IMG/VR virus record: IMGVR_UViG_3300028173_000014
Coordinates: 1-57,959 of that record
DNA from: a virus
Length of the DNA stretch: 57,959 nucleotides
Reading direction: 5' to 3' (one strand)
Positions 1-57,959 of the stretch are shown piece by piece. The position numbers and the translations under genes are program-made. The notes under the pieces are model-generated. The model was not told the DNA's origin, searched no databases, and saw only the letters and a program-made list of their open reading frames with translations. The number at the start of each line of letters is the position of its first letter. The first letter of the stretch is position 1.

Positions 1-328
1 GTTCACCCTCTACGGCATTAACTCTTCCACCAATCAACAAGGTCTTTACTCTTTGGATTTTGTCATTAATTCTGAAGAACAATCCTGTAAGAGATAGTTT
101 TATATCTTCTTCTGTTTGTAATTGTGTTCCGACACTTATGTTGCCTGGGCCGTAATCGTGTTGCTTGTGACAGAACAATATGTATTGTTCTCTTTGTAAT
201 CTTTTAAATTCTTCAGTCATCTGTGGCCATTCTTGTTCCATTAGTGTTACAATGTCGCCGTGGTTGCCTGTTAAATAAGAATTTACTTCTTTTTTTGTAC
301 TTGATTCTTTTATGTATGTTTCACTCAT
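1..328 (-). CDS. Nucleotide-modification-associated domain 1 (DUF1599-like) protein, partial
   Basis: The gene runs off the left edge, so only its first 109 codons are visible. The translation contains FKRLQREQYILFCHKQHDYG followed by a GPGNISVG stretch and LTGLFFRINDKIQRVKTLL, which I recognise as the DUF1599 / Nmad1 pattern. That family is found in phages and is linked by context to modified nucleotides; its reaction is not established. The ATG at 326-328 follows a GGAG Shine-Dalgarno. A good promoter (352-381) lies directly upstream, so this gene probably begins its own transcription unit after the ClpP-like gene. Confidence 0.75.
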   Translation of the reverse strand, partial: MSETYIKESSTKKEVNSYLTGNHGDIVTLMEQEWPQMTEEFKRLQREQYILFCHKQHDYGPGNISVGTQLQTEEDIKLSLTGLFFRINDKIQRVKTLLIGGRVNAVEGE

Positions 329-351
329 ATTTTACTCCGATTTCATACTTG

Positions 352-381
352 AATATACGACATTTTTGCCATACAAGTCAA
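352..381 (-). promoter_or_regulatory. Early-type promoter, TTGACT-18 bp-TATATT
   Basis: On the minus strand TTGACT (376-381) is followed after exactly 18 bases by TATATT (352-357), about 25 bases before the Nmad1-like start codon. The preceding AAAAAAGTACTTGAC string is shared with the promoter in front of gp43. Confidence 0.7.
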
Positions 382-389
382 GTACTTTT

Positions 390-956
390 TTAAATAATTT
401 TATCGATGATACCATACTCTAAACATTGTTTGGCATCTAAGTATGTATCGTTTCTATTCATTCTCTTCCAAAACTTTACATCCTTGTTAGTTACTTCCGC
501 GAGTAACTGATTAATATCTTTTGCTAATACTTTTAAATGGTCAACACCTCTCATAACATCAGTAGATTTACCAACCTCTACTGCAGAACCCTCATGTACC
601 ATCACAGTCGAGTGGTTTGTCATTGTTCGAGTTCCTGTACCACAAGCTAATAATACTGCTGCAGCACTCATACAAGTTCCAACACAATGTGTATTAACCT
701 TAACATCCATGTTTTGAATATAATCAACCAACCCCAACATAGCATAAACATCTCCACCATAAGAAGCGATATTAAGATTTATCGCATCTAAGTGTGGATT
801 TACCCTCTGTAGGTAATCCAATTTAACTATTGTACTATATAAACTATCAATGTCAAATTCAAAATTCATGTATGTAGTGTTCGTATATGAATTTACACCC
901 CACTCCATCTCTGACATTGCGAATTGTTCTTCTTTTTTATAACCTTGTTCTGCCAT
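390..956 (-). CDS. ClpP-like serine protease
   Basis: This is a ClpP/crotonase-fold protease of about 188 residues, close to the usual ClpP length. The nucleophilic serine lies in GTCMSAAAVLL, the histidine in MVHEGS, and the C-terminal YLDAKQCLEYGIID resembles the ClpP region carrying the aspartate. No transit peptide or extra domain is visible. I chose the ATG at 954-956, not the one at 966-968, because GGAG sits at the proper distance before it and the upstream gp62 stop overlaps it as TAATG. In phages, ClpP-like proteins either act as prohead proteases or may alter host proteolysis. No gp21-type protease is visible in the window, but this gene is clustered with replication genes, not capsid genes, so its role is open. 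Confidence 0.85.
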   Translation of the reverse strand: MAEQGYKKEEQFAMSEMEWGVNSYTNTTYMNFEFDIDSLYSTIVKLDYLQRVNPHLDAINLNIASYGGDVYAMLGLVDYIQNMDVKVNTHCVGTCMSAAAVLLACGTGTRTMTNHSTVMVHEGSAVEVGKSTDVMRGVDHLKVLAKDINQLLAEVTNKDVKFWKRMNRNDTYLDAKQCLEYGIIDKII

Positions 957-1390
957 TACTTGCTCCATATGTTTTTAAGTTCTTTGTCTGATACACCATA
1001 TTTCATTATGATTGATGTAACCTGTTCTTTTGTTAATATTTCCAAATGTTGTTCAACCTCTCGTGTACTACATTCAAAGTAATCCACTAAATGTTCCATA
1101 GCCCATTTTTCAACTTTTGATTTCTTCTTTGATTTTGTATATCTAAGAAATGTTCTACCTCTTGGTATTATGTCAACATAAAACTGATACAAATTCTTTG
1201 GTTTTAATTCCCAATACTTTTGTATTTCATTTACAACCTCTAACCATTCAGATTTCATACTAAGAAATCTATGTACCATATAGTTACTCCAAGTTTTTTT
1301 ATCAGCATCTGATAAGGAGTCCCAATACATAGTATTTTGAACATTAGTAATTTGTTTTATGTGGTCGAATAACGATTTTGTTTTTGCCAT
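956..1390 (-). CDS. 62: Clamp loader small subunit (T4 gp62-like)
   Basis: This 144-residue protein fits the short gp62 of marine T4-like phages (T4 gp62 is 187 residues). IIPRGRTFLRYTKSK corresponds to VPRGKRYGKWAK of T4 gp62, and the N-terminus SLFDHIKQITN with the following YWDSLSDADKKTW is typical of the marine form. gp62 forms a complex with gp44 that loads the gp45 sliding clamp during replication. In T4 the two genes are adjacent; here gp44 lies about 7 kb upstream, beyond accessory genes. The assignment rests on pattern recognition of a divergent small protein. Confidence 0.75.
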   Translation of the reverse strand: MAKTKSLFDHIKQITNVQNTMYWDSLSDADKKTWSNYMVHRFLSMKSEWLEVVNEIQKYWELKPKNLYQFYVDIIPRGRTFLRYTKSKKKSKVEKWAMEHLVDYFECSTREVEQHLEILTKEQVTSIIMKYGVSDKELKNIWSK

Positions 1391-1440
1391 AATAACCTTT
1401 TGATATATATAAATAGAGAATATAATCTCTAAAATTTAAT

Positions 1441-2037
1441 TTATTTAAAAGTGTTTCCTGCAACCCAACAAACACTTGTGTACCTTACACCTTTAGTGAC
1501 TGGTGTAACTTGGTGTCCTGCAAATGATGGAAATATAATCAATCTACCTGGTTCTGGTTCAATTATAGTATCATCAAATAATATAAAATCTCCACCCTCA
1601 TATTCATTATTTAAAAATAATACTGCAGTCATTTTAACTATACTAAAATCATCTGATGGATGAAAATCTGCGTGTGGTGTGTACCAATCTCCAACTTCAT
1701 ATTTATGACCAGTATATTCATTTCTATGAATCCCACCGATATCAAATTTATAATAAAGTTGATTTGCTAGTTTAAATGCGTTCCAATATTTTGTTAATAT
1801 TTCCTCATCCGTATAGAGTGCAACATTTAAGTTACAAACTGCAGGGTCTTTTTTATACTTAGGATTAGAATCTGCACCATAGTAAACATCCTTTTGTTTC
1901 TTCACACAATCTTTATCAATTCGCGTTATAAACTCATCACACTCTTCTTGAGTAATAAAGTTTTTTCTATCCACCCACCATCTAAAATTTGGATTAGGTG
2001 TAAAGTTCTGTTCTATTGGTTTATACAAAGGTATCAC
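1441..2037 (-). CDS. 2OG-Fe(II) oxygenase (tandem copy 1)
   Basis: This is a small 2-oxoglutarate/Fe(II) dioxygenase of the prolyl-hydroxylase-like type (198 residues). The iron ligands H122-x-D124 and H175 and the 2OG-binding R185 are all visible (PHADFH, then GHQVTPVTKGVRY). The EYEGGDF strand before the second histidine is a family hallmark. The N-terminus FRWWVDRKNFITQEECDEFI aligns with the next three genes, so this is one of four adjacent paralogues. The start is GTG and overlaps the previous gene by 17 bases, suggesting translational coupling. Substrate unknown; hydroxylation of a protein side chain is the usual reaction for this subgroup. Confidence 0.85.
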   Translation of the reverse strand: MIPLYKPIEQNFTPNPNFRWWVDRKNFITQEECDEFITRIDKDCVKKQKDVYYGADSNPKYKKDPAVCNLNVALYTDEEILTKYWNAFKLANQLYYKFDIGGIHRNEYTGHKYEVGDWYTPHADFHPSDDFSIVKMTAVLFLNNEYEGGDFILFDDTIIEPEPGRLIIFPSFAGHQVTPVTKGVRYTSVCWVAGNTFK

Positions 2038-2629
2038 CTATTATAAATTCTTGAATACAATGTCGTATTCCCTTTGTAACTGGAGTTACTCTATGAAAAA
2101 ATATTGGTGAGAATACAATTAAAGTTCCCTTTTCTTGTGGAATTGTATAATACTCCATAGAATGTGGGTCTTGTATAGCAAATTGTGTTTTACCACCCTC
2201 ATATTCACTTGGGTCTGTTAATTGTACAATACACGCTAACTTTCTTAGAGAACTTTGGCCTGCATTAAAATCTGAATGCCAAGTATAAAAATCTTCAGTC
2301 TCTCCATTATACTGAATCATTTTTATATTGTTTTCTACTTCTTGAATATTAAAGTTCCAAGATAACTGATTCATTACTTTTGCAGATAAAAATAATTTCT
2401 GTTGTATGTCTGAATAATCACCCTTTGCATAATCTCTCATATCTTTATGTAAATACCATTCTTTAACACTTCTAAATTCTAAATTATGGTCTGAACCCAT
2501 ATGTGGTTCTATACAACCTGTTTCACCCTTTTCCGTACTTTTAACCCTTTCAATAAACTCATCACATTCTTCTGGTGTAAAGAAGTTTGGTTTTGTCATA
2601 TACCATTGAAAGTTTTCATTCTTTTTCAT
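2021..2629 (-). CDS. 2OG-Fe(II) oxygenase (tandem copy 2)
   Basis: This 202-residue paralogue has a complete active site: H118-x-D120 in TWHSDFNAG, H179 in FFHRVTPVTKG, and R189. It contains SEYEGGKTQF before the distal histidine. It overlaps the upstream copy by 4 bases (ATGA) and the downstream copy by 17 bases, so the four oxygenases form one tightly coupled operon. Substrate is unknown. Confidence 0.85.
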   Translation of the reverse strand: MKKNENFQWYMTKPNFFTPEECDEFIERVKSTEKGETGCIEPHMGSDHNLEFRSVKEWYLHKDMRDYAKGDYSDIQQKLFLSAKVMNQLSWNFNIQEVENNIKMIQYNGETEDFYTWHSDFNAGQSSLRKLACIVQLTDPSEYEGGKTQFAIQDPHSMEYYTIPQEKGTLIVFSPIFFHRVTPVTKGIRHCIQEFIIGDTFV

Positions 2630-3234
2630 CTTAGTGGTTCTCCTATGTAGGTTTCTCTCATTATAAATCTTTCTCCACTTTTAAGTGGTGTAACCATATG
2701 GTTCGTAAACGATGGGAACATAAATAAATATCCTTGTTTATATGGACATTTAAAAAAATCTTCTTTTTCATTACTAAATGCAAAATGTAAATCACCACCA
2801 TCAAAATCTTTTGGGTCGGATATTTGAATCAAGCAAGCTATTTTGTTTAATGATAGTATTCCAGCATCTGTACCCGAATGCCAATTGAAATGGTCTCCCT
2901 TTTGATATTCAATAGTTCTAAAATCCCCTTGATTTCGTTCAATATCGAATTTCCAAACCCTATCATTTGTAATCTTTACTATAGTATTTAGTTTATCTAC
3001 CAACCAACTATAATCATTCTTTATATTACTATTTAATTCTGGTAATAAATATATTTCATTACAATCACGATGGTGAGATAGATTAACTTTTGTAGGCTCT
3101 TCTTCTTGTGGATTATATGTTCCACCTTGAACCCAACTATCTTCACCCTTAACTTTTTTTACTAAATCATTACATTGTTCTACACTAAGAAATGATAAAT
3201 GTATAAACCATTTAAAATCATTGTTTTCTTTCAC
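2626..3234 (-). CDS. 2OG-Fe(II) oxygenase-like protein with HxG in place of HxD (tandem copy 3)
   Basis: This 202-residue paralogue aligns without gaps to copies 2 and 4 around the metal site, but the iron-binding HxD motif reads H119-S-G121 (WHSGTDAG, where copy 2 has WHSDFNAG). The distal H179 and R189 are kept. Loss of the carboxylate is known in two situations: inactive oxygenase relatives, and Fe/2OG halogenases, where Gly or Ala leaves room for a halide. A third possibility is that D123 takes over as ligand. The rest of the fold, including DFDGGDL, is intact and the reading frame is undamaged, so the gene appears to be maintained. Confidence 0.8.
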   Translation of the reverse strand: MKENNDFKWFIHLSFLSVEQCNDLVKKVKGEDSWVQGGTYNPQEEEPTKVNLSHHRDCNEIYLLPELNSNIKNDYSWLVDKLNTIVKITNDRVWKFDIERNQGDFRTIEYQKGDHFNWHSGTDAGILSLNKIACLIQISDPKDFDGGDLHFAFSNEKEDFFKCPYKQGYLFMFPSFTNHMVTPLKSGERFIMRETYIGEPLR

Positions 3235-3821
3235 CTAAAAGTATCTCCGTGTAACCAACCAACGATGGAATATCTTGAGCCAGAAAGTAATGGTGTAATT
3301 CTATGTATTACTAATGGATTAAAAATAATTACACTCCCCTTTTTTCTTGTACCCTTAACAAAACTATCACTATCTTTGGTTGTTAATGCAAACTCTAAAT
3401 CTCCACCATCATAATCATCACCATCTGATAATTGAACTATAACACTTAATTTTCTCGTTGATTCATCACCTTTACCAAAATCTGGATGCCATCCATACCC
3501 ATCACCCTTTACATATTTTAATAGTTTAAAATTCTCGTAAGAATCCCAATCAATATCGTAATTGAAATGTAGTTTATTAGCAACCTTAGTGAGATTTAAT
3601 ATTTTATCAGTAATTTTACTACTTTCTATTTGGAACTCTGTTGCTTTTCTGTAATCTCTAACCTCACTACCACTCAAACCAACAAGTTCAGCTCTACTAC
3701 CATTGGTATTGATTGTGTGTTGAGATTCACCAAAACTTTTATTTTTAATAAAATCTATTTCTGAATCACTTAGAAAGTTTTCCTTTTCAATATAATACTT
3801 AAAACCATTATTTTTTTTCAT
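3231..3821 (-). CDS. 2OG-Fe(II) oxygenase (tandem copy 4)
   Basis: This 196-residue paralogue has the full set H112-x-D114 (WHPDFGKG), H173 and R183, with DYDGGDL before the distal histidine. It is the first oxygenase transcribed after the Hint-domain protein at 3853-5400. A broken copy of the same gene type occupies the equivalent place after the second Hint protein (5848-6000), which suggests that Hint protein plus oxygenase once formed a duplicated cassette. Confidence 0.85.
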   Translation of the reverse strand: MKKNNGFKYYIEKENFLSDSEIDFIKNKSFGESQHTINTNGSRAELVGLSGSEVRDYRKATEFQIESSKITDKILNLTKVANKLHFNYDIDWDSYENFKLLKYVKGDGYGWHPDFGKGDESTRKLSVIVQLSDGDDYDGGDLEFALTTKDSDSFVKGTRKKGSVIIFNPLVIHRITPLLSGSRYSIVGWLHGDTFR

Positions 3822-3837
3822 ACTTACTCTTTAAGGT

Positions 3838-3888
3838 CCTTTTGGTGGTAAGTTATGCACCACCACCACCTTTTGGTGGTAAGTTATG
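3838..3888 (-). repeat. 20-bp direct repeat at the 3' end of Hint gene 1
   Basis: CCTTTTGGTGGTAAGTTATG occurs at 3838-3857 and again at 3869-3888, separated by CACCACCACCA. The left copy carries the present stop codon. Without the 31-bp duplication the gene would read HNLPPKGP and stop at 3831-3833; with it the protein ends HNLPPKGGGGA. Confidence 0.9.
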
Positions 3889-5400
3889 AACTAATATATC
3901 ACTTGAAAAATAAGTATCAATATCCTCTACATCTAATGAATAGAAAGTTTCATCGGTAGTTACTTCGACTGTTGATGTTACTTCAATAAGGTTACCATCC
4001 TTATCCATTAGTTCATCACCAACTTCAATTTCAAATGCTCTAAGGAATTTATACTCATTTGCTCGTTTTACAAATATCATCCCCATCCAACCAAACTTAT
4101 AAGTATCATTTATTATATAATGTTCTGGTTGTACATTAGAAGATACCTCAAGTACAACTGAACCACTCGAAACACTATTGGTTAAATCTGTTGATGAATA
4201 TGCTGCAAAATCGTGGTCACTTAAACTCATTCCAACTGGTTGATATGATTTAACCACATCACCAACTTCTACATCTTGTATTTGTTTAGTACTACCATCA
4301 TACATACGAATTAAACTTCCACTCGGTGTTGTAGTACCTCTATTTGCAACCAGTTTCCACTTATACCAATCATTATCTATAGATGAACTTACACCTGTAG
4401 GTGGATTTATTTGTATGTATTGTGGACTATAATAAGAACACAATACTTCTGTATGTTGTGGTGTGAATAATATATATGCTCTACCAGTCCCTAAGTATTT
4501 ATTTCCATTACCATCTAAACTACCAGAAGATGGAATAAATTTTTCTGGATAAGTAGATATACCAGTACTCGTCTCGATATCATACCAATATGTCATACTG
4601 GTGTGAACGCGCTCTTTATAATCCGAATTTGATTCCCAAGTTTGTTCAACTCCATCCGCATCTGTATAGGTAGATGAGTATATATTTCTTTGTTCTGCAT
4701 TAGTTATATATGAGTTAAAACTTATATTGAATGGACTAACTAATAATGAACCATCTTCAGTTTTAGATTTTAAAACAAAATCTGGCCAAGTTCCTACTCC
4801 ACGATTAGCTGCAATTGATGATGAAGTAAAACCATCTATAAATGTCTCACCAACATTTGCACTCTGAAGTATAGTTCTAAATTTAGTTTTATCCATAGAA
4901 CCAGTAGCCATTGTATATAATGTATCATCTGCTCCGTAACCATTTGGTGTATCAACGAAAAGATGAAATTTACTTGAAGATGCCTCTACCCGAGAATTAA
5001 CATATGGTGCTGAACTATCATAAACAAAAGAAGAACTTATGTTATGATTAGCGAAACTTGCGGATATACTTGAAAGTTTAGTTTGTCTTGGATTTTGCAT
5101 ATCTGCCCAAGTAGAACCATAAATATTTACACTACTATAACTTTGTGTAACAGCATATTGTGCAATTCTATCAAAGAAATCCGAACCTTGTACTGATAAA
5201 GGTATCTGTACACTTGGATTTGTATTAAACTCAAATATTTTTGTATCATTACTACCACTCTCAATAGTAAAATCATATGCACCAATAAATGCTGAATAAC
5301 TATGATTTGGCCAATCTCCTGCACTACCTGTTATGTAATCACTAATTTCTTTTACTTTAGCGTTTACATCTGATTTTTGTGTATAATTTACTATACTCAT
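3853..5400 (-). CDS. Hint-domain (intein/hedgehog-like) protein 1
   Basis: The 515-residue protein has a Ser/Thr/Tyr-rich N-terminal region of about 350 residues without a recognised domain, then a Hint domain (about 356-506). Hint hallmarks are IRMYDGSTKQIQDVEVGD at its start, PEHYIIN as the block-B region, and DTYFSSDILVHN at its end. In true inteins Cys or Ser begins the domain and Asn ends it; here the equivalent first residue appears to be Thr and only nine residues (LPPKGGGGA) follow the Asn. This resembles stand-alone autoprocessing Hint domains more than a splicing intein. A late-type motif at 5431-5440 precedes the start. A paralogue lies at 5987-7534. Possible roles are self-cleavage or cross-linking of a virion or secreted protein, which is inference. 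Confidence 0.75.
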   Translation of the reverse strand: MSIVNYTQKSDVNAKVKEISDYITGSAGDWPNHSYSAFIGAYDFTIESGSNDTKIFEFNTNPSVQIPLSVQGSDFFDRIAQYAVTQSYSSVNIYGSTWADMQNPRQTKLSSISASFANHNISSSFVYDSSAPYVNSRVEASSSKFHLFVDTPNGYGADDTLYTMATGSMDKTKFRTILQSANVGETFIDGFTSSSIAANRGVGTWPDFVLKSKTEDGSLLVSPFNISFNSYITNAEQRNIYSSTYTDADGVEQTWESNSDYKERVHTSMTYWYDIETSTGISTYPEKFIPSSGSLDGNGNKYLGTGRAYILFTPQHTEVLCSYYSPQYIQINPPTGVSSSIDNDWYKWKLVANRGTTTPSGSLIRMYDGSTKQIQDVEVGDVVKSYQPVGMSLSDHDFAAYSSTDLTNSVSSGSVVLEVSSNVQPEHYIINDTYKFGWMGMIFVKRANEYKFLRAFEIEVGDELMDKDGNLIEVTSTVEVTTDETFYSLDVEDIDTYFSSDILVHNLPPKGGGGA

Positions 5401-5430
5401 TAACTTCTCCTAATGATACTTTTATTCATA

Positions 5431-5440
5431 TATAAATATC
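5431..5440 (-). promoter_or_regulatory. Late-type motif GATATTTATA upstream of Hint gene 1
   Basis: The minus strand reads GATATTTATA about 30 bases before the Hint 1 start codon. The same core precedes the tail tube gene, gp13, the second Hint gene and others. Confidence 0.45.
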
Positions 5441-5876
5441 ATATTTTTACATTATAGTTACTATTTAGGAACATCTTCTGTGCTGATTTATTCCAACTAT
5501 CTGATTGTGCCCACCAAGAATCCCAATCTTGGCAATATCTATGTAGTGAATTAACAATCTCACCACCTATACCTTTATTTCTATATTTAGGATTTACATA
5601 GATGTTACATATTTCCTTTGTTTCTGTATTTAACCAACCCCAACCTTGTATCATTTGTTGTGGATTAAATACTACAAACTTCCAACCATTGTCTAATCTG
5701 ATTTTTGCTTTAGGTAAATCCCACATATCATCCCACTTAATTATTGAATTAAAGTAGTCTATCTCATATTGTAAATTATATAAGGTACACTCATCATAAT
5801 CAAATGATGGACATAAATCAGATACTTCCGCATCTTCCCTATTGATGTTAAATAACATCTTCAACACCTTTACCAT
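5439..5876 (-). CDS. GNAT-family N-acetyltransferase
   Basis: This protein of up to 145 residues has the GNAT acetyl-CoA-binding motif A, ICNIYVNPKYRNKGIGGEIV, and a C-terminal NKSAQKMFLNSNY that matches motif B. The substrate cannot be read from the sequence. Two starts are possible: the ATG at 5876 lacks a clear ribosome site, while the ATG at 5858 is preceded by AAAGGTG at good distance and may be the true start. The gene sits between the two Hint genes and overlaps the end of a truncated oxygenase in another frame, as if it had replaced the rest of that gene. Confidence 0.8.
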   Translation of the reverse strand: MVKVLKMLFNINREDAEVSDLCPSFDYDECTLYNLQYEIDYFNSIIKWDDMWDLPKAKIRLDNGWKFVVFNPQQMIQGWGWLNTETKEICNIYVNPKYRNKGIGGEIVNSLHRYCQDWDSWWAQSDSWNKSAQKMFLNSNYNVKI

Positions 5877-6000
5877 CAGTTACACAACCATCTCTAACAA
5901 CTTCGGTATCTTTTATTGTCTGTAATATCTCATCACATTTTTCGTGTGATAGGAATGTTGGTATTTGAATTGAGAATTTAAATGCTTTATTTTCCCCCAT
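5848..6000 (-). pseudogene. Truncated 2OG oxygenase N-terminus (50 codons)
   Basis: A 50-codon frame starting at the ATG at 5998-6000, inside the last codons of Hint gene 2, begins MGENKAFKFSIQIPTFLSHE and continues KCDEILQTIKDTE. This matches the N-termini of the intact oxygenases (FQWYMTKPNFFTPEECDEFI in copy 2). It stops at 5848 inside the start of the GNAT gene, before any catalytic residue. It is best read as the remnant of an oxygenase that once followed Hint gene 2. Confidence 0.7.
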
Positions 6001-7534
6001 GTCCTGGCGCATTATGAACTAATATATCTGATGAAAAGTATGTATCAATATCTTCTACATTGAGTGAATAAAAAGTTTCAGTAAGATACTTCTCTTCCAC
6101 TGCAGTGACATCAATCCAATTACCATCTTTATCAAATAATTTATCATCCACTTCTACCTCATAACCTTTTCTAAACTGAAAGTATCCCAAACCACCCCTA
6201 TCCATATAGACTCCTGCTAATTGTGGAATCTTATAAGTATCATTTATCAAATAGTATAAATTTACTTCTTCTGAATGTACATCCACAACAACTGAACCAC
6301 TTGCAAAACTATCACTTACATCTGTAGAACTCCAACTTAAATAATTCATATCACTATCTGGCATTCCCAATGAACCAGAACCACCTGGTTGATACGATTT
6401 AACTACATCACCAACCTCTACATTTTGTACCAATTTAGTACTATTATCATACATACGAATTGTTGCACCATGTGGTGTAGATGGGCCTTGGTAGGGTTTT
6501 AATGTCCACTCGTACCAATCATTATTCAGAGATGAACTTACACCTGTTGGGGCGTTTAATAATGAAAACTTACTATTATAGTAAGTACCAAGTGTAATTA
6601 CTTTTTCGGGTGTTAATAATTGTACACTTCTACCATTACCTATGAATTTTCTTGCACCATCATCACTACCTGATGAAATAATATAATCCTCTACATAATT
6701 ACCCGTTCCATCTTCCACATCTATACCATAAAAGTGTTGCATACTCTCTGTGAATGGTGTACCCACACTCCAATTTACTTCATTTCCATCAGCATCTGTA
6801 AAAACACTTCCGGTTAGCTCTCTTACTTCTGCACTACTGATGTATGAATTAAATGAAATCGAACCATCAGCTGTAACCATAAATGATGCATGTTTAGCTA
6901 AATCTTTTAAAACATAATCTGGATAATCACTAACCCCTTTATTTGCTGCTATTGAAGCTGAATTAAATGCCCCAATTAAAGAATCACCACCAATTGGTGA
7001 TGCCCCAAGTATAGTTCTAAAACTTGTTTTAGTAAATGAACCACTTGATATCTGATACAAAGTATCATCCGTGTTACTTGGTGAAGCTACGAATACATGG
7101 AAACTCCCCGAATTTGAAGCAGTTCCTCTTTTTGCTAAGTATTGTGCTTGGTCTGTATAATTAAATGATGAACTAATATTATATTGAGCAAAACTTGCAG
7201 ATATTGTAGGTTGTGTTGCAGTAGGTGGATTATATGTTCCAAATTGAAAACTACCATATACTTGTACATCTGAATAACTTTGTGTTGAGGCATATTGTGC
7301 AATATCATCATATATGTTTCCATATAGACTACTCATCTGAGTACTATTGATTGCAGTATTCATCTCAAATACCTTTACATCATCACTACCACTTTCAATT
7401 GTAAAATCATAACACGCAAGTATTCCTGCGTAAGATGAATCAGGCCAACCACCAGCACTACCTGTAATGTAATTAGATAGTGATTCTAACTTCGTTTCTA
7501 CATCTGATTTCTGACTAAATATTGTTATTGACAT
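5987..7534 (-). CDS. Hint-domain (intein/hedgehog-like) protein 2
   Basis: This 515-residue paralogue of the protein at 3853-5400 shares the N-terminal pattern (QKSDV, then YITGSAGGWP, then YDFTIESGSDD) and the whole Hint domain. The Hint part begins near STPHGATIRMYDNSTK, contains VQNVEVGDVVKSYQP, and ends DTYFSSDILVHN followed by seven residues (APGHGGK). The apparent first residue is Ser. The histidine seen in copy 1 (PEHYIIN) is replaced here by Tyr (NLYYLIN), so processing chemistry may differ between copies. A late-type motif (7552-7563) lies just upstream. I recognise no domain in the first 350 residues. Confidence 0.75.
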   Translation of the reverse strand: MSITIFSQKSDVETKLESLSNYITGSAGGWPDSSYAGILACYDFTIESGSDDVKVFEMNTAINSTQMSSLYGNIYDDIAQYASTQSYSDVQVYGSFQFGTYNPPTATQPTISASFAQYNISSSFNYTDQAQYLAKRGTASNSGSFHVFVASPSNTDDTLYQISSGSFTKTSFRTILGASPIGGDSLIGAFNSASIAANKGVSDYPDYVLKDLAKHASFMVTADGSISFNSYISSAEVRELTGSVFTDADGNEVNWSVGTPFTESMQHFYGIDVEDGTGNYVEDYIISSGSDDGARKFIGNGRSVQLLTPEKVITLGTYYNSKFSLLNAPTGVSSSLNNDWYEWTLKPYQGPSTPHGATIRMYDNSTKLVQNVEVGDVVKSYQPGGSGSLGMPDSDMNYLSWSSTDVSDSFASGSVVVDVHSEEVNLYYLINDTYKIPQLAGVYMDRGGLGYFQFRKGYEVEVDDKLFDKDGNWIDVTAVEEKYLTETFYSLNVEDIDTYFSSDILVHNAPGHGGK

Positions 7535-7551
7535 AAGGTTCTCCTATATAT

Positions 7552-7563
7552 ATTATAAATATC
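7552..7563 (-). promoter_or_regulatory. Late-type motif GATATTTATAAT upstream of Hint gene 2
   Basis: The motif lies about 20 bases before the Hint 2 start codon and overlaps the end of the SGNH hydrolase gene. It matches the other late-type motifs in the window. Confidence 0.45.
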
Positions 7564-8257
7564 TCTCATATAAATTTTTGGTAAATAATTCGTTAGATAA
7601 AACTCCAGCGTGGTTGCCACCAACTGCCTCATCTTCCCAACACCCAAGATATTCATCTATAACATTTGTTAGTAATCTAATTCCTTTATTTTCCAAATAA
7701 TTCTCAATCAGTAATTGATTTCTGTATAGATTGTCATTATCATATTCATCGTTCTGTAAATTTACAAGTGAATCGTGAGCTAACAACCCATCATCAGTTT
7801 TCCAATAATCCCATTTACCATCAGGCTTAAAAGAGCATTTCCTACCATCTAATGTGGTGTACTCTCTCCTATGTGGATACGTATATAAAACAACAATTAA
7901 ATCTGGTTTTAAAATTTCGGTATATGATAGAACTGCTCTACTAATTGTATCATTAGATATTCCTTGAATACCACAATTAATATGTGAGTGTTGAATTTCG
8001 TTTGCTAATAAATGTGGCCATGTTTCCTCATTTCCTACACCTACACCCAATGTATGACTGCATCCAAAAGTAAGTAACTTAGATTTTGATGAAAAATAAG
8101 TTTCTAAATCATCTCCCCTAAATCCAAGTTCATTAAATGTATATCCACCAACTACTCTACCAGATTTATCTCCACCGACAGTTTTATGTGTTTGATTCTT
8201 TCTTGATTTTAAATCATCAAATATATCAAACTCTTTATGAGTCCAGTGCGGGTTCAA
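7553..8257 (-). CDS. SGNH/GDSL-type hydrolase-like protein
   Basis: The 234-residue protein has the SGNH family blocks: the nucleophile region LTFGCSHTLGVGVG (Ser in GCSHT), the Gly and Asn blocks in GIQGISNDTI, and a C-terminal DEAVGGNHAGVLS supplying the Asp-x-x-His-like pair. SGNH enzymes are esterases or lipases and also deacetylate glycans. In phages they may modify cell-surface or tail-associated polysaccharides. There is no signal peptide. The gene overlaps the upstream zinc-ribbon gene by 23 bases and is followed directly by Hint gene 2. Confidence 0.75.
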   Translation of the reverse strand: MNPHWTHKEFDIFDDLKSRKNQTHKTVGGDKSGRVVGGYTFNELGFRGDDLETYFSSKSKLLTFGCSHTLGVGVGNEETWPHLLANEIQHSHINCGIQGISNDTISRAVLSYTEILKPDLIVVLYTYPHRREYTTLDGRKCSFKPDGKWDYWKTDDGLLAHDSLVNLQNDEYDNDNLYRNQLLIENYLENKGIRLLTNVIDEYLGCWEDEAVGGNHAGVLSNELFTKNLYERYL

Positions 8258-8492
8258 GACCTGTTCCCTTTAACATCTCGGTTGGTACTTGTCCACAATT
8301 ACCACAACTAAATACTTCAATTGGAACTAATCCTTCTTGACCATTCGGTGACATTATTGCAGATATCCTTTTTATAATCGTTGATGTTATAAACAAATAA
8401 TTACCACACGCCTGACAATTTAGTGTATCTGCTTTACTTAAATCTAATTTTTGTTGTGGTTTATTTATCGGTTTTTGTGCTTTCATATTCAT
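8235..8492 (-). CDS. Small zinc-ribbon protein
   Basis: This 85-residue protein has two Cys pairs, CQAC and CGNC, about 39 residues apart, the arrangement of a zinc ribbon. The stretch LDLSKADTLNCQACGNYLFI and the following IMSPNGQEGLVPIEVFSCGNC recall small proteins encoded near clamp-loader genes in other marine T4-like phages. It overlaps the end of gp44 by 4 bases. Function unknown; nucleic acid or protein binding is the usual role of such ribbons. Confidence 0.7.
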   Translation of the reverse strand: MNMKAQKPINKPQQKLDLSKADTLNCQACGNYLFITSTIIKRISAIMSPNGQEGLVPIEVFSCGNCGQVPTEMLKGTGLEPALDS

Positions 8493-9412
8493 TTTACTTT
8501 TCCTATTATCTCAACAAACATTGCCATAGCATTTATTTCTTTATCCACTACTACTGCATCACTTTGTTGATATTGACTTAATACTAAAATACATTCTGCG
8601 ACATGTCCTCTACCCCAATCATCGACTGTATCAAACAACAACCTAAACATATCACTAAAGTCTGTAACTTTGGAATCTGCTAATAATTGTCGAATGTTCT
8701 TGAATGCATTCTTCTTATCTTGAGTTTTCAAGATTTCTAAAACTTCTAACTTGTAATCGTTTTGTGTACTCATCGCTTCATCTATAACGAGTTTCTCTTT
8801 TACTACCTGTCTCTGAGCAGCATTGATTACTCTTCTGATATCGGGATAACCACCATTCACTATCGTTACGATATCATCTACTTTTGCATCTACCGATTCT
8901 TTCTGTAAGATTTTCGACATATGCATCGCGACTTGTTTTCTATCGGGTGGTATAATCTGAAAGGATTGACATCTTGATTGGATTGGGTCAATTATTCTTT
9001 CAACATAATTACAAGTTAGGATAAACCTACAATGTTTTGAAAATGTTTCCATTAGATTTCTTAATGCTGCTTGTGCATTTGGTGTAATGTAATCACACTC
9101 ATCTAATATTATAATCTTCATCTCTGAAAATCCAAGTGTTGATGCAAAATTCTTTACTTTATCACGAACTACATCTACACTATTCTCATCAGATGCATTA
9201 ATATATAAATAATCACAATCTATATTATTAACGAGTAATTTAGCGAGAGTGGTTTTACCTGTACCTGCACGTCCATAAAGCAAAAGGTGTGGTAAATCGC
9301 CACTCTCCAAATACACTTTGACTTTACTTTTGAGATGTTCATTCCCAATGTAAGTGTCAAGTGATTGCGGCCGATACTTTTCTACCCATAAGGTATTTTT
9401 AATTTCTTCCAT
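8489..9412 (-). CDS. 44: Clamp loader large subunit (T4 gp44-like AAA+ ATPase)
   Basis: This 307-residue AAA+ protein has a Walker A (GRAGTGKTTLAK), a Walker B (IIILDECD), sensor region (FILTCNYVERII) and the SRC arginine-finger motif (QSRCQSF). Length and motifs match T4 gp44 (319 residues), which with gp62 loads the gp45 clamp. It begins two bases from the next upstream gene and overlaps the zinc-ribbon gene, as part of a continuous replication operon. Confidence 0.93.
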   Translation of the reverse strand: MEEIKNTLWVEKYRPQSLDTYIGNEHLKSKVKVYLESGDLPHLLLYGRAGTGKTTLAKLLVNNIDCDYLYINASDENSVDVVRDKVKNFASTLGFSEMKIIILDECDYITPNAQAALRNLMETFSKHCRFILTCNYVERIIDPIQSRCQSFQIIPPDRKQVAMHMSKILQKESVDAKVDDIVTIVNGGYPDIRRVINAAQRQVVKEKLVIDEAMSTQNDYKLEVLEILKTQDKKNAFKNIRQLLADSKVTDFSDMFRLLFDTVDDWGRGHVAECILVLSQYQQSDAVVVDKEINAMAMFVEIIGKVK

Positions 9413-9413
9413 A

Positions 9414-9974
9414 CTATTCCTTTATTGCATCTTCTTCTAAAAATATCTGAACACTCCATCGAATACCAGATGTAATTTCATTTACCCAATGTAAATGTTT
9501 ATCTGCTATCCAAACATACCCAGCATCTTGTTTCATTGTTCTAACACCATCGTTAGTTTCAAATTGTAATTCTCCACCCTCATATTCACCATACTCTTTA
9601 TCAGATAATTGAATACCAATCGTAAAACATCTCTTCCTTAGAATTTCACCATCAGTACCTGTCATAACATCATCTATATGTGGTTTAAAATAACAACCTT
9701 TACTATAGTGACATATTATCATTGAGTAACCAAGATTATCAATGTTTAAATCTAAAGTATTTGTCCAATCTTTAATCCTATCATAAACCCAAGATATATC
9801 ATAAGGTGAATTACCCCAAGGCAAAGCATCTGATAACATTTTACTACCAACTTTTTCATATTCGTTGTGGTAGACATCAACTACTCTAACTTTTAATCTA
9901 GCATATGATTTTATTTTTTCACATTCTTCTTTACTAAATAATCTTTTTTCTATTAAAGTTTTTTCCATATCCAA
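9414..9974 (-). CDS. 2OG-Fe(II) oxygenase, prolyl 4-hydroxylase-like (separate copy)
   Basis: This 186-residue dioxygenase has H99-x-D101 (FKPHIDD), the EYEGGELQF strand, a distal H162 (LHWVNEITSG) and R172. It is more distant from the four tandem oxygenases than they are from each other, so it is probably an independent acquisition. It lies between gp44 and a DNA methyltransferase and overlaps the latter by 22 bases. Substrate unknown. Confidence 0.85.
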   Translation of the reverse strand: MDMEKTLIEKRLFSKEECEKIKSYARLKVRVVDVYHNEYEKVGSKMLSDALPWGNSPYDISWVYDRIKDWTNTLDLNIDNLGYSMIICHYSKGCYFKPHIDDVMTGTDGEILRKRCFTIGIQLSDKEYGEYEGGELQFETNDGVRTMKQDAGYVWIADKHLHWVNEITSGIRWSVQIFLEEDAIKE

Positions 9975-11200
9975 ATCGGTTCACAAAAAGTTTTATCTTT
10001 TGTCTTTTCCGCCAGTTCCCTTGTCTCATCTTTGAATCTATCTTCTGCTGCAGTTCCTGCACCACCACTATTTGGTCTTTTTGCCATTTCCATTCCAATA
10101 CAACCTTGATACTCTGAATCAGTAAATGTTGATACAAAATCATTCATAGGATTACAAATCTCTAACCATTTCTTACCATGAGAATTTAATCTCTTTTGTT
10201 TTGCTCCACTACTCGCATAAACATCACTTATATTCACTAATAAATATCCACCACTTTTGATAGAACCCCATAATTTTTTAATAGTTGTCTGTAAAAATTT
10301 ATCATTCCACTCATCAATAGTTTTGTATCTTACCCAACTTTGAGTATCATCATAACTATATCTCTCAACTCCAAAATATGGTGGTGATGTAAAGACAGTA
10401 TCAAACATATCTTTATATTGTTCAAAATCTACATCTTCTGCTGGTGATTCTAAAAACTCTGAATCTTTATCAACCTCGAAGAACATATTTCTGTGTTTTT
10501 CGTAGAACTCTTTTTGTTCTCTATAGAGTGGATGGTTTTCTTTTCGTGGGTCTATCCCAAGATAATATTTACCACTCTCACTACCATAGAATCCTGCTAA
10601 TCTATCTCCCCAACCTGCAGAGAAATCTAATATGTTCTCACTACCCAACTTATCATAGAGTACTTTTGCAACATTAGGTTTAAATTGAGAACAAATATAC
10701 TTTCTCAAACTTAACATAATCCTAAGATTACCCGCAGTAATTTTTGGTAACTTCAAAGTATATGCAGCACCCATAAGTGATGTCATATATTTTTCTGTTT
10801 CCCAAGTTCTCTTTGGACCTGGTGCAATTGTTCCATCCACACTCCAACGATTTACTTGTTGGAAGAAATTACTGGCAGCATTACCTATGTTAACTCTTCT
10901 AAAGTATTGTTGTTTACCCTCAAATTCTAAACCATATCTGTATGCAGTTCCCTCACGAGCAAACCACTCTCCCTCTACCAAAATTTCATTATGTCTCATA
11001 CCCTTTAACTTCATTAAAGCTTTGTAGGCATCATCCTCTGAAATAGTGGCATAGGGAATCTCATAAGTCATTGCTACTTTAGCAAGACTTTCTTTGACAT
11101 CATCCTTTTCGAATGTTTCTTTGATATACTCCCATTCTTTCTCATCTATTTCAAGATAAGGAGTCATACCTTTAAATTTATCAAAATATTCTAAATACAT
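9953..11200 (-). CDS. DNA methyltransferase with SPPY motif
   Basis: The 415-residue protein carries the SAM-binding motif I (ILDFSAGWGDRLAG) and the catalytic motif IV TSPPYFGVERY, followed by a C-terminal SGGYLLVNISDVY strand. The S/T-PPY form is typical of amino-methyltransferases that make N4-methylcytosine or N6-methyladenine; the base cannot be decided here. The first 170 residues look like a separate DNA-recognition or accessory region. The start codon overlaps the stop of the next upstream gene, a possible nuclease, so the two may act together. Confidence 0.85.
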   Translation of the reverse strand: MYLEYFDKFKGMTPYLEIDEKEWEYIKETFEKDDVKESLAKVAMTYEIPYATISEDDAYKALMKLKGMRHNEILVEGEWFAREGTAYRYGLEFEGKQQYFRRVNIGNAASNFFQQVNRWSVDGTIAPGPKRTWETEKYMTSLMGAAYTLKLPKITAGNLRIMLSLRKYICSQFKPNVAKVLYDKLGSENILDFSAGWGDRLAGFYGSESGKYYLGIDPRKENHPLYREQKEFYEKHRNMFFEVDKDSEFLESPAEDVDFEQYKDMFDTVFTSPPYFGVERYSYDDTQSWVRYKTIDEWNDKFLQTTIKKLWGSIKSGGYLLVNISDVYASSGAKQKRLNSHGKKWLEICNPMNDFVSTFTDSEYQGCIGMEMAKRPNSGGAGTAAEDRFKDETRELAEKTKDKTFCEPIWIWKKL

Positions 11201-11703
11201 TATGATTTCTCGAAATTAAAAAACTTCCTCACTGCTGCAGAATCTGGTGTAACCCAATTACTACCATTGGTTGCAGTCTGTTTAGGTGTTGGGATATAAT
11301 TATCACTCAACAACTCTTCAAACTCAAACCAATCCAACATATGTACTTCACAATCGTGTAATCGTTCCATACTATGAATAGATTCCCTAACTTCCTTACT
11401 TAAACCACTATATGGATGTAAGATATGGATAGAACCACCAGCAAGTTCATACTTTCGTACATACTTATCTACTTTGGTTGCTATCTTCTCATCTATACTT
11501 CCAGCAGTTCCAGTACTTACACAATCCAAATACACCCTACCAAATTTAGTACTGATTCGGAAATCTATACCCCTATTTGGTGTATAAGTGTAGTGTATCT
11601 TTTTATTATTAAGGTATTCTTCTACTTTATCTTCAAGTTTCTTACCGCGTTTATTTGCAGTATGAATCCCTAATTGGGCTTTATCAAGTATATTATTTGC
11701 CAC
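11200..11703 (-). CDS. Possible PD-(D/E)XK-fold nuclease
   Basis: The 167-residue protein has an order of elements that suggests a PD-(D/E)XK fold: a helix with RGKKLEDKVEEYL, then GIDFRIS, then a strand RVYLDCVSTG, then a lysine-rich helix (IDEKIATKVDKYVRKY). The canonical ExK is not present in the core strand (it reads DCV), so catalytic assignment is uncertain. Adjacency and one-base overlap with a DNA methyltransferase would fit a restriction-modification-like pair. Otherwise it is uncharacterised. Confidence 0.4.
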   Translation of the reverse strand: MANNILDKAQLGIHTANKRGKKLEDKVEEYLNNKKIHYTYTPNRGIDFRISTKFGRVYLDCVSTGTAGSIDEKIATKVDKYVRKYELAGGSIHILHPYSGLSKEVRESIHSMERLHDCEVHMLDWFEFEELLSDNYIPTPKQTATNGSNWVTPDSAAVRKFFNFEKS

Positions 11704-11713
11704 TTTTGACTCC

Positions 11714-12445
11714 TTATGTCACTTGTTGGGTTGCAACCAAGAAATATTGTGATTTATAATCATCAATATTAAAACTGATTGTAGCTAATCCATCTGAACT
11801 AACCTTTAATACAGCTTTCTCACATTCTTTATTTGCAGTTAAAATATTTGCAAACATATTTGCGTTAAATGAAATAGGTTCAGTATCACTAAACTCTTCA
11901 CACTCAACTGGTATTGTTACCCTATTAGTTGCAACATTACTGAATCCGATAACTACTTTTGCACTATTATCTTTTGCAATAATAGTAAATGTATCGGTAT
12001 CAGGTAACGCACCTTTACCACTAATAAATGTATCAATGAAATACCTATCAATCTTCAATTCTAATTCGAATGTTGATGGTAAGTTTTTAAGTTCTGGTGG
12101 TGTTGGTATAACTGACAAATCACTTAACATATACTTTGTATGTGTACCATGTTGCGAGTCTTTCATATTAACACTCACAAACTTATCGCCCATTTTTTGT
12201 AAACTAAAATCTACATCTTCTTCTAAGATGGATAGTAGTGATACTAATTGCGAAGTGTTGTAAACTCCAATATCTGATGCTTCTATATCATCGAAGTTGT
12301 CCAATACTACCGACCCCACTAATGATTTATCACCACTAATGAACCTTGTAGCCAATTGTTTTCCATTGGATGACCATTTTACTGATTTAATTTCACCACC
12401 AAGTGAATACTTGTCGATAAAACGAATTAGTTTTGTTTTATTCAT
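11714..12445 (-). CDS. 45: Sliding clamp (T4 gp45-like)
   Basis: The length of 243 residues, the position between clamp loader and gp43, and the pattern MNKTKLIRFIDKYSLGGEIK with later SLLSILEEDVDF and KAVLKVSSDGLATISFNIDD fit the gp45 clamp (T4 gp45 is 228 residues). The trimeric ring tethers the polymerase and, in T4, also activates late transcription. No other domain is seen. Confidence 0.85.
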   Translation of the reverse strand: MNKTKLIRFIDKYSLGGEIKSVKWSSNGKQLATRFISGDKSLVGSVVLDNFDDIEASDIGVYNTSQLVSLLSILEEDVDFSLQKMGDKFVSVNMKDSQHGTHTKYMLSDLSVIPTPPELKNLPSTFELELKIDRYFIDTFISGKGALPDTDTFTIIAKDNSAKVVIGFSNVATNRVTIPVECEEFSDTEPISFNANMFANILTANKECEKAVLKVSSDGLATISFNIDDYKSQYFLVATQQVT

Positions 12446-12521
12446 AACCTTATTGTCCTTTTGTTAATAGTTATTACTTATTGTTTCCTATGTATATACA
12501 TATATACCAGAAATCTCAAAA

Positions 12522-15026
12522 TCAAAAAAATCTTTCAATACTTTGCTGTTTATCTACGACGGCTTCCCACCCCAAACTTTCGTAGAACATTCCTATCTTT
12601 TTACTCATTGCTTGTTCAAACATCTTAGTATGGTCAATGTTCGTTTTAATAAAATCTAATATTTGAGGCGGGTCCTCATATCCTTTATAACCAATTACAT
12701 CAAATCCAAATTCATTATTCTTTAGGTAAACCCACCTAATCTTATTACCATTAGTAATCTTCTCATACTTTCTACCTTCAAACCAATGATGTAATATAGA
12801 ATTATAATTTATTGCTGCTTTAACATGGACTGGTGCACCCTTTTTATATTTACTGAATGATGACTCTTCATCTTTAGAAATATATTTACCTATACCTTTT
12901 ACTCCGATAGGATTTGCCAATACACTATAATGTAGCATATGTAGATTCCTCTTAAACTTACTGATTCTTTCATCAATCTTTTCCTTTGGAACATCTGCCA
13001 ATATATCATCTAATACATTTTGTAATAAATCTTTCATCGCAGGAGCAAAATTACTTCTGACTGTATCCAAACCTTTTACTTGTGTTTTGTTTACCTTTCT
13101 ACCAGCATCATTGATGATTCGTAAACCATATCGTTTCTTCGTTACGAACAAACCTGTCTTTGCGATTACCTCTTGTTTGATATCAAACACGTGTTCATCT
13201 ATATTCAAAAATTTCTTGGCGAAATAATCGTAACTTAAATTTAGATAATCTTGTACCTCTCCACATATCTCCATAATTCTTTGTGTCATCATAGTTTCAG
13301 ATAATTTCTGATTTGGAAACCTTTTCTCAACTAATGGTACTGCGGATGCGAAAATAGAATCTGTATCAATATAGATAACATAATCCTTATCAGTACCTAA
13401 CTCTTTATTATAAAAGTGGTTGGTAATTTTCTTACTGAACTTAATCAATGATTGACCTGTGGTTGTGGTTGCTTCTGCATTATCTAAATCATAAAATCTA
13501 AATACTGGTAATCCCAATACACCATATAATGAATTTAGAAGAATCTTCTGAAGATATTGTCTCCTATCAAAATATTGAGATTTCTTTTTATCACCTTGGT
13601 CGTGAAACTTCTTCACAAGTTTTCTCATCTCTACTCGTTCATTAAACCACTTTGTGAGTAGAGCAGGAATCAATCCTTGTTTATCAGTACGATACATAAC
13701 CCCATTACTTGATATACTTAATCCAGTCTCATCTAAATAACTCTCCAGTTCTGTATTGGTTATTTGTTGTATTTCCTTACCCTTTGTGTTAATCATAGAA
13801 TAAGTTTTCGTATGTCCTGTCTTTAGATACTGGTCTACATCCCATTCCAAAACCTGCCCAACCTTAGTTTCAGGTGAGATATTCAATGAACGAATAACAC
13901 TTGGATACATACTTGTGATATCTAAATCATAAACCCAATCGTGTTTACCTTTTTGTGGGTCTTGTACATATGCACCAGAGAACTTTTCATCATCCCCTCT
14001 TCGTTTAGGATTTCTTGGTTTGTTTGGTGCAACAATACCCATCTTTTTTAAATAAACTAATATCGCACCCTCTAAATATCTTGAACTCATAAACACATCT
14101 TCATATGGGACATGTCCTAAATGTGCTATACCACAAGCAACTCCGATATAATCCAACTTATCATTTAACTCCACAAGAATACGAACATCTCGAATGTTAT
14201 AATCTATAAACTTCTGTAAATCATTTTCAAATAAATCATTGAGTGTTCCATCATACTCAATTTTCTTCATACCAACTTCAACTTCACCAATGTAATCTAA
14301 ACGATAACTTGATTGTTGAATTGGCGAGAACTTTTTATATAATGCAAGATAATCTAACACACTAACACCTGCAATAACAAACTTCTTTTTGTATTCATTG
14401 TAATAACAATGTCTGATAGGTGATAGCATCTTTGCAACTTCTGAACCTAAAACTCTGACTGTTCTATTATATAGATACGGAATATCAAAATAATCAATGT
14501 TCCACCCACTTAATATTGTAGGATTTATTTCTGCGTATTTCTGATAAAATCTTGTCAATAATTCGTTTTCAGTTTTAAATAACTCTACTGATGTATCACC
14601 ATTTTCATAATTTTGTATAGTATTTTTAGAATCTAAAGTATAACATATATACTTTTTCATTATCTCATCATATATTGCAATAGATGTAATTGCAGTTTCT
14701 GCTTTTTCTACATCTGGAAAACCATCAACCACTTCCACCTCGATATCAAAATAGAAAGTTCTATTTCCCTCTGCAACATCATCCGAATCCGTGTATTGGT
14801 CAACTAAAAATCTTGTAGTGATTGGTACATCACTCTCATATAAACCTGGGTCATCATCATCCCAAGTGTACACCTTTTTAACTTTACTACCATCAAGTGT
14901 ATGATGTAAACCACTTGAATGTTTTACATATGCGTATTTTTTATAAGGTACAATAAGATGGCCTCTTCTGTCATCCCAAACATGCACTTTGTTTTTTCTC
15001 TTATCATAAAAAACATTTTGATACAT
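12522..15026 (-). CDS. 43: DNA polymerase, family B (T4 gp43-like)
   Basis: The 834-residue replicative polymerase has the three exonuclease motifs (TFYFDIEVEV, SGWNIDYFDIPYL, DYNIRDVRILVEL) and polymerase motifs A (LDITSMYPSVIRSL), B (QKILLNSLYGVLG) and C (YIDTDSIF). The C-terminal QQSIERFF looks like a clamp-binding tail (PIP-like). T4 gp43 is 898 residues. A strong promoter (15059-15088) sits directly upstream, after the terminator of the receptor gene. No intein or intron interrupts it. Confidence 0.97.
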   Translation of the reverse strand: MYQNVFYDKRKNKVHVWDDRRGHLIVPYKKYAYVKHSSGLHHTLDGSKVKKVYTWDDDDPGLYESDVPITTRFLVDQYTDSDDVAEGNRTFYFDIEVEVVDGFPDVEKAETAITSIAIYDEIMKKYICYTLDSKNTIQNYENGDTSVELFKTENELLTRFYQKYAEINPTILSGWNIDYFDIPYLYNRTVRVLGSEVAKMLSPIRHCYYNEYKKKFVIAGVSVLDYLALYKKFSPIQQSSYRLDYIGEVEVGMKKIEYDGTLNDLFENDLQKFIDYNIRDVRILVELNDKLDYIGVACGIAHLGHVPYEDVFMSSRYLEGAILVYLKKMGIVAPNKPRNPKRRGDDEKFSGAYVQDPQKGKHDWVYDLDITSMYPSVIRSLNISPETKVGQVLEWDVDQYLKTGHTKTYSMINTKGKEIQQITNTELESYLDETGLSISSNGVMYRTDKQGLIPALLTKWFNERVEMRKLVKKFHDQGDKKKSQYFDRRQYLQKILLNSLYGVLGLPVFRFYDLDNAEATTTTGQSLIKFSKKITNHFYNKELGTDKDYVIYIDTDSIFASAVPLVEKRFPNQKLSETMMTQRIMEICGEVQDYLNLSYDYFAKKFLNIDEHVFDIKQEVIAKTGLFVTKKRYGLRIINDAGRKVNKTQVKGLDTVRSNFAPAMKDLLQNVLDDILADVPKEKIDERISKFKRNLHMLHYSVLANPIGVKGIGKYISKDEESSFSKYKKGAPVHVKAAINYNSILHHWFEGRKYEKITNGNKIRWVYLKNNEFGFDVIGYKGYEDPPQILDFIKTNIDHTKMFEQAMSKKIGMFYESLGWEAVVDKQQSIERFF

Positions 15027-15058
15027 TTATGTTGTAATCTCCGAATTTATCATATCTG

Positions 15059-15088
15059 AATATAACACTAAAACCATATACTTGTCAA
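15059..15088 (-). promoter_or_regulatory. Promoter of gp43, TTGACA-18 bp-TATATT
   Basis: TTGACA (15083-15088, minus strand) and TATATT (15059-15064) are separated by exactly 18 bases, about 30 bases before the gp43 start. The upstream AAAAAAGTACTTGAC matches the promoter at 352-381. Confidence 0.75.
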
Positions 15089-15104
15089 GTACTTTTTTGA
15101 TAAA

Positions 15105-15129
15105 TGGGGGATATTTTTTCAATCCCCCA
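15105..15129 (-). terminator. Terminator after the TonB-dependent receptor gene
   Basis: A perfect 8-bp stem, TGGGGGAT (15105-15112) with ATCCCCCA (15122-15129), lies 11 bases after the receptor stop codon and is followed on the minus strand by TTTATC. The U-tract is short but the stem is GC-rich and precisely placed before the gp43 promoter. Confidence 0.7.
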
Positions 15130-15139
15130 AATCACCATT

Positions 15140-17878
15140 TTAAAAATCAATAGTTAATCCTATGTTTGCATATCTTGGTGTTCCAAGAAATACTTCAGAA
15201 TTATGAGCTAAGTGAAGTTTATCACCATACCCATTGTATTGACTATTATCAACTGCATCTTGTACATAAACTTCATCAAGTGCGTTAAAGATGTGACCTG
15301 TAATAGTCAAATCTAAACCAGCAATACTTGGAAGTTTGTAAGATGCGTGTAAATCAAGTTTTGAGTAACCAGGAGCTTCCCAAACTTGTGTTCTATCTGC
15401 AACTCCATCAGAATCCACTTCTCTTGAACCAGGACTCCAATCTGCATAGTTCTTATCATATACATTGTAAAGTGCTTGTACTCTCAATCCCTTAATAGGT
15501 TTAAGTGTTACACCCAATATATAAGATGATTGTGGTTGGTCACCAACAAATAACCCATCAAGTGCATATGCATATTCAGTAGTTTGATAACCAATTACTT
15601 GGTTGTCATCGTTATATTGAGATTCTTGGTAAGTACCATTGGCATCACCATCGAACTTCCAACCACCGAAAGAAGCAATCAAATCAAGTTCTACCATTTC
15701 GTGTGGTAATACTTTTACTTCAACTTCTGTACCTCTATGTTTCTGATTAACACCTCTTAAAAAGATTACATCAGTATCACCTGAATCTCCTTGACCCGTG
15801 TCAACATTACGAGTAAGGTTTCTATCTTTCCAATCTGTGTTATAAGCAGATACTTTCACGGCAACTTTATCGTTTGCATATCCAACACCAACTTCTGTTG
15901 ATAAGAATTTCTCATTGTCTGGGTCGGATGCGACCGTACCAGAATAATCAATTACATTATCAAGAATTGGTGCTTTTTCCACATATCCTGAATTTATAAA
16001 AGTAGTAACACCATCTAACCATTCATAGTGTACTCCACCTTTAACTTGATATGATGAAATAGCATCAGCAGTAATTTTCTCGTTTTCTACTGAAAAATGG
16101 TCTTGATATGAATATTTAATAGATGATATTCCACCCATTCCATATACATTTAGATTATCTTTCGTGTAGTTACCTTGAACAAATCCACCTAACCAATCGA
16201 CAGTAGTAGTGTTATGATAAGCAATAATATCACCTAACCCAACAACTTTTCCATCTGGTGCATTGTCATCAGCAAAATCAACATAGTAATCACCACCTAA
16301 TAAATCACGAACTTCACGAGCGTGTTCTATTTCAGCAGTTCTCCAATCGATACCAGTTTGAAATTCTAAATCTTCATTAACTTTATAATTTAATTTAGAA
16401 ATTAATCCATATGTATCTTGTCTGTTGATTGAGTTTCTAAGAATACCTGTAGAACGATGGTCTGTTTCAGAATAATCAGCATCGATATTAGTACGATTCT
16501 GTTCAATCTCTCCATTCCAATCCCACATCCAAGGCGAACTTGAATACCAAGCATTATCTGCTACGGCTGGTGTTCTCATTACACTACCATAAGTTCCTGT
16601 TCCACCACCTGAACCACCACTCCAATAAAGAACTGATGATAATTTAGTTTTATCATTTATCTCTAAAAAGTGATTTAGATTCACTAATGGTTTATGGAAG
16701 AAATTCTCCCTTTCATTAAGAAAGTTTGAATTTTTTCTTTTGGTTGTGTTTGCTCCATACATATACCAATATTGTTCTCCAGTATAGTCGGAACTAACTG
16801 GTGCCCAATTTTGACTAAAGAATCTACCAGCTTCAGTTTCGAATTTGTTACCCTCTGCAAAAGCATCAGTATCATATCCGTCAATATCACTTGCTAACTC
16901 TTGTGAGTAAGTAGCAATATTCTGTTTGTATAGATTTTGTCCGTGTCTTTGTGGTGCACCGATTGCGTACAACTCGAATCGTTGTTTATCGGATACTGCA
17001 TAAGAACTTCCAAAATAATAAGCCCAAGCATCTGTCCAGTTTCCATCAATGATACCATCACCAGTCTTACGAACAATTGTTCCAGCCAGTGCAAGTTTAT
17101 CACCAATCAAACCTGAATTGTAGTTAATAGTAGTTTTAATAAAACCACCATCTCCTGCTTCTTGTTTGAACTTACCACCCTTTTCGTATTTAGCAGGGTC
17201 TGTAATGATATTCATAGTTCCACCAATAGAAGGTGTGGCAAGATTTACAGCTGATAGTCCTCTTTGTAACTGAATTGATTGAGCAGCATCTGCAACCCCA
17301 TCCCAATTACTCCAATAAACCCATCCGTTCTCCATATCATTTTGGGGAACACCATTAATCATCACCGCAACATTTCTTTGGTTAAACCCTCGTACATTAA
17401 TACGAGCATCACCAGCACCACCACCTTGTTGAGTTGCATATACACTTGGTGTAGTATTCAAAGCCATTGGAACATCTTGACTACCAAGTCTAAGTTCCAT
17501 TTCTTCTTTACTAACCATTGAATAAGCAACAGGTGTTGTTGCAACAGCTCTTGAAGCCAAAACTTCAACATCTGTTAGAGTAAGAGCATCAATTGCCAAA
17601 GCAATATTCACTTTTACTTCACTATCACCCACAACAACCTCTTTAGATTGAGATGAGTATCCTATGAATGAAGCAGTAATAGTATAAGTTCCAGCTTCTA
17701 CTGAAATTGTAGTAAGACCTGTCTCGTTAGTAACACCACCGAGTTCAGTTCCCTCTACCACTACATTTGCTCCAACCAAAGGGTTATATTCAACATCTTT
17801 AACATCAACAACAATGGATTGAGCGAACAATCCTGTCATCAATACGAAAGATGCTATTAGTTTACGATATATATTCAT
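15140..17878 (-). CDS. TonB-dependent outer-membrane receptor
   Basis: This is a full-length 912-residue TonB-dependent receptor. In order: a signal peptide (MNIYRKLIASFVLMTGLFAQ), a carboxypeptidase-regulatory-like domain (about 22-95), a TonB-box-like stretch (LTLTDVEVLASRA), a plug domain with INVRGFNQRNVAVMINGVP, and a beta-barrel ending YANIGLTIDF with the terminal aromatic expected of the assembly signal. Such receptors import siderophores, B12 or glycans in Gram-negative bacteria, and serve as phage receptors. The regulatory-domain architecture is typical of Bacteroidota and relatives. The gene is intact and shares the strand of flanking phage replication genes. It has its own putative promoter and terminator, so it resembles a moron acquired from a host. 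Possible roles are receptor masking, superinfection exclusion or nutrient uptake; all are inference. Confidence 0.93.
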   Translation of the reverse strand: MNIYRKLIASFVLMTGLFAQSIVVDVKDVEYNPLVGANVVVEGTELGGVTNETGLTTISVEAGTYTITASFIGYSSQSKEVVVGDSEVKVNIALAIDALTLTDVEVLASRAVATTPVAYSMVSKEEMELRLGSQDVPMALNTTPSVYATQQGGGAGDARINVRGFNQRNVAVMINGVPQNDMENGWVYWSNWDGVADAAQSIQLQRGLSAVNLATPSIGGTMNIITDPAKYEKGGKFKQEAGDGGFIKTTINYNSGLIGDKLALAGTIVRKTGDGIIDGNWTDAWAYYFGSSYAVSDKQRFELYAIGAPQRHGQNLYKQNIATYSQELASDIDGYDTDAFAEGNKFETEAGRFFSQNWAPVSSDYTGEQYWYMYGANTTKRKNSNFLNERENFFHKPLVNLNHFLEINDKTKLSSVLYWSGGSGGGTGTYGSVMRTPAVADNAWYSSSPWMWDWNGEIEQNRTNIDADYSETDHRSTGILRNSINRQDTYGLISKLNYKVNEDLEFQTGIDWRTAEIEHAREVRDLLGGDYYVDFADDNAPDGKVVGLGDIIAYHNTTTVDWLGGFVQGNYTKDNLNVYGMGGISSIKYSYQDHFSVENEKITADAISSYQVKGGVHYEWLDGVTTFINSGYVEKAPILDNVIDYSGTVASDPDNEKFLSTEVGVGYANDKVAVKVSAYNTDWKDRNLTRNVDTGQGDSGDTDVIFLRGVNQKHRGTEVEVKVLPHEMVELDLIASFGGWKFDGDANGTYQESQYNDDNQVIGYQTTEYAYALDGLFVGDQPQSSYILGVTLKPIKGLRVQALYNVYDKNYADWSPGSREVDSDGVADRTQVWEAPGYSKLDLHASYKLPSIAGLDLTITGHIFNALDEVYVQDAVDNSQYNGYGDKLHLAHNSEVFLGTPRYANIGLTIDF

Positions 17879-17902
17879 AAATCGTCTCCTCTGTTTGTTT
17901 TG

Positions 17903-17932
17903 TTAAGACACATTTTTTACCAGGTGTGTCAA
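17903..17932 (-). promoter_or_regulatory. Putative promoter of the receptor gene, TTGACA-18 bp-TCTTAA
   Basis: TTGACA (17927-17932, minus strand) is followed after 18 bases by TCTTAA (17903-17908), about 25 bases before the receptor start codon, whose ribosome site is GAGGAG. The -35 box and spacing match the other promoters; the -10 box is weak. Confidence 0.5.
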
Positions 17933-17937
17933 CTGCC

Positions 17938-17959
17938 TGTGTATGTGAAATCATACACA
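17938..17959. repeat. Inverted repeat next to the receptor promoter
   Basis: TGTGTATG (17938-17945) and CATACACA (17952-17959) form a perfect 8-bp stem with a 6-base loop. It lies between the ribonucleotide reductase stop and the receptor -35 box. It has no U-tract, so it could be an operator or a weak terminator or stabiliser for the nrdJ transcript. Confidence 0.5.
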
Positions 17960-17962
17960 TAT

Positions 17963-19984
17963 TTAGTTTGCGTAATCTTGGTCATCATTATCACCAGTCG
18001 TAGGTGTGATTTCTATATCACAAAAATCACCATCACAAAACTTCTCTACATTAGCTTCTTCTGCTTTGATTACACCAAAGTTTAGTTTACCTAATTTCTT
18101 AACATCTTTATTATATTGGTTTTCATCAATTGCTTCATATGGCATTTGTTTGTATGCTCCATAATCATGTCTTGGTAGTAATGAAATACCCTTCAAATGA
18201 TATTGGTAATAGTTTAATACTTGTGGTATCATTTCTCCCTCTGTTTCAGGATTAAATGTGACCGTACAACTTACTTGATTATCAGCCCAATGTCTTTGCA
18301 TAAATGCTGCTAATGAGAATTGTTCCCATATGGATAACTCTCCGACTGTTCTAATTCCCTCTCCTACATCGACAGGAACTTCAACAACCATAGTGGTATC
18401 CTCTGAACCAAACGCAGGTTCTACTTTATATCCTGCCTTTTTCAAAGGTTCTAACAAATCTGAATGTTTCGATACTCTAATTCTTCTTGTATAGAATCTT
18501 GATTCTGGATAATGTAATCCAGGTGTTGAACCTGCTAATAGTGATACTGTCCCACTTGGTTTAACACTTGTAGTCTTAATTGATTTTGGTACTGCAAACC
18601 AATCTGAATACATTTTATCCCACTCTTGTATGGTATCATATCCATCTTCCAACCAAGTCTTTAACTCGTGTAATCCACGATTAGTTATGAACTGAGCAAT
18701 TCCACTCACACTACATCCAATTCTTCTGTTTCTCAACATAACTCTATTTGTATCACTCCAATGAGTTCTACCAAGTGTTACAGTTTTTGCATACAAATAT
18801 GCATATTTTAAAGTTCTTTTATAATCCTCTAATGAGTCGTGATTGTTTGGGAATGTTTCCACTAAACAACATAATTCATAACTTTCTAATGATTGTTCTA
18901 AACAAGGATTACCACCCGCAACTCTATGGTCTTTATCATCTCCACCATTCTTCATACGAGAGTATTTTCTCATGTTGTCTAACCACGCAAATCCAGGCTC
19001 ACCATTATCATTAATTCTTTTTGATGCCTCTGTATAATCCATACCGAGTTCTGCAAATATTGAATTATTAGACGTCCAACCATATTGTTCTCTGTGTGGA
19101 TTTACTTTATAATTCTTTAAATCTAAGTATTCTTCTGAATTAGGGTCTCCAAATACAATCTCAGCAGTTCTTCTAACATTTCCTGCCACTACACACTTAC
19201 CGATTAAATTCATAATATCTACGATTGTTGTGATTGTTATTGGTTTTCCACTATTAGCTTCTAATGTTTCTCTAACAGTCTCGTGTACTTCCATTAGTGG
19301 TTCAGGACCTGAACTTACTCCACCAAAACCTTTGATTGGTTCACCTGCTAATCTGACTAAACTATAATCAAATACAACTTCTCCCTGTCCGTGAAAATAA
19401 CTTTCTAATAAAAGTTGTAATGATTCTACCCAACCCTCACGAGTATCTGGTATTTGAAAGTTTTGTTCATCTCGTTTGATATCAATACCTTTAATATCTA
19501 TCTCTCCAGCACCTTTAGTATCAAATCCTACTCCAACACCTAACATTGAAGCATCCATAAGGAAACAAAATGGTTTTGCGTAATCTTCTTTGATTGTTTT
19601 AGTGGATACGAATGCACAATTGTTTAGTGCTGCATACAAACCCTTTTCTTCTGTGATTGCTGTTCCCATCGCCCATAAACCACGACCTGGTGGTAAGAAC
19701 TTCATTGTAAAGATTCTTTCGTACATATCTTGTGCTGATTTTTGTGCTTGCCATGGATTCCAACCTAATTGGTGAGATTCAATCCAATTCATTTGCATTG
19801 TATAAGTTCCCTCTACAACTCTTTTGACGGTTTCCCACCATCTCTCGTTTTTCCCATCTTCTTTAATACGTGAATACGTTCTCATATAAACTAATTCACC
19901 CAACCCATTGAAACCAAAAGGCGGTTTCTTTCTTTTATACTTATTAATAAAATTTTCTGATAATTTAAACTTATGCGTACCCAT
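17963..19984 (-). CDS. nrdJ: Adenosylcobalamin-dependent (class II) ribonucleotide reductase
   Basis: The roughly 673-residue protein matches the monomeric class II reductases. The active-site NPCLEQ carries the Asn, Cys and Glu of the catalytic centre. ALNNCAF and YELCCLVE supply the paired cysteines, and the C-terminal CDGDFC is the shuttle dithiol. It converts ribonucleotides to deoxyribonucleotides using coenzyme B12 and needs no second subunit or oxygen. I chose the ATG at 19982-19984: GGAGAG lies seven bases before it, while the first in-frame ATG (19997-19999) has no ribosome site. It supplies dNTPs for replication, alongside the thyX gene at 29399-30100. Confidence 0.93.
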   Translation of the reverse strand: MGTHKFKLSENFINKYKRKKPPFGFNGLGELVYMRTYSRIKEDGKNERWWETVKRVVEGTYTMQMNWIESHQLGWNPWQAQKSAQDMYERIFTMKFLPPGRGLWAMGTAITEEKGLYAALNNCAFVSTKTIKEDYAKPFCFLMDASMLGVGVGFDTKGAGEIDIKGIDIKRDEQNFQIPDTREGWVESLQLLLESYFHGQGEVVFDYSLVRLAGEPIKGFGGVSSGPEPLMEVHETVRETLEANSGKPITITTIVDIMNLIGKCVVAGNVRRTAEIVFGDPNSEEYLDLKNYKVNPHREQYGWTSNNSIFAELGMDYTEASKRINDNGEPGFAWLDNMRKYSRMKNGGDDKDHRVAGGNPCLEQSLESYELCCLVETFPNNHDSLEDYKRTLKYAYLYAKTVTLGRTHWSDTNRVMLRNRRIGCSVSGIAQFITNRGLHELKTWLEDGYDTIQEWDKMYSDWFAVPKSIKTTSVKPSGTVSLLAGSTPGLHYPESRFYTRRIRVSKHSDLLEPLKKAGYKVEPAFGSEDTTMVVEVPVDVGEGIRTVGELSIWEQFSLAAFMQRHWADNQVSCTVTFNPETEGEMIPQVLNYYQYHLKGISLLPRHDYGAYKQMPYEAIDENQYNKDVKKLGKLNFGVIKAEEANVEKFCDGDFCDIEITPTTGDNDDQDYAN

Positions 19985-20040
19985 TTTAAAACTCTCCATT
20001 TTTTGTCTTTTCTTTTATTTTCTTATACCCATAATACATA

Positions 20041-20052
20041 TAGTATATACTA
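20041..20052. promoter_or_regulatory. Perfect palindrome TAGTATATACTA upstream of nrdJ
   Basis: A 12-bp perfect palindrome lies about 57 bases upstream of the nrdJ start in the 112-base AT-rich gap after the helicase gene. It could be an operator or overlap a -10 element. No other structure in this gap is convincing. Confidence 0.35.
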
Positions 20053-20111
20053 CTTAAATACACCATTATTTTTGAATTATTTAATTTTTTCTTTGAATTT
20101 TTTTGGAAGTT

Positions 20112-21473
20112 TTATTCAAACCCTTCACCATCAAAATCTTTTTTCTTTTGTGCCAAGGTTTTACGTAGATACTCATCTGCATTATTCATTTTACCTTGGG
20201 CCTCTTTTCCACCTTGTGAGCTGGTTTCGTAGATTTGTATGAAACCTGTATTGGTATTGATGGTTGCTGGAAATGTAATTCCATCAGGCCCAAATCTATT
20301 TTTAATAACGTGGAATCTACCTGTATTTGCTATCTTATCTTCTACTTTTCTACTCATACTCATTACAAAATCTGATGTCATCACCTTGCTATAGTCCTCA
20401 CTAACTTTTGATGCATCAATAACATCTTCTTCTAACGCAGAACGATTTGCTTGCGATGCAGTCCATACTGGAATATCAAACTCTCCTGCCATACCTCTTA
20501 GTTCTTCATAAACGTGTCCAATTTGATGTCTTTTTTCTGTGAAGTTAGATGTTGATTTCATAATATCTGCATAATCCACAATAACCATATCTGGTTTTAT
20601 ACCTTGCAATTCACATTGTTGTAAATGTGCTACGATTGAATTTACACTTGCAGTTCTCGTTGGCCAATACTTGATAATTAAGTTACCTTTTAATTTATCA
20701 ATTGCTTTCTGCACTTCTTCTTTATAATATTGTAAGTTACCCGTTGGTTGTCCACTAACAATTGTATCATATCGTAACCCAACATACTGAGCATTTAACT
20801 CTAATGTATAGTGAATTACGGTCTTACCTTGTTTAACTGCATGAGCACCAATTGCCTGTAGTGTCCAAGATTTACCGATACCAGCAGGGGCAACAATCAC
20901 TCCAAGCTCTCCACCTGCTAAACCACCATCCATCAAATCATTAACACTATCCCATGCGGTTGGCATAACTATTCTCGCTTGTTGACTCATTCTCTCTTCA
21001 AAACCAGTAATGTATTCGTGTCCGATATCCCTTTCCATACCAGCAGTCATTGCTTTGTCAATTATACCTTTGATTTCATCATATCGATGAGATTCTAATA
21101 ATTCAACTGATTGCATAATCGCACCCTTAACAACTTGATTCTTACAAAACTCTAATGTTTGTTCTTGAACAAATGGTAAATCTGTTGCTTCTCTATAATT
21201 CCAAGCATTTCGTAATGAATCAACAATTGTGGTTTTTAATGTAGGATTATCTACCTCTTCCAGTATAACCTTAACTGCTTCCATTGTTGGTGGTGTTTTG
21301 TATTTAACAAAATATTCTTTGATAGATTTTATCAGATATTTATTAGAATCCGTATCAAAATAACTTACTTCTAATATTTCTATAATTTGTTTTGTAAATT
21401 TACTATCAAGTAATAAACTTGTAATTATTTTTGACTGGAACGATGTTCCATATTGTATTAAATTTTCGCTCAT
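20112..21473 (-). CDS. 41: Replicative DNA helicase (T4 gp41 / DnaB-like)
   Basis: The 453-residue protein has a DnaB-type N-terminal domain and a RecA-like core with Walker A (APAGIGKSWT) and Walker B (MVIVDYADIM), then ASQANRSA and a C-terminal IKNRFGPDG loop typical of DnaB helicases. gp41 is the hexameric 5'-3' replication-fork helicase in T4. The acidic end DFDGEGFE is usual in this group. No separate primase gene is recognised in the window. Confidence 0.92.
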   Translation of the reverse strand: MSENLIQYGTSFQSKIITSLLLDSKFTKQIIEILEVSYFDTDSNKYLIKSIKEYFVKYKTPPTMEAVKVILEEVDNPTLKTTIVDSLRNAWNYREATDLPFVQEQTLEFCKNQVVKGAIMQSVELLESHRYDEIKGIIDKAMTAGMERDIGHEYITGFEERMSQQARIVMPTAWDSVNDLMDGGLAGGELGVIVAPAGIGKSWTLQAIGAHAVKQGKTVIHYTLELNAQYVGLRYDTIVSGQPTGNLQYYKEEVQKAIDKLKGNLIIKYWPTRTASVNSIVAHLQQCELQGIKPDMVIVDYADIMKSTSNFTEKRHQIGHVYEELRGMAGEFDIPVWTASQANRSALEEDVIDASKVSEDYSKVMTSDFVMSMSRKVEDKIANTGRFHVIKNRFGPDGITFPATINTNTGFIQIYETSSQGGKEAQGKMNNADEYLRKTLAQKKKDFDGEGFE

Positions 21474-21484
21474 TATAACCTATA

Positions 21485-21673
21485 TTAAGTATCCAGATTC
21501 GTGTACAAATCTTGGACTTTTTTATCATAAAATTCTTTTCTTTTCTTATCACGATACCTTTGTCGTGCTTTTGCTTTTAAATCTTCAGCATTACGCATAT
21601 AATGTTCCATCTGCCACTTTCGTTGAGCATCCTGACGTTCTTTATCGGTATGGTATTTACGTTTTCGTCCCAT
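21485..21673 (-). CDS. Small basic protein of unknown function
   Basis: The 62-residue protein is rich in Lys and Arg and mostly helical by eye (MGRKRKYHTDKERQDAQRKW, then KARQRYRDKKRKEFYDKKV). The start resembles the N-terminal segment of some phage homing endonucleases, but no catalytic HNH or GIY-YIG residues follow. It overlaps the end of the RNase H gene by 17 bases and precedes the helicase gene, so it is cotranscribed with replication genes. DNA binding is plausible but unproven. Confidence 0.55.
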   Translation of the reverse strand: MGRKRKYHTDKERQDAQRKWQMEHYMRNAEDLKAKARQRYRDKKRKEFYDKKVQDLYTNLDT

Positions 21674-22721
21674 GTGTTTTCTCTGCCATAAAATTTAATC
21701 TATTAAATGTTGTGTGTAACCAACTATCTAAATTAGGTAACGCCGTGTACAATTTATCTTCCAAAAATTTCTTTTGAAATATATGTTTCACTAAACGCTG
21801 TATAGGATTCCCACATATCTCTTGTATTTTTAACTTACTACTTCCAGATATGTTTATCTCATCTAAATCCATCAGTTTCTTATTCAAGAGTAATTGGTCT
21901 GAAGAATTAGTAATTACTTCACATAATTTAAATTGTTTCTTTTTAGATTCTGCACTTTTCAGAACATCTTCTATTGTAAACTTATGGGGGGATTCAAGCC
22001 AAGGAAATAACTTTAAAAGGGTTTTTATTCCAGCACCCTTAATACCAGGTATCCCATCCGATTTATCACCATCCATTGTTCTAAATAATAAAAAGTTTGT
22101 GGAACTTATGCCATATTCTTCCAATATTTTTTCTTGGTCATACATCTTCTTCTTAGTAGGTGACCAAACTGAAATTCTATCATCCACCAATTGTAAGAAA
22201 TCTTTATCGGTTGACATTATAGTAACCTTATCCTTAAAGACATGTTTTGCTGAATAACCAATCACATCATCTGCTTCTATGTTTTCAGCAGTAGTAATAG
22301 TTAAAGGTAATAGTTCTAAATACTCGATTACTCTATTTAATTGAGCAATCATCATTTTATGTTCATCTGCACGAGTTAAAGATATTCCATCTGTTCTATT
22401 CAACCGAAGAGACATCTTTCTTCCTGCCTTATACTCTGGAAATATTTTTCTACGGCGGTTAGACCCACCTTTACCATCAAATACTATGATAGTTCTTGTG
22501 GGTCTTACCATATTAATAGCGAATCCAATTGACCTTAAAAAACCTACTATTCCACCAATGTGAACCCCATCCTCATTAGTAGTAGGTACTGCGGTAAACA
22601 CTCTAATAAAAGTGTTTAAACCATCAATCAATAAAACCGAGTCATTTGGTTCTCCACCATCAACCTTTCCGCCAGATTTTTTTATTTCTTCGAGTATAGA
22701 TAAGTGTTTTTGATTAATCAC
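21657..22721 (-). CDS. rnh: RNase H / 5'-3' exonuclease (T4 Rnh, FEN-1 family)
   Basis: The 354-residue protein has the FEN/5'-nuclease acidic motifs: VLLIDGLNTFIR, IIVFDGKGGSNRRRKIFPEY, ENIEADDVIGY and STDKDFLQLV, followed by MDGDKSDGIPGIKGAGIKT, the helix-hairpin-helix that grips the DNA. T4 Rnh (305 residues) removes RNA primers and trims flaps on the lagging strand. The gene overlaps uvsX by 8 bases. Confidence 0.9.
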   Translation of the reverse strand: MINQKHLSILEEIKKSGGKVDGGEPNDSVLLIDGLNTFIRVFTAVPTTNEDGVHIGGIVGFLRSIGFAINMVRPTRTIIVFDGKGGSNRRRKIFPEYKAGRKMSLRLNRTDGISLTRADEHKMMIAQLNRVIEYLELLPLTITTAENIEADDVIGYSAKHVFKDKVTIMSTDKDFLQLVDDRISVWSPTKKKMYDQEKILEEYGISSTNFLLFRTMDGDKSDGIPGIKGAGIKTLLKLFPWLESPHKFTIEDVLKSAESKKKQFKLCEVITNSSDQLLLNKKLMDLDEINISGSSKLKIQEICGNPIQRLVKHIFQKKFLEDKLYTALPNLDSWLHTTFNRLNFMAEKTHGTKT

Positions 22722-23814
22722 CTAAGACCTCATCTGTGAACTCTACATCATCAATACCAAGTTTTTCTTTGTATTTTAATATAACCTTATCACAAATGAT
22801 ACCATAGACATAGTCTTTCAACTCATCATCTTTGGTAATTAACTCTTCCCAATCCTTAGATAAAAACTTATGGTCTTTACCATTTTGGTCTGTAAGAGTG
22901 TACCACGCACCAGCTGATTTAATCAACTTATGTTCTTTTAGAACAGTCAACCAAGCTCCGTAGTTATCAATACCCCTATCAAAGTACATATGATAATCTG
23001 TATGTCTTAAAGGTGGCCCAAGTCTGTTTTTCACAATCTGTGCTCTACACTTCATACCTAATACATTTTTTGCTGTATCTTTAATTTGTCCCATGTTCTT
23101 CAACCTAATTCTTGTTGAAGCGTGGAATGGTAATGCTTTCCCACCACTTGTTGTCCAAGGGTCTCCGAACATTACTCCGAGTTTTTGTCTTAATTGATTA
23201 GTAAACACAAGTGCCACTCGTTGTCTACCAACCATTTGAGTAATCTTTCTCAATGCTTTTGATATAATGATTGCTTTTGCAGTTGCCCAACCATCTTTAT
23301 CAAAATCTGCTTCCAACTCTACTTTCGTAGTAGCTGCAGCGAGTGAATCAACCATAATAGTTACTAATCTATCTTTATCTGATTCCCTAACTTTAGTTAT
23401 AATTTCTACAATCGCTTCAAATATATCTTCTACTGTCTCTAAGTGTAGATATAACATCTTACCCATATCAATTCCAATCACTTCCATAAACTCTTGAGAA
23501 ACTGAAGTTTCAGTATCTATATAAACTGCAACCCCACCTTTCTTTTGAGTTTCTGCTAAGATGTGTGCACCAAGTAGAGATTTTCCACTTGATTCTAATC
23601 CATTGATTTCTGTAATTCTTCCAACTGCAATTCCACCATTTGGTCTATTTGATATAGCCAAATCTAACATAGAACTACCTGTTGAGATAAAATCTGTGAT
23701 ATCCGTAGGTGTATTATCTGTACCATCCAGAAAGTATGCTACTTTATTATCTTTAAATTTCTTATTTAAACTGTCGGCCAAAGTATCGGCCAATACATCG
23801 TGTACTGATGACAT
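22714..23814 (-). CDS. uvsX: UvsX recombinase (RecA-like)
   Basis: The 366-residue RecA-family protein has Walker A (GLESSGKSLL), the catalytic Glu in YIDTETSVS, Walker B (VTIMVDSLAAAT) and the loop-2 region ALVFTNQLRQKLGVMFG. UvsX drives strand exchange in recombination-dependent replication and repair. It begins after an AAGGAG ribosome site and a conspicuous inverted repeat (23835-23902) that separates it from gp32. Confidence 0.93.
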   Translation of the reverse strand: MSSVHDVLADTLADSLNKKFKDNKVAYFLDGTDNTPTDITDFISTGSSMLDLAISNRPNGGIAVGRITEINGLESSGKSLLGAHILAETQKKGGVAVYIDTETSVSQEFMEVIGIDMGKMLYLHLETVEDIFEAIVEIITKVRESDKDRLVTIMVDSLAAATTKVELEADFDKDGWATAKAIIISKALRKITQMVGRQRVALVFTNQLRQKLGVMFGDPWTTSGGKALPFHASTRIRLKNMGQIKDTAKNVLGMKCRAQIVKNRLGPPLRHTDYHMYFDRGIDNYGAWLTVLKEHKLIKSAGAWYTLTDQNGKDHKFLSKDWEELITKDDELKDYVYGIICDKVILKYKEKLGIDDVEFTDEVLGD

Positions 23815-23834
23815 TCATTTCTCCTTATCAAATT

Positions 23835-23902
23835 GTTAATGTGTAGTTAGGGAATACAATAACACCCATCTCTACTTTTGTTGTATGTTGCCACACATTA
23901 AC
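23835..23902 (-). repeat. Inverted repeat between gp32 and uvsX
   Basis: GTTAATGTGT (23835-23844) and ACACATTAAC (23893-23902) are exact complements 48 bases apart, in the 100-base gap between gp32 and uvsX. In RNA they would form a long stem just before the uvsX ribosome site, so control of uvsX translation or attenuation is possible. Confidence 0.5.
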
Positions 23903-23914
23903 GGGGGTTTTTAT

Positions 23915-24688
23915 TTACGAGTTAAATAACTCATCAAAAGCATCACCAGTATTACTTACCTTAGATTTGTCAAGTTCAGCTACATTTCCTCCAACGGCTT
24001 TTGCTGTTGTTGATACTTCTGAATCTTCTTCAGTTGCATCACCATCAGGGTTTAACCATGTATTTAGTATATCTGTCATATCATCGTATGATAACTCTTG
24101 ATAGATTTCTGTAATGTCCTGTTGTTTCTTTACTTTTTCAAGTATATCAGGCTCATCAGAAATCGGTGATTGATTAGGTTTGACGCGAATGTTAGTTTTT
24201 GGATAACTTGCTCCACTCTCCTCAGCTGAGATAAACTCTACCGAAATATCACGACCATTAATTGGGTCTGTAATATCACCATAATCAGGGTCTGCGATTA
24301 CTGAAAGAAGTTCTTGATAAACTGTCTTTCCAAATCCCCAAAACTTCACACCTTGCGATTCTTCACCACGAACTATAACTGGAGCAAAAGTTCTCATCTT
24401 TGCTTCAAGTTTACGTGATAACTGATAATCTTCCTTATTGCCACTTGCTTTTAGTTTTTGAGCAAACTCTTCAATAGGGTCTGGTCTACCAAAAGAAATT
24501 GGTGATAAATAAGAGCGATTGCTCAGATTGTAGTGAAAAAACAATTCAATAAAAGGATTATCTTTATTGAATGAGTAAGGTACGATACGAATTTGAGTTT
24601 TACCTGGTTGTGGTTTCCAAAGACTGGAAGTCCGATTGTTAGTTGTTTGTAACTGCCCGAGGCGTTTTTTTATTGCGTTTAAATCCAT
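23915..24688 (-). CDS. 32: Single-stranded DNA-binding protein (T4 gp32-like)
   Basis: This 257-residue protein follows the gp32 plan: a basic N-terminus (MDLNAIKKRLGQLQ) for cooperativity, an OB-fold core (KTQIRIVPYSFNKDNPFIEL, then YLSPISFG), and an acidic tail ending DAFDELFNS that recruits partners. The zinc ligands of T4 gp32 are not obvious, as in other marine relatives. Its position beside uvsX supports the assignment. The structured noncoding stretch 24804-25390 lies immediately upstream. Confidence 0.85.
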   Translation of the reverse strand: MDLNAIKKRLGQLQTTNNRTSSLWKPQPGKTQIRIVPYSFNKDNPFIELFFHYNLSNRSYLSPISFGRPDPIEEFAQKLKASGNKEDYQLSRKLEAKMRTFAPVIVRGEESQGVKFWGFGKTVYQELLSVIADPDYGDITDPINGRDISVEFISAEESGASYPKTNIRVKPNQSPISDEPDILEKVKKQQDITEIYQELSYDDMTDILNTWLNPDGDATEEDSEVSTTAKAVGGNVAELDKSKVSNTGDAFDELFNS

Positions 24689-24803
24689 TTCATATTCTCC
24701 ATTTGTTTATGTTTATTTTTCATTTGTCAATCAAGTGTAACCTTGATACAATAATATATATCAACTAAATTTGCTAAAATGTAATATAGTTTAAGTTTTT
24801 TAT

Positions 24804-24875
24804 AAAAAAAAAAGGTTCATTTCGTTTTTAAGTCTATCATAAGTGGAAACTAAAAATCGGTGAGAACCTTTTTTT
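24804..24875 (-). terminator. Long bidirectional terminator hairpin
   Basis: AAAAAAAGGTTC pairs with GAACCTTTTTTT as the outer stem, and CGTTTTTAAGT with ACTAAAAATCG as an inner stem. U-runs follow on both strands. It would end the candidate noncoding RNA before gp32. Confidence 0.75.
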
Positions 24876-25390
24876 ATAAGTTGGAAATTTTAGGGAATGT
24901 AGGATTTGCATACCTACAACTTTCTGCTCAGATTTTATTGCCCTTGTACCTAACACCCATCAGTTACGATGATTCTCCTCAAGATGGTTAATCTCATTGG
25001 AGTGAGTACAATCTCTGTGTCAGTGCCTTATCTCTCTGAGTTTAGATTGATTCAGCCACAAGTTGGGATTTCAGTTTTACCCTTACCCAAAACAAGGTCT
25101 AAAGAATTGCTTCTTTATGTTTTCAGAAAGTACATTAGATGATTGATGTCTCAACTACTTAACCATTCGGCTTTGTAGATTCACCACGAACTCATCTTGG
25201 ATTACCTTATGGGCTTCTAAAGTCTACCCATTATTCGGTCAATTCCATACGAAGTTAATTACTCCTCGTACTTTTCAAAAATCCAATTTGTCAAAAAACT
25301 ATGTATCTCATTTGATACATTAATATATATGTATATAAATTCCCAAAATACATTTTATTTTAAAAAAAAACGTAAATAACTGAAAAAAAC
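24804..25390 (-). ncRNA. Candidate large structured noncoding RNA
   Basis: The 809 bases between gp32 and the gene at 25498 hold no plausible coding frame, and their base composition is more even than the flanking AT-rich spacers. Local stems include TGTAGG/CCTACA (24898-24918), CATC/GATG (24958-24971), GTTTT/AAAAC (25074-25093), AAAGAA/TTCTTT with a 4-base loop (25101-25116), ATGGG/CCCAT (25209-25231) and ATGTATC/GATACAT near 25300-25320. The stretch ends in a strong hairpin with U-runs on either strand. Minus orientation is preferred because all neighbours read that way. I do not recognise it as tmRNA, RNase P RNA, a group I or II intron or a tRNA. Confidence 0.55.
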
Positions 25391-25446
25391 TTGATATTTA
25401 TATATAGTTAACCGATTATGAGTTAATTCAAACGCGTTGTTTTGGA

Positions 25447-25465
25447 GTGTATTGTTTTAATACAC
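25447..25465. repeat. Hairpin downstream of the 25498 gene
   Basis: GTGTATT and AATACAC form a 7-bp stem with loop GTTTT. A second small inverted repeat (TATCAT/ATGATA) follows near 25474-25486. Neither has a clear U-tract; they may mark the 3' end of the upstream message. Confidence 0.4.
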
Positions 25466-25497
25466 CCGTACTATATCATAATGATACACTTGTGTAA

Positions 25498-25905
25498 CTA
25501 TTTGTTCCAATCCTTCACATTTACTACCTGGTGTATTTTAGTAGGTATTATATTCAAACCTGTTTCGTTGGTTAGTAGTAAAGTATTTTGATATTCACTC
25601 CAATCAACATTAAAGCTCTTATCTAAGATTCCTTTATTCTTTGCTCTGATAACTTCATTCAAAGCGTTAATAGTATATAGAGTATTACTCTGTTTCTTTC
25701 TATGTAGTGAAATAGTGTTCTCTATGTTCTCCTCGTAATTATCAATAAACTCGACATTATAGGTACAAATTAATTGGGTTTCTTCCTTCATATTCTGAAA
25801 AATGTATATTTTATCATAAAGTATATCGTTACACTCTATAATAACATCAAGTGTTTCTGGCAATCGAGATAAGCGGGTAAATGTACATAATAATTGAGTT
25901 CTCAT
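25498..25905 (-). CDS. Uncharacterised phage protein
   Basis: This 135-residue protein has no domain I can name. It starts MRTQLLCTFTRLSRLPETLD and alternates short strands and helices, with no membrane segment or signal peptide. It is the last gene of the metabolic operon before the noncoding region and lies one base from the next upstream gene. The compact length and operon position support a real gene. Confidence 0.65.
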   Translation of the reverse strand: MRTQLLCTFTRLSRLPETLDVIIECNDILYDKIYIFQNMKEETQLICTYNVEFIDNYEENIENTISLHRKKQSNTLYTINALNEVIRAKNKGILDKSFNVDWSEYQNTLLLTNETGLNIIPTKIHQVVNVKDWNK

Positions 25906-25906
25906 A

Positions 25907-27250
25907 TTATTTCCTAAATGCTCCTAATAAACCAGACCAATCGTTTGAAACTAATTTATAATCTGATTTAACTCCGGGTACTCCATCCATTTGTCCATCC
26001 GCAAATCGAATCGTTATGATAACAGTCCCAATACCACCAACGTCTTGTGTACCAACATCTAATAAAAATTGATATCCAGATTTTGATTCTTTTAATTCAT
26101 AATCAGCAATAAATTCTTCAGGTCCCATTTTTTTATTATAAAGTTTTTCACTTGGGATAAACCAAAATGTATCACCACCCTTAGCAGCATAAAATAAACT
26201 TGTTTCCCCAACACTTAATTGTTTTTTAAATAAATTATGTAAACCTAATCGTATTGAATTTTCTTTACCTGATAAGTACGTTTCGAAAATATTCTTGAAA
26301 TGTTTTGTCCGTTTGACATTCCAAACTTTCCATTGTGGATGATTCTTCTCTTGCATTTTTCTACAAAAATATTTGAACTTTTTTGTTTTAGTAGCATATT
26401 TCATTTTAGGTAAACCAACTGCCTCTGTTAATATATTCAATTCTTCTTCTGTTAATATTTCTTTTTGATATTCATCCCAAGTGTTTTTAATATGATTCTT
26501 AAAAATCGTTTTTGCTTTTGAATCTTTTGTTTTTGAATTAAATAATTTTGTAACTAAAACTTTCCAATCTTTTGTCATCGCATCAAAATCTGATTTATAT
26601 GTTGTTATAAAATCCTTTCCTTTTAATTCTTTTAGTCCCAATGCTTTTGTAAAAGTACCCAGAGTTAAATTCTTTAATTGTCCAACCCCCTTCTTTAAAG
26701 ATATACCAACATCACCATAACCACTAAATGTACCAGCAATATCTGCAGCTCCATACTTAGAACCATCGTTTGTTGGGCCGGTCCACATCATATTCGTACC
26801 CTTACCTAATTCTTTTACAATTCTCGAAGATAGTTTTTTTGCATCGGATACGAGGTCTCCCTTTGGAATTGAAGCTTTTAATAAAAATTTTTCCCATACT
26901 GCACCTGCAGGTGGGACTTCAGTTAATCCAGAATTTACTGCTTTTATTTTTTTATTCTTAAAAAACTTTGCAACTTCTGCACCATCTTTGAATGAACTAC
27001 TACCACCAGCAACTAATATACCAGTCATTACTTCGTGATAAAATGTAGTTGCACCTGTACTACCTTCTACAATAATTTGTGATGGTGTTGTGAGATTTTT
27101 TATAAGTCTAACTCTCTCATTAATTGGCCAATTGTATTCTTTCAACACATCAAACAATTTAATCAAGTGTTGTTCATTAGTTAAATCGGGTGTACCATCC
27201 TTAACTCTGTAACTCAACTCATTTAATATTTTATCAAAATCTGTTATCAT
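25907..27250 (-). CDS. Uncharacterised protein, possibly nuclease-related
   Basis: The 447-residue protein is soluble and lysine-rich. The central ADIAGTFSGYGDVGISLKKG has an Asp, then a strand ending SLK, which resembles the core of some PD-(D/E)XK nucleases, but this is weak evidence. The C-terminus has a strand-rich region (VGGIGTVIITIRFADGQMDG). Its stop overlaps nothing, and its start overlaps the polymerase-like gene by one base, so the two are cotranscribed and could act together. Confidence 0.6.
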   Translation of the reverse strand: MITDFDKILNELSYRVKDGTPDLTNEQHLIKLFDVLKEYNWPINERVRLIKNLTTPSQIIVEGSTGATTFYHEVMTGILVAGGSSSFKDGAEVAKFFKNKKIKAVNSGLTEVPPAGAVWEKFLLKASIPKGDLVSDAKKLSSRIVKELGKGTNMMWTGPTNDGSKYGAADIAGTFSGYGDVGISLKKGVGQLKNLTLGTFTKALGLKELKGKDFITTYKSDFDAMTKDWKVLVTKLFNSKTKDSKAKTIFKNHIKNTWDEYQKEILTEEELNILTEAVGLPKMKYATKTKKFKYFCRKMQEKNHPQWKVWNVKRTKHFKNIFETYLSGKENSIRLGLHNLFKKQLSVGETSLFYAAKGGDTFWFIPSEKLYNKKMGPEEFIADYELKESKSGYQFLLDVGTQDVGGIGTVIITIRFADGQMDGVPGVKSDYKLVSNDWSGLLGAFRK

Positions 27251-28515
27251 TAAAATCTCTTTGTTATATCCTTCATACTATGATAGTTATCACCCATAGA
27301 TACTTTTGTTGGATATTTCCCATTTTGTTCTAATACTTCTTTTACTTTTTTTAAGTATCCCAAACCATCTCCTTTTACATCAAAATCAAATAAAAAGGCA
27401 TCGTAATTATATAATACTAACCTACTACTATAATCTCCATTTTCTATAATGGGAATTAATTCTTTTACGATACGAATATTATTTTCAGTCTCCGATAATT
27501 GTATCATATAATTGAACAATTTATTCGGATTCATATCGTGCAAGTTCACCTTAACTATTTCTCTATTATAAATATCAGATTGAATACTTTTCGATGATTT
27601 CCATGTACTCCACAACCCATTTATAAACTCATCAACCCTACCAAAAAACGGGTTTTGTTTCATTTCGGTAGTTATACCACCATATAAATACTTAAATGTT
27701 AATTGTTTTCCCTCATCATAACCTAATCCATATGTTTTTGCTAGGTGATTATGTGCAGAACCTTTAGGGAATTTATAATCAATCATATCACCTATTAATC
27801 GTGGGTGATACGCATCAAAATCAAACTCTACCAATACCCCATGTTTATGTCTACTGATAAATTGTTTTCTACTACCATCCTTTTTATTTAATGCTGCAAA
27901 ATTCATTCCACCAAACCTATTACTTGGTCTACCCGTTAAAGTGTATGGATTATATTCTGAATAAACCATTTTATCATCTGTAGTGTATAATCCATTCTTT
28001 TCTATTTCATATAAAACTTCCAAGATAGTTTGGTCATATTCCTTTTCAAAATTCACCATCAATTCTTTTGATACCTTTTCAAAATACTCAGCATGCTTTA
28101 CCAACGGAATTATATCATTAACATTTTCTTTATCGTAATGTAATCTATAATTGTGGTGATGTGCAGTTGTTAAATGTTTATCAAAATCATATGGTTGATT
28201 TGTTTTCATATAATGACACCAATTCAAATCATAAACTTCATTAGAAGTTATCATAGAAATGTGCTTATGGGATTTTAAATCAGATACAAGCATTGGTGTA
28301 TCTATATTCAGATATTGTATATCTTCCGAAAATTTTTCATTATGATGAACTGGTACTATAAATTCTCTTGTCATAGTACGAATATAATAACAAGACACTC
28401 GATTGTCAAGTGGATGTTTATTTACATCTGAAAACATTTGTAGATATACAAATGGTTCTTTCTGTAATCTTTTAGATAAAGTTTCCCAACTATCTTGTGT
28501 ATTTACTATAACCAT
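27250..28515 (-). CDS. Small family-A-DNA-polymerase-like protein
   Basis: The 421-residue protein contains a divergent family A polymerase core. TLTGRPSNRFGGMNFAALN (about 192-210) matches the conserved TGRxSSxxPNxQN region. EFDFDAYHPRLIG (230-242) matches motif A with D232 and D234, but the usual steric-gate Glu is His. GKQLTFKYLYGG (269-280) matches motif B without its first Arg. LVLYNYDAFLFDF gives a motif C Asp (D372) without the following Glu. It is much shorter than Pol I and coexists with gp43. It may be a repair or lesion-bypass polymerase, or a catalytically altered relative. Confidence 0.65.
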   Translation of the reverse strand: MVIVNTQDSWETLSKRLQKEPFVYLQMFSDVNKHPLDNRVSCYYIRTMTREFIVPVHHNEKFSEDIQYLNIDTPMLVSDLKSHKHISMITSNEVYDLNWCHYMKTNQPYDFDKHLTTAHHHNYRLHYDKENVNDIIPLVKHAEYFEKVSKELMVNFEKEYDQTILEVLYEIEKNGLYTTDDKMVYSEYNPYTLTGRPSNRFGGMNFAALNKKDGSRKQFISRHKHGVLVEFDFDAYHPRLIGDMIDYKFPKGSAHNHLAKTYGLGYDEGKQLTFKYLYGGITTEMKQNPFFGRVDEFINGLWSTWKSSKSIQSDIYNREIVKVNLHDMNPNKLFNYMIQLSETENNIRIVKELIPIIENGDYSSRLVLYNYDAFLFDFDVKGDGLGYLKKVKEVLEQNGKYPTKVSMGDNYHSMKDITKRF

Positions 28516-29399
28516 TAATTTAATTTATTCTTCACATACATAACTATCTGTTCAGCAACTCTTATCTCAGTATATTTTTCCATTCCGAAGAATCCAGGTG
28601 ATGAATTAATCTCACATATTTTGTATCCATCATTATCATATAATAAATCTACACCACCTATATCTAAATTTAATAATTTTGTAGATTCTAATGCTAAATA
28701 TTCCATTTGTTCATCCAATTCTACTGGTTTTGCTTCTCCACCACGTGTGATGTTTGCTCTGAAATCTCCATCGGATGATTCCCGTTTCATTGCTCCAATA
28801 ACTTTACCCCCCACTACGATAATTCTTAAATCTCTACCAAACGAATCACTAACAAATTCTTGTAATATAATATTAAACCTATCATTAAATTGTTCCATCA
28901 TCTCTACTAATTGTTCGAAATTTGATTTTTTTTCTGAAAGATAAACACCCTTTCCATGTGTTCCACTTAATGATTTTACCACTATGGGGAATCCAATATT
29001 CCTCTCCACATAACTTGAATCAATTGGATTTTTAACCAACATAGTTTTTGGATGTGGTATATTATTCTGTGAAAGTATTTGCATTGTGTAGAGTTTATCC
29101 TTTACATTATCAATTGCATCTGAACTATTAATAAACAACACCCCCATACGTTCTAAGTGTCTGAATACTGCCTTCTGATAATATGTAGTGGATGAACCTA
29201 CTCTTGGAATTACAAAATCAGGTATTGTAGTGTGTTCATTTTCAACTAACACCGACCTTTTATTCTCTTTACTTATAAAGATATCAACATGATTTGGGTG
29301 TATTGCAAAACATTCTATACCCTCTTTTGCAAAACATTCTATTAATCTTTTAGTTTCATACGATGGGTTATCTTGTGTAGTAAATATCCAACCTTTCAT
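28515..29399 (-). CDS. ATP-grasp ligase, RimK-like
   Basis: The roughly 294-residue protein is a RimK-family ATP-grasp enzyme: FPIVVKSLSGTHGKGVYL (ATP-binding loop), LQEFVSDSFGRDLRIIVVGG, and the metal-binding ICEINSSPGFFGMEKYT. RimK adds glutamates to ribosomal protein S6; relatives ligate amino acids to small molecules. I start at the ATG at 29397-29399, which overlaps the thyX stop as TAATG and follows GGGAG, not at the longer upstream start. It has a one-base overlap with the polymerase-like gene. Another ribosome-related gene, bS21, lies at 54340-54543. Confidence 0.85.
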   Translation of the reverse strand: MKGWIFTTQDNPSYETKRLIECFAKEGIECFAIHPNHVDIFISKENKRSVLVENEHTTIPDFVIPRVGSSTTYYQKAVFRHLERMGVLFINSSDAIDNVKDKLYTMQILSQNNIPHPKTMLVKNPIDSSYVERNIGFPIVVKSLSGTHGKGVYLSEKKSNFEQLVEMMEQFNDRFNIILQEFVSDSFGRDLRIIVVGGKVIGAMKRESSDGDFRANITRGGEAKPVELDEQMEYLALESTKLLNLDIGGVDLLYDNDGYKICEINSSPGFFGMEKYTEIRVAEQIVMYVKNKLN

Positions 29400-30100
29400 T
29401 ACTTCTCCCAATAAGTTTCGCTCCACAACTTAGTAGTTTCTGGAAATGTTTCCATCATTATCTCTTTTAATGCAATAGCATATTCCCGTATCTCCCATTG
29501 TGAAGTAGATTCATCTCGTAATTCTATAAAGTTCATAACACTTTGGAAAGATGCAGTCCAATAAACTAATGTGTATTGTGATAGTGGTAATACAATTCTA
29601 GCTTGTTCTTTTGCCATTCCCATATTAACAAATCCCTCATACACTTCTATCATTTTTCTCATCAAATCCCCATATTCAAGTAATGCTCTATTAGATTGAA
29701 AATCTGTTAATTCCCCATCACTTGCTTGTTTATTATCATCTGATTGTTTTCTCCACTTATCAGGATAATAAAAATCTTTTACTGGCATATATCTACCACT
29801 AATTTCGTTCCAAGCATGGTCTTTGGTAACACTTGATGATGTGGTTTCAATCCCCACAACGTGTTTGTATGCTTGTCTCATAACAAATTCTGGTGCTTTA
29901 ATAATAACTTGAATGTGTTGGTGTCTAAATGGTGAAAAGTGTTTATGTTTAATTAGAAACTTGGATAGTTTTCTATCCTTATCTGTAAACTTATCACTCT
30001 TTTGACCAAAGGAAACTCTTGCAGCATTTACTGGAGTTAAATCATTACCAAGAGAATCAACTAATTCTATATAACCTTTATCTAATACATCAATTTTCAT
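29399..30100 (-). CDS. thyX: Flavin-dependent thymidylate synthase
   Basis: This 233-residue ThyX has the substrate-binding core MRQAYKHVVGIE and later AWNEISGRYMPV. The classical RHR-x7-S signature is stretched by an insertion, as seen in some phage ThyX proteins. The C-terminal LPLSQYTLVYWTASFQSVMNF helix region with NFIELR fits the family. It makes dTMP from dUMP using FAD and folate, complementing the class II ribonucleotide reductase. It overlaps both neighbours through TAATG junctions. Confidence 0.9.
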   Translation of the reverse strand: MKIDVLDKGYIELVDSLGNDLTPVNAARVSFGQKSDKFTDKDRKLSKFLIKHKHFSPFRHQHIQVIIKAPEFVMRQAYKHVVGIETTSSSVTKDHAWNEISGRYMPVKDFYYPDKWRKQSDDNKQASDGELTDFQSNRALLEYGDLMRKMIEVYEGFVNMGMAKEQARIVLPLSQYTLVYWTASFQSVMNFIELRDESTSQWEIREYAIALKEIMMETFPETTKLWSETYWEK

Positions 30101-30219
30101 TAAGCCTCACCACAATCTTTTATCTTCTTAATTAGCTTTTCCAAACCTTGAAACTTCATAGATTCTTTATGTAGTTTTTTAGTCTCAGGTTTCTTTAAAA
30201 ACTTTATTAATTTTTTCAC
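30100..30219 (-). CDS. Small basic protein (39 residues, GTG start)
   Basis: A short gene between thyX and the nucleotidyltransferase encodes a lysine-rich helix beginning (M)KKLIKFLKKPETKKLHKE and ending IKDCGEA. Its GTG overlaps the upstream stop as TAGTG, an AAGGA ribosome site lies at good distance, and its own stop overlaps thyX as TAATG. The perfect packing of both junctions is the main argument that it is translated. Function unknown. Confidence 0.6.
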   Translation of the reverse strand: MKKLIKFLKKPETKKLHKESMKFQGLEKLIKKIKDCGEA

Positions 30220-30605
30220 TATGCACTTCCTTTTAATTTAATCATTTCTATTAATTCATCACTTCTTTCTTTTTTATATTTTTCACGAATCTTTGTTGCA
30301 GATATCTCACCTATTTCTGTAGGTGGTGTGTGTTCTATAATATCATAACCCACTCCTCTACCATAATTGACTGATTCTATATCAGGTACTATCATAAGTT
30401 TAACTTGTTTAACTCTAATGTAATCTGATAACTCTCTGGATAACATATCAAATACTTCCTCACAAGTAAATGGATTGTTTTTGTCTGGCATCATATCTCG
30501 AATACAAATCAAAACATTCTTACCCTCTTTCAATCGTTGTTCTATTAACCATTGATGTCCTTTATGCCAAGGTTGCCATCTGCCGATAAACATCGAATAT
30601 TTCAT
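30219..30605 (-). CDS. Nucleotidyltransferase (cytidylyltransferase/NMNAT-like fold)
   Basis: The 128-residue protein has the nucleotidyltransferase signature IGRWQPWHKGHQWLI (HxGH) and, near the C-terminus, ISATKIRE, the ISxTxxR motif of adenylyl- and cytidylyltransferases. The size is that of a minimal catalytic domain. Candidate reactions are NAD synthesis from NMN or transfer of a nucleotide to a small phosphate ester. It overlaps the APS-kinase-like gene by 44 bases, which suggests the two products work on related substrates. Confidence 0.8.
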   Translation of the reverse strand: MKYSMFIGRWQPWHKGHQWLIEQRLKEGKNVLICIRDMMPDKNNPFTCEEVFDMLSRELSDYIRVKQVKLMIVPDIESVNYGRGVGYDIIEHTPPTEIGEISATKIREKYKKERSDELIEMIKLKGSA

Positions 30606-31014
30606 CTACACACTCCTTTATTGATTTGTCTGCATTTATATCTGTAAAGTTTGTTAGTGGTGGTTCGTAATCATCCACCCAATATTGTTCTTTTTCTGTT
30701 GGTCGGGTTGAGTGTATATAAAACTCTGAAACATTCCTTGACCTCTTTAGTTCCTGCCTCATATCTCTATAAGGTGAAACTAATGACACCAATACAATGT
30801 AACCTATATTGTCTAAAACCTTTGCCATATCAATAGCAAACTGAACATTCTTTCGTCTACCATCTTCGGAATAATCTTTATTGTTTAAGATATCACGAAG
30901 GTTATCCCCATCAATATGCACCACTTTGTGTTTCCAAAATGACAACTTGTGTTTTAACTCTGTACATAATGTAGTCTTACCAGAACCTGGTTGGCCTGTG
31001 AACCATAGAATCAT
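30562..31014 (-). CDS. Adenylylsulfate kinase-like P-loop kinase (CysC-like)
   Basis: The 150-residue kinase has Walker A (GQPGSGKTTL), the HIDGDNLRD motif and SLVSPYRDMRQ, all typical of APS kinase, followed by a shortened C-terminus (normal CysC is about 200 residues). APS kinase phosphorylates adenosine 5'-phosphosulfate; in phages, related enzymes may phosphorylate other nucleotides or sugars. The long overlap with the nucleotidyltransferase gene is unusual. It is the first gene of the operon running to 25498. Confidence 0.8.
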   Translation of the reverse strand: MILWFTGQPGSGKTTLCTELKHKLSFWKHKVVHIDGDNLRDILNNKDYSEDGRRKNVQFAIDMAKVLDNIGYIVLVSLVSPYRDMRQELKRSRNVSEFYIHSTRPTEKEQYWVDDYEPPLTNFTDINADKSIKECVDEIFDVYRQMATLA

Positions 31015-31080
31015 AACATAACCTTTAATTAATAATATATATCAGTTTAAAACCCCAAATAAACTTTTAATTTGGCGATT

Positions 31081-33615
31081 TTATACTCCAGTAGATTTCT
31101 TTGCCGTTTCAAACTTTTGAGAATTTTGTTTTACTTGTAATACACTTGCAGATGATGAATTATCAAATGTAGAATTTATCTCTACAACTTTCGGGTCTGT
31201 ATATGAACCAGCTTTTTTTGCTGCTTTAATTAATGAATCCATATCCACTCGTAACATTCCACTTAGTTTTGTATCCCAACCTGATGGTGATAGTGTATGG
31301 TCAACTGAATTAACTTGAAATAAACCATAATCTCTATATCTCTTTGGTAAGTAATCTACTGCGAATAAATCATACATACTTATTCCACCAATACCTGGAA
31401 TAGTGAAGCTAATATTTAATGGTGTTAGTGGGTCTATAGCTGCTTGTGCTTCCGAAGATTTATTCATCATCCACAACATACCCCGTTCAAAACTTCCCAA
31501 CATTTCTCCATCTGCGGTGTAAATTAATACTTCTTCCCTTTGAGATGGATTATCATCACCAAACCAATTATTTGCACTTTCGAATTTTTCAATCTCACCC
31601 TCAGTTTTTAAGCTCATCTCTGCGGACTTTCCAACTTCTATATCAGTATCTAATCCCTCTAATTTATTTTGTTCTCCCACATTTGAAAGAACTAAATCAG
31701 AATTTGGGTCATTTGGGTCTTTTCTAGTCATTCTCTGCGGGCCAGTGTTGTTACTTGGGTTACCAAGATATGGAAACCAAACCTCATCAAGTATGTAATC
31801 CTTACTATCTTCTTGGGATTGTACATTTGCAGTTTTATCTGCCATAGTTTGATTTTGCATTGATGCTAATGCAGTAACTCCTATATCTTCTGGTTTGCCA
31901 CTTCCACCTTCACCTTGTGTACCAAAATTTTTATTACTATGAAACATTGCCTGTGTAGCCATTTGAGAACTCAACTTAACCTCTAAAGAGAAATCTTTAA
32001 ACATTGAACGATTACTATATAATGGAAATTCAAAAACGTGATTTGGGTCATCAAATGTAGACCGTTTACCATCCATCTTAGGGTTAATATCTTTAATTCT
32101 ATTTTCTGTAGCATAATTATCAATAACCCCTATCCTACCATTGTGTCCAGCATCTTGTACTACTCTAAAATCCCAAAATGAACCATATTGTGCATTAACT
32201 GCATTCCAAAAATTATTTAAACCATCTTCTAAACTTCTAATACCACTAAATTGTTGTGCAATAAAATCTGCACTAAATACTATATTTCTTATACTACCCC
32301 ACTCCGAACCATCAATTTTGAATGGTAAAAATAAACTATTTATATCATCAAATGTTTTGCCCAAAGTTACATACTTTTCAGCAATTTTAGATTCAAATAC
32401 CTTATTTGCATTCGCTCCGGCTTCTTTTATTGTTCGTATCCCAATATATTTACCTGGAAATTGTATGTGTGGATTCATCGTATATAAATGAAAACTATCC
32501 CTACATGGATTATCGCCAGTTATCTTTTCTGAATCAACTATCTCACCTAAACTATCTACTGAAATTGCATACTTCGTACCCATACTTCTAATTTGTGTAG
32601 TCAATTCACTACCAGGGTCGGTGGAATCTGCTGCACCATATTTTTTAGTAACCATACCAAAGAATGTATTTAGAATCTCATCTTCAAACCAGCCATAACT
32701 ACAATATCCCTTATTATTATCTTCTTGAAAATAAACTCCAGCAGCACCACTTTCAAATTCTAATTTGAGTCTTTCATTAAAAGATTTCATATAGGTTTCA
32801 AAATTTACTTGTGATTTCTGAAAAGCTTCTTCTATAGTTTTAGTATTTTTATTTCTTACCACTTCTGGTACAGGATTATCCGCGGGGTCTACGGGCCCTT
32901 TGAATAGTGTATTCCCCATTGAAGTTAATTCTGTAGTACAATCAAATTCTCCGTTAACTCCTATGTTATAACTAAAACTTTTTATAACACCCATAGCTGC
33001 ATAATAATCACCACCACTTGATATAATTTTTTCTTGTATCGAATTGTAGTATTGTAGTAAATCTTCAGGTTTTTCTGGCTTAGTTAATGTTTTAGTTTCG
33101 GGTGTTGACCAACCAAACTCTACTAAGACAGTTCTTCCATGTTTTAAAAATGCTTTTTCATATACCTCAAAATCATTTATGTCCCATAATTTCCAATTGA
33201 TACTTACATTTTGTATCGAATGGTTTTTAAAACTTGTGGATATACCAATAACTCCTGTATGCGGTCTTAATATAGATGTTGGTTTATTGTTTAATAAATT
33301 AGTTTTTGAAGCAAGTGGTTGATTTAATGGTTGGCCATCTTTGAATGCACTTGATAACCGCATTGGTTTATGTCCAAGTTTTTCTAATGGATATACATAC
33401 TGACCCTCAAATTCACCAGATGCGTGTTTTTTATACTCTGGAACTGCAGCTGTAACTCTAACCCAACAAGATTTTGTCATCATTTCGGATACACTATTTG
33501 ATTGTTGTTCTTCTTGTAATCCTAATGGACTCATATTACCACTTCGTGAAAGTGCATTCATTCGCTTATATAAGGTTTTTTGTATATTTGGTGGAATATT
33601 GTTAAATTGAAACAT
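31081..33615 (-). CDS. Large baseplate/tail structural protein
   Basis: The 844-residue protein is soluble and lacks enzyme motifs. Context places it among baseplate genes downstream of the tape measure and next to the LysM-like wedge protein. Features include an N-terminal region with SILRPHTGVIGISTSFKNHS and INWKLWDINDFEVYEKAFL, strand-rich middle parts, and a C-terminal domain IGGISMYDLFAVDYLPKRYR that recalls tail hub or baseplate proteins of marine T4-like phages. No specific T4 counterpart can be assigned safely. Confidence 0.65.
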   Translation of the reverse strand: MFQFNNIPPNIQKTLYKRMNALSRSGNMSPLGLQEEQQSNSVSEMMTKSCWVRVTAAVPEYKKHASGEFEGQYVYPLEKLGHKPMRLSSAFKDGQPLNQPLASKTNLLNNKPTSILRPHTGVIGISTSFKNHSIQNVSINWKLWDINDFEVYEKAFLKHGRTVLVEFGWSTPETKTLTKPEKPEDLLQYYNSIQEKIISSGGDYYAAMGVIKSFSYNIGVNGEFDCTTELTSMGNTLFKGPVDPADNPVPEVVRNKNTKTIEEAFQKSQVNFETYMKSFNERLKLEFESGAAGVYFQEDNNKGYCSYGWFEDEILNTFFGMVTKKYGAADSTDPGSELTTQIRSMGTKYAISVDSLGEIVDSEKITGDNPCRDSFHLYTMNPHIQFPGKYIGIRTIKEAGANANKVFESKIAEKYVTLGKTFDDINSLFLPFKIDGSEWGSIRNIVFSADFIAQQFSGIRSLEDGLNNFWNAVNAQYGSFWDFRVVQDAGHNGRIGVIDNYATENRIKDINPKMDGKRSTFDDPNHVFEFPLYSNRSMFKDFSLEVKLSSQMATQAMFHSNKNFGTQGEGGSGKPEDIGVTALASMQNQTMADKTANVQSQEDSKDYILDEVWFPYLGNPSNNTGPQRMTRKDPNDPNSDLVLSNVGEQNKLEGLDTDIEVGKSAEMSLKTEGEIEKFESANNWFGDDNPSQREEVLIYTADGEMLGSFERGMLWMMNKSSEAQAAIDPLTPLNISFTIPGIGGISMYDLFAVDYLPKRYRDYGLFQVNSVDHTLSPSGWDTKLSGMLRVDMDSLIKAAKKAGSYTDPKVVEINSTFDNSSSASVLQVKQNSQKFETAKKSTGV

Positions 33616-33616
33616 T

Positions 33617-33925
33617 TTAATCCACTCTATTGTTCAATCGTTCTAACTCCGATATTATTTCACCAAGGTCCATAGGTATGATTATTTTTTCACCTACTTT
33701 AAACTTAATATTACCCTTAAAACCCTCATTTGCTTTTGCTATAATCCACCATAAAGATTGGTCATCATAAAATCTATTTGCAAGTGAACCATATGAATCG
33801 CCAAATCTTGTATAATAGGTTATATCACTATCTTTTGATGTTATCTTTGGATAAAGAGTAGTGGATTTATATCGTACACCCTCTACCTTATCTTTCCTAA
33901 CTCGTGTAAATTTATATCTATTCAT
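33617..33925 (-). CDS. 53: LysM-like baseplate wedge protein (gp53-like)
   Basis: The 102-residue protein has the pattern DITYYTRFGDSYGSLANRFY, DDQSLWWIIAKAN and then VGEKIIIP, a LysM-like fold as found in T4 gp53 and in phage tail protein X. It probably helps assemble the baseplate wedge around the tail tube. It is directly adjacent to the genes on both sides. The gp53 name is by fold and context. Confidence 0.65.
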   Translation of the reverse strand: MNRYKFTRVRKDKVEGVRYKSTTLYPKITSKDSDITYYTRFGDSYGSLANRFYDDQSLWWIIAKANEGFKGNIKFKVGEKIIIPMDLGEIISELERLNNRVD

Positions 33926-35355
33926 TAGTTAAGTCCCTTTGACCATCCGGTTTTTTTGCCTTTTCTGGTTGGAACTCTACCAAGGCTTGTTGGGTCTTGG
34001 TCACCAAATGTCTGATATTTACCATCCCCATGACCACTATCCTCTAACCAAGGCACTTCATAATGTTTACTCAAGGTTGTAGGTAAGTATTTACCAATGT
34101 AAACGAAATTAACACTAACATTAAAAAACATAGGAATTTGAAATCCCTCATCAAGTTCCCAAGTAGCATTCTCTTCCATAGTGATTGTAATATTATCAAA
34201 GTAACCAGGTGTATTGTTGAATAAATCACCAATAGTTAAATAAATATAAGGTGATACTGGTCTACCCTCACCATCTCCATCAAACATTGGTTTAAATGAT
34301 GGATATCCCAATCCCATTAGATAATTCATCTTCTCTTGAATGATTGGTATTTCTTGTTTGGTAAATGCTGCTACTTTAAAATCAAATCCAACACTACGAT
34401 TAGTACCTGTATAGATATGTACACTATCAGGTCTACCGATATATCTTTCTGTAGAATATTCTGGAGTGACAGTATCTGTTATTGAACCAAGATGAGCAGG
34501 AAAGATTAACCACTTTCCATTCACCGCATCTCTAATTCTAAACTTTATAAAATCTTTAGGTAGTTTATTCCCCTTAGTACCTGATGCATAACTTAACTTT
34601 CCGTATTGCCCGCCATATGGAACTTGTAGGGTATTGCTTGTACCCACTTCATAAATATCTGTACCTTTTTTTATTTTACCAGTCCCCAAATTAAATTCTT
34701 TAGCATCTACTCCTCCACCCAACCCATCTTCACCAAACCCAAATGCTGCTGCGATATTTTGTCCAATTCCTGCTAACCCATCTCCCTTTACATTAGAAAC
34801 ATTTGTTGCATCAATAGTTTCACTATTCTCTACTTCATCTTGATATCTTGGTGGTGTACCTAAAGGATTAAGAAATGTTTTGTTATGTCTTTCTGCGTGT
34901 ACTAATGGTGCGACAGATAACATTTGTCTTAGTGGATTATATTTTCTCGTTTCTTTTCTTGGGTTTTGATTTTGTAATAATGCTTGTTTTAATCCAAAGA
35001 TAACACCTCTTGGTGATGCTGCAAACTTTGCTATTCTAATAACATCTTCTACAGTTCTTTGTACTTGTAATGGTAAATCAATTGCCCATATTCCTGTATG
35101 AGCATAACTATCACCTATATCTCGTATAATAAATGGTTCATCAAATCCTAAACCATCTCCTCGTAATGAATTATTACCACCGAGTTTTTTATATTGTGCA
35201 TCAATCTCACTACCCCTATCTCCCAACTCAGGTATAGGTGGTGTTATTGTGGTATCACCTGCTGGCAAATTACTCTGATTGGAATCGTGTTTCTGTGATT
35301 TATCCCAGTCGAAACTTGTTAGTTTATCTGTTTTTAGTTTTTCAAATAGTCCCAT
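33925..35355 (-). CDS. Baseplate/tail structural protein
   Basis: The 476-residue protein lies between the tape measure and the LysM-like protein. The first 230 residues are low in regular structure; the second half has YIGRPDSVHIYTGTNRSVGF, then FTKQEIPIIQEKMNYLMGL, and FFNVSVNFVYIGKYLP, which look like a tube- or baseplate-type beta domain. No catalytic motif is seen. It starts two bases after the tape measure stop. Confidence 0.6.
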   Translation of the reverse strand: MGLFEKLKTDKLTSFDWDKSQKHDSNQSNLPAGDTTITPPIPELGDRGSEIDAQYKKLGGNNSLRGDGLGFDEPFIIRDIGDSYAHTGIWAIDLPLQVQRTVEDVIRIAKFAASPRGVIFGLKQALLQNQNPRKETRKYNPLRQMLSVAPLVHAERHNKTFLNPLGTPPRYQDEVENSETIDATNVSNVKGDGLAGIGQNIAAAFGFGEDGLGGGVDAKEFNLGTGKIKKGTDIYEVGTSNTLQVPYGGQYGKLSYASGTKGNKLPKDFIKFRIRDAVNGKWLIFPAHLGSITDTVTPEYSTERYIGRPDSVHIYTGTNRSVGFDFKVAAFTKQEIPIIQEKMNYLMGLGYPSFKPMFDGDGEGRPVSPYIYLTIGDLFNNTPGYFDNITITMEENATWELDEGFQIPMFFNVSVNFVYIGKYLPTTLSKHYEVPWLEDSGHGDGKYQTFGDQDPTSLGRVPTRKGKKTGWSKGLN

Positions 35356-35357
35356 TA

Positions 35358-37715
35358 CTACTCCTGAGTTAACCTTGCGATTTCGTCTACACTCTTACCA
35401 GTATTCTTAGAAACTTCCATCATTATTGCTGCTAATTCTGCCATCTCCATACTTCTCTTATCTGAGTCACCTGATTCTGCTTTCGCTTTTAAGAATGCTT
35501 CCAATGTACCTTGAGCCATTGCTTGCTGTACCATTTGTTTTTGTTTTGCATCTAAATCACCAAATTCTTTACTTACCATTCCACCCATAGCAGAATCACG
35601 AGTAGTTCCAGGTGTTGTACTTACACCACCCTTAGCTTGGACAGTTCCGGTTAATTCAGGTTTCTCACCTAATAATTTTCCAACCATTGGGATAGAGTAA
35701 ATTAAATCAATAACTCCTTGCATCACACTTTTAAATATACTTACAATTCCATCTCTAAAATCTCTAAATACATTTGCAACGACTGTACCCATATTTTCCC
35801 ATCCGAAGAATTCACCAATATTATTTAGAATACCCTCACCTAACCCAAGTATCATATCGGTCAGAAATACATATAGCGTGGTCATTGCAAGTCTTAGTCC
35901 AACCAGTAATTTTAAAAATATTTCAGGTAAAGCTTTAACTAATGCTACTAATGTAGTTGCTAATGCCTGTCCTAACTTGGTTGCGAAAGTTCCCTCTCCA
36001 CCAAATATCTCACCAACTTGTTTCATTATTGATGAACCTAAATTAGCAAGTGCTGAACCTAAACCAGATTCACCAAATGCTGCTTGGAATATATTCTTGT
36101 AGTAATCTACTAAACCAGTACCCATATCAGTTACAAAACTACTAAACCCATCTAATGCAGTAATTAATTGTTCCATCAACTCATTCATTCTCTCTTGTGG
36201 AGTCGATTTTGGTGGTGCTAACGATATCTTACCACTTGAAAGTTTATTCATCTCCTCTACGGATACCCCAATAGAATCTGCCAATGCTCTTCTCTGCAGA
36301 ACATTCAATTTACCAAGTTCTGCTTGTCCACCTAATTGTTTTACAACATCTGCAGTTGCTCCTGCAACATCTCCACTTAATGCAAGTTCACGAGCTTTAT
36401 TATAATTTAATTGCTTCCCAATCATCATTGAAGCTTCCATTTCTTTTTCAATACTTGATTCAAAATCTAATAATGAATTAGCAATCTTTGCGGTAGTACC
36501 TAAGTTAACTCCAAGTTTCTTTGCTTGTACTGCGGCTTTGGCTATATTCTTTCCACCATCTGCTCCAAACTCTGCAAACATCTCTGTATTTGCAGCGATA
36601 TCTTTCATCACTGCTCCAGGTGCTACATTATTTGCAACTGCAAGTTCTGAAGTGAGTTTAACCATATTAACCCCAGCTTCAAAACTACCACCACTTATAT
36701 CCATGAATGATTTAACTAATACAGCAGAATCTTCAGTAGCAATACCTAATGTTTTTTCCATTCTACCAAGTGATTTTATATTCTTAGAAGTTACTTGGTC
36801 TAAATTACCGAATTCGTCAGTTAACTGACTAGCAATCTGATTAACATCATAACCCATTACCATTGCTTCTAAACGAGCACCTTGTAATTGTTTATTTAAC
36901 ATTGTTGCCTGCCCGACACTTGCTCCTAATCCATCTCGTAATGCAAATGAATCGGATATAAATTTTTTCATTAACGCAAGAATACCAATAATAACAGCAG
37001 CAAGTAAGAAGATTGGATTTGCCAACAACACTTTTGTAAACATTTTAGCACTTTTAATCATACCTTTCATCTTAGTACCCATTGATGTAAACTTACCTAT
37101 GGTGGCATCGCGTAATGAGTTTTCAGCCTGTAAATAATCTTGTTGTTCTTGTAAAACATCAACTTGAGCATCCATATCACCCAAAACTTGGTTTATAGCT
37201 TTTTTAGAAGCTGCATCTGCGTTAACCGATTTCTTTTTAATATCTACTATTGAGCTTTGTAATGCAGCTAAATCTGCTCCTGCTAATACTTCCTCATCGG
37301 TAATATCTAAGATACCTTGTCTTAATCCTAATAATCCCTTTGCTGCTTCTTGTTGAATATTAAGTTGTCTTGAAGTTTTCTCAACATCCTTACCACCTTT
37401 CTTCATAGTAGTAGCATTTAACTTTGCCATAACATTAGCTTCTGCTAAAATTGTGGCTCTATTTTGTGTTGCTTTGGTTATTCCAGTTGAGAGGTCTAAT
37501 TGGTCTTTTAACCCTTTGTAATATTTATCGGATTCTTTATTAGCATGTGCAATCCCATCCACTCTACCATTAGCTAATACTAATAGTTTTGCTGCTCTTT
37601 TTTCTGCGGCTTTATCACCCTTTTCTTGAGCGGCGTAAAGCTCATCTTGAAGTACCTTTAATTTTTCGGTTTCTCTTGAGAGTTTATCTACTTGTTTAGG
37701 ACTTAAACCAGCCAT
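35358..37715 (-). CDS. Tail tape measure protein
   Basis: The 785-residue protein is alpha-helical with long coiled-coil stretches at its N-terminus, a hydrophobic segment (ANPIFLLAAVIIGILALMKK, around residue 240) and further hydrophobic patches near 570-680 (ALATTLVALVKALPEIFL). These are the hallmarks of tape measure proteins, which set tail length and enter the host membrane. It follows the tail assembly chaperone genes, the standard position. T4 gp29 is its functional counterpart (590 residues). Confidence 0.8.
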   Translation of the reverse strand: MAGLSPKQVDKLSRETEKLKVLQDELYAAQEKGDKAAEKRAAKLLVLANGRVDGIAHANKESDKYYKGLKDQLDLSTGITKATQNRATILAEANVMAKLNATTMKKGGKDVEKTSRQLNIQQEAAKGLLGLRQGILDITDEEVLAGADLAALQSSIVDIKKKSVNADAASKKAINQVLGDMDAQVDVLQEQQDYLQAENSLRDATIGKFTSMGTKMKGMIKSAKMFTKVLLANPIFLLAAVIIGILALMKKFISDSFALRDGLGASVGQATMLNKQLQGARLEAMVMGYDVNQIASQLTDEFGNLDQVTSKNIKSLGRMEKTLGIATEDSAVLVKSFMDISGGSFEAGVNMVKLTSELAVANNVAPGAVMKDIAANTEMFAEFGADGGKNIAKAAVQAKKLGVNLGTTAKIANSLLDFESSIEKEMEASMMIGKQLNYNKARELALSGDVAGATADVVKQLGGQAELGKLNVLQRRALADSIGVSVEEMNKLSSGKISLAPPKSTPQERMNELMEQLITALDGFSSFVTDMGTGLVDYYKNIFQAAFGESGLGSALANLGSSIMKQVGEIFGGEGTFATKLGQALATTLVALVKALPEIFLKLLVGLRLAMTTLYVFLTDMILGLGEGILNNIGEFFGWENMGTVVANVFRDFRDGIVSIFKSVMQGVIDLIYSIPMVGKLLGEKPELTGTVQAKGGVSTTPGTTRDSAMGGMVSKEFGDLDAKQKQMVQQAMAQGTLEAFLKAKAESGDSDKRSMEMAELAAIMMEVSKNTGKSVDEIARLTQE

Positions 37716-37723
37716 AAATTACA

Positions 37724-37936
37724 TTACCAATTCTTACTATGTTTTAGTATATCTTGAGTATTTTTTGCAATTTTAGCTCTATACTTTTTAGCTATCTTCC
37801 TCATCTTTGGGTCTGTTACATTGATGATGGCTTGATTTTTTTTCTTTCTTTCTTTATTAACCATACCAATAAGTTTATCTACGATATTATCGATGATACC
37901 CTCAACAAATTGGTGCTTGTTTACTATTTTAGACAT
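37724..37936 (-). CDS. Small basic protein between chaperone and tape measure genes
   Basis: This 70-residue protein is rich in Lys and predicted mostly helical (GIIDNIVDKLIGMVNKERKK, then DPKMRKIAKKYRAKIAK). It has no recognised domain. Its place between the tail assembly chaperone frames and the tape measure suggests a tail assembly role. A good ribosome site (CAGGAG) precedes the ATG, and a GATATTTAT-type sequence lies at 37970-37982. Confidence 0.6.
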   Translation of the reverse strand: MSKIVNKHQFVEGIIDNIVDKLIGMVNKERKKKNQAIINVTDPKMRKIAKKYRAKIAKNTQDILKHSKNW

Positions 37937-37995
37937 TATATATCTCCTGAAATGTAGTTATTCGTAACTATAAATAAATATTAGGAAATGAAGTT

Positions 37996-38194
37996 TTATC
38001 TTCTTTTCTTGGCGGTTTTCATTGCCTCTTGTTCAGCCTTCTTGGCTTCAGATAAAGAATTTAAATAAAATCTTCTTAAATATACTGGTAGTTTATAGAC
38101 TTCTGATTGAGTCCATCCACCCTGACCATAATAACACAATGAAAATATTTCATCGTGTACAACTTTCTTATACTCGGGCTTCAGGCCAAAAAAA
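37996..38194 (-). CDS. Frameshift extension of the tail assembly chaperone (gpGT-like)
   Basis: In the frame reached by a +1 or -2 shift at the T7 run (38188-38194), 63 residues follow: GLKPEYKKVVHDEIFSLCYY, GQGGWTQSEV, YKLPVYLRRFYLNSL, then a lysine-rich tail. This is a plausible folded domain, yet the frame has no ATG, GTG or TTG between its preceding TAG stop and the domain, so it cannot be started independently. It lies directly before the tape measure gene region, where lambda gpGT and Mu-type frameshifted chaperones are encoded; phage Mu uses a -2 shift. A homopolymer error is the alternative. Confidence 0.65.
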
Positions 38195-38944
38195 TGTAAC
38201 CCCGATTGGTATTGTGACCATGTGGGGCTCTCCTATTTCTGAAGTTATTTCTACCTCAAAATTTATATCGGGAGAAAGTTCTTTGATGTGTGCTCTAAAC
38301 TCTCGTGAATCTATTGATAAAAATTTATTATCAACAAAATCATCAATAACTTTTTTATCATCAACACCATCTATTGAAATAATTTGTTTCTTTAATCTTG
38401 TAGTAAGTTCTTTAGAAACCCCAGTTACTTTAGTAATTTTTTCTAATGCTTTTAAAGTATTTCCAACTTCAAGTTCATCCTTGTGGGTAACCAATCTAAA
38501 TTCTAATACTACCTTTGAATTTGGTAGTGTGTATGAGAATAAATTCTTACCTGCAGAATATTTCTTTTCATCAAGTTTTAGAGTTTTTAGTGATGTTAAA
38601 TCAATAGAATGTTCTACCTGATTTCCCGTATCGGGGTCCTTGAGTGTAATAGGATAGTCTTTACCATATCCAAGTACTCGTGTACCAACCATTAATGCAT
38701 TCTTATCACCAATTAACATATCGTTTAATTTAACTTTTGGGTCTGCTATGACACTTTCTAAAAGTTTATCAATTACAGTCCCTCTCTCGATTAAATTTGA
38801 TGATGTTAGAATATCTTCTTCTTTTGCAGTCATATACTTGACTTCTATTTTTCCACTACTTAACGGACTATCTTTTGAATATAGTAACCCCTTTGAAGGT
38901 AACGATAGTTCTTCAGTAGGGAAATCGTACTGATTATCAGCCAT
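38168..38944 (-). CDS. 26: T4 gp26-like baseplate/tail assembly chaperone
   Basis: The 258-residue protein fits the T4 baseplate gp26 family: LSLPSKGLLYSKDSPLSSGK, then KYMTAKEEDILTSSNLIERG and a DMLIGDKNALMVGTRVLGYG core. The C-terminus VTFFWPEARV contains a run of seven T residues in the DNA (38188-38194), where a shift would append the domain at 37996-38187. Family and gene order (tube, this gene, tape measure) suggest it acts as the tail assembly chaperone. Confidence 0.75.
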   Translation of the reverse strand: MADNQYDFPTEELSLPSKGLLYSKDSPLSSGKIEVKYMTAKEEDILTSSNLIERGTVIDKLLESVIADPKVKLNDMLIGDKNALMVGTRVLGYGKDYPITLKDPDTGNQVEHSIDLTSLKTLKLDEKKYSAGKNLFSYTLPNSKVVLEFRLVTHKDELEVGNTLKALEKITKVTGVSKELTTRLKKQIISIDGVDDKKVIDDFVDNKFLSIDSREFRAHIKELSPDINFEVEITSEIGEPHMVTIPIGVTFFWPEARV

Positions 38945-39017
38945 TATTATTTCTCCTATGAAATGTGTTTAAAACCATTATACTTATAACTATTATGTAA
39001 CTTTCGAAAAAACGAAT

Positions 39018-39239
39018 TTATTTTTTGAATACTTTTTCAGCTCCTGCGATTCCAAATGAACCTAAAGTAGTGAATAGAAAAGAATTGTAAACAACATCGT
39101 TAATTACTAAATCTTTACCCATTATACCTGTTACAACATCTGCACCTGCAAACATTACCATTATAGCAAAAGCACCGAACCCTATGATTGATTTTTCATT
39201 GAACTCATTATCATCTTTAAAGATATCTTTAAACGCCAT
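39018..39239 (-). CDS. Small membrane protein with two predicted helices
   Basis: The 73-residue protein has two hydrophobic stretches, SIIGFGAFAIMVMFAGADVV and SFLFTTLGSFGIAGAE, with a charged N-terminus and a short KVFKK tail. The size and topology would fit a holin or a small inner-membrane protein, but no lysis enzyme is nearby; it lies between tube and chaperone genes. Function unknown. Confidence 0.6.
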   Translation of the reverse strand: MAFKDIFKDDNEFNEKSIIGFGAFAIMVMFAGADVVTGIMGKDLVINDVVYNSFLFTTLGSFGIAGAEKVFKK

Positions 39240-39258
39240 TATGTTTTCCTTATAGTTA

Positions 39259-39750
39259 TTAGAACGAGAGTACTGCGTAATCGTAACGTAGTGTTAACGA
39301 TATATCAGCAACATCTGTTCCATTAGCAAAATCTAAATCATTGAAGTTTGCTGTTTGAATGAAAGCACCATGTAGTACCCATTCTTCAACCTTATCACCG
39401 ACTGGTCCTAAAAGATTGAAACGAACTTCTTTTTTATAAAAGTCTGCATATCCATCACGACCTGTTACTGATTCGTGATGTAATCTTACCCATTCCATTA
39501 CTGCTTGTGCTCCACTTGGAACGATTGGGTCATATAGAGTAATTTCTAATGGCTCCCAAGTACCTTTACCTTTAACATATCTTTTTACATTGATATGATT
39601 AAGTTCGATTTCTTCAAAAGTAATCTGTGGTCTATTAGCTGTCTTTACGAAATAAGATGGTATCCCATCAATATACATAATGAACCTATTCTTTGTTTTC
39701 GGTTCAAATGCTTTAAAAAAGATTTCATCTGTTGTTAATATGTCGGCCAT
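39259..39750 (-). CDS. 19: Tail tube protein (T4 gp19-like)
   Basis: The 163-residue length equals that of T4 gp19, and the sequence follows the family: KNRFIMYIDGIPSYFVKTAN, then RPQITFEEIELNHINVKRYV, and WEPLEITLYDPIVPSGAQAV. It polymerises into the inner tube inside the gp18 sheath. The gene begins beside a divergent spacer containing a late-type motif at 39790-39801. Confidence 0.9.
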   Translation of the reverse strand: MADILTTDEIFFKAFEPKTKNRFIMYIDGIPSYFVKTANRPQITFEEIELNHINVKRYVKGKGTWEPLEITLYDPIVPSGAQAVMEWVRLHHESVTGRDGYADFYKKEVRFNLLGPVGDKVEEWVLHGAFIQTANFNDLDFANGTDVADISLTLRYDYAVLSF

Positions 39751-39789
39751 TGCCTATCTCCATTTAAATTAGTGCTGTTTTTTTCTTCG

Positions 39790-39801
39790 ATAATAAATAT
39801 C
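39790..39801 (-). promoter_or_regulatory. Late-type motif GATATTTATTAT upstream of the tube gene
   Basis: This motif lies about 40 bases before the tube start in a 178-base divergent spacer that must contain a leftward promoter. No other good leftward candidate is visible in that spacer. Confidence 0.55.
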
Positions 39802-39872
39802 AGGTTATTAAAAAATGTGTAATTTCTTATATCATTCTTTGAAGTTTTATTGAAGTTTTTTGAAAATAATCC

Positions 39873-39902
39873 TTGACTTGTATAGTATTTATGTCGTATA
39901 TT
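39873..39902 (+). promoter_or_regulatory. Early-type promoter, TTGACT-18 bp-TATATT (plus strand)
   Basis: TTGACT (39873-39878) and TATATT (39897-39902) are 18 bases apart. The start of the spacer (TGTAT) and its end (TGTCG) match the promoter at 352-381. Confidence 0.75.
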
Positions 39903-39928
39903 TAGGTATAAGAAATGGGAGATAAATA

Positions 39929-40123
39929 ATGAAGTGTGATAAATGTAAAAAAATCAAAGCTGTTATTAAGTATAATGGTGGGAACTATTGTACTTGGTAT
40001 TGTGTGAAGAGTAAATGTCTTACTCCACCAAATATCGGTGGTGAAGCATTATATCTGAAATTGGGTAGAGATAAAGAGAACCATGATTTTGATATGGCTA
40101 TGAATGGTATAGAAATTTATTAA
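39929..40123 (+). CDS. Small zinc-finger-like protein (plus strand)
   Basis: One of only two plus-strand genes, it encodes 64 residues with Cys pairs CDKC and, later, CTWYC and CLTP, suggesting a small zinc-binding knuckle. It has its own promoter 27 bases upstream and a GGGAGA ribosome site. Isolated early-type expression inside the late region suggests a regulatory or host-takeover role, which is inference. Confidence 0.65.
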   Translation: MKCDKCKKIKAVIKYNGGNYCTWYCVKSKCLTPPNIGGEALYLKLGRDKENHDFDMAMNGIEIY

Positions 40124-40141
40124 AAAAAAATAAAAAAACAC

Positions 40142-40171
40142 TTGACTTATATGGCGAAATGGCCTTATATT
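40142..40171 (+). promoter_or_regulatory. Early-type promoter, TTGACT-18 bp-TATATT (plus strand)
   Basis: TTGACT (40142-40147) and TATATT (40166-40171) are 18 bases apart, just before the second plus-strand gene. It makes that gene independently transcribed from its neighbour. Confidence 0.75.
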
Positions 40172-40197
40172 AGAGTATCAAATAAAGGAATTAAAAT

Positions 40198-40446
40198 ATG
40201 ATTAAGATAAAACAACAAATTAGGGGATTAAATTCACTTTCAGAACTGAATGAATTATCTTCCTATATTAATGAGTGTAAGACTATGATAGGTAAAACTT
40301 CATTGTCTGTAGGTTCTAAGGTTTGGGTTGTTCAAAAGACAAAGAAAACTGAAGGCGTTGTCACTAAAATGAATACCAAGAAAGCTTTGGTTGATATGAA
40401 TGGTAGGATTTATAGTGTACCATTTTCAATGTTAGAACTAATGTAA
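40198..40446 (+). CDS. Small SH3/KOW-like protein (plus strand)
   Basis: The 82-residue protein has a helical N-terminus and a C-terminal strand-rich part LSVGSKVWVVQKTKKTEGVV then KALVDMNGRIYSVPFSMLEL, similar to small SH3-like beta barrels that bind nucleic acid or protein. AAGGA precedes the ATG. It has its own promoter and is followed by a structured 3' region and a strong terminator. Confidence 0.65.
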   Translation: MIKIKQQIRGLNSLSELNELSSYINECKTMIGKTSLSVGSKVWVVQKTKKTEGVVTKMNTKKALVDMNGRIYSVPFSMLELM

Positions 40447-40588
40447 TTATATTAGATTCGTGGGTTGCCGATATACTACGATAATTTGGAATCGGTATGG
40501 GTTATGTAGTGTTTCACGATATTAGAAACAACCCTTGTGAGTTAGGTGGTTAAACTCTCAAAATTTATTCATTGGACCTCCTAAAAAG
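40447..40588 (+). ncRNA. Structured 3' region or small RNA after the plus-strand gene
   Basis: The 142 bases before the terminator hold three nested or consecutive stems: CCGAT/ATCGG, GGGTT/AACCC enclosing GTTTC/GAAAC, and GAGTT/AACTC. There is no coding frame. Together with the terminator this could be a processed small RNA or a stabilising 3' untranslated region. Confidence 0.45.
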
Positions 40589-40622
40589 AAAAACCCACAG
40601 TCATTTAAGATTGTGGGTTTTT
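40589..40622. terminator. Bidirectional terminator between convergent genes
   Basis: AAAAACCCACA pairs with TGTGGGTTTTT around a short loop, with A- and T-runs at both ends. It serves the plus-strand gene and the sheath gene, which converge here. Confidence 0.9.
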
Positions 40623-40648
40623 CGTATAAGCGATTTTATAAGTTAAAC

Positions 40649-42988
40649 TTACTCAGGAAATGCTGCACCTGTTGGTTGAATTACAAAGTCAAGTACAATG
40701 AACTCAGCAGTTCGTGTAGGTTGGATAAATATCTGTCCTACTAACTGGTTTCTATCAACAACATCTGGTGTGTTGTTAGAATCATCCATTACTACTTTAA
40801 ATGCACTTAAACCACTATTTGATTGAACACTCGCTAAGAAAGGATTAACGATTCCTAAGAATCTATTTCTTGTTGCGGATGTGTTTTGTTCAAATACTAA
40901 GTATCTTGATGAAGAAGCAATGAACTTACGAAGTCTGATTAACAATCTTCGTACATTGATTCTATCAAGTGCACTTGGTTTACCTTGTAGTGTTTTCTGT
41001 CCGAAAACTACAACACCTTGACCTGGGAATGAAGCGATTGGATTCAAACGACCTTCATACAAATCATCTCGTTCTGTATGTGTTAGTCGTGTTTTTGCTT
41101 CCAATACTGAACTCAATCCACCTCTGTTTAAACCAGCAGGAGCGAACCATTCGTGTGCTACTGAGTCATTAAATGAAATGACACCTGGTAGGACAACTGA
41201 TGGCGGAACCCACATTGGTTTATTCTTTACTGAATCAAGTATCTTGACCCAAGGATAATATACACCAGCATAATTCGAATCGATAGTTTTGATATCGTTT
41301 ATCGCATTTGCTACACTTCTACCCCATCTTGAACCATCCATTACATAAAAAGCATCAGCGCGAGCTTCAATTTTCGATATAGCATGGTTTGAAACGGAAT
41401 TGTGATATTCGTGTATAATACCAGGTGTTACCATTAAGTTAATATCAAACTCATCTGGGTTTGATACCGCATTAATTGCTCGTTTGTACGCGATTGAACC
41501 ACTAGCAGTAGTACCACTACAATCTAAACCTTGTTGGTTTGTTGCAGAAATATCATTACCAGTTGCTTTCAATACAGTCGGGTCATCTCCATCGAATCCA
41601 TGCTGAAAAGGAATTATAAATTTTCTCTGAGCTTTCGCTGATAGAGCTAATGTAATTGCCTCTGCTGCTGTAGATTCTTGAGTATCTCCAATTGTTGTTG
41701 CATCCGCATGTCCTAACATATTCTCTAAACTGAACACTGCATTATTACCAGTACCAGCACTTGCAGGTATTGGTGAAAGGAATGCTTTATTATCAGTATT
41801 TGAGAAATCCCAACCATAGTAAACATTTTGGTCAAATACACCGAGTGTGTTAGTTTGTTGTGAAACAAAACTTGCACTTGGGATTTGTGTAGTACCGAGA
41901 ACTGGGTTAGAAGCTGCTGCAAATCCATGTGGTAATAAATCTGATGCTATTCCCTCAAGATTTGAAGAGTAATCACTTAGATATACATGAACTGATTGAT
42001 TTGGCCAATCACCATTATAGGTAAGTTTGCCTTCTGTATCAATTGTTACATATCTATCACCAATTGCTCTTGGTACAAAGTTTACTGAATCAGGGTCAAA
42101 GCTAAGATTAGTGAACTCTTCTAAAACTTCACCATCATTGTTTTCGCCTGGATTGTTTCTTAATACACGGAGTGCAAAAGAACCATAATCAGAACCTGGT
42201 ACATTAGCTGCTGTTGTCAAATCTGCTACTGCAATTTTGAAATCATCATTTACATTCGTACCATGCGAACGAGTATTAACTTTAAATAAATTTTTTCTAG
42301 CTCCACCACTTAATTGTGATACAATATAAGGTGTTGTTGCTACTTTGTAATCGTGAGTAAAATCATCACCATTTGCTTCTGAAGCTGAGACTAAACTCAT
42401 ACTTACATTAGCATCAAATCCATTACTTGAATGGAATTTTTTGAATGATTTATACACATATACATTTGTATTCGTTGTTTGTGGGTCTGTACCGAATACT
42501 TTTTCGATATAATTATCAGAACCCGTTTGGAAACTAATTGTTTTTGCAGCTGCACTACCTAATGTGATAGCACCCCCTACAAAATCAGCTCCCGCTGCTA
42601 AAGATGCACTCGTTGCACCACCTAAATCCAACGTATTACTTAGTCTTGATGGTTTTAAAACTGCTGCAGTATATGTTCCGAGTGAACTTGATAAGTTAAC
42701 TCTAATTGCAGAATGTTTATATCCACCGATTCCTAATACACGAACTATGGTGACGGTCGGAGCATTCTTTATATATTCTTGGACGGTATATGGTACATAA
42801 AATCGAGTATCTAAACCACCAAAGATATTTTCAAATTCCGAAAAACTTGTTACTTGTGTTGGTACAAACGCCGGACCTTTAACTGTCGGTCCAATGATTG
42901 CAGCTCCAATATCAGCAATACCTTGTGGTAGGAAAGATAAATCTTTTTCTCTTGTAAATACACCTGGTGAGACTATTCTCTCGGCCAT
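40649..42988 (-). CDS. 18: Tail sheath protein (T4 gp18-like)
   Basis: The 779-residue protein begins MAERIVSPGVFTREKDLSFL and ends FIQPTRTAEFIVLDFVIQPT, both hallmarks of phage contractile sheath proteins (T4 gp18 is 659 residues). The central insert supplies the variable outer domains. Sheath subunits surround the gp19 tube and contract to drive it through the envelope. It ends at a strong bidirectional terminator. Confidence 0.95.
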   Translation of the reverse strand: MAERIVSPGVFTREKDLSFLPQGIADIGAAIIGPTVKGPAFVPTQVTSFSEFENIFGGLDTRFYVPYTVQEYIKNAPTVTIVRVLGIGGYKHSAIRVNLSSSLGTYTAAVLKPSRLSNTLDLGGATSASLAAGADFVGGAITLGSAAAKTISFQTGSDNYIEKVFGTDPQTTNTNVYVYKSFKKFHSSNGFDANVSMSLVSASEANGDDFTHDYKVATTPYIVSQLSGGARKNLFKVNTRSHGTNVNDDFKIAVADLTTAANVPGSDYGSFALRVLRNNPGENNDGEVLEEFTNLSFDPDSVNFVPRAIGDRYVTIDTEGKLTYNGDWPNQSVHVYLSDYSSNLEGIASDLLPHGFAAASNPVLGTTQIPSASFVSQQTNTLGVFDQNVYYGWDFSNTDNKAFLSPIPASAGTGNNAVFSLENMLGHADATTIGDTQESTAAEAITLALSAKAQRKFIIPFQHGFDGDDPTVLKATGNDISATNQQGLDCSGTTASGSIAYKRAINAVSNPDEFDINLMVTPGIIHEYHNSVSNHAISKIEARADAFYVMDGSRWGRSVANAINDIKTIDSNYAGVYYPWVKILDSVKNKPMWVPPSVVLPGVISFNDSVAHEWFAPAGLNRGGLSSVLEAKTRLTHTERDDLYEGRLNPIASFPGQGVVVFGQKTLQGKPSALDRINVRRLLIRLRKFIASSSRYLVFEQNTSATRNRFLGIVNPFLASVQSNSGLSAFKVVMDDSNNTPDVVDRNQLVGQIFIQPTRTAEFIVLDFVIQPTGAAFPE

Positions 42989-43087
42989 TGTTATTCTCCT
43001 ATTTATTGATTATTTGTCATAGATAAAACTATACACTATATAAGTATAAAGCTAAATCACCAAACGATATCAGCTTAGAGAAATTTC

Positions 43088-43387
43088 TTAACTATTCGGT
43101 GTAAATTCACCAGTACCGATATCTAAATTACCAGCACCATACTTGTCGTTAAGTTCTTTTACTAACTCTTGTTCATTTTGTTGATTTTCAGCATATCTGG
43201 TTTCTAATTCTATTTCAGTTTGTTCTAAACCATCCAGTTGTTGCTGTAATAATATTTTACGAACTTTAATAACACCAAAATCACTTTGTATGGTATTGTA
43301 TGAAGTGCGTAAAGTTTCAAGGGATTTTAACTCATCCTCTGAAAATACTATTTTTGTTTTATCCGCTTTTGTTTGCTTTTCAGCCAT
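43088..43387 (-). CDS. Small coiled-coil protein
   Basis: The 99-residue protein is mostly one long coiled coil (EDELKSLETLRTSYNTIQSD, then KILLQQQLDGLEQTEIELET) with a Gly-rich C-terminus. No domain name can be given. It lies between fibre and sheath genes and may be a virion or assembly component. TATATTTATATA, related to the late motif, lies about 40 bases upstream. Confidence 0.6.
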   Translation of the reverse strand: MAEKQTKADKTKIVFSEDELKSLETLRTSYNTIQSDFGVIKVRKILLQQQLDGLEQTEIELETRYAENQQNEQELVKELNDKYGAGNLDIGTGEFTPNS

Positions 43388-43453
43388 ATCATAACTCCTT
43401 TATTAATATGTTTAATTCAGTTGTATATAAATATAAATGTATAACTCTAAATA

Positions 43454-43948
43454 CTACTTTTTTTGCTTTAATCTTCTCACTGCACTTGCAAGACGGGTCA
43501 TTTTTCTATTAGAGCTATTTTTTTCTTCTAAAAGATTTTCAAGGTGGTCGACCTTTTGATTTAATTCCTTGATTCCCTCAACTAATAATGGAATTATCTT
43601 ATGATACTGAACACCCTTGTAACCAGTATCTCGGTCGGAAACTGCAGATGGTAAAATGGCTTCAATTTCTTGAGCAATAACTCCAACATCTTTTCCTGAA
43701 TAAATGTCTTGTTTTTTATTCCAATCAAAATCATAACCACCAATTTTCTGTAACTTTTCTAATGGATTTCCTATGTAGGTTATGTTATCTTTTAACCTCT
43801 CATCAGATGAATTGAAAGCAATGATATCACCACTGGCTCGTATGGTTGAACCACTTATATCAGATTCAGTCCATATAACTCCAGATGCAGTTACTTCATT
43901 TAAATGGGCACTTGAACCCGATACTACTACTTTTTTCCAGTTTGGCAT
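43454..43948 (-). CDS. Fibre protein with peptidase S74 intramolecular chaperone
   Basis: The 164-residue protein starts MPNWKKVVVSGSSAHLNEVT, like the long fibre at 44336, and carries a peptidase S74 (endosialidase-type) chaperone domain: SDERLKDNITYIG with the catalytic Ser, then GVIAQEIEAILPSAV and YHKIIPLLVEGIKELNQKV ending in a coiled coil. Such domains help trimeric fibres fold and then cut themselves off. It is very short for a complete fibre, so it may cap another fibre. Confidence 0.85.
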   Translation of the reverse strand: MPNWKKVVVSGSSAHLNEVTASGVIWTESDISGSTIRASGDIIAFNSSDERLKDNITYIGNPLEKLQKIGGYDFDWNKKQDIYSGKDVGVIAQEIEAILPSAVSDRDTGYKGVQYHKIIPLLVEGIKELNQKVDHLENLLEEKNSSNRKMTRLASAVRRLKQKK

Positions 43949-43989
43949 TTAATTCATCTCCTTATGGTTGGTTACCTTTCGGCCCACTT

Positions 43990-44011
43990 CCTATTGTCGC
44001 CAAACAATAGG
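43990..44011. repeat. Perfect hairpin between fibre-region genes
   Basis: CCTATTGT and ACAATAGG form an 8-bp stem with loop CGCCAA in the 72-base gap before the S74 fibre gene. It has no U-tract, so termination is doubtful; RNA processing or attenuation is possible. Confidence 0.45.
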
Positions 44012-44020
44012 CCAATAAAG

Positions 44021-44311
44021 TTATTCTTTAATAAAAAGTTCACCATCTTGTTCTTTAATTTCTTGTTGAACCTTTTCTATATTCTCTTTTACTACATCCT
44101 TAGTGCTTTTAATTGTCTTAACTACAGCACCCTTTCGGTTTAACAATTGATATTGAGATTTTAATTTATTAATCACATCCATTGCAATACCAATATGTTT
44201 ACCTGGAATCATTCCATTTTTAATCAATTCAAATAAAAATTCAATTTCATCCTTTTTAAACTTTGCTACTTCATTAACAATAGTTTTTACTTCTTTCGCT
44301 CTTATCGCCAT
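44021..44311 (-). CDS. Small helical protein of unknown function
   Basis: This 96-residue protein is highly charged and helical (RAKEVKTIVNEVAKFKKDEI, then GKHIGIAMDVINKLKSQYQL). It lies between two fibre genes and may be a fibre assembly factor. No family is recognised. Confidence 0.55.
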   Translation of the reverse strand: MAIRAKEVKTIVNEVAKFKKDEIEFLFELIKNGMIPGKHIGIAMDVINKLKSQYQLLNRKGAVVKTIKSTKDVVKENIEKVQQEIKEQDGELFIKE

Positions 44312-44335
44312 ATAACCTCTTTTATTTATTATTTA

Positions 44336-46174
44336 TTAACTATAAATCCAAATCTCACCATCATTAGTGTTGACATGCATCATTCCAATTCTATCTCCTG
44401 CTGCTGTTCCAAAATCTGATGGAGTAGCACCTGGTGATGTTGCAGAACCACTAACCGAAACAACATATTGTCTTGGTGTGATTGCTGTAGCATCGTGAGC
44501 AGTGTCATCTTCTTTGCTTAATCCCCATCTCTTAACACTATCATCGTATCCGATTGCTGTACCAATACCATTTGCACCAGTTCCGATTATTAAACCACCA
44601 TCTCCACTCGTTGAACCACTTGAAGCGTAGATAAATCTATCTGCAACTCTCAAGTTTGTACTATCGATTGTAGTCAATGAACCATTTACATCCAAGTTAC
44701 CACTAATAGTAACTGCACCAGTTACATCTACACCCGTCGCAGTTACACTAAGAATCTCTGAATTATTAATCTTAGTATTAACCTCATTAGTAGTTGAGAA
44801 ATCAACATACTCTTGTGATGCTGCTGAACCAACTTTTAAAGCCGTATTGTATATCGAAGTAATCGTTGTTTGAGCTGCTGTTACAGCAACATCATTAGCA
44901 TTTGCAGTTATACCATTACCACCAATTACATTCAACACTCCACTCGTGGCAGTTGTTCCTGCTCCCGCTAATCCTGTGGCTACACCATCGGATAGATGAG
45001 CATCGTCTACCGCACCTGCGGCTAACTCATCACTATCTACTGCATCATCTGCCAAATGTTCATTATCAATACTACCTGCTGCATAATGGGCTGAATCAAT
45101 AGTGTCGTTAGCAATATAAGTTCCTGTTAAAGCTGTTCCATTCCAAACTCCTGTTGCTATTGTTCCAAGTGTTGTAATTGCGGTTGAACTTCCAATATCA
45201 AGTGCGACTGGGTCGGTTGTTCCATCACCTATTAAGATTTCTCCATCACCAAGAACGGCAGTTGCTGTAATTGCACCAGTTCCACTACCTAATAGAACTC
45301 CACCATCTGTGAATGTGGAAGCTCCTGTACCACCATGAGCAACTGCAACATCGGTTGCTTCCCAAGTACCAGTTGCTATTGTTCCAAGTGTTGTAATTGC
45401 GGTTGAACTTCCAATATCAAGTGCGACTGGGTCTCCACTTCCATCACCTATTAAGATTTCTCCATCACCAAGAACGGCAGTTGCTGTAATTGCACCAGTT
45501 CCACTACCTAATAATATACCACCATCAGTTAATGTACTTGCACCTGTTCCACCATCTGCTACTGGAACATCAGTTCCACCAGCACGATAAATAATGTTAC
45601 CCTCTACATTTAAATCTCCAGCACTTGCTCGTGTTACTGTCGTATCACTTGCAGCACCAATATTTACTCCTGTAAATTGGGGGGAAGCATCACTTGTAAC
45701 ATCTTGGTTAATTGTAGAATTTGCTTCAATGGTTATTGTTTTCACACCATCAACTCTGTTCTGTCCAATCGTAGTACCATAAACTGCAGAACCACTAATA
45801 GTTCCTGTATATGTTCCCGTAGCACCACTAATAGTTCCAGTCGTAGTTATTGCTCCACTACCAACATCAATGGAAGTGAATCCACTTGTAATGCTACCCG
45901 CATCCAAAGCTCCGACTGTAGTTAGGTTACTTAATGTATCAATAGCGGATTCTATAGTTGCTTCCGTTGTTGCGTCAATTGCATCTATATTATTCAAGGA
46001 AGTGGTATTACCACCAGAAAATATACTCGTTGTTCCGAGTACAATATCTCCACCAGCGACTGTTAAATCACCGATTGTTTTTACGTTCCCTGTAGCATAT
46101 ATATCAGATGATGCACTCACCACCGAAAATTCTGGTGATGAACCTGATACTACTACTTTTCTCCATTGTGCCAT
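44336..46174 (-). CDS. Long tail fibre protein
   Basis: The 612-residue protein starts MAQWRKVVVSGSSPEFSVVS and is a chain of Gly/Ser/Thr/Ala-rich beta repeats typical of trimeric fibres. Two copies of a 73-residue module (GGTGAST through LGTIATG) are nearly identical in protein and DNA (45153-45568). The N-terminal VVVSGSS element is shared with the S74 protein at 43454, implying a common attachment site. Receptor binding by the C-terminal part is likely. Confidence 0.8.
   Translation of the reverse strand: MAQWRKVVVSGSSPEFSVVSASSDIYATGNVKTIGDLTVAGGDIVLGTTSIFSGGNTTSLNNIDAIDATTEATIESAIDTLSNLTTVGALDAGSITSGFTSIDVGSGAITTTGTISGATGTYTGTISGSAVYGTTIGQNRVDGVKTITIEANSTINQDVTSDASPQFTGVNIGAASDTTVTRASAGDLNVEGNIIYRAGGTDVPVADGGTGASTLTDGGILLGSGTGAITATAVLGDGEILIGDGSGDPVALDIGSSTAITTLGTIATGTWEATDVAVAHGGTGASTFTDGGVLLGSGTGAITATAVLGDGEILIGDGTTDPVALDIGSSTAITTLGTIATGVWNGTALTGTYIANDTIDSAHYAAGSIDNEHLADDAVDSDELAAGAVDDAHLSDGVATGLAGAGTTATSGVLNVIGGNGITANANDVAVTAAQTTITSIYNTALKVGSAASQEYVDFSTTNEVNTKINNSEILSVTATGVDVTGAVTISGNLDVNGSLTTIDSTNLRVADRFIYASSGSTSGDGGLIIGTGANGIGTAIGYDDSVKRWGLSKEDDTAHDATAITPRQYVVSVSGSATSPGATPSDFGTAAGDRIGMMHVNTNDGEIWIYS
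45153..45568 (-). repeat. Tandem 219-bp repeat inside the long fibre gene
   Basis: The sequence from 45153 recurs with an offset of 219 bp (73 codons) at 45372. The first 135 or so bases of each copy are almost identical, and then the copies diverge. The length is a multiple of three, so the frame is preserved. Confidence 0.8.
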
Positions 46175-46205
46175 GTTGTTCTCCTAATTGGACTTTTAAT
46201 TATCA

Positions 46206-46217
46206 ATTATAAATATT
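46206..46217 (-). promoter_or_regulatory. Late-type motif AATATTTATAAT upstream of the long fibre gene
   Basis: A one-base variant of the GATATTTATWAT motif lies about 35 bases before the long fibre start and overlaps the end of the previous fibre-like gene. Confidence 0.4.
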
Positions 46218-46737
46218 AGATTGGTGAGTTTTCGTACCCTAAATACCATACTGAACTACTATAATACATTCCACCCTTTTGTGGTGTCGGTATTGAAGTA
46301 GATTCCCCTAATATTATTACTTTATTATCTATCTGTATAGATATTTCATCACTACTATTTTTTAGTGTGAATAAATTGTCTGGGTTGTTAGCCCTAAACT
46401 CGAAGTTAGAACCAGTAACTTGTAAACCTGTTGCTGCTCCACTACCACTCGTATTAAAGGTTACTCCATTATAGGTGAAACCATCTGTCAAACTTAGTGA
46501 ATCTATGTTTGCAGTTCCATCTATATGTAAATCTTTCCATTGGAAGGTTGAACTTCCCAAATCCATAATATCATCTGCGGTAGGTGTAAGTGAACCACTA
46601 ATACTAACACTACCTGTAAATTGGTGTGTATCATCTAAACTATCACCGAACCTTGTTGAACCACCACTTAGTGAACCACTAAGATAAAATGAACCAGTCA
46701 ATCGTGGATTCAGTTGTTTACTATCTATTAATGCCAT
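46216..46737 (-). CDS. Short fibre-like structural protein
   Basis: The 173-residue protein shares fibre-like phrases with its neighbours (GSTRFGDSLDDTHQFTGSVS) and is Ser/Gly/Thr-rich. The final TPQKGGMYYSSSVWYLGYEN looks like a small terminal tip. It is probably a collar, whisker or tail fibre component. Confidence 0.7.
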   Translation of the reverse strand: MALIDSKQLNPRLTGSFYLSGSLSGGSTRFGDSLDDTHQFTGSVSISGSLTPTADDIMDLGSSTFQWKDLHIDGTANIDSLSLTDGFTYNGVTFNTSGSGAATGLQVTGSNFEFRANNPDNLFTLKNSSDEISIQIDNKVIILGESTSIPTPQKGGMYYSSSVWYLGYENSPI

Positions 46738-46996
46738 GTCTTATCTCTTCTTGTTTACGTTCTTCCCACCAATTCTGTATTGAATTAGAAATCTTTTTCT
46801 TATGTTGGATAGTCTTTGGTTGTTTCATCTTTTCAATCGTATCCAACGTTAACTTTCTATCAGATTGTGCACACGATTTACACACACTATTATTACCAAC
46901 TGCTCTATCAAAAGCATCTTTTCTTGAATATGTTAACATCTTAGTACAAGATGGACATTTTCTATTTTTTCTATCCTTAACACTTCTTTTTCTCAT
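46721..46996 (-). CDS. Zinc-finger / NUMOD3-like protein, possible homing endonuclease remnant
   Basis: The 91-residue basic protein has CPSCTKM and CKSCAQ (a two-pair zinc finger) followed by HKKKISNSIQNWWEERKQ, which resembles the NUMOD3 DNA-binding repeat of homing endonucleases. No catalytic domain is present. I start at ATG 46994-46996, since the upstream frame would need a TTG. It interrupts a run of fibre genes, a typical site for free-standing homing elements. Confidence 0.55.
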   Translation of the reverse strand: MRKRSVKDRKNRKCPSCTKMLTYSRKDAFDRAVGNNSVCKSCAQSDRKLTLDTIEKMKQPKTIQHKKKISNSIQNWWEERKQEEIRHGINR

Positions 46997-47044
46997 ACTA
47001 ATAAATATCAAACAATGGTAAAACCAATGTGGGAATCTCTATAT

Positions 47045-47890
47045 TTATGAATTAAATTTTCCCCAAGCAACCACTTCATCACCACTTACCAGATTAAATC
47101 CTAACGATGTAGTATTTATATGGGTTAAAAATTTAGAACCACTTTGTTCTATTGTTAATGCATCTGGTTCCATTAACATACCATTTAAAAAGAATTGAAA
47201 ATCATTTTTTGTTGTAGTTGTTAATGTACTTACTGATGCGGTAACTGCAGTAAATGAGGCAGTTGAATTTGTCATCGTTCCCGATTTTGCAAAATTCTTT
47301 CTAAGGAAAACACTATTAGGCCCTGAAGCACCTAACACCCCTGTGTATGCTGCTGCTTCTGTTACGAGTGCAGTACTACTCCCATCACTAAAATCTGAAT
47401 TATTACTTATGGTATCTATCTCAACACCATTAACACTCATTGAACCACTAATAGAATAACTACCAGTTATATTATGTACATCATCGAGTGTATTACCGAA
47501 TGTTGTACTACCACTTTGGTGTATTGTGGTTACTGATGAACCACTAAAATTTGATGCTCCATATGATACCGAACCAAGTATTGTTACATCATCTTCATGT
47601 GTATAATTCTCACTAACAACAAGGTCATTTGTAAATGCTATTGTTGAACCTGATATAAACCCATATCCCAATACCATATTTTGAGTACCGGCATTATTAG
47701 GAATAATAAATGTTTGAGTTTCATCAAGATTGGTTTCGTTAAAAGTTACATTGGAACTTGTGGCAACAGTCTGCCCTATACTTAATTCGTTTATTGCCGG
47801 CAATAACCCATCCATCTCACCATCAAAGGATGATGTGAAACCTGTTCCATCTGATATTGTTAATGGGTTTTTAAATGTAAATAATGGCAT
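47045..47890 (-). CDS. Fibre-like structural protein
   Basis: The 281-residue protein has the GSTTFGNTLDDVHNITGSYS block seen in the neighbours and a C-terminal module (FAKSGTMTNSTASFTAVTAS, ending DEVVAWGKFNS) homologous to the C-terminal half of the protein at 47899-49590. These repeated modules suggest spread of a fibre domain among several virion proteins. Confidence 0.75.
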   Translation of the reverse strand: MPLFTFKNPLTISDGTGFTSSFDGEMDGLLPAINELSIGQTVATSSNVTFNETNLDETQTFIIPNNAGTQNMVLGYGFISGSTIAFTNDLVVSENYTHEDDVTILGSVSYGASNFSGSSVTTIHQSGSTTFGNTLDDVHNITGSYSISGSMSVNGVEIDTISNNSDFSDGSSTALVTEAAAYTGVLGASGPNSVFLRKNFAKSGTMTNSTASFTAVTASVSTLTTTTKNDFQFFLNGMLMEPDALTIEQSGSKFLTHINTTSLGFNLVSGDEVVAWGKFNS

Positions 47891-47898
47891 CTATTACC

Positions 47899-49590
47899 TT
47901 ATGAGTTAAATTTACCTACCGATATAATCTCATCATCACTTTCTAATTCATATCCGATTCCATCTGTATCTACTTGTAGTAAAAAAGATGAACCACTTTG
48001 TTGAATTGTTATTGCATCGTGTTCCATATATTGCCCGTTGATAAAGAATAGGAAATCATTTTCATCTGTTGCAGTTACACCAGCTGGTGCAGATGCAGTT
48101 ACAGCAGTAAACGATGCAGTTGCAGTATTAAGAATAGATGTGGTAGATTTATAAAATTGTTTTCTTAAATAATCTTGGGTATCTTCTACATTACTTGTTG
48201 TAAATGCTTTTAATGCTGCTTCAGTTACTAATGTAGTTGTACTTTGGTCTCCTAATGTACTATCATTAGATATTTCATTTACACTATATCCATTTAAACT
48301 AAACGAACCAGTTATGTTTACACTACCAGTTCTGTGATGATTATCATCGATGGTATCTCCCAACTTAGTAGAACCACTTTCAAATAATATACTCGAAGAA
48401 ACATAGGTTGTTTTAAATTCTTTTGCAGTTAGTGTACCTAATATTGTGGTATCACCTTGTACAGTCATGTCTCCACTTGTAGTTAATGAACCTGTTATAT
48501 TTACACTACCACTAATACCAGTGTAGGAATAGACTGTCGGATTACCAAATATTAATGAACCAGCAGTTATCTGATTAAAGGTTACATTTGATGTAGTACT
48601 AACATCTTGACCTATTGAAATTGTTTGTGCTACTGCTTGTGAACCATCAAATGTTGCACCATTATTACTTAATGTAACACCTGTTCCTGCTTGAAATGTT
48701 AATCCATTTGATACCGCTATGGAAAATATATCTTGTACTGGTGTTGAAATGGATACCCCACCACCTGGTCCAACTGCAGAGATTTCTGCTGAACTCTTCT
48801 CAACATCCATATTGAATATAATCTTTTTAGGTGTGAGTTGTTTTCTTGTAGTTATTAAACTATTAAATTCTTTGGGTATAATATACCCCATTAATTGAAC
48901 ACTAAAATTAGTCTTTACTATTCGTTCACCAGCATCCAATTCACTTGCATCTGTAAAGGTTTCTATTCTACTTTTGAATTTCATCTTACCAGGTTCACCC
49001 CAATAAGCACCATCCGTATAATTTATCTTTTCTACAATTGCATTCATCTGTTCAATATATGAAGTCCAAATAGTAAACTCGTAACTCAATATCATATAAT
49101 CTGGTATAACTACATTGTAATATTCTTTATTTGGTGTTTCACCGACAGTTTTTGAAAATTGGTCGTAACGATTATTTTGTGAATATTTCTGTTGGAATGT
49201 TTGAAAATTGTGTGGTTTGTTTGCATCCATCTTATCAATAGGTATATTTTCATTTCTCTCCATACCTGTTCTACGGAATACAATTGCTGGTGTAATTAAT
49301 TGTTGTCGTTTATCTCTCATAAACCCCTGTTTTTGTATAGAAAACCATCTCTCTGGTGATGCATACATAACTGGAACTTTGATTGTTTCTTTATTTTCTA
49401 CGACATTAGGTTTAATTACTTCATTGAAATAGTACATGATTGCACCATCAATATCCATAATGGTATTTGATATGTTTTGTACCTTATCATTATCTCTTCG
49501 TATCTCATTACCTCTATTGTAATCATCGCGGATTGCAACCGAGTTCAAATCTCTACGAACTTTTCTTGGTATAGGTTTACTTCTTGCCAT
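47899..49590 (-). CDS. 15: gp15-like tail sheath terminator fused to a fibre-like domain
   Basis: The N-terminal part (about 1-285 of 563) matches T4 gp15, the proximal tail sheath stabiliser: IKVPVMYASPERWFSIQKQG parallels VPITYASKEHF in T4, and YEFTIWTSYIEQMNAIVEKI parallels YELSIFTRYEDDMFQIVEQI. T4 gp15 is 272 residues, so the rest is extra. From about 300 on, the protein turns Gly/Ser/Thr-rich with SGSTKLGDTIDDNHHRTGSV and ends in the same module as the 47045 fibre protein (ISVGKFNS). The fusion would put a fibre at the neck, perhaps as a collar whisker. Confidence 0.75.
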   Translation of the reverse strand: MARSKPIPRKVRRDLNSVAIRDDYNRGNEIRRDNDKVQNISNTIMDIDGAIMYYFNEVIKPNVVENKETIKVPVMYASPERWFSIQKQGFMRDKRQQLITPAIVFRRTGMERNENIPIDKMDANKPHNFQTFQQKYSQNNRYDQFSKTVGETPNKEYYNVVIPDYMILSYEFTIWTSYIEQMNAIVEKINYTDGAYWGEPGKMKFKSRIETFTDASELDAGERIVKTNFSVQLMGYIIPKEFNSLITTRKQLTPKKIIFNMDVEKSSAEISAVGPGGGVSISTPVQDIFSIAVSNGLTFQAGTGVTLSNNGATFDGSQAVAQTISIGQDVSTTSNVTFNQITAGSLIFGNPTVYSYTGISGSVNITGSLTTSGDMTVQGDTTILGTLTAKEFKTTYVSSSILFESGSTKLGDTIDDNHHRTGSVNITGSFSLNGYSVNEISNDSTLGDQSTTTLVTEAALKAFTTSNVEDTQDYLRKQFYKSTTSILNTATASFTAVTASAPAGVTATDENDFLFFINGQYMEHDAITIQQSGSSFLLQVDTDGIGYELESDDEIISVGKFNS

Positions 49591-50075
49591 TAAAACGCCC
49601 TTGTTTGTTCAATATTTAGTGAACTTATTCTTGTTAAGTTTGCTGTACATGAGATTGTCCAATTTTTATTAAAATCTCCTGCAACTAATTGGTTCTCATT
49701 CGTACCATTTATTTCAAAATAACCTAAGTTCCAACTGATAACATCACCAATATCAGGCCTGAAACTAACATCAATTAACATATCTCGTTGAAAATGTATT
49801 GTTATATTTTGTCCCGCATCGGGTCCAAACTCATTTGATTCCCAATTGAAATCTTCTGCCTCTATGATACACGATAACTTAATTCCTGATTCATAAGTTT
49901 TACCCTCACCTGCTTCACCATACATATTTGTTGTTGTATCATATAATGAAACTCTGTAAAGTATCACATCTTGACCAATGATTCCCTCTGTTCCATCTTT
50001 GAGATTTCCCACGAGTTCATCGTTGAATCGTTTAGCTAAGTTTGTGTCTCTTGTTGGCCAATATCTACTTGCCAT
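49590..50075 (-). CDS. 14: Neck protein (T4 gp14-like)
   Basis: The 161-residue protein lies between gp13- and gp15-like genes in the conserved T4 order 13-14-15, and has a beta-rich core (ITIHFQRDMLIDVSFRPDIG). T4 gp14 is longer (256 residues). The name rests mainly on order and size; the role would be closing the head and joining the tail. Confidence 0.6.
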   Translation of the reverse strand: MASRYWPTRDTNLAKRFNDELVGNLKDGTEGIIGQDVILYRVSLYDTTTNMYGEAGEGKTYESGIKLSCIIEAEDFNWESNEFGPDAGQNITIHFQRDMLIDVSFRPDIGDVISWNLGYFEINGTNENQLVAGDFNKNWTISCTANLTRISSLNIEQTRAF

Positions 50076-50079
50076 TTGA

Positions 50080-51237
50080 TTATCCTATATAAATTGGGTA
50101 AGGAACTTTCTTTAACTTCTCTTGTAAGTTGTCGGAAACTTCTCTATCAGCTTCTAATAATGCCTTATTACTTGTTTGGTCTAACATTTCTCTCAATTGT
50201 TCTATCAATTGTTCTTTTTCTGCAGCTGCTTCTGCTCTCAAAGTATCTCCATCTAATGAGACTTCTGAACCTGGTATGGGAATACTCCCATATTTTCCCC
50301 TAATCATACCCAATAACTCTTTTGATAATGACATCCCATACTTTCTAATCCATTGTTTACCAACATCGTTGATATTAACATATTTCATATTATCATATGG
50401 TGCATTACTAATATCTGATATAGTATCGTTAGAACCACTATATCGTGTTCGTAATGCGTTATCTCTATCCGTTACCTTACTCCACTCTAACCATAGTGAA
50501 CCTGTTGCGGTACTTGTCCATCGTGGGAATATTCGTAATTTGTTATTAACTATTTCAAATGAATGTCCAGATTTTCTAATTTGGTCATTAAATTCTATTG
50601 CCTGTACTCTAAGTAAATCAGCAAATACTGGTTGTAATACAAACGATATTGCTGGTGATTTACCACCAAAGCCAAACCCATCTAACATATTATTTGTTTG
50701 ATTTCCAGTTCCAGCGTAAGGGTCAAAGTACCTTGTGATTGCTGGATTAGCTTCGTGAAATACTCTCTTAACTTCGATTGGACCACTACCACTGGTGTCT
50801 GCTATTAATTCATTTAAATCATAATCTTGTGAACCACTCGTGAGTGTAATCTTATTTTTATAAACTTCTACCTGTCCACCTACACCTGCTTCACTTCCAT
50901 AGGTTTCTGATAAGAATATCTGCTCACCCATAGTATTAGATAATCGTTTATGTGTATAATTAGAACTTGTTGATTGTCCCTTTAAACTTAATAAATTATC
51001 TTTAATATTAAATTGGTTTACTTGGGCAGAATATTCTGTAATACTTTCTTCAAAACATGCATAAAATTGTAAATCTTGTATTTCAACTGCGGTTATTGGA
51101 TAACCCAATCGTTTCGCACACCATGATGCAAATTTTGGTGCATCTGATTGGAATGTAGTATCAGTATCATAAAACCCAAATGGTGTTGATTCACTTACTG
51201 CCGAACCACTCCCTGGCCATATTGGTTCTTGTGCCAT
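50080..51237 (-). CDS. 13: Neck protein (T4 gp13-like)
   Basis: The 385-residue protein has an N-terminal helix region (APKFASWCAKRLGYPITAVE, then LQDLQFYACFEESITEYSA in outline) that I recognise from gp13 proteins of marine T4-like phages. Its C-terminus is helical (AEAAAEKEQLIEQLREMLDQ). gp13 and gp14 form the neck that closes filled heads. It is preceded by a terminator and a late-type motif, so it starts a new transcript after the capsid gene. Confidence 0.7.
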   Translation of the reverse strand: MAQEPIWPGSGSAVSESTPFGFYDTDTTFQSDAPKFASWCAKRLGYPITAVEIQDLQFYACFEESITEYSAQVNQFNIKDNLLSLKGQSTSSNYTHKRLSNTMGEQIFLSETYGSEAGVGGQVEVYKNKITLTSGSQDYDLNELIADTSGSGPIEVKRVFHEANPAITRYFDPYAGTGNQTNNMLDGFGFGGKSPAISFVLQPVFADLLRVQAIEFNDQIRKSGHSFEIVNNKLRIFPRWTSTATGSLWLEWSKVTDRDNALRTRYSGSNDTISDISNAPYDNMKYVNINDVGKQWIRKYGMSLSKELLGMIRGKYGSIPIPGSEVSLDGDTLRAEAAAEKEQLIEQLREMLDQTSNKALLEADREVSDNLQEKLKKVPYPIYIG

Positions 51238-51271
51238 ATAAATTCTCCTATAGATTGTTTAGAACTCTGCA

Positions 51272-51283
51272 ATAATAAATATC
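51272..51283 (-). promoter_or_regulatory. Late-type motif GATATTTATTAT upstream of gp13
   Basis: The motif lies just downstream of the capsid gene terminator and about 35 bases before the gp13 start, where a fresh promoter is expected. Confidence 0.55.
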
Positions 51284-51292
51284 AACGCATAG

Positions 51293-51321
51293 AAAAAGGG
51301 ATGAAAATATCATCCCTTTTT
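51293..51321. terminator. Strong terminator after the major capsid gene
   Basis: AAAAAGGGATG and CATCCCTTTTT form a perfect 11-bp stem with a 7-base loop. The U-run and A-run make it active in both directions. It lies about 60 bases after the gp23 stop. Confidence 0.9.
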
Positions 51322-51378
51322 CAGGTTGTGTGGTATTAATAAACACCACTTACGACTTTAATCTAATTAATAAATTAA

Positions 51379-53034
51379 TTAAACTAAGTTTATGTCTGCG
51401 ACCGTGACTGTTCCGTAATATTCTGGACGAACCATTTTCTTAGCGTAACGTGTCATTACCCCTTTACGTGGTGTAAAGTTTTTAGGGTCATAGACAAGTG
51501 GTGTCATAATTAATGGAACATACGGAGCATAAACCGCACCGGTTTCAAGGAAATTACTTCCTCGGAAACCACATAGGATTTTGTTCTCTAGCATGTAAGG
51601 GTTCTTATAGACAGTATATCTGTTATTAAGAGCTCCTACTTTTTGTACGCCCATTGCGAAAGATGAATTAGTAGCATCACCATTCGTATCAGCAGCATAT
51701 CCAGGAATAGACTCTATAATTGTAGCAGTTTCAGGTGATACCACGATGAAATTTGCTCCGCCTCTTAGAGTTTTTTGATGAATTGCGTTAGATACTGATT
51801 GGATTTTGTTACCCAATGTCTGGAACCAAGTTCCTTTTGTGTAAGCAGATGCGTTAGCAGCTGTTTCTTCGAAAAGACCTGTTGCAGAATTGTATTCATT
51901 ACCAACTTTTGCTGACCATTTTTCTGCTTTAGCAGAAGCGTTAGCAAACAACATATCAAGAATTTCCAAATCAATTTCCATTGAAATGTATTCACTTAAT
52001 AGTGCTGTTAATTCAGCTTCAGCATCAACTGAATGATAAGCATTTAAGTCTTGAGCAAGTTCTGGAGTCCAGACTGCTTTTAACTTACGAGTTTTCGCGA
52101 TAATCGGAATACTCTTTAATGCAATATCTAATTCAGGAATATCAATGTCACCCTCTGGGTTAGCATCTATATTTGCTGCTGTTGCTTCAAAGTCAGTTCT
52201 ATCATAATTCTGACCTTTAACTTTATGGTAAGAAACGACAACATTTGCTATTGCAGTTGCTACGTCTTTTCTTACGATAAAAGTTATTCCGGATGTAGAT
52301 GAATCATAAGTAGTGTAAGCTGGGAATATTTCATCGAAGCCTGAACCACTAATTGTGAATGCACGAACACCATCTGAGTCGAAATCACTTAATCCACCAG
52401 TGTGGATTGTTACTTTTGCCAAACCATCATCAGCTAAATAGCCAGTTGATATGGATGCGGATAAGTCTGGTTCAAAATCAACATCACCCCAGGCAGCAGA
52501 ACCAGTAGTAAAATTACCACTTGATAATGCTGCAGCTGCAGCTTGAACACCAGAATCGGTGTCGTTGATTGAATATCCAAATTTACCAGCGCCGTATAAA
52601 CCGCCAGTTGCGTCTACGTTTGAACCTGATGTGTTACCATGTACATCAGCATTATTTGTATGGTTATCTGTTTGTGCAGTACCATATTTAAAGTCAAGAT
52701 AGAAAATCAGACCTGAAGGTAAATTCATTGGCTGAACACTAACAAATTCTTGAGCAGCAAGCTCCCCAAAAATTCTTCGAACTAAAGGAAGTGCAACACC
52801 TGACCACTCTTCTGAGTTTGCAGATGTACCAGTTCTTGAGGCTTCATCAATTAATTGACGAGCTTGATTCTCAAGCAGTACTGCCATTCCATTTACTTCA
52901 TGTTCTTTGCCCATGCCTTCTAAAAGACCTGTTGGCTCCCATTTCTTGACCAATTTGCGAGTTTGTTCCAATAGTTGTCTTTGTGGATTATAACCATCCA
53001 TCAAGTTTTCTATTGTACTTAGTTTTTTACTCAT
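51379..53034 (-). CDS. 23: Major capsid protein (T4 gp23-like)
   Basis: The roughly 551-residue protein has an N-terminal LMDGYNPQRQLLEQTRKLVK prehead part and the gp23 core starting NSEEWSGVALPLVRRIFGEL, AAQEFVSVQPMNLPSGLIFY. T4 gp23 is 521 residues and loses its first 65 to the prohead protease after a hydrophobic-x-E site. The start ATG at 53032-53034 follows GGGAG; the longer frame would begin with TTG. It lies directly after the scaffold gene and is followed by a strong terminator. Confidence 0.95.
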   Translation of the reverse strand: MSKKLSTIENLMDGYNPQRQLLEQTRKLVKKWEPTGLLEGMGKEHEVNGMAVLLENQARQLIDEASRTGTSANSEEWSGVALPLVRRIFGELAAQEFVSVQPMNLPSGLIFYLDFKYGTAQTDNHTNNADVHGNTSGSNVDATGGLYGAGKFGYSINDTDSGVQAAAAALSSGNFTTGSAAWGDVDFEPDLSASISTGYLADDGLAKVTIHTGGLSDFDSDGVRAFTISGSGFDEIFPAYTTYDSSTSGITFIVRKDVATAIANVVVSYHKVKGQNYDRTDFEATAANIDANPEGDIDIPELDIALKSIPIIAKTRKLKAVWTPELAQDLNAYHSVDAEAELTALLSEYISMEIDLEILDMLFANASAKAEKWSAKVGNEYNSATGLFEETAANASAYTKGTWFQTLGNKIQSVSNAIHQKTLRGGANFIVVSPETATIIESIPGYAADTNGDATNSSFAMGVQKVGALNNRYTVYKNPYMLENKILCGFRGSNFLETGAVYAPYVPLIMTPLVYDPKNFTPRKGVMTRYAKKMVRPEYYGTVTVADINLV

Positions 53035-53054
53035 TATTGTGTCTCCCAATAGTA

Positions 53055-54182
53055 TTAAAGTATGTTAGCTAACTTTTGAAAACGATTCTTCAAATCACTA
53101 CCTTCAGATATTACATCTTTAGATGGTTTTGTTGAAGCGACTGTTTTCGAACTTGAACCTTTTGATTCCTTAATAGGTTGAGCTTTACGACCTTGGAATG
53201 ATTCTGCAAGTGTAGAATACACAAGTTTAATCTCTCTAAGATTTGCTGCTCTATCAAAAGTTTCAACAACTTTCATTTTCTGTTCGTTGGTTAGACCAAA
53301 CGCACGGAAAAGTTTGTTGGAAAACAATAGTTTCGCATTTAATAGGTTAACTTCATTTAGTTTTGAACGAAGATATTTTACAACATCTCTATGTTCCTTA
53401 ATTTCTTTCGAAAGCTTCTTCACTTCCTCAACCGAATCTTCTTCATCTTCCTCTTCAGATAATGCTCTAAGAACTTCTTCTAAATCAATATCTTCATCGA
53501 CGTCAGCATCTTCGTCAGCATGTTGTTCAGCTTCAGGTGCGGTTTCTTCCTCACCCTCGTCTCCAGCTTCTTCATCTGCCCCCTCACCTTCTGGTGCTTG
53601 CGCGCCAGTTTCGGAAGAGTCATTTGAATCGTCATCAACAGCATTATCATCTTCTCCGATATCAGATGAATCTTCCAAGTCCTCATCGACTGGTTCTTCA
53701 TCTTCTTCTTCTTTGATGTCTGCTTCTAATTCTGCAAGAATAGATTCTAAATCAAGGTCGTCCTCATCTTCAGCTTCTTCAGATTCTTCTACTGAATCAT
53801 CTTCATCTGCTTCTTCTTCGGATTCTTCCACTGCATCTTCAGATTCTTCTGCATCGTCTACTTCTTCACCTTCAGTTGAAACTGGCTCTTCAGCCGCTTC
53901 TTCATCATCAGGAACTTCAGCTTCTTCTACAGCAGCATCTTCATCAGCATGTTGGTCATCAGCAGGGGCTTCTTCAGCTCCGTCTGGTGCGTCATCTTCT
54001 TCGTAAGTTTCTTCAACTCCATCTTCAGATTCATCATCTTCGATTTCGTGTTGAATTTTCTTCGACAACATTGATTTAAGTTGTGGTGTGAATGCTTCTT
54101 CAAGTGCCATTTTAGCGTTTGCTAATGCAGTTTCTCTAACTGCTTTTGCGTCGGCAATGGCTTCTTTTAGTAAATCATCCAT
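53055..54182 (-). CDS. 22: Prohead core scaffold (gp22-like), highly acidic
   Basis: The 375-residue protein has a helical N-terminus (DLLKEAIADAKAVRETALAN), an extremely acidic low-complexity middle (about 45-250, mostly Glu and Asp), and a helical C-terminal domain with LNEVNLLNAKLLFSNKLFRA typical of marine gp22 proteins. The scaffold forms the core around which gp23 assembles and is then degraded. T4 gp22 is 269 residues; the acidic middle accounts for the extra length. Confidence 0.85.
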   Translation of the reverse strand: MDDLLKEAIADAKAVRETALANAKMALEEAFTPQLKSMLSKKIQHEIEDDESEDGVEETYEEDDAPDGAEEAPADDQHADEDAAVEEAEVPDDEEAAEEPVSTEGEEVDDAEESEDAVEESEEEADEDDSVEESEEAEDEDDLDLESILAELEADIKEEEDEEPVDEDLEDSSDIGEDDNAVDDDSNDSSETGAQAPEGEGADEEAGDEGEEETAPEAEQHADEDADVDEDIDLEEVLRALSEEEDEEDSVEEVKKLSKEIKEHRDVVKYLRSKLNEVNLLNAKLLFSNKLFRAFGLTNEQKMKVVETFDRAANLREIKLVYSTLAESFQGRKAQPIKESKGSSSKTVASTKPSKDVISEGSDLKNRFQKLANIL

Positions 54183-54251
54183 TTTGTTTCTCCATAATTG
54201 GATTTCAGTATTGTTATTAGGAACAATAATATGATTAGTTTTAATCAGGGT

Positions 54252-54336
54252 ACACTTTATGTTGTATTGAATAATACGAAAGTGTATTTAGTTTTATATA
54301 AATATACAGAAACTAAAAAATATGCACATAAAGTGT
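54252..54336. repeat. Inverted repeat between bS21 and scaffold genes
   Basis: ACACTTTATG (54252-54261) and CATAAAGTGT (54327-54336) are exact complements 65 bases apart, with a small inner hairpin (GTATT/AATAC). They lie in the 157-base gap right after the bS21 stop. It could regulate the scaffold gene or stabilise the bS21 message. Confidence 0.45.
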
Positions 54337-54339
54337 GTA

Positions 54340-54543
54340 TTATTCAGTTTCTTTTTCTTTTAATACTTTATACTTGTTTCTTAAAATAGCTTTTTTCTTT
54401 CTCTCTCTAAGAATATCGGATTTCTTACTATAGAATGAACGGTCTCTCAATTCTATCATCAACCCACTTTGCTTTACTTTTTTCTTAAAGATAGCAATTG
54501 CTTTTTCTATCGGTTGTCCTTTTCGGACTTCTACTTTTATCAA
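54340..54543 (-). CDS. rpsU: Ribosomal protein bS21
   Basis: This 67-residue protein is a clear bS21: MIKVEVRKGQPIEKAIAIFK, then KKVKQSGLMIELRDRSFYSK, with a basic C-terminus. The usual KPSVKRRRK stretch is altered to KKSDILRERKKK. bS21 sits near the mRNA exit and Shine-Dalgarno pairing region of the small subunit. Phage-encoded bS21 is known from several marine phages and may replace the host protein to favour phage messages. Its position between late structural genes would give late expression. Confidence 0.92.
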   Translation of the reverse strand: MIKVEVRKGQPIEKAIAIFKKKVKQSGLMIELRDRSFYSKKSDILRERKKKAILRNKYKVLKEKETE

Positions 54544-54558
54544 TATAACCTCTACTTG

Positions 54559-55251
54559 TTAATCTGTTTCATTATCTGCTTTGTAATTTTTGTCCACATA
54601 ATTAAAAAACGCTTTTTTCTTATCATCATCTAATTCATCTGGTGAACTAATTCCAAATTTTTTCATTGCTGCTTGAAAGAACACATCATAATCGCCCTCT
54701 TTTATATCAGCACCTTTTATATTTTTTAAACCTCTTTTAATCATAGCATCTTCTTGGTCTGCTTGTGGTTCTTCTTCATGTCCTGCTTCGTGGTCTTCGT
54801 CTCCACCATCTAATTCAAAGTATCTACCAAGAACGTGTCCCATATCTTCATACAATCCACCCATTCGTTGTTGTAGGGAATTGGATTCTTTTGCAATCTT
54901 ACCAAATGATTTTGATAAATTAGTTAACTCTTTCATATTACGATTGACCGTAACTTTATCAAACCAATCATCCGTTTCACTTAGTGTATATGATTTTGCA
55001 TTAGTTGCAATTTCGGAAAGCTTTTCAGCAATCTCTTTTAAATTATTTGGATTACTAAATACTTTACCATATTCTGTGAATTGTGTCATAGATTCTTGTA
55101 CTTGTTTAGCGGAAACCTTTTCAGAACTCCCATAGATATCTTCTACAATATCACTTAACCCTGTATGTGTTCCACCACCTATTGCGGGTATGGAAACTAC
55201 TCCACCCACGAGTGAGAAACTTTCATTTAATATATCTTTTAATTTGGCCAT
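54559..55251 (-). CDS. Putative capsid-targeted internal protein A
   Basis: The 230-residue protein opens with MAKLKDILNE, which resembles the T4 capsid-targeting sequences (for example MKTYQEFIAE) cut after the Glu by the prohead protease. The rest is helical with an acidic patch near 150-165 (GGDEDHEAGHEEE) and a C-terminal DDDKKKAFFNYVDKNYKA. No enzyme motif is seen. Location next to scaffold and capsid genes supports a prohead role. Confidence 0.6.
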   Translation of the reverse strand: MAKLKDILNESFSLVGGVVSIPAIGGGTHTGLSDIVEDIYGSSEKVSAKQVQESMTQFTEYGKVFSNPNNLKEIAEKLSEIATNAKSYTLSETDDWFDKVTVNRNMKELTNLSKSFGKIAKESNSLQQRMGGLYEDMGHVLGRYFELDGGDEDHEAGHEEEPQADQEDAMIKRGLKNIKGADIKEGDYDVFFQAAMKKFGISSPDELDDDKKKAFFNYVDKNYKADNETD

Positions 55252-55268
55252 TACATTCTCCTTTGTCG

Positions 55269-55280
55269 GTAATAAATATC
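55269..55280 (-). promoter_or_regulatory. Late-type motif GATATTTATTAC upstream of internal protein A
   Basis: The motif occupies the short gap after the gene at 55282 and about 20 bases before the start at 55251. Confidence 0.45.
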
Positions 55281-55281
55281 A

Positions 55282-55713
55282 CTATCTTCGCTTTTTACCA
55301 CCTAAATATTTACGAAATCTTTTTTCTACTTTACTCCACAAAACATTCAACATTTCAGGTACTCCTGCACTTACATCACCAGCTTTCTTACCGCCGGATT
55401 TAATTGCACGAATCATATCCATTGCATCATACTTACCATCCTTAACACTACCTAACATTATACTGATTGATTTCTGTGAAGCTTTATTTAATTCTGTTCC
55501 CATCTTCTTTACATCATCTTCTGCAAAGCTTTTAGCTTCTGTATTAGAATACTTCATCATTGCTGGATTAAACTTTCCCTTTGGTTTAGGGTCTGTATAT
55601 CCATCTAACTCTACTAATACTTGTACTAATTCATCGAGAGTATCTACATCATCTTCGCGTAATCTCCAATCTTTCCACTTTGTATTTATATTACGGATTG
55701 TATCGTGTTTCAT
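55282..55713 (-). CDS. Uncharacterised basic protein in the prohead cluster
   Basis: The 143-residue protein has a helical body and a strongly basic C-terminus (KVEKRFRKYLGGKKRR) suited to DNA or scaffold contact. It lacks the targeting-like N-terminus of its neighbours. It shares one base with the next upstream gene, so it belongs to the same operon. Confidence 0.55.
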   Translation of the reverse strand: MKHDTIRNINTKWKDWRLREDDVDTLDELVQVLVELDGYTDPKPKGKFNPAMMKYSNTEAKSFAEDDVKKMGTELNKASQKSISIMLGSVKDGKYDAMDMIRAIKSGGKKAGDVSAGVPEMLNVLWSKVEKRFRKYLGGKKRR

Positions 55714-56150
55714 TATCGTTTCCTCTTGTACATAGTAATTTTTCTTTTCATCGTTGATGATGATAATTCTTTGTTTGCATTAACTAATGCATCAACAAAT
55801 CCCATAAGAACCCCATTTCGTTTCAGTATGTATTCGATATTTTCAACATCACCCTTTTTAGCTTTTTTAGCTAAATCTATAAACTTTCGTGATAAACTAT
55901 CTTGTAGTGTCTTTAAATTTGTTACACCATATCCTTGAATAACTACTTGTGGATTCTTTGGGTCAAACTTTCCATCTTTCATATCTTGAGATACATTGTA
56001 AAGACTTTCATTTTTAAATTCTTCTTTTTTAAATGCAAAACCACCACCAGTAAATACTTTACCCATTTCCATATTTTCATTCAACTTTGCTGAACAACAA
56101 TCTTCATCACAAGAACACTCTTCCTTTATTAATTCCGTTAATTTTATCAT
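55713..56150 (-). CDS. Putative capsid-targeted internal protein B, cysteine-rich N-terminus
   Basis: The 145-residue protein begins MIKLTELIKE, then a cysteine-rich CSCDEDCC patch and AKLNE, giving two hydrophobic-x-E sites that a prohead protease could cut. The remainder is basic (TMKRKITMYKRKR at the end). The cysteine patch would be released as a short peptide if both sites are cut; a metal-binding role is possible but unproven. Confidence 0.55.
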   Translation of the reverse strand: MIKLTELIKEECSCDEDCCSAKLNENMEMGKVFTGGGFAFKKEEFKNESLYNVSQDMKDGKFDPKNPQVVIQGYGVTNLKTLQDSLSRKFIDLAKKAKKGDVENIEYILKRNGVLMGFVDALVNANKELSSSTMKRKITMYKRKR

Positions 56151-56437
56151 TAAAATGCTCCATTGATTGCATCATAATCACTAAATTTCTTTTTAGCAAA
56201 TGCGAATAGTTTTTTGTCTAATGCATCTCGGGCAATATTTGTTTCATTTGCTCGTCTTAAATAATCTTGAACTATATTAAGTCCTTCATACGCTTTCAAT
56301 AAATTTTTATCTACTTCTTTTGCTAAAGTCATTCTAGCTTCTGTATGGGCATTTCTATCAGTAAGTTGCTCTATTTTATTAATAAGAGCTCCACCAAGTT
56401 CTTTCTTTTCTGTTAGAATCTCTTTTAATTTTAACAT
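56150..56437 (-). CDS. Putative capsid-targeted internal protein C
   Basis: The 95-residue helical protein starts MLKLKEILTEKKELGGALIN, again a short amphipathic leader ending in a hydrophobic-x-E site. The rest is mainly helical with no recognised domain. It overlaps its neighbours by one base on either side. Confidence 0.55.
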   Translation of the reverse strand: MLKLKEILTEKKELGGALINKIEQLTDRNAHTEARMTLAKEVDKNLLKAYEGLNIVQDYLRRANETNIARDALDKKLFAFAKKKFSDYDAINGAF

Positions 56438-56691
56438 TATAGCTTATGCATCAATCGTTTAATTTGTTTTAAAATCTTAGCAGTACCTTGGGCATTTTGA
56501 AATACACCATAATCTGCACCAATCTTTACCAATTCATCAAGCTGGTCTCTTAAATCATATTTCATTTCTTTCCACAACTTATCACTAATATCATAGACTT
56601 TGTATTTTTTCCAACCCGTACTGATTTCGTTTAACGGAGTGTTTATTTTACCACCACCGATTCGTTTAAAAGTTTCTTTCATGTTACTCAT
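56437..56691 (-). CDS. Small protein of the prohead cluster (RIGGG leader)
   Basis: The 84-residue protein starts MSNMKETFKRIGGGKINTPL followed by NE, a possible cleavage site. Its leader resembles the 15-residue frame at 56891-56938 (KKEFNRIGG). The body is helical and basic. It overlaps the next upstream gene by four bases. Confidence 0.5.
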   Translation of the reverse strand: MSNMKETFKRIGGGKINTPLNEISTGWKKYKVYDISDKLWKEMKYDLRDQLDELVKIGADYGVFQNAQGTAKILKQIKRLMHKL

Positions 56692-56894
56692 TTCATTCTC
56701 CCAAAAATTTTAGTTAATCTTTCTACCATCTCAATTACTCCTGGTAGACTCCGATGATATTTTTCTGCCCACTTTTCTGGGTTTCTAATTTTTTTCAATG
56801 AACCCTCAAGTTCTTCAAGTGCATAATTTATAGCTTTACCAGCATCTTCCTGGTCAATATATTTTAATTCTAATAATTGTTTTAATTTAATCAT
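56688..56894 (-). CDS. Small helical protein of the prohead cluster
   Basis: The 68-residue protein begins MIKLKQLLELKYIDQEDAGK, which has the same amphipathic leader pattern as its neighbours but without the Glu at the expected cut site. The rest is helical (YALEELEGSLKKIRNPEKWA). Function unknown. Confidence 0.5.
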   Translation of the reverse strand: MIKLKQLLELKYIDQEDAGKAINYALEELEGSLKKIRNPEKWAEKYHRSLPGVIEMVERLTKIFGRMK

Positions 56895-56938
56895 CTTGAA
56901 CTCCCGCCAATTCTATTAAATTCTTTTTTAAAATCCAT
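56891..56938 (-). CDS. 15-codon frame MDFKKEFNRIGGSSR
   Basis: An ATG overlapping the upstream stop (TAATG) opens 15 codons whose TGA overlaps the next start (ATGA). The peptide resembles the start of the protein at 56437-56691 (MKETFKRIGGGK), so it is probably the stub of a lost paralogue, perhaps retained as a coupling leader. CGGGAG inside it serves as ribosome site for the next gene. Confidence 0.4.
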   Translation of the reverse strand: MDFKKEFNRIGGSSR

Positions 56939-57959
56939 TATACTTTTCTCCCTAATAATTTTACCCATTGGTCGTGTTTCATTGAAACTGAGTTAGACCT
57001 AATATTACCATAATTTACATTACTCTTATCCTTTATAGAAGTTGCACCAATAACTTTAGCAGCTTTCAATCTAAAATCATTTGGTATTACATCTTTTCCA
57101 AATCTTGCTACTCTTACTTCTATCCAGGGATTGTGATTAGCCTGTTTTATAACTCTAACCTTCAATGGTACTTTAAGAAGTTTTTGCATATATGGTTTTA
57201 ATTTTCTTGCGTATTTAGGATATTCTGACCATTCATCTTTTGAAATTTTTTCATTTACGGATTCTTTTAACTTAACAATCTTATAATTTCCTCTGAATTG
57301 CCAATCCAATCCATTTAATTGATTTTTTGCGTCCTTTTCAGATTTAAATTGTAATGCGTCTTTTACTTTTTTAACATCTCTGGATTTATTACTTAAATAT
57401 CTATTTTTATCCTTCTTATATTGAATTACATATTTTAAGTTTCCTTCATTTACGGATTCACTTTTCATATATTTAACAAATTGTTTAGCACCTTCAATAT
57501 ATCCTAATAATTCTTTTTTATCCACACCTTTAAACATTTTATCTTTTATCACAATACTAAGAATAACTTTTGAATTTTTAGATTTATTTTTCATTACTAT
57601 GCCATGTAATACATCTGTTTGGTCTTTATCTAAAATACCCATTCCACCTTCATTTACGGATTCTTTAACTACTCTCATTCCAACTTCGTGATATTTATCT
57701 GAATTAATTAATTTATTATAGAGAATAACTCCAGCTCTTTTAGATTTAGCTACTTTCATTATTTTTTCTTTACCTTTTTCATCAGCAACATATACTTCCC
57801 ATTCAGAGTTTTTGTAATCTTCTGTAAGTTTTACTTCATTTACGGATTCCATTGTTCCATGTTTATCAATATATTTTTTTAAGTCTTTCATATTTGCAAA
57901 AGTTTTTTGTAATGCAGGTACGATAAGTGGATGGCCATCTTTACGATTTTGTCTTTTCC
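56938..57959 (-). CDS. Modular basic protein with four ESVNE sites, partial at right edge
   Basis: The frame is open to the window edge (KRQNRKDGHPLIVPALQKTF precedes the first ATG, which has no ribosome site), so the start lies outside. Four identical ESVNE pentapeptides divide the visible part into an N-terminal piece, three segments of 62-68 residues, and a C-terminal segment of about 105. All are Lys-rich. VNE fits the hydrophobic-x-E rule of T4-type prohead proteases, so the protein may be cut into several DNA-binding internal peptides. Cleavage is inference; the repeats are seen directly. Confidence 0.65.
   Translation of the reverse strand, partial: KRQNRKDGHPLIVPALQKTFANMKDLKKYIDKHGTMESVNEVKLTEDYKNSEWEVYVADEKGKEKIMKVAKSKRAGVILYNKLINSDKYHEVGMRVVKESVNEGGMGILDKDQTDVLHGIVMKNKSKNSKVILSIVIKDKMFKGVDKKELLGYIEGAKQFVKYMKSESVNEGNLKYVIQYKKDKNRYLSNKSRDVKKVKDALQFKSEKDAKNQLNGLDWQFRGNYKIVKLKESVNEKISKDEWSEYPKYARKLKPYMQKLLKVPLKVRVIKQANHNPWIEVRVARFGKDVIPNDFRLKAAKVIGATSIKDKSNVNYGNIRSNSVSMKHDQWVKLLGRKV
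57250..57849 (-). repeat. Four identical 15-bp repeats encoding ESVNE
   Basis: GAATCCGTAAATGAA (minus strand) occurs at 57250-57264, 57445-57459, 57649-57663 and 57835-57849. The spacing is 195, 204 and 186 bases, all multiples of three. The intervening segments are not obviously similar, so conservation is focused on the sites. Confidence 0.92.

Follow-up and report, generated by a model that had tools for sequence, protein, structure and literature searches.

Phage genes that alter host metabolism mostly encode enzymes. Among the closest described systems, the 650-kb marine megaphage Mar_Mega_1, listed together with LR745206, is reported to carry a SusC-type TonB-dependent receptor with a proposed role as an uptake aid, and the accessible part of that paper describes no leader element for it (PMC9723777). 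The pelagiphage Skadi is described as having a protein annotated “TonB-dependent receptor protein,” which lies among tail and capsid genes and was read by its authors as a hint to the adsorption receptor (PMC10504331). In Flavobacterium, the outer-membrane TonB-dependent transporters PusCD, which are of the SusCD type and phosphate induced, are reported to be grouped with phosphodiesterases (PMC8115612). The gene 32 leader of T4 and RB69 is described as a pseudoknot of ∼28 nt that begins ∼61 to 67 nt before the AUG (PMC535899, PMC3014915), and the accessible portion of a 2010 review presents it as perhaps the sole viral pseudoknot in translation autoregulation (PMC3014915).

We analyzed 57,959 nt of DNA (the window), which represents positions 1 to 57,959 of the IMG/VR record IMGVR_UViG_3300028173_000014, a metagenomic contig of a T4-like phage. 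A TonB-dependent receptor gene is flanked by genes for a class II ribonucleotide reductase (RNR) and a family B DNA polymerase, all three on the same strand (Table 1), and Pfam matches of the flanks bear out the original prediction that the receptor sits between gp43 and RNR on the phage coding strand. Positions 15105 to 17932, the range of that prediction, comprise the receptor gene, the hairpin behind it, and most of the pseudoknot described below. As in Mar_Mega_1, a marine phage here encodes a TonB-dependent receptor, the difference being that Mar_Mega_1 is a megaphage with a SusC-type protein (PMC9723777, in its accessible part); LR745206 matches our receptor query over only 20%, with 29.6% identity. 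In two unannotated records of fecal phages, the match extends over 80% of the query, with 30 to 31% identity. The earlier statement that no well-characterized phage encodes a whole TonB-dependent receptor was too strong in view of Mar_Mega_1, Skadi, and the fecal records, and the phrase “phage-encoded TonB-dependent” was not found in the literature searched, which lies outside preprints and most subscription papers.

Table 1. Features of the receptor locus and its flanks (window coordinates)
Feature	Position	Strand	Basis
Family B DNA polymerase (gp43-like), downstream neighbor	12522..15026	-	Pfam, phrog_262
Sigma70-like promoter of DNA polymerase gene, TTGACA-18-TATATT, 11/12	15059..15088	-	Scan
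GC-rich hairpin after receptor stop, terminator-like, weak T run	15106..15128	-	Sequence
TonB-dependent receptor CDS, 912 aa	15140..17878	-	ORF, Pfam, AlphaFold model, structure matches
Predicted beta barrel, aa 231-912, C-terminal Phe	15143..17188	-	Model; aligned to BtuB, FoxA, FhuA
Plug domain, aa 113-230	17189..17542	-	PF07715 7e-15 over aa 113-221
Putative TonB box EVLAS, aa 105-109	17552..17566	-	Invariant in 60 phage sequences
CarboxypepD_reg-like domain, aa 20-98	17585..17821	-	PF13715 4.1e-14, PF13620 3.5e-9; strands in model
Predicted N-terminal signal peptide, aa 1-19, ends LFA/QS	17822..17878	-	Hydrophobic stretch and cleavage site by eye; model helix 3-14
Shine-Dalgarno-like AGGAGA, 6 nt 5′ of ATG	17885..17890	-	By eye
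Predicted H-type RNA pseudoknot in receptor leader	17907..17939	-	Covariation, 33 nt
Pseudoknot stem 1	17936-17939 with 17921-17924	-	Predicted pairing
Pseudoknot stem 2	17925-17930 with 17907-17912	-	Predicted pairing
A-rich loop of pseudoknot	17913-17920	-	Sequence
Window-type hairpin TGTGTATG/CATACACA, immediately upstream of and touching pseudoknot	17938..17959	-	Sequence
Class II RNR, upstream neighbor	17963..19999	-	PF17975, PF21995, PF02867; phrog_367

The receptor gene is a single unbroken open reading frame (ORF) with an ATG start. The ORF, Pfam matches, and predicted structure agree with the earlier description of a complete receptor with signal peptide, regulatory domain, plug, and full barrel. 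Both the CarboxypepD_reg and Plug domains exceed Pfam cutoffs and, as expected for TonB-dependent receptors, the N-terminal plug (PF07715, also present in the model) is surrounded in the predicted structure by a C-terminal transmembrane barrel. Outer-membrane barrels usually end in phenylalanine, as this one does. The AlphaFold model, whose input included bacterial relatives, contains the whole plug and barrel (pLDDT, 85.8; pTM, 0.82) and supersedes a poor model from phage sequences only (pLDDT, 61.9); it aligns with solved TonB-dependent receptors over ∼500 to 640 residues (Z, 32 to 38). The plug is the most conserved part of the protein (0.935 across 14 phage rows and 0.944 across 18 donor-group rows). 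The conserved EVLAS is taken as a putative TonB box from its position and the known consensus, and TonB coupling with energized transport would be a prediction from it. SusC/RagA identity was rejected, as no such model appeared in an NCBIfam scan up to an E value of 0.1, and no SusD partner was found among the 20 window proteins run against Pfam (∼35 other window ORFs lie outside that set).

All 314 matched viral stretches encode receptor relatives, and the best 80 of these 314 are 71 to 100% identical. Frequencies refer to such sets (the best 80 of 314 for the receptor and the best 80 of 153 for the polymerase), and the genome scan refers to the best 80 of 571 matches listed. The receptor reads full length, defined as an open frame of >850 aa, in 118 of the 142 matching viral loci, some of which come from the same contig; in each of the remaining 24, the frame runs off a contig end. 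It sits between RNR and polymerase in 43 of the 49 loci that hold both flanking genes, and the other six have a glutamine synthetase-like gene or tRNA-Ala at that place. Chimeric assembly or bacterial contamination might account for a receptor in a metagenomic contig, but identical junctions, with the order RNR-receptor-polymerase, occur at 100% in five other contigs and also in many diverged ones, and relatives have a receptor-less version of the same site. These independent contigs refute an assembly chimera, and the probability of such an artifact is practically nil. The same gene, sought in related phage contigs as the original prediction had advised, was thus found, and the contig is not unique. 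Receptor and leader were found in further phage contexts as well, which, together with the receptor-less site, gives the predicted self-contained cassette a counterpart in cassette-like behavior. Pairwise dN/dS values range from 0.07 to 0.25 (15 pairs, 11 of them different) and, by this measure, the receptor is under purifying selection in phages.

Phylogenetic analysis placed all 60 phage representatives in one clade (SH-aLRT, 98) that is nested within Marinimicrobia (Fidelibacterota) and has one bacterial row inside. The receptor was probably captured once from Marinimicrobia; the tree proposed earlier as a way to find the donor has therefore named a phylum, which, judging from this one captured gene, is apparently also that of the host. 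Like auxiliary metabolic genes, the receptor appears host derived and is under purifying selection in phages. Strong matches were detected in 34 of 61 host-phylum genomes, 29 of them at 52 to 66% identity. The Marinimicrobia receptors have the same domains and plug as the phage copies and share loop residues with them, whereas the latter form their own clade and their leader pattern was found in none of 245 host-phylum genomes (an exact-pattern scan, which diverged elements would escape). In the long loops, 151 columns reach 90% conservation or more across 14 phage rows, and for 99.3% of these columns the consensus of 18 donor-group orthologues is identical. Across phages, loops, taken as extracellular by their length in the model independently of membrane orientation, show roughly the same conservation as strands and a higher one than short turns. 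Because of the purifying selection and the conserved long loops, we suggest that the ligand has not changed since capture.

The sigma70-like site before the polymerase gene, which had been predicted just after the receptor, reaches a score of 10 or 11 out of 12 in 35 of the 55 representatives and is thus kept in relatives. A promoter-like element with 18-bp spacing had also been claimed in front of the receptor, but within 110 nt upstream the best sigma70 scores of 58 representatives ranged from 7 to 9 out of 12, versus 5 to 10 for one shuffle each. Only 4 of the 60 representatives have TTGACA upstream of the receptor, and the window's copy lies inside the conserved pseudoknot. Behind the receptor, the predicted GC-rich terminator is present as a hairpin, and a strong hairpin follows the stop codon in 13 of 14 inspected loci (out of 60 representatives), but its T run is weak and the terminator scan did not list it. 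The receptor varies in presence at one site in relatives, as a moron would; because no sigma70-type promoter of its own was found, it is not one in the strict sense. The gene apparently closes the RNR transcript and has a pseudoknot in its leader.

That leader contains, between the RNR stop codon and the Shine-Dalgarno sequence, a predicted pseudoknot that begins 61 nt and ends 28 nt 5′ of the receptor start codon. In the alignment, 99.8% of cells are paired and 5 of the 10 pairs, from both stems, changed on both sides; with loop lengths left free, all 10 pairs form in 115 of 116 leaders. One of 117 leaders (L034) departs from the search string; inspected by eye, it retains part of stem 2 only. 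No shuffle out of 500 matched the covariation score, and two of five covariation measures resembled shuffles, namely both-side-changed pairs (16 of 500 as high) and the number of pair types (426 of 500). The leader includes strictly conserved columns, and TTCACATAC of the window-type hairpin is present in 71 of 117 leaders. Nested folding was no better than for shuffles (z, −0.87) with a program that does not handle pseudoknots and cannot settle the question. Overall, comparison of the leaders supports an RNA pseudoknot with compensatory changes in both stems.

We scanned for exact matches to the pattern from receptor leaders, which diverged elements, some receptor leaders included, escape; the scan covered at least 120 stretches, with 111 new loci examined. 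At 99 of 101 testable sites, the element was counted directly before a receptor, and the remaining two, where the match begins just past the distance limit (L276) or was placed by eye (L293), bring the total to 101 of 101. No Rfam family reached threshold in the whole window. For positions 17850 to 18000, Rfam 15 gave five matches up to an E value of 10, all unrelated and far under threshold; the preQ1-I riboswitch family, which was not among them, was rejected as a candidate. As described for gene 32, an H-type pseudoknot (33 nt here, beginning 61 nt before the start codon) is followed by a little-structured ribosome-binding stretch; unlike gene 32, the pseudoknot precedes the receptor gene and not the phage's own gp32-like gene at 23915 to 24688, before which the scan found none. 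It is by geometry that the leader resembles a gp32-like operator, and any binding by gp32 is putative.

We propose, with better than even confidence in the whole, that T4-like phages acquired a functional outer-membrane TonB-dependent receptor from a Marinimicrobia host on a single occasion and retained it for transport. From the gene order and the promoter scans, it would be cotranscribed with RNR during infection, and the pseudoknot, given its position, may meter receptor translation. The likeliest regulation would be a T4 gene 32-like translational operator to which a phage protein binds; a small-molecule sensor ranks next. The phage receptor would replace or supplement the host orthologue, keeping the residues of the long, presumably outward-facing loops, so that uptake of the same nutrient would continue in the infected cell during the shutdown of host synthesis.

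Which nutrient this might be was considered from several sides. The original prediction had suggested cobalamin for the adjacent B12-dependent RNR, and this would be consistent with RNR lying immediately upstream of 89 of 98 pattern-locus receptors with enough upstream sequence, with an identity-to-window correlation that is higher for receptor and RNR (0.77) than for receptor and polymerase (0.62), and with BtuB heading the structure matches (Z, 37.6, followed by FoxA at 35.8). However, many receptors matched and no ligand class stood out, and fold likeness to BtuB does not reveal the ligand. In addition, phages with RNR but without the receptor exist, as do receptors away from RNR. Of the 20 genomes from which the closest bacterial relatives come, 16 contain one cobalamin riboswitch each, and all seven scanned same-strand ORFs downstream of these have a Plug domain (three further scanned ORFs are on the other strand), but only 1 of the 16 loci matches the phage receptor, weakly (23.6% over 148 aa). 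No cobalamin riboswitch was found around the 18 nearest bacterial relatives within the sequence that their contigs cover. BtuB identity was therefore rejected for want of orthology to the riboswitch-linked receptors of donor relatives, and cobalamin uptake is a very unlikely function. Several close Marinimicrobia orthologues lie next to genes such as those for DNA polymerase III alpha, primase, and SRAP, which gave no ligand hint. A PF01663 phosphodiesterase-family gene lies directly 3′ of the receptor in 15 of 73 bacterial loci, whose orthologues are 45 to 51% identical to the phage receptor, and in no Marinimicrobia locus; these enzymes passed no NCBIfam cutoff. The arrangement recalls PusCD, with the difference that the neighbor occurs here only in some distant bacterial orthologues, and is a weak hint at an organophosphorus ligand. 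Because distant orthologues precede this gene and the phage gene lies among nucleotide-metabolism genes, an organophosphorus or nucleotide-type compound is our first guess, a doubtful one.

Transport itself has a competitor in masking, also raised originally, whereby the phage's copy would flood the surface or vesicles and capture rival phages or bacteriocins, or would take the place of the entry receptor. TonB-dependent receptors are common phage receptors, FhuA-pb5 and FhuA-Llp structures are among the structure matches, and the donor group's loop residues are kept, as a decoy would need; but the evenly conserved loops show no diversifying pressure, which does not favor an arms race, and the plug and putative TonB box are highly constrained though dispensable for a decoy. 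We regard this function as improbable. Somewhat less improbable, yet still unlikely, is a riboswitch function of the leader, of a preQ1-I-like or a new type, in response to the compound being imported. A small H-type pseudoknot with an A-rich third loop and strictly conserved columns, linked exclusively to one transporter in the pattern scan, would suit it, and the L028 phage lineage, which has the receptor, carries QueC and GTP cyclohydrolase. These two genes were, however, seen in only two of the loci searched and not in the window, preQ1 is absent from the Rfam matches, and the 3′ strand of stem 2 begins 25 to 42 nt before the ATG, leaving the Shine-Dalgarno sequence uncovered. The paired repeats could also act as DNA, since sites of dimeric regulators likewise give covarying inverted repeats. 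Two interleaved helices, each changed on both sides, an A-rich third loop, and a location between RNR stop and Shine-Dalgarno without a nearby sigma70-like promoter argue against such a site, which we consider quite improbable. A gene 32-like operator before a receptor retained for transport remains our preferred reading.

The captured receptor ties Marinimicrobia to a set of T4-like phages, and the conserved pseudoknot in its leader, both stems of which show covariation, falls under every Rfam threshold. As a tentative extension, which we hold to be less likely than not, the pseudoknot could be a phage invention and represent a novel type of viral cis-regulatory RNA that serves a single outer-membrane receptor. 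By means of it, T4-like phages infecting Marinimicrobia would sense the state of infection (the level of a phage protein or of the imported compound) and set the rate of nutrient uptake, with receptor and RNA moving as a unit between distant phages. The viruses described here, whose hosts apparently belong to a largely uncultured bacterial phylum, carry the cell's outer nutrient gate, and they do so as a whole lineage and not in one contig. These findings suggest that a large group of environmental T4-like viruses controls how the infected cell feeds.

The window corresponds to one entire record in IMG/VR (57,959 bases, viral). Because it encodes a family B DNA polymerase, a DnaB-like helicase, RecA/UvsX-like and gp32-like proteins, and a contractile-tail sheath, we read its phage as a probable T4-like myovirus. 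Genes for a RimK-type ATP-grasp ligase and a ThyX thymidylate synthase occur at 28515-29426 and 29399-30100, and the C-termini of two 515-aa proteins (5987-7534 and 3853-5400) are weakly intein/HINT-like, below Pfam cut-offs. The complete, undamaged phage-borne TonB-dependent receptor of the original prediction is borne out by an uninterrupted open reading frame with CarboxypepD_reg and Plug domains in Pfam. Receptor relatives were encoded by all 314 matched viral stretches (the best 80 of which were 71 to 100% identical), so the contig is not unique. The gene order ribonucleotide reductase (RNR)-receptor-polymerase recurs at 100% in five further contigs (L002, L003, L007, L082, and L083) and in diverged contigs with polymerase identity as low as 46%, ruling out a chimeric assembly. 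Full-length open frames were present in 118 of 142 loci with a plus-strand receptor match; the other 24 were all cut by a contig end, and none was interrupted. Some contigs contribute two of these loci, and at 95% the set comes down to 60 representatives. The receptor is thus neither chimeric nor rare among viral contigs. Thirteen named phage records also match it, and two unannotated faecal phage records do so over 80% of the query at 30 to 31% identity.

Coordinates of the receptor, its leader, and genes at the RNR-polymerase site (window positions unless a locus is named)
Feature	Position	Strand	Remark
Receptor ORF	15140-17878	-	912 aa, no interruption
H-type pseudoknot, two interleaved helices	17907-17939		Receptor leader; conserved block
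Glutamine synthetase-like gene	L011:7957-8943; L153:8955-9938		With or in place of receptor
tRNA-Ala	L150:7449-7522; L152:8946-9019
tRNA-Ala + tRNA-Gln	L061:12700-12924

A tree was built from 60 phage receptors and 80 bacterial ones (the best 80 of 571 matches). A single clade took in all 60 phage sequences (SH-aLRT, 98) and was nested in Marinimicrobia (Fidelibacterota), identifying the donor phylum among the sampled sequences. This is also the presumptive host phylum, in which 34 of 61 genomes have a strong receptor match, 29 of those 34 at 52 to 66% identity. The sole bacterial row within the phage clade, L158, is a 4.3-kb Marinimicrobia MAG contig whose receptor (986-3733) has as neighbors a DegT-type aminotransferase gene and the beginning of another receptor; the pseudoknot was not found on this contig. 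The position of L158 in the tree perhaps reflects transfer back from phage to host, or misbinning. Selection on the receptor is evident from dN/dS values of 0.07 to 0.25 (Nei-Gojobori; 15 pairs, 11 of them different comparisons).

A structure model built from 92 rows of phage and bacterial relatives had a mean pLDDT of 85.8 and a pTM of 0.82; an earlier model from 60 phage rows alone reached a pLDDT of only 61.9. Foldseek matched the model to the solved TonB-dependent receptors PqqU, Fiu, and FhuA, and VIA-align gave a Z of 37.6 against BtuB (rmsd, 2.7; 529 aligned), 35.8 for FoxA, 35.6 for Cir, and 35.1 for FhuA. For the predicted structure, these scores show a receptor fold, not a ligand. 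Among 14 phage receptors, conservation was 0.935 in the plug, 0.82 in long connections (assigned as extracellular purely by length), 0.81 in strands, and 0.67 in short connections. Of 151 long-connection columns that were ≥90% conserved in the 14 phage rows, 99.3% carried the consensus of the donor group (18 orthologues, 16 titled Marinimicrobia and two FCB group). Because these residues are common to the donor group, the phage receptor most likely binds the same ligand as the host receptor.

Cobalamin, the ligand originally put forward as an example, is disfavored. Of the 20 genomes from which the closest bacterial relatives come (among the matches listed), 16 have one cobalamin riboswitch each. 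Of ten ORFs scanned beside nine of these riboswitches, seven were downstream on the same strand, all with a Plug domain, and three were on the opposite strand. Just 1 of the 16 riboswitch loci, which contain only the first half of their receptors, matched the phage receptor, weakly (23.6% over 148 aa), and no cobalamin riboswitch occurred near 18 close bacterial relatives within contig reach. An organophosphorus-type ligand is at most a lead from neighboring genes: of 73 bacterial loci whose sequence extends >500 nt downstream, 15 have a gene of the PF01663 phosphodiesterase family (assigned by Pfam on one member and by sequence clustering for the others) within 400 nt behind the receptor on the same strand. 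The pair recurs across several bacterial phyla (e.g., L192:12796-14007), with none in the Marinimicrobia loci among the 73, and the enzymes fall below NCBIfam cut-offs. Phosphate-induced loci described in Flavobacterium group TonB-dependent transporters with phosphodiesterases (PMC8115612).

Upstream of the receptor, all 58 representatives with sufficient sequence share the block CAGG-CAGNN-GACACA-CCTG-(A-rich)-TGTGTC, which forms a pseudoknot with 99.8% of cells paired (58 sequences, 54 distinct), compared with 20 to 57% in slid controls. Changes on both sides affect 5 of the 10 pairs, spread over both stems, with 2, 3, 5, 9, and 6 state changes on the receptor tree. None of 500 shuffles reached the percentage paired, the count of double-changed cells, or the covariation score. 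Two weaker measures do not stand out: as many pairs with changes on both sides arose in 16/500 shuffles, and as many pair types in 426/500. With loop lengths unconstrained, all ten pairs form in 115 of 116 leaders; one additional leader, L034, was not matched by the search string. The 3' strand of stem 2 begins 25 to 42 nt upstream of the receptor ATG. Directly past the RNR stop, TTCACATAC (17938-17959; seen in 71 of 117 leaders) folds in the window as a hairpin adjoining the pseudoknot.

An exact-pattern scan of viral contigs returned at least 120 stretches. At 99 of the 111 new loci examined, the site was directly upstream of a receptor match, and 10 were too close to a contig end; two were left uncounted (in L276 the match starts just past the distance limit, and in L293 a receptor N-terminus was recognized by eye). 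RNR precedes 89 of 98 of these receptors with sufficient upstream sequence and is lacking before 9, so the leader is tied to the receptor, not to the genomic site. The exact pattern, which variants would escape, was absent from 245 Fidelibacterota genomes, and no pseudoknot was seen by eye before 80 bacterial relatives (the best 80 of 571, a few with short upstream sequence). Rfam gave nothing at gathering scores over the window and, up to E 10 on 17850-18000, five matches to unrelated families, all well short of threshold (best E, 1.2). The open-licence literature searched yielded no report of a lineage-wide phage receptor or of this leader; TonB-dependent receptors are noted in the marine phages Mar_Mega_1 and LR745206 (PMC9723777) and Skadi (PMC10504331), and Lentisphaerae phages are described as carrying ExbB, the TonB-system energiser (PMC11361711). 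A library of predicted viral structures held one further full match, SusC of an uncultured marine phage.

The promoter-like element originally assigned to the receptor belongs to the pseudoknot: TTGACA occurs upstream of the receptor in only 4 of the 60 representatives, and the sigma70 scores in front of the gene (7 to 9 of 12 in 58 representatives) are no different from those obtained after shuffling each sequence once. The promoter proposed before the gp43-like polymerase fared better: 35 of 55 representatives have a sigma70 site there that scores 10 or 11 of 12. Among 14 loci inspected from the 60 representatives, 13 have a strong hairpin behind the receptor stop; L061, the exception, has tRNA genes in that place. 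Given the shuffle-level scores in front and the hairpin behind, we infer that the receptor closes the RNR transcript by read-through, without a sigma70-type promoter of its own.

The receptor sits between RNR and polymerase in 43 of 49 loci holding both flanking genes (from the best 80 of 153 polymerase matches). In 4 of the 6 receptor-less loci (L153-L156, near copies of one another by spacing and identity, with L153 alone read whole), a glutamine synthetase-like gene replaces the receptor, and the other two carry tRNA-Ala; receptor and glutamine synthetase-like gene occur together in L011, L044, L145, and L151 (Pfam check on L011 only). Because its occupants vary in this way, the RNR-polymerase interval is a cargo site. 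Three receptors (L028, L029, and L039) have a different context, which in L028 comprises HSP20, QueC, and GTP cyclohydrolase genes. There (L028:11396-13709), QueC and GTP cyclohydrolase I are accompanied by a radical SAM protein that gave a weak match and looks QueE-like on inspection, a combination that suggests 7-deazaguanine DNA modification.

Across 31 representatives carrying all three genes, Mantel correlations were weak for receptor-polymerase (r = 0.27), 0.46 for receptor-RNR, and 0.42 for RNR-polymerase, each exceeding 999 of 999 shuffles. In 45 pairs, receptor identity was >80% despite polymerase identity of <62%. We read this pattern as probable receptor exchange between phages, to which slower receptor evolution can contribute. 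Receptor and polymerase agreed on the nearest neighbor in 13 of 31 cases, receptor and RNR in just 9 of 31; this argues against RNR and receptor traveling as a single block.

In T4 and RB69, the leader of gene 32 contains a pseudoknot, of comparable size and distance, that is described as bound by gp32, nucleating cooperative repression (PMC535899, PMC3014915). Here, unlike in gene 32, the gene behind the pseudoknot is a receptor, and no such element was seen in a scan upstream of this phage's gp32-like gene; the likeness may therefore be one of working principle only. In the favored reading, the leader would set translation of the phage receptor, and a functional nutrient receptor supplied by the phage would keep the infected cell provisioned.
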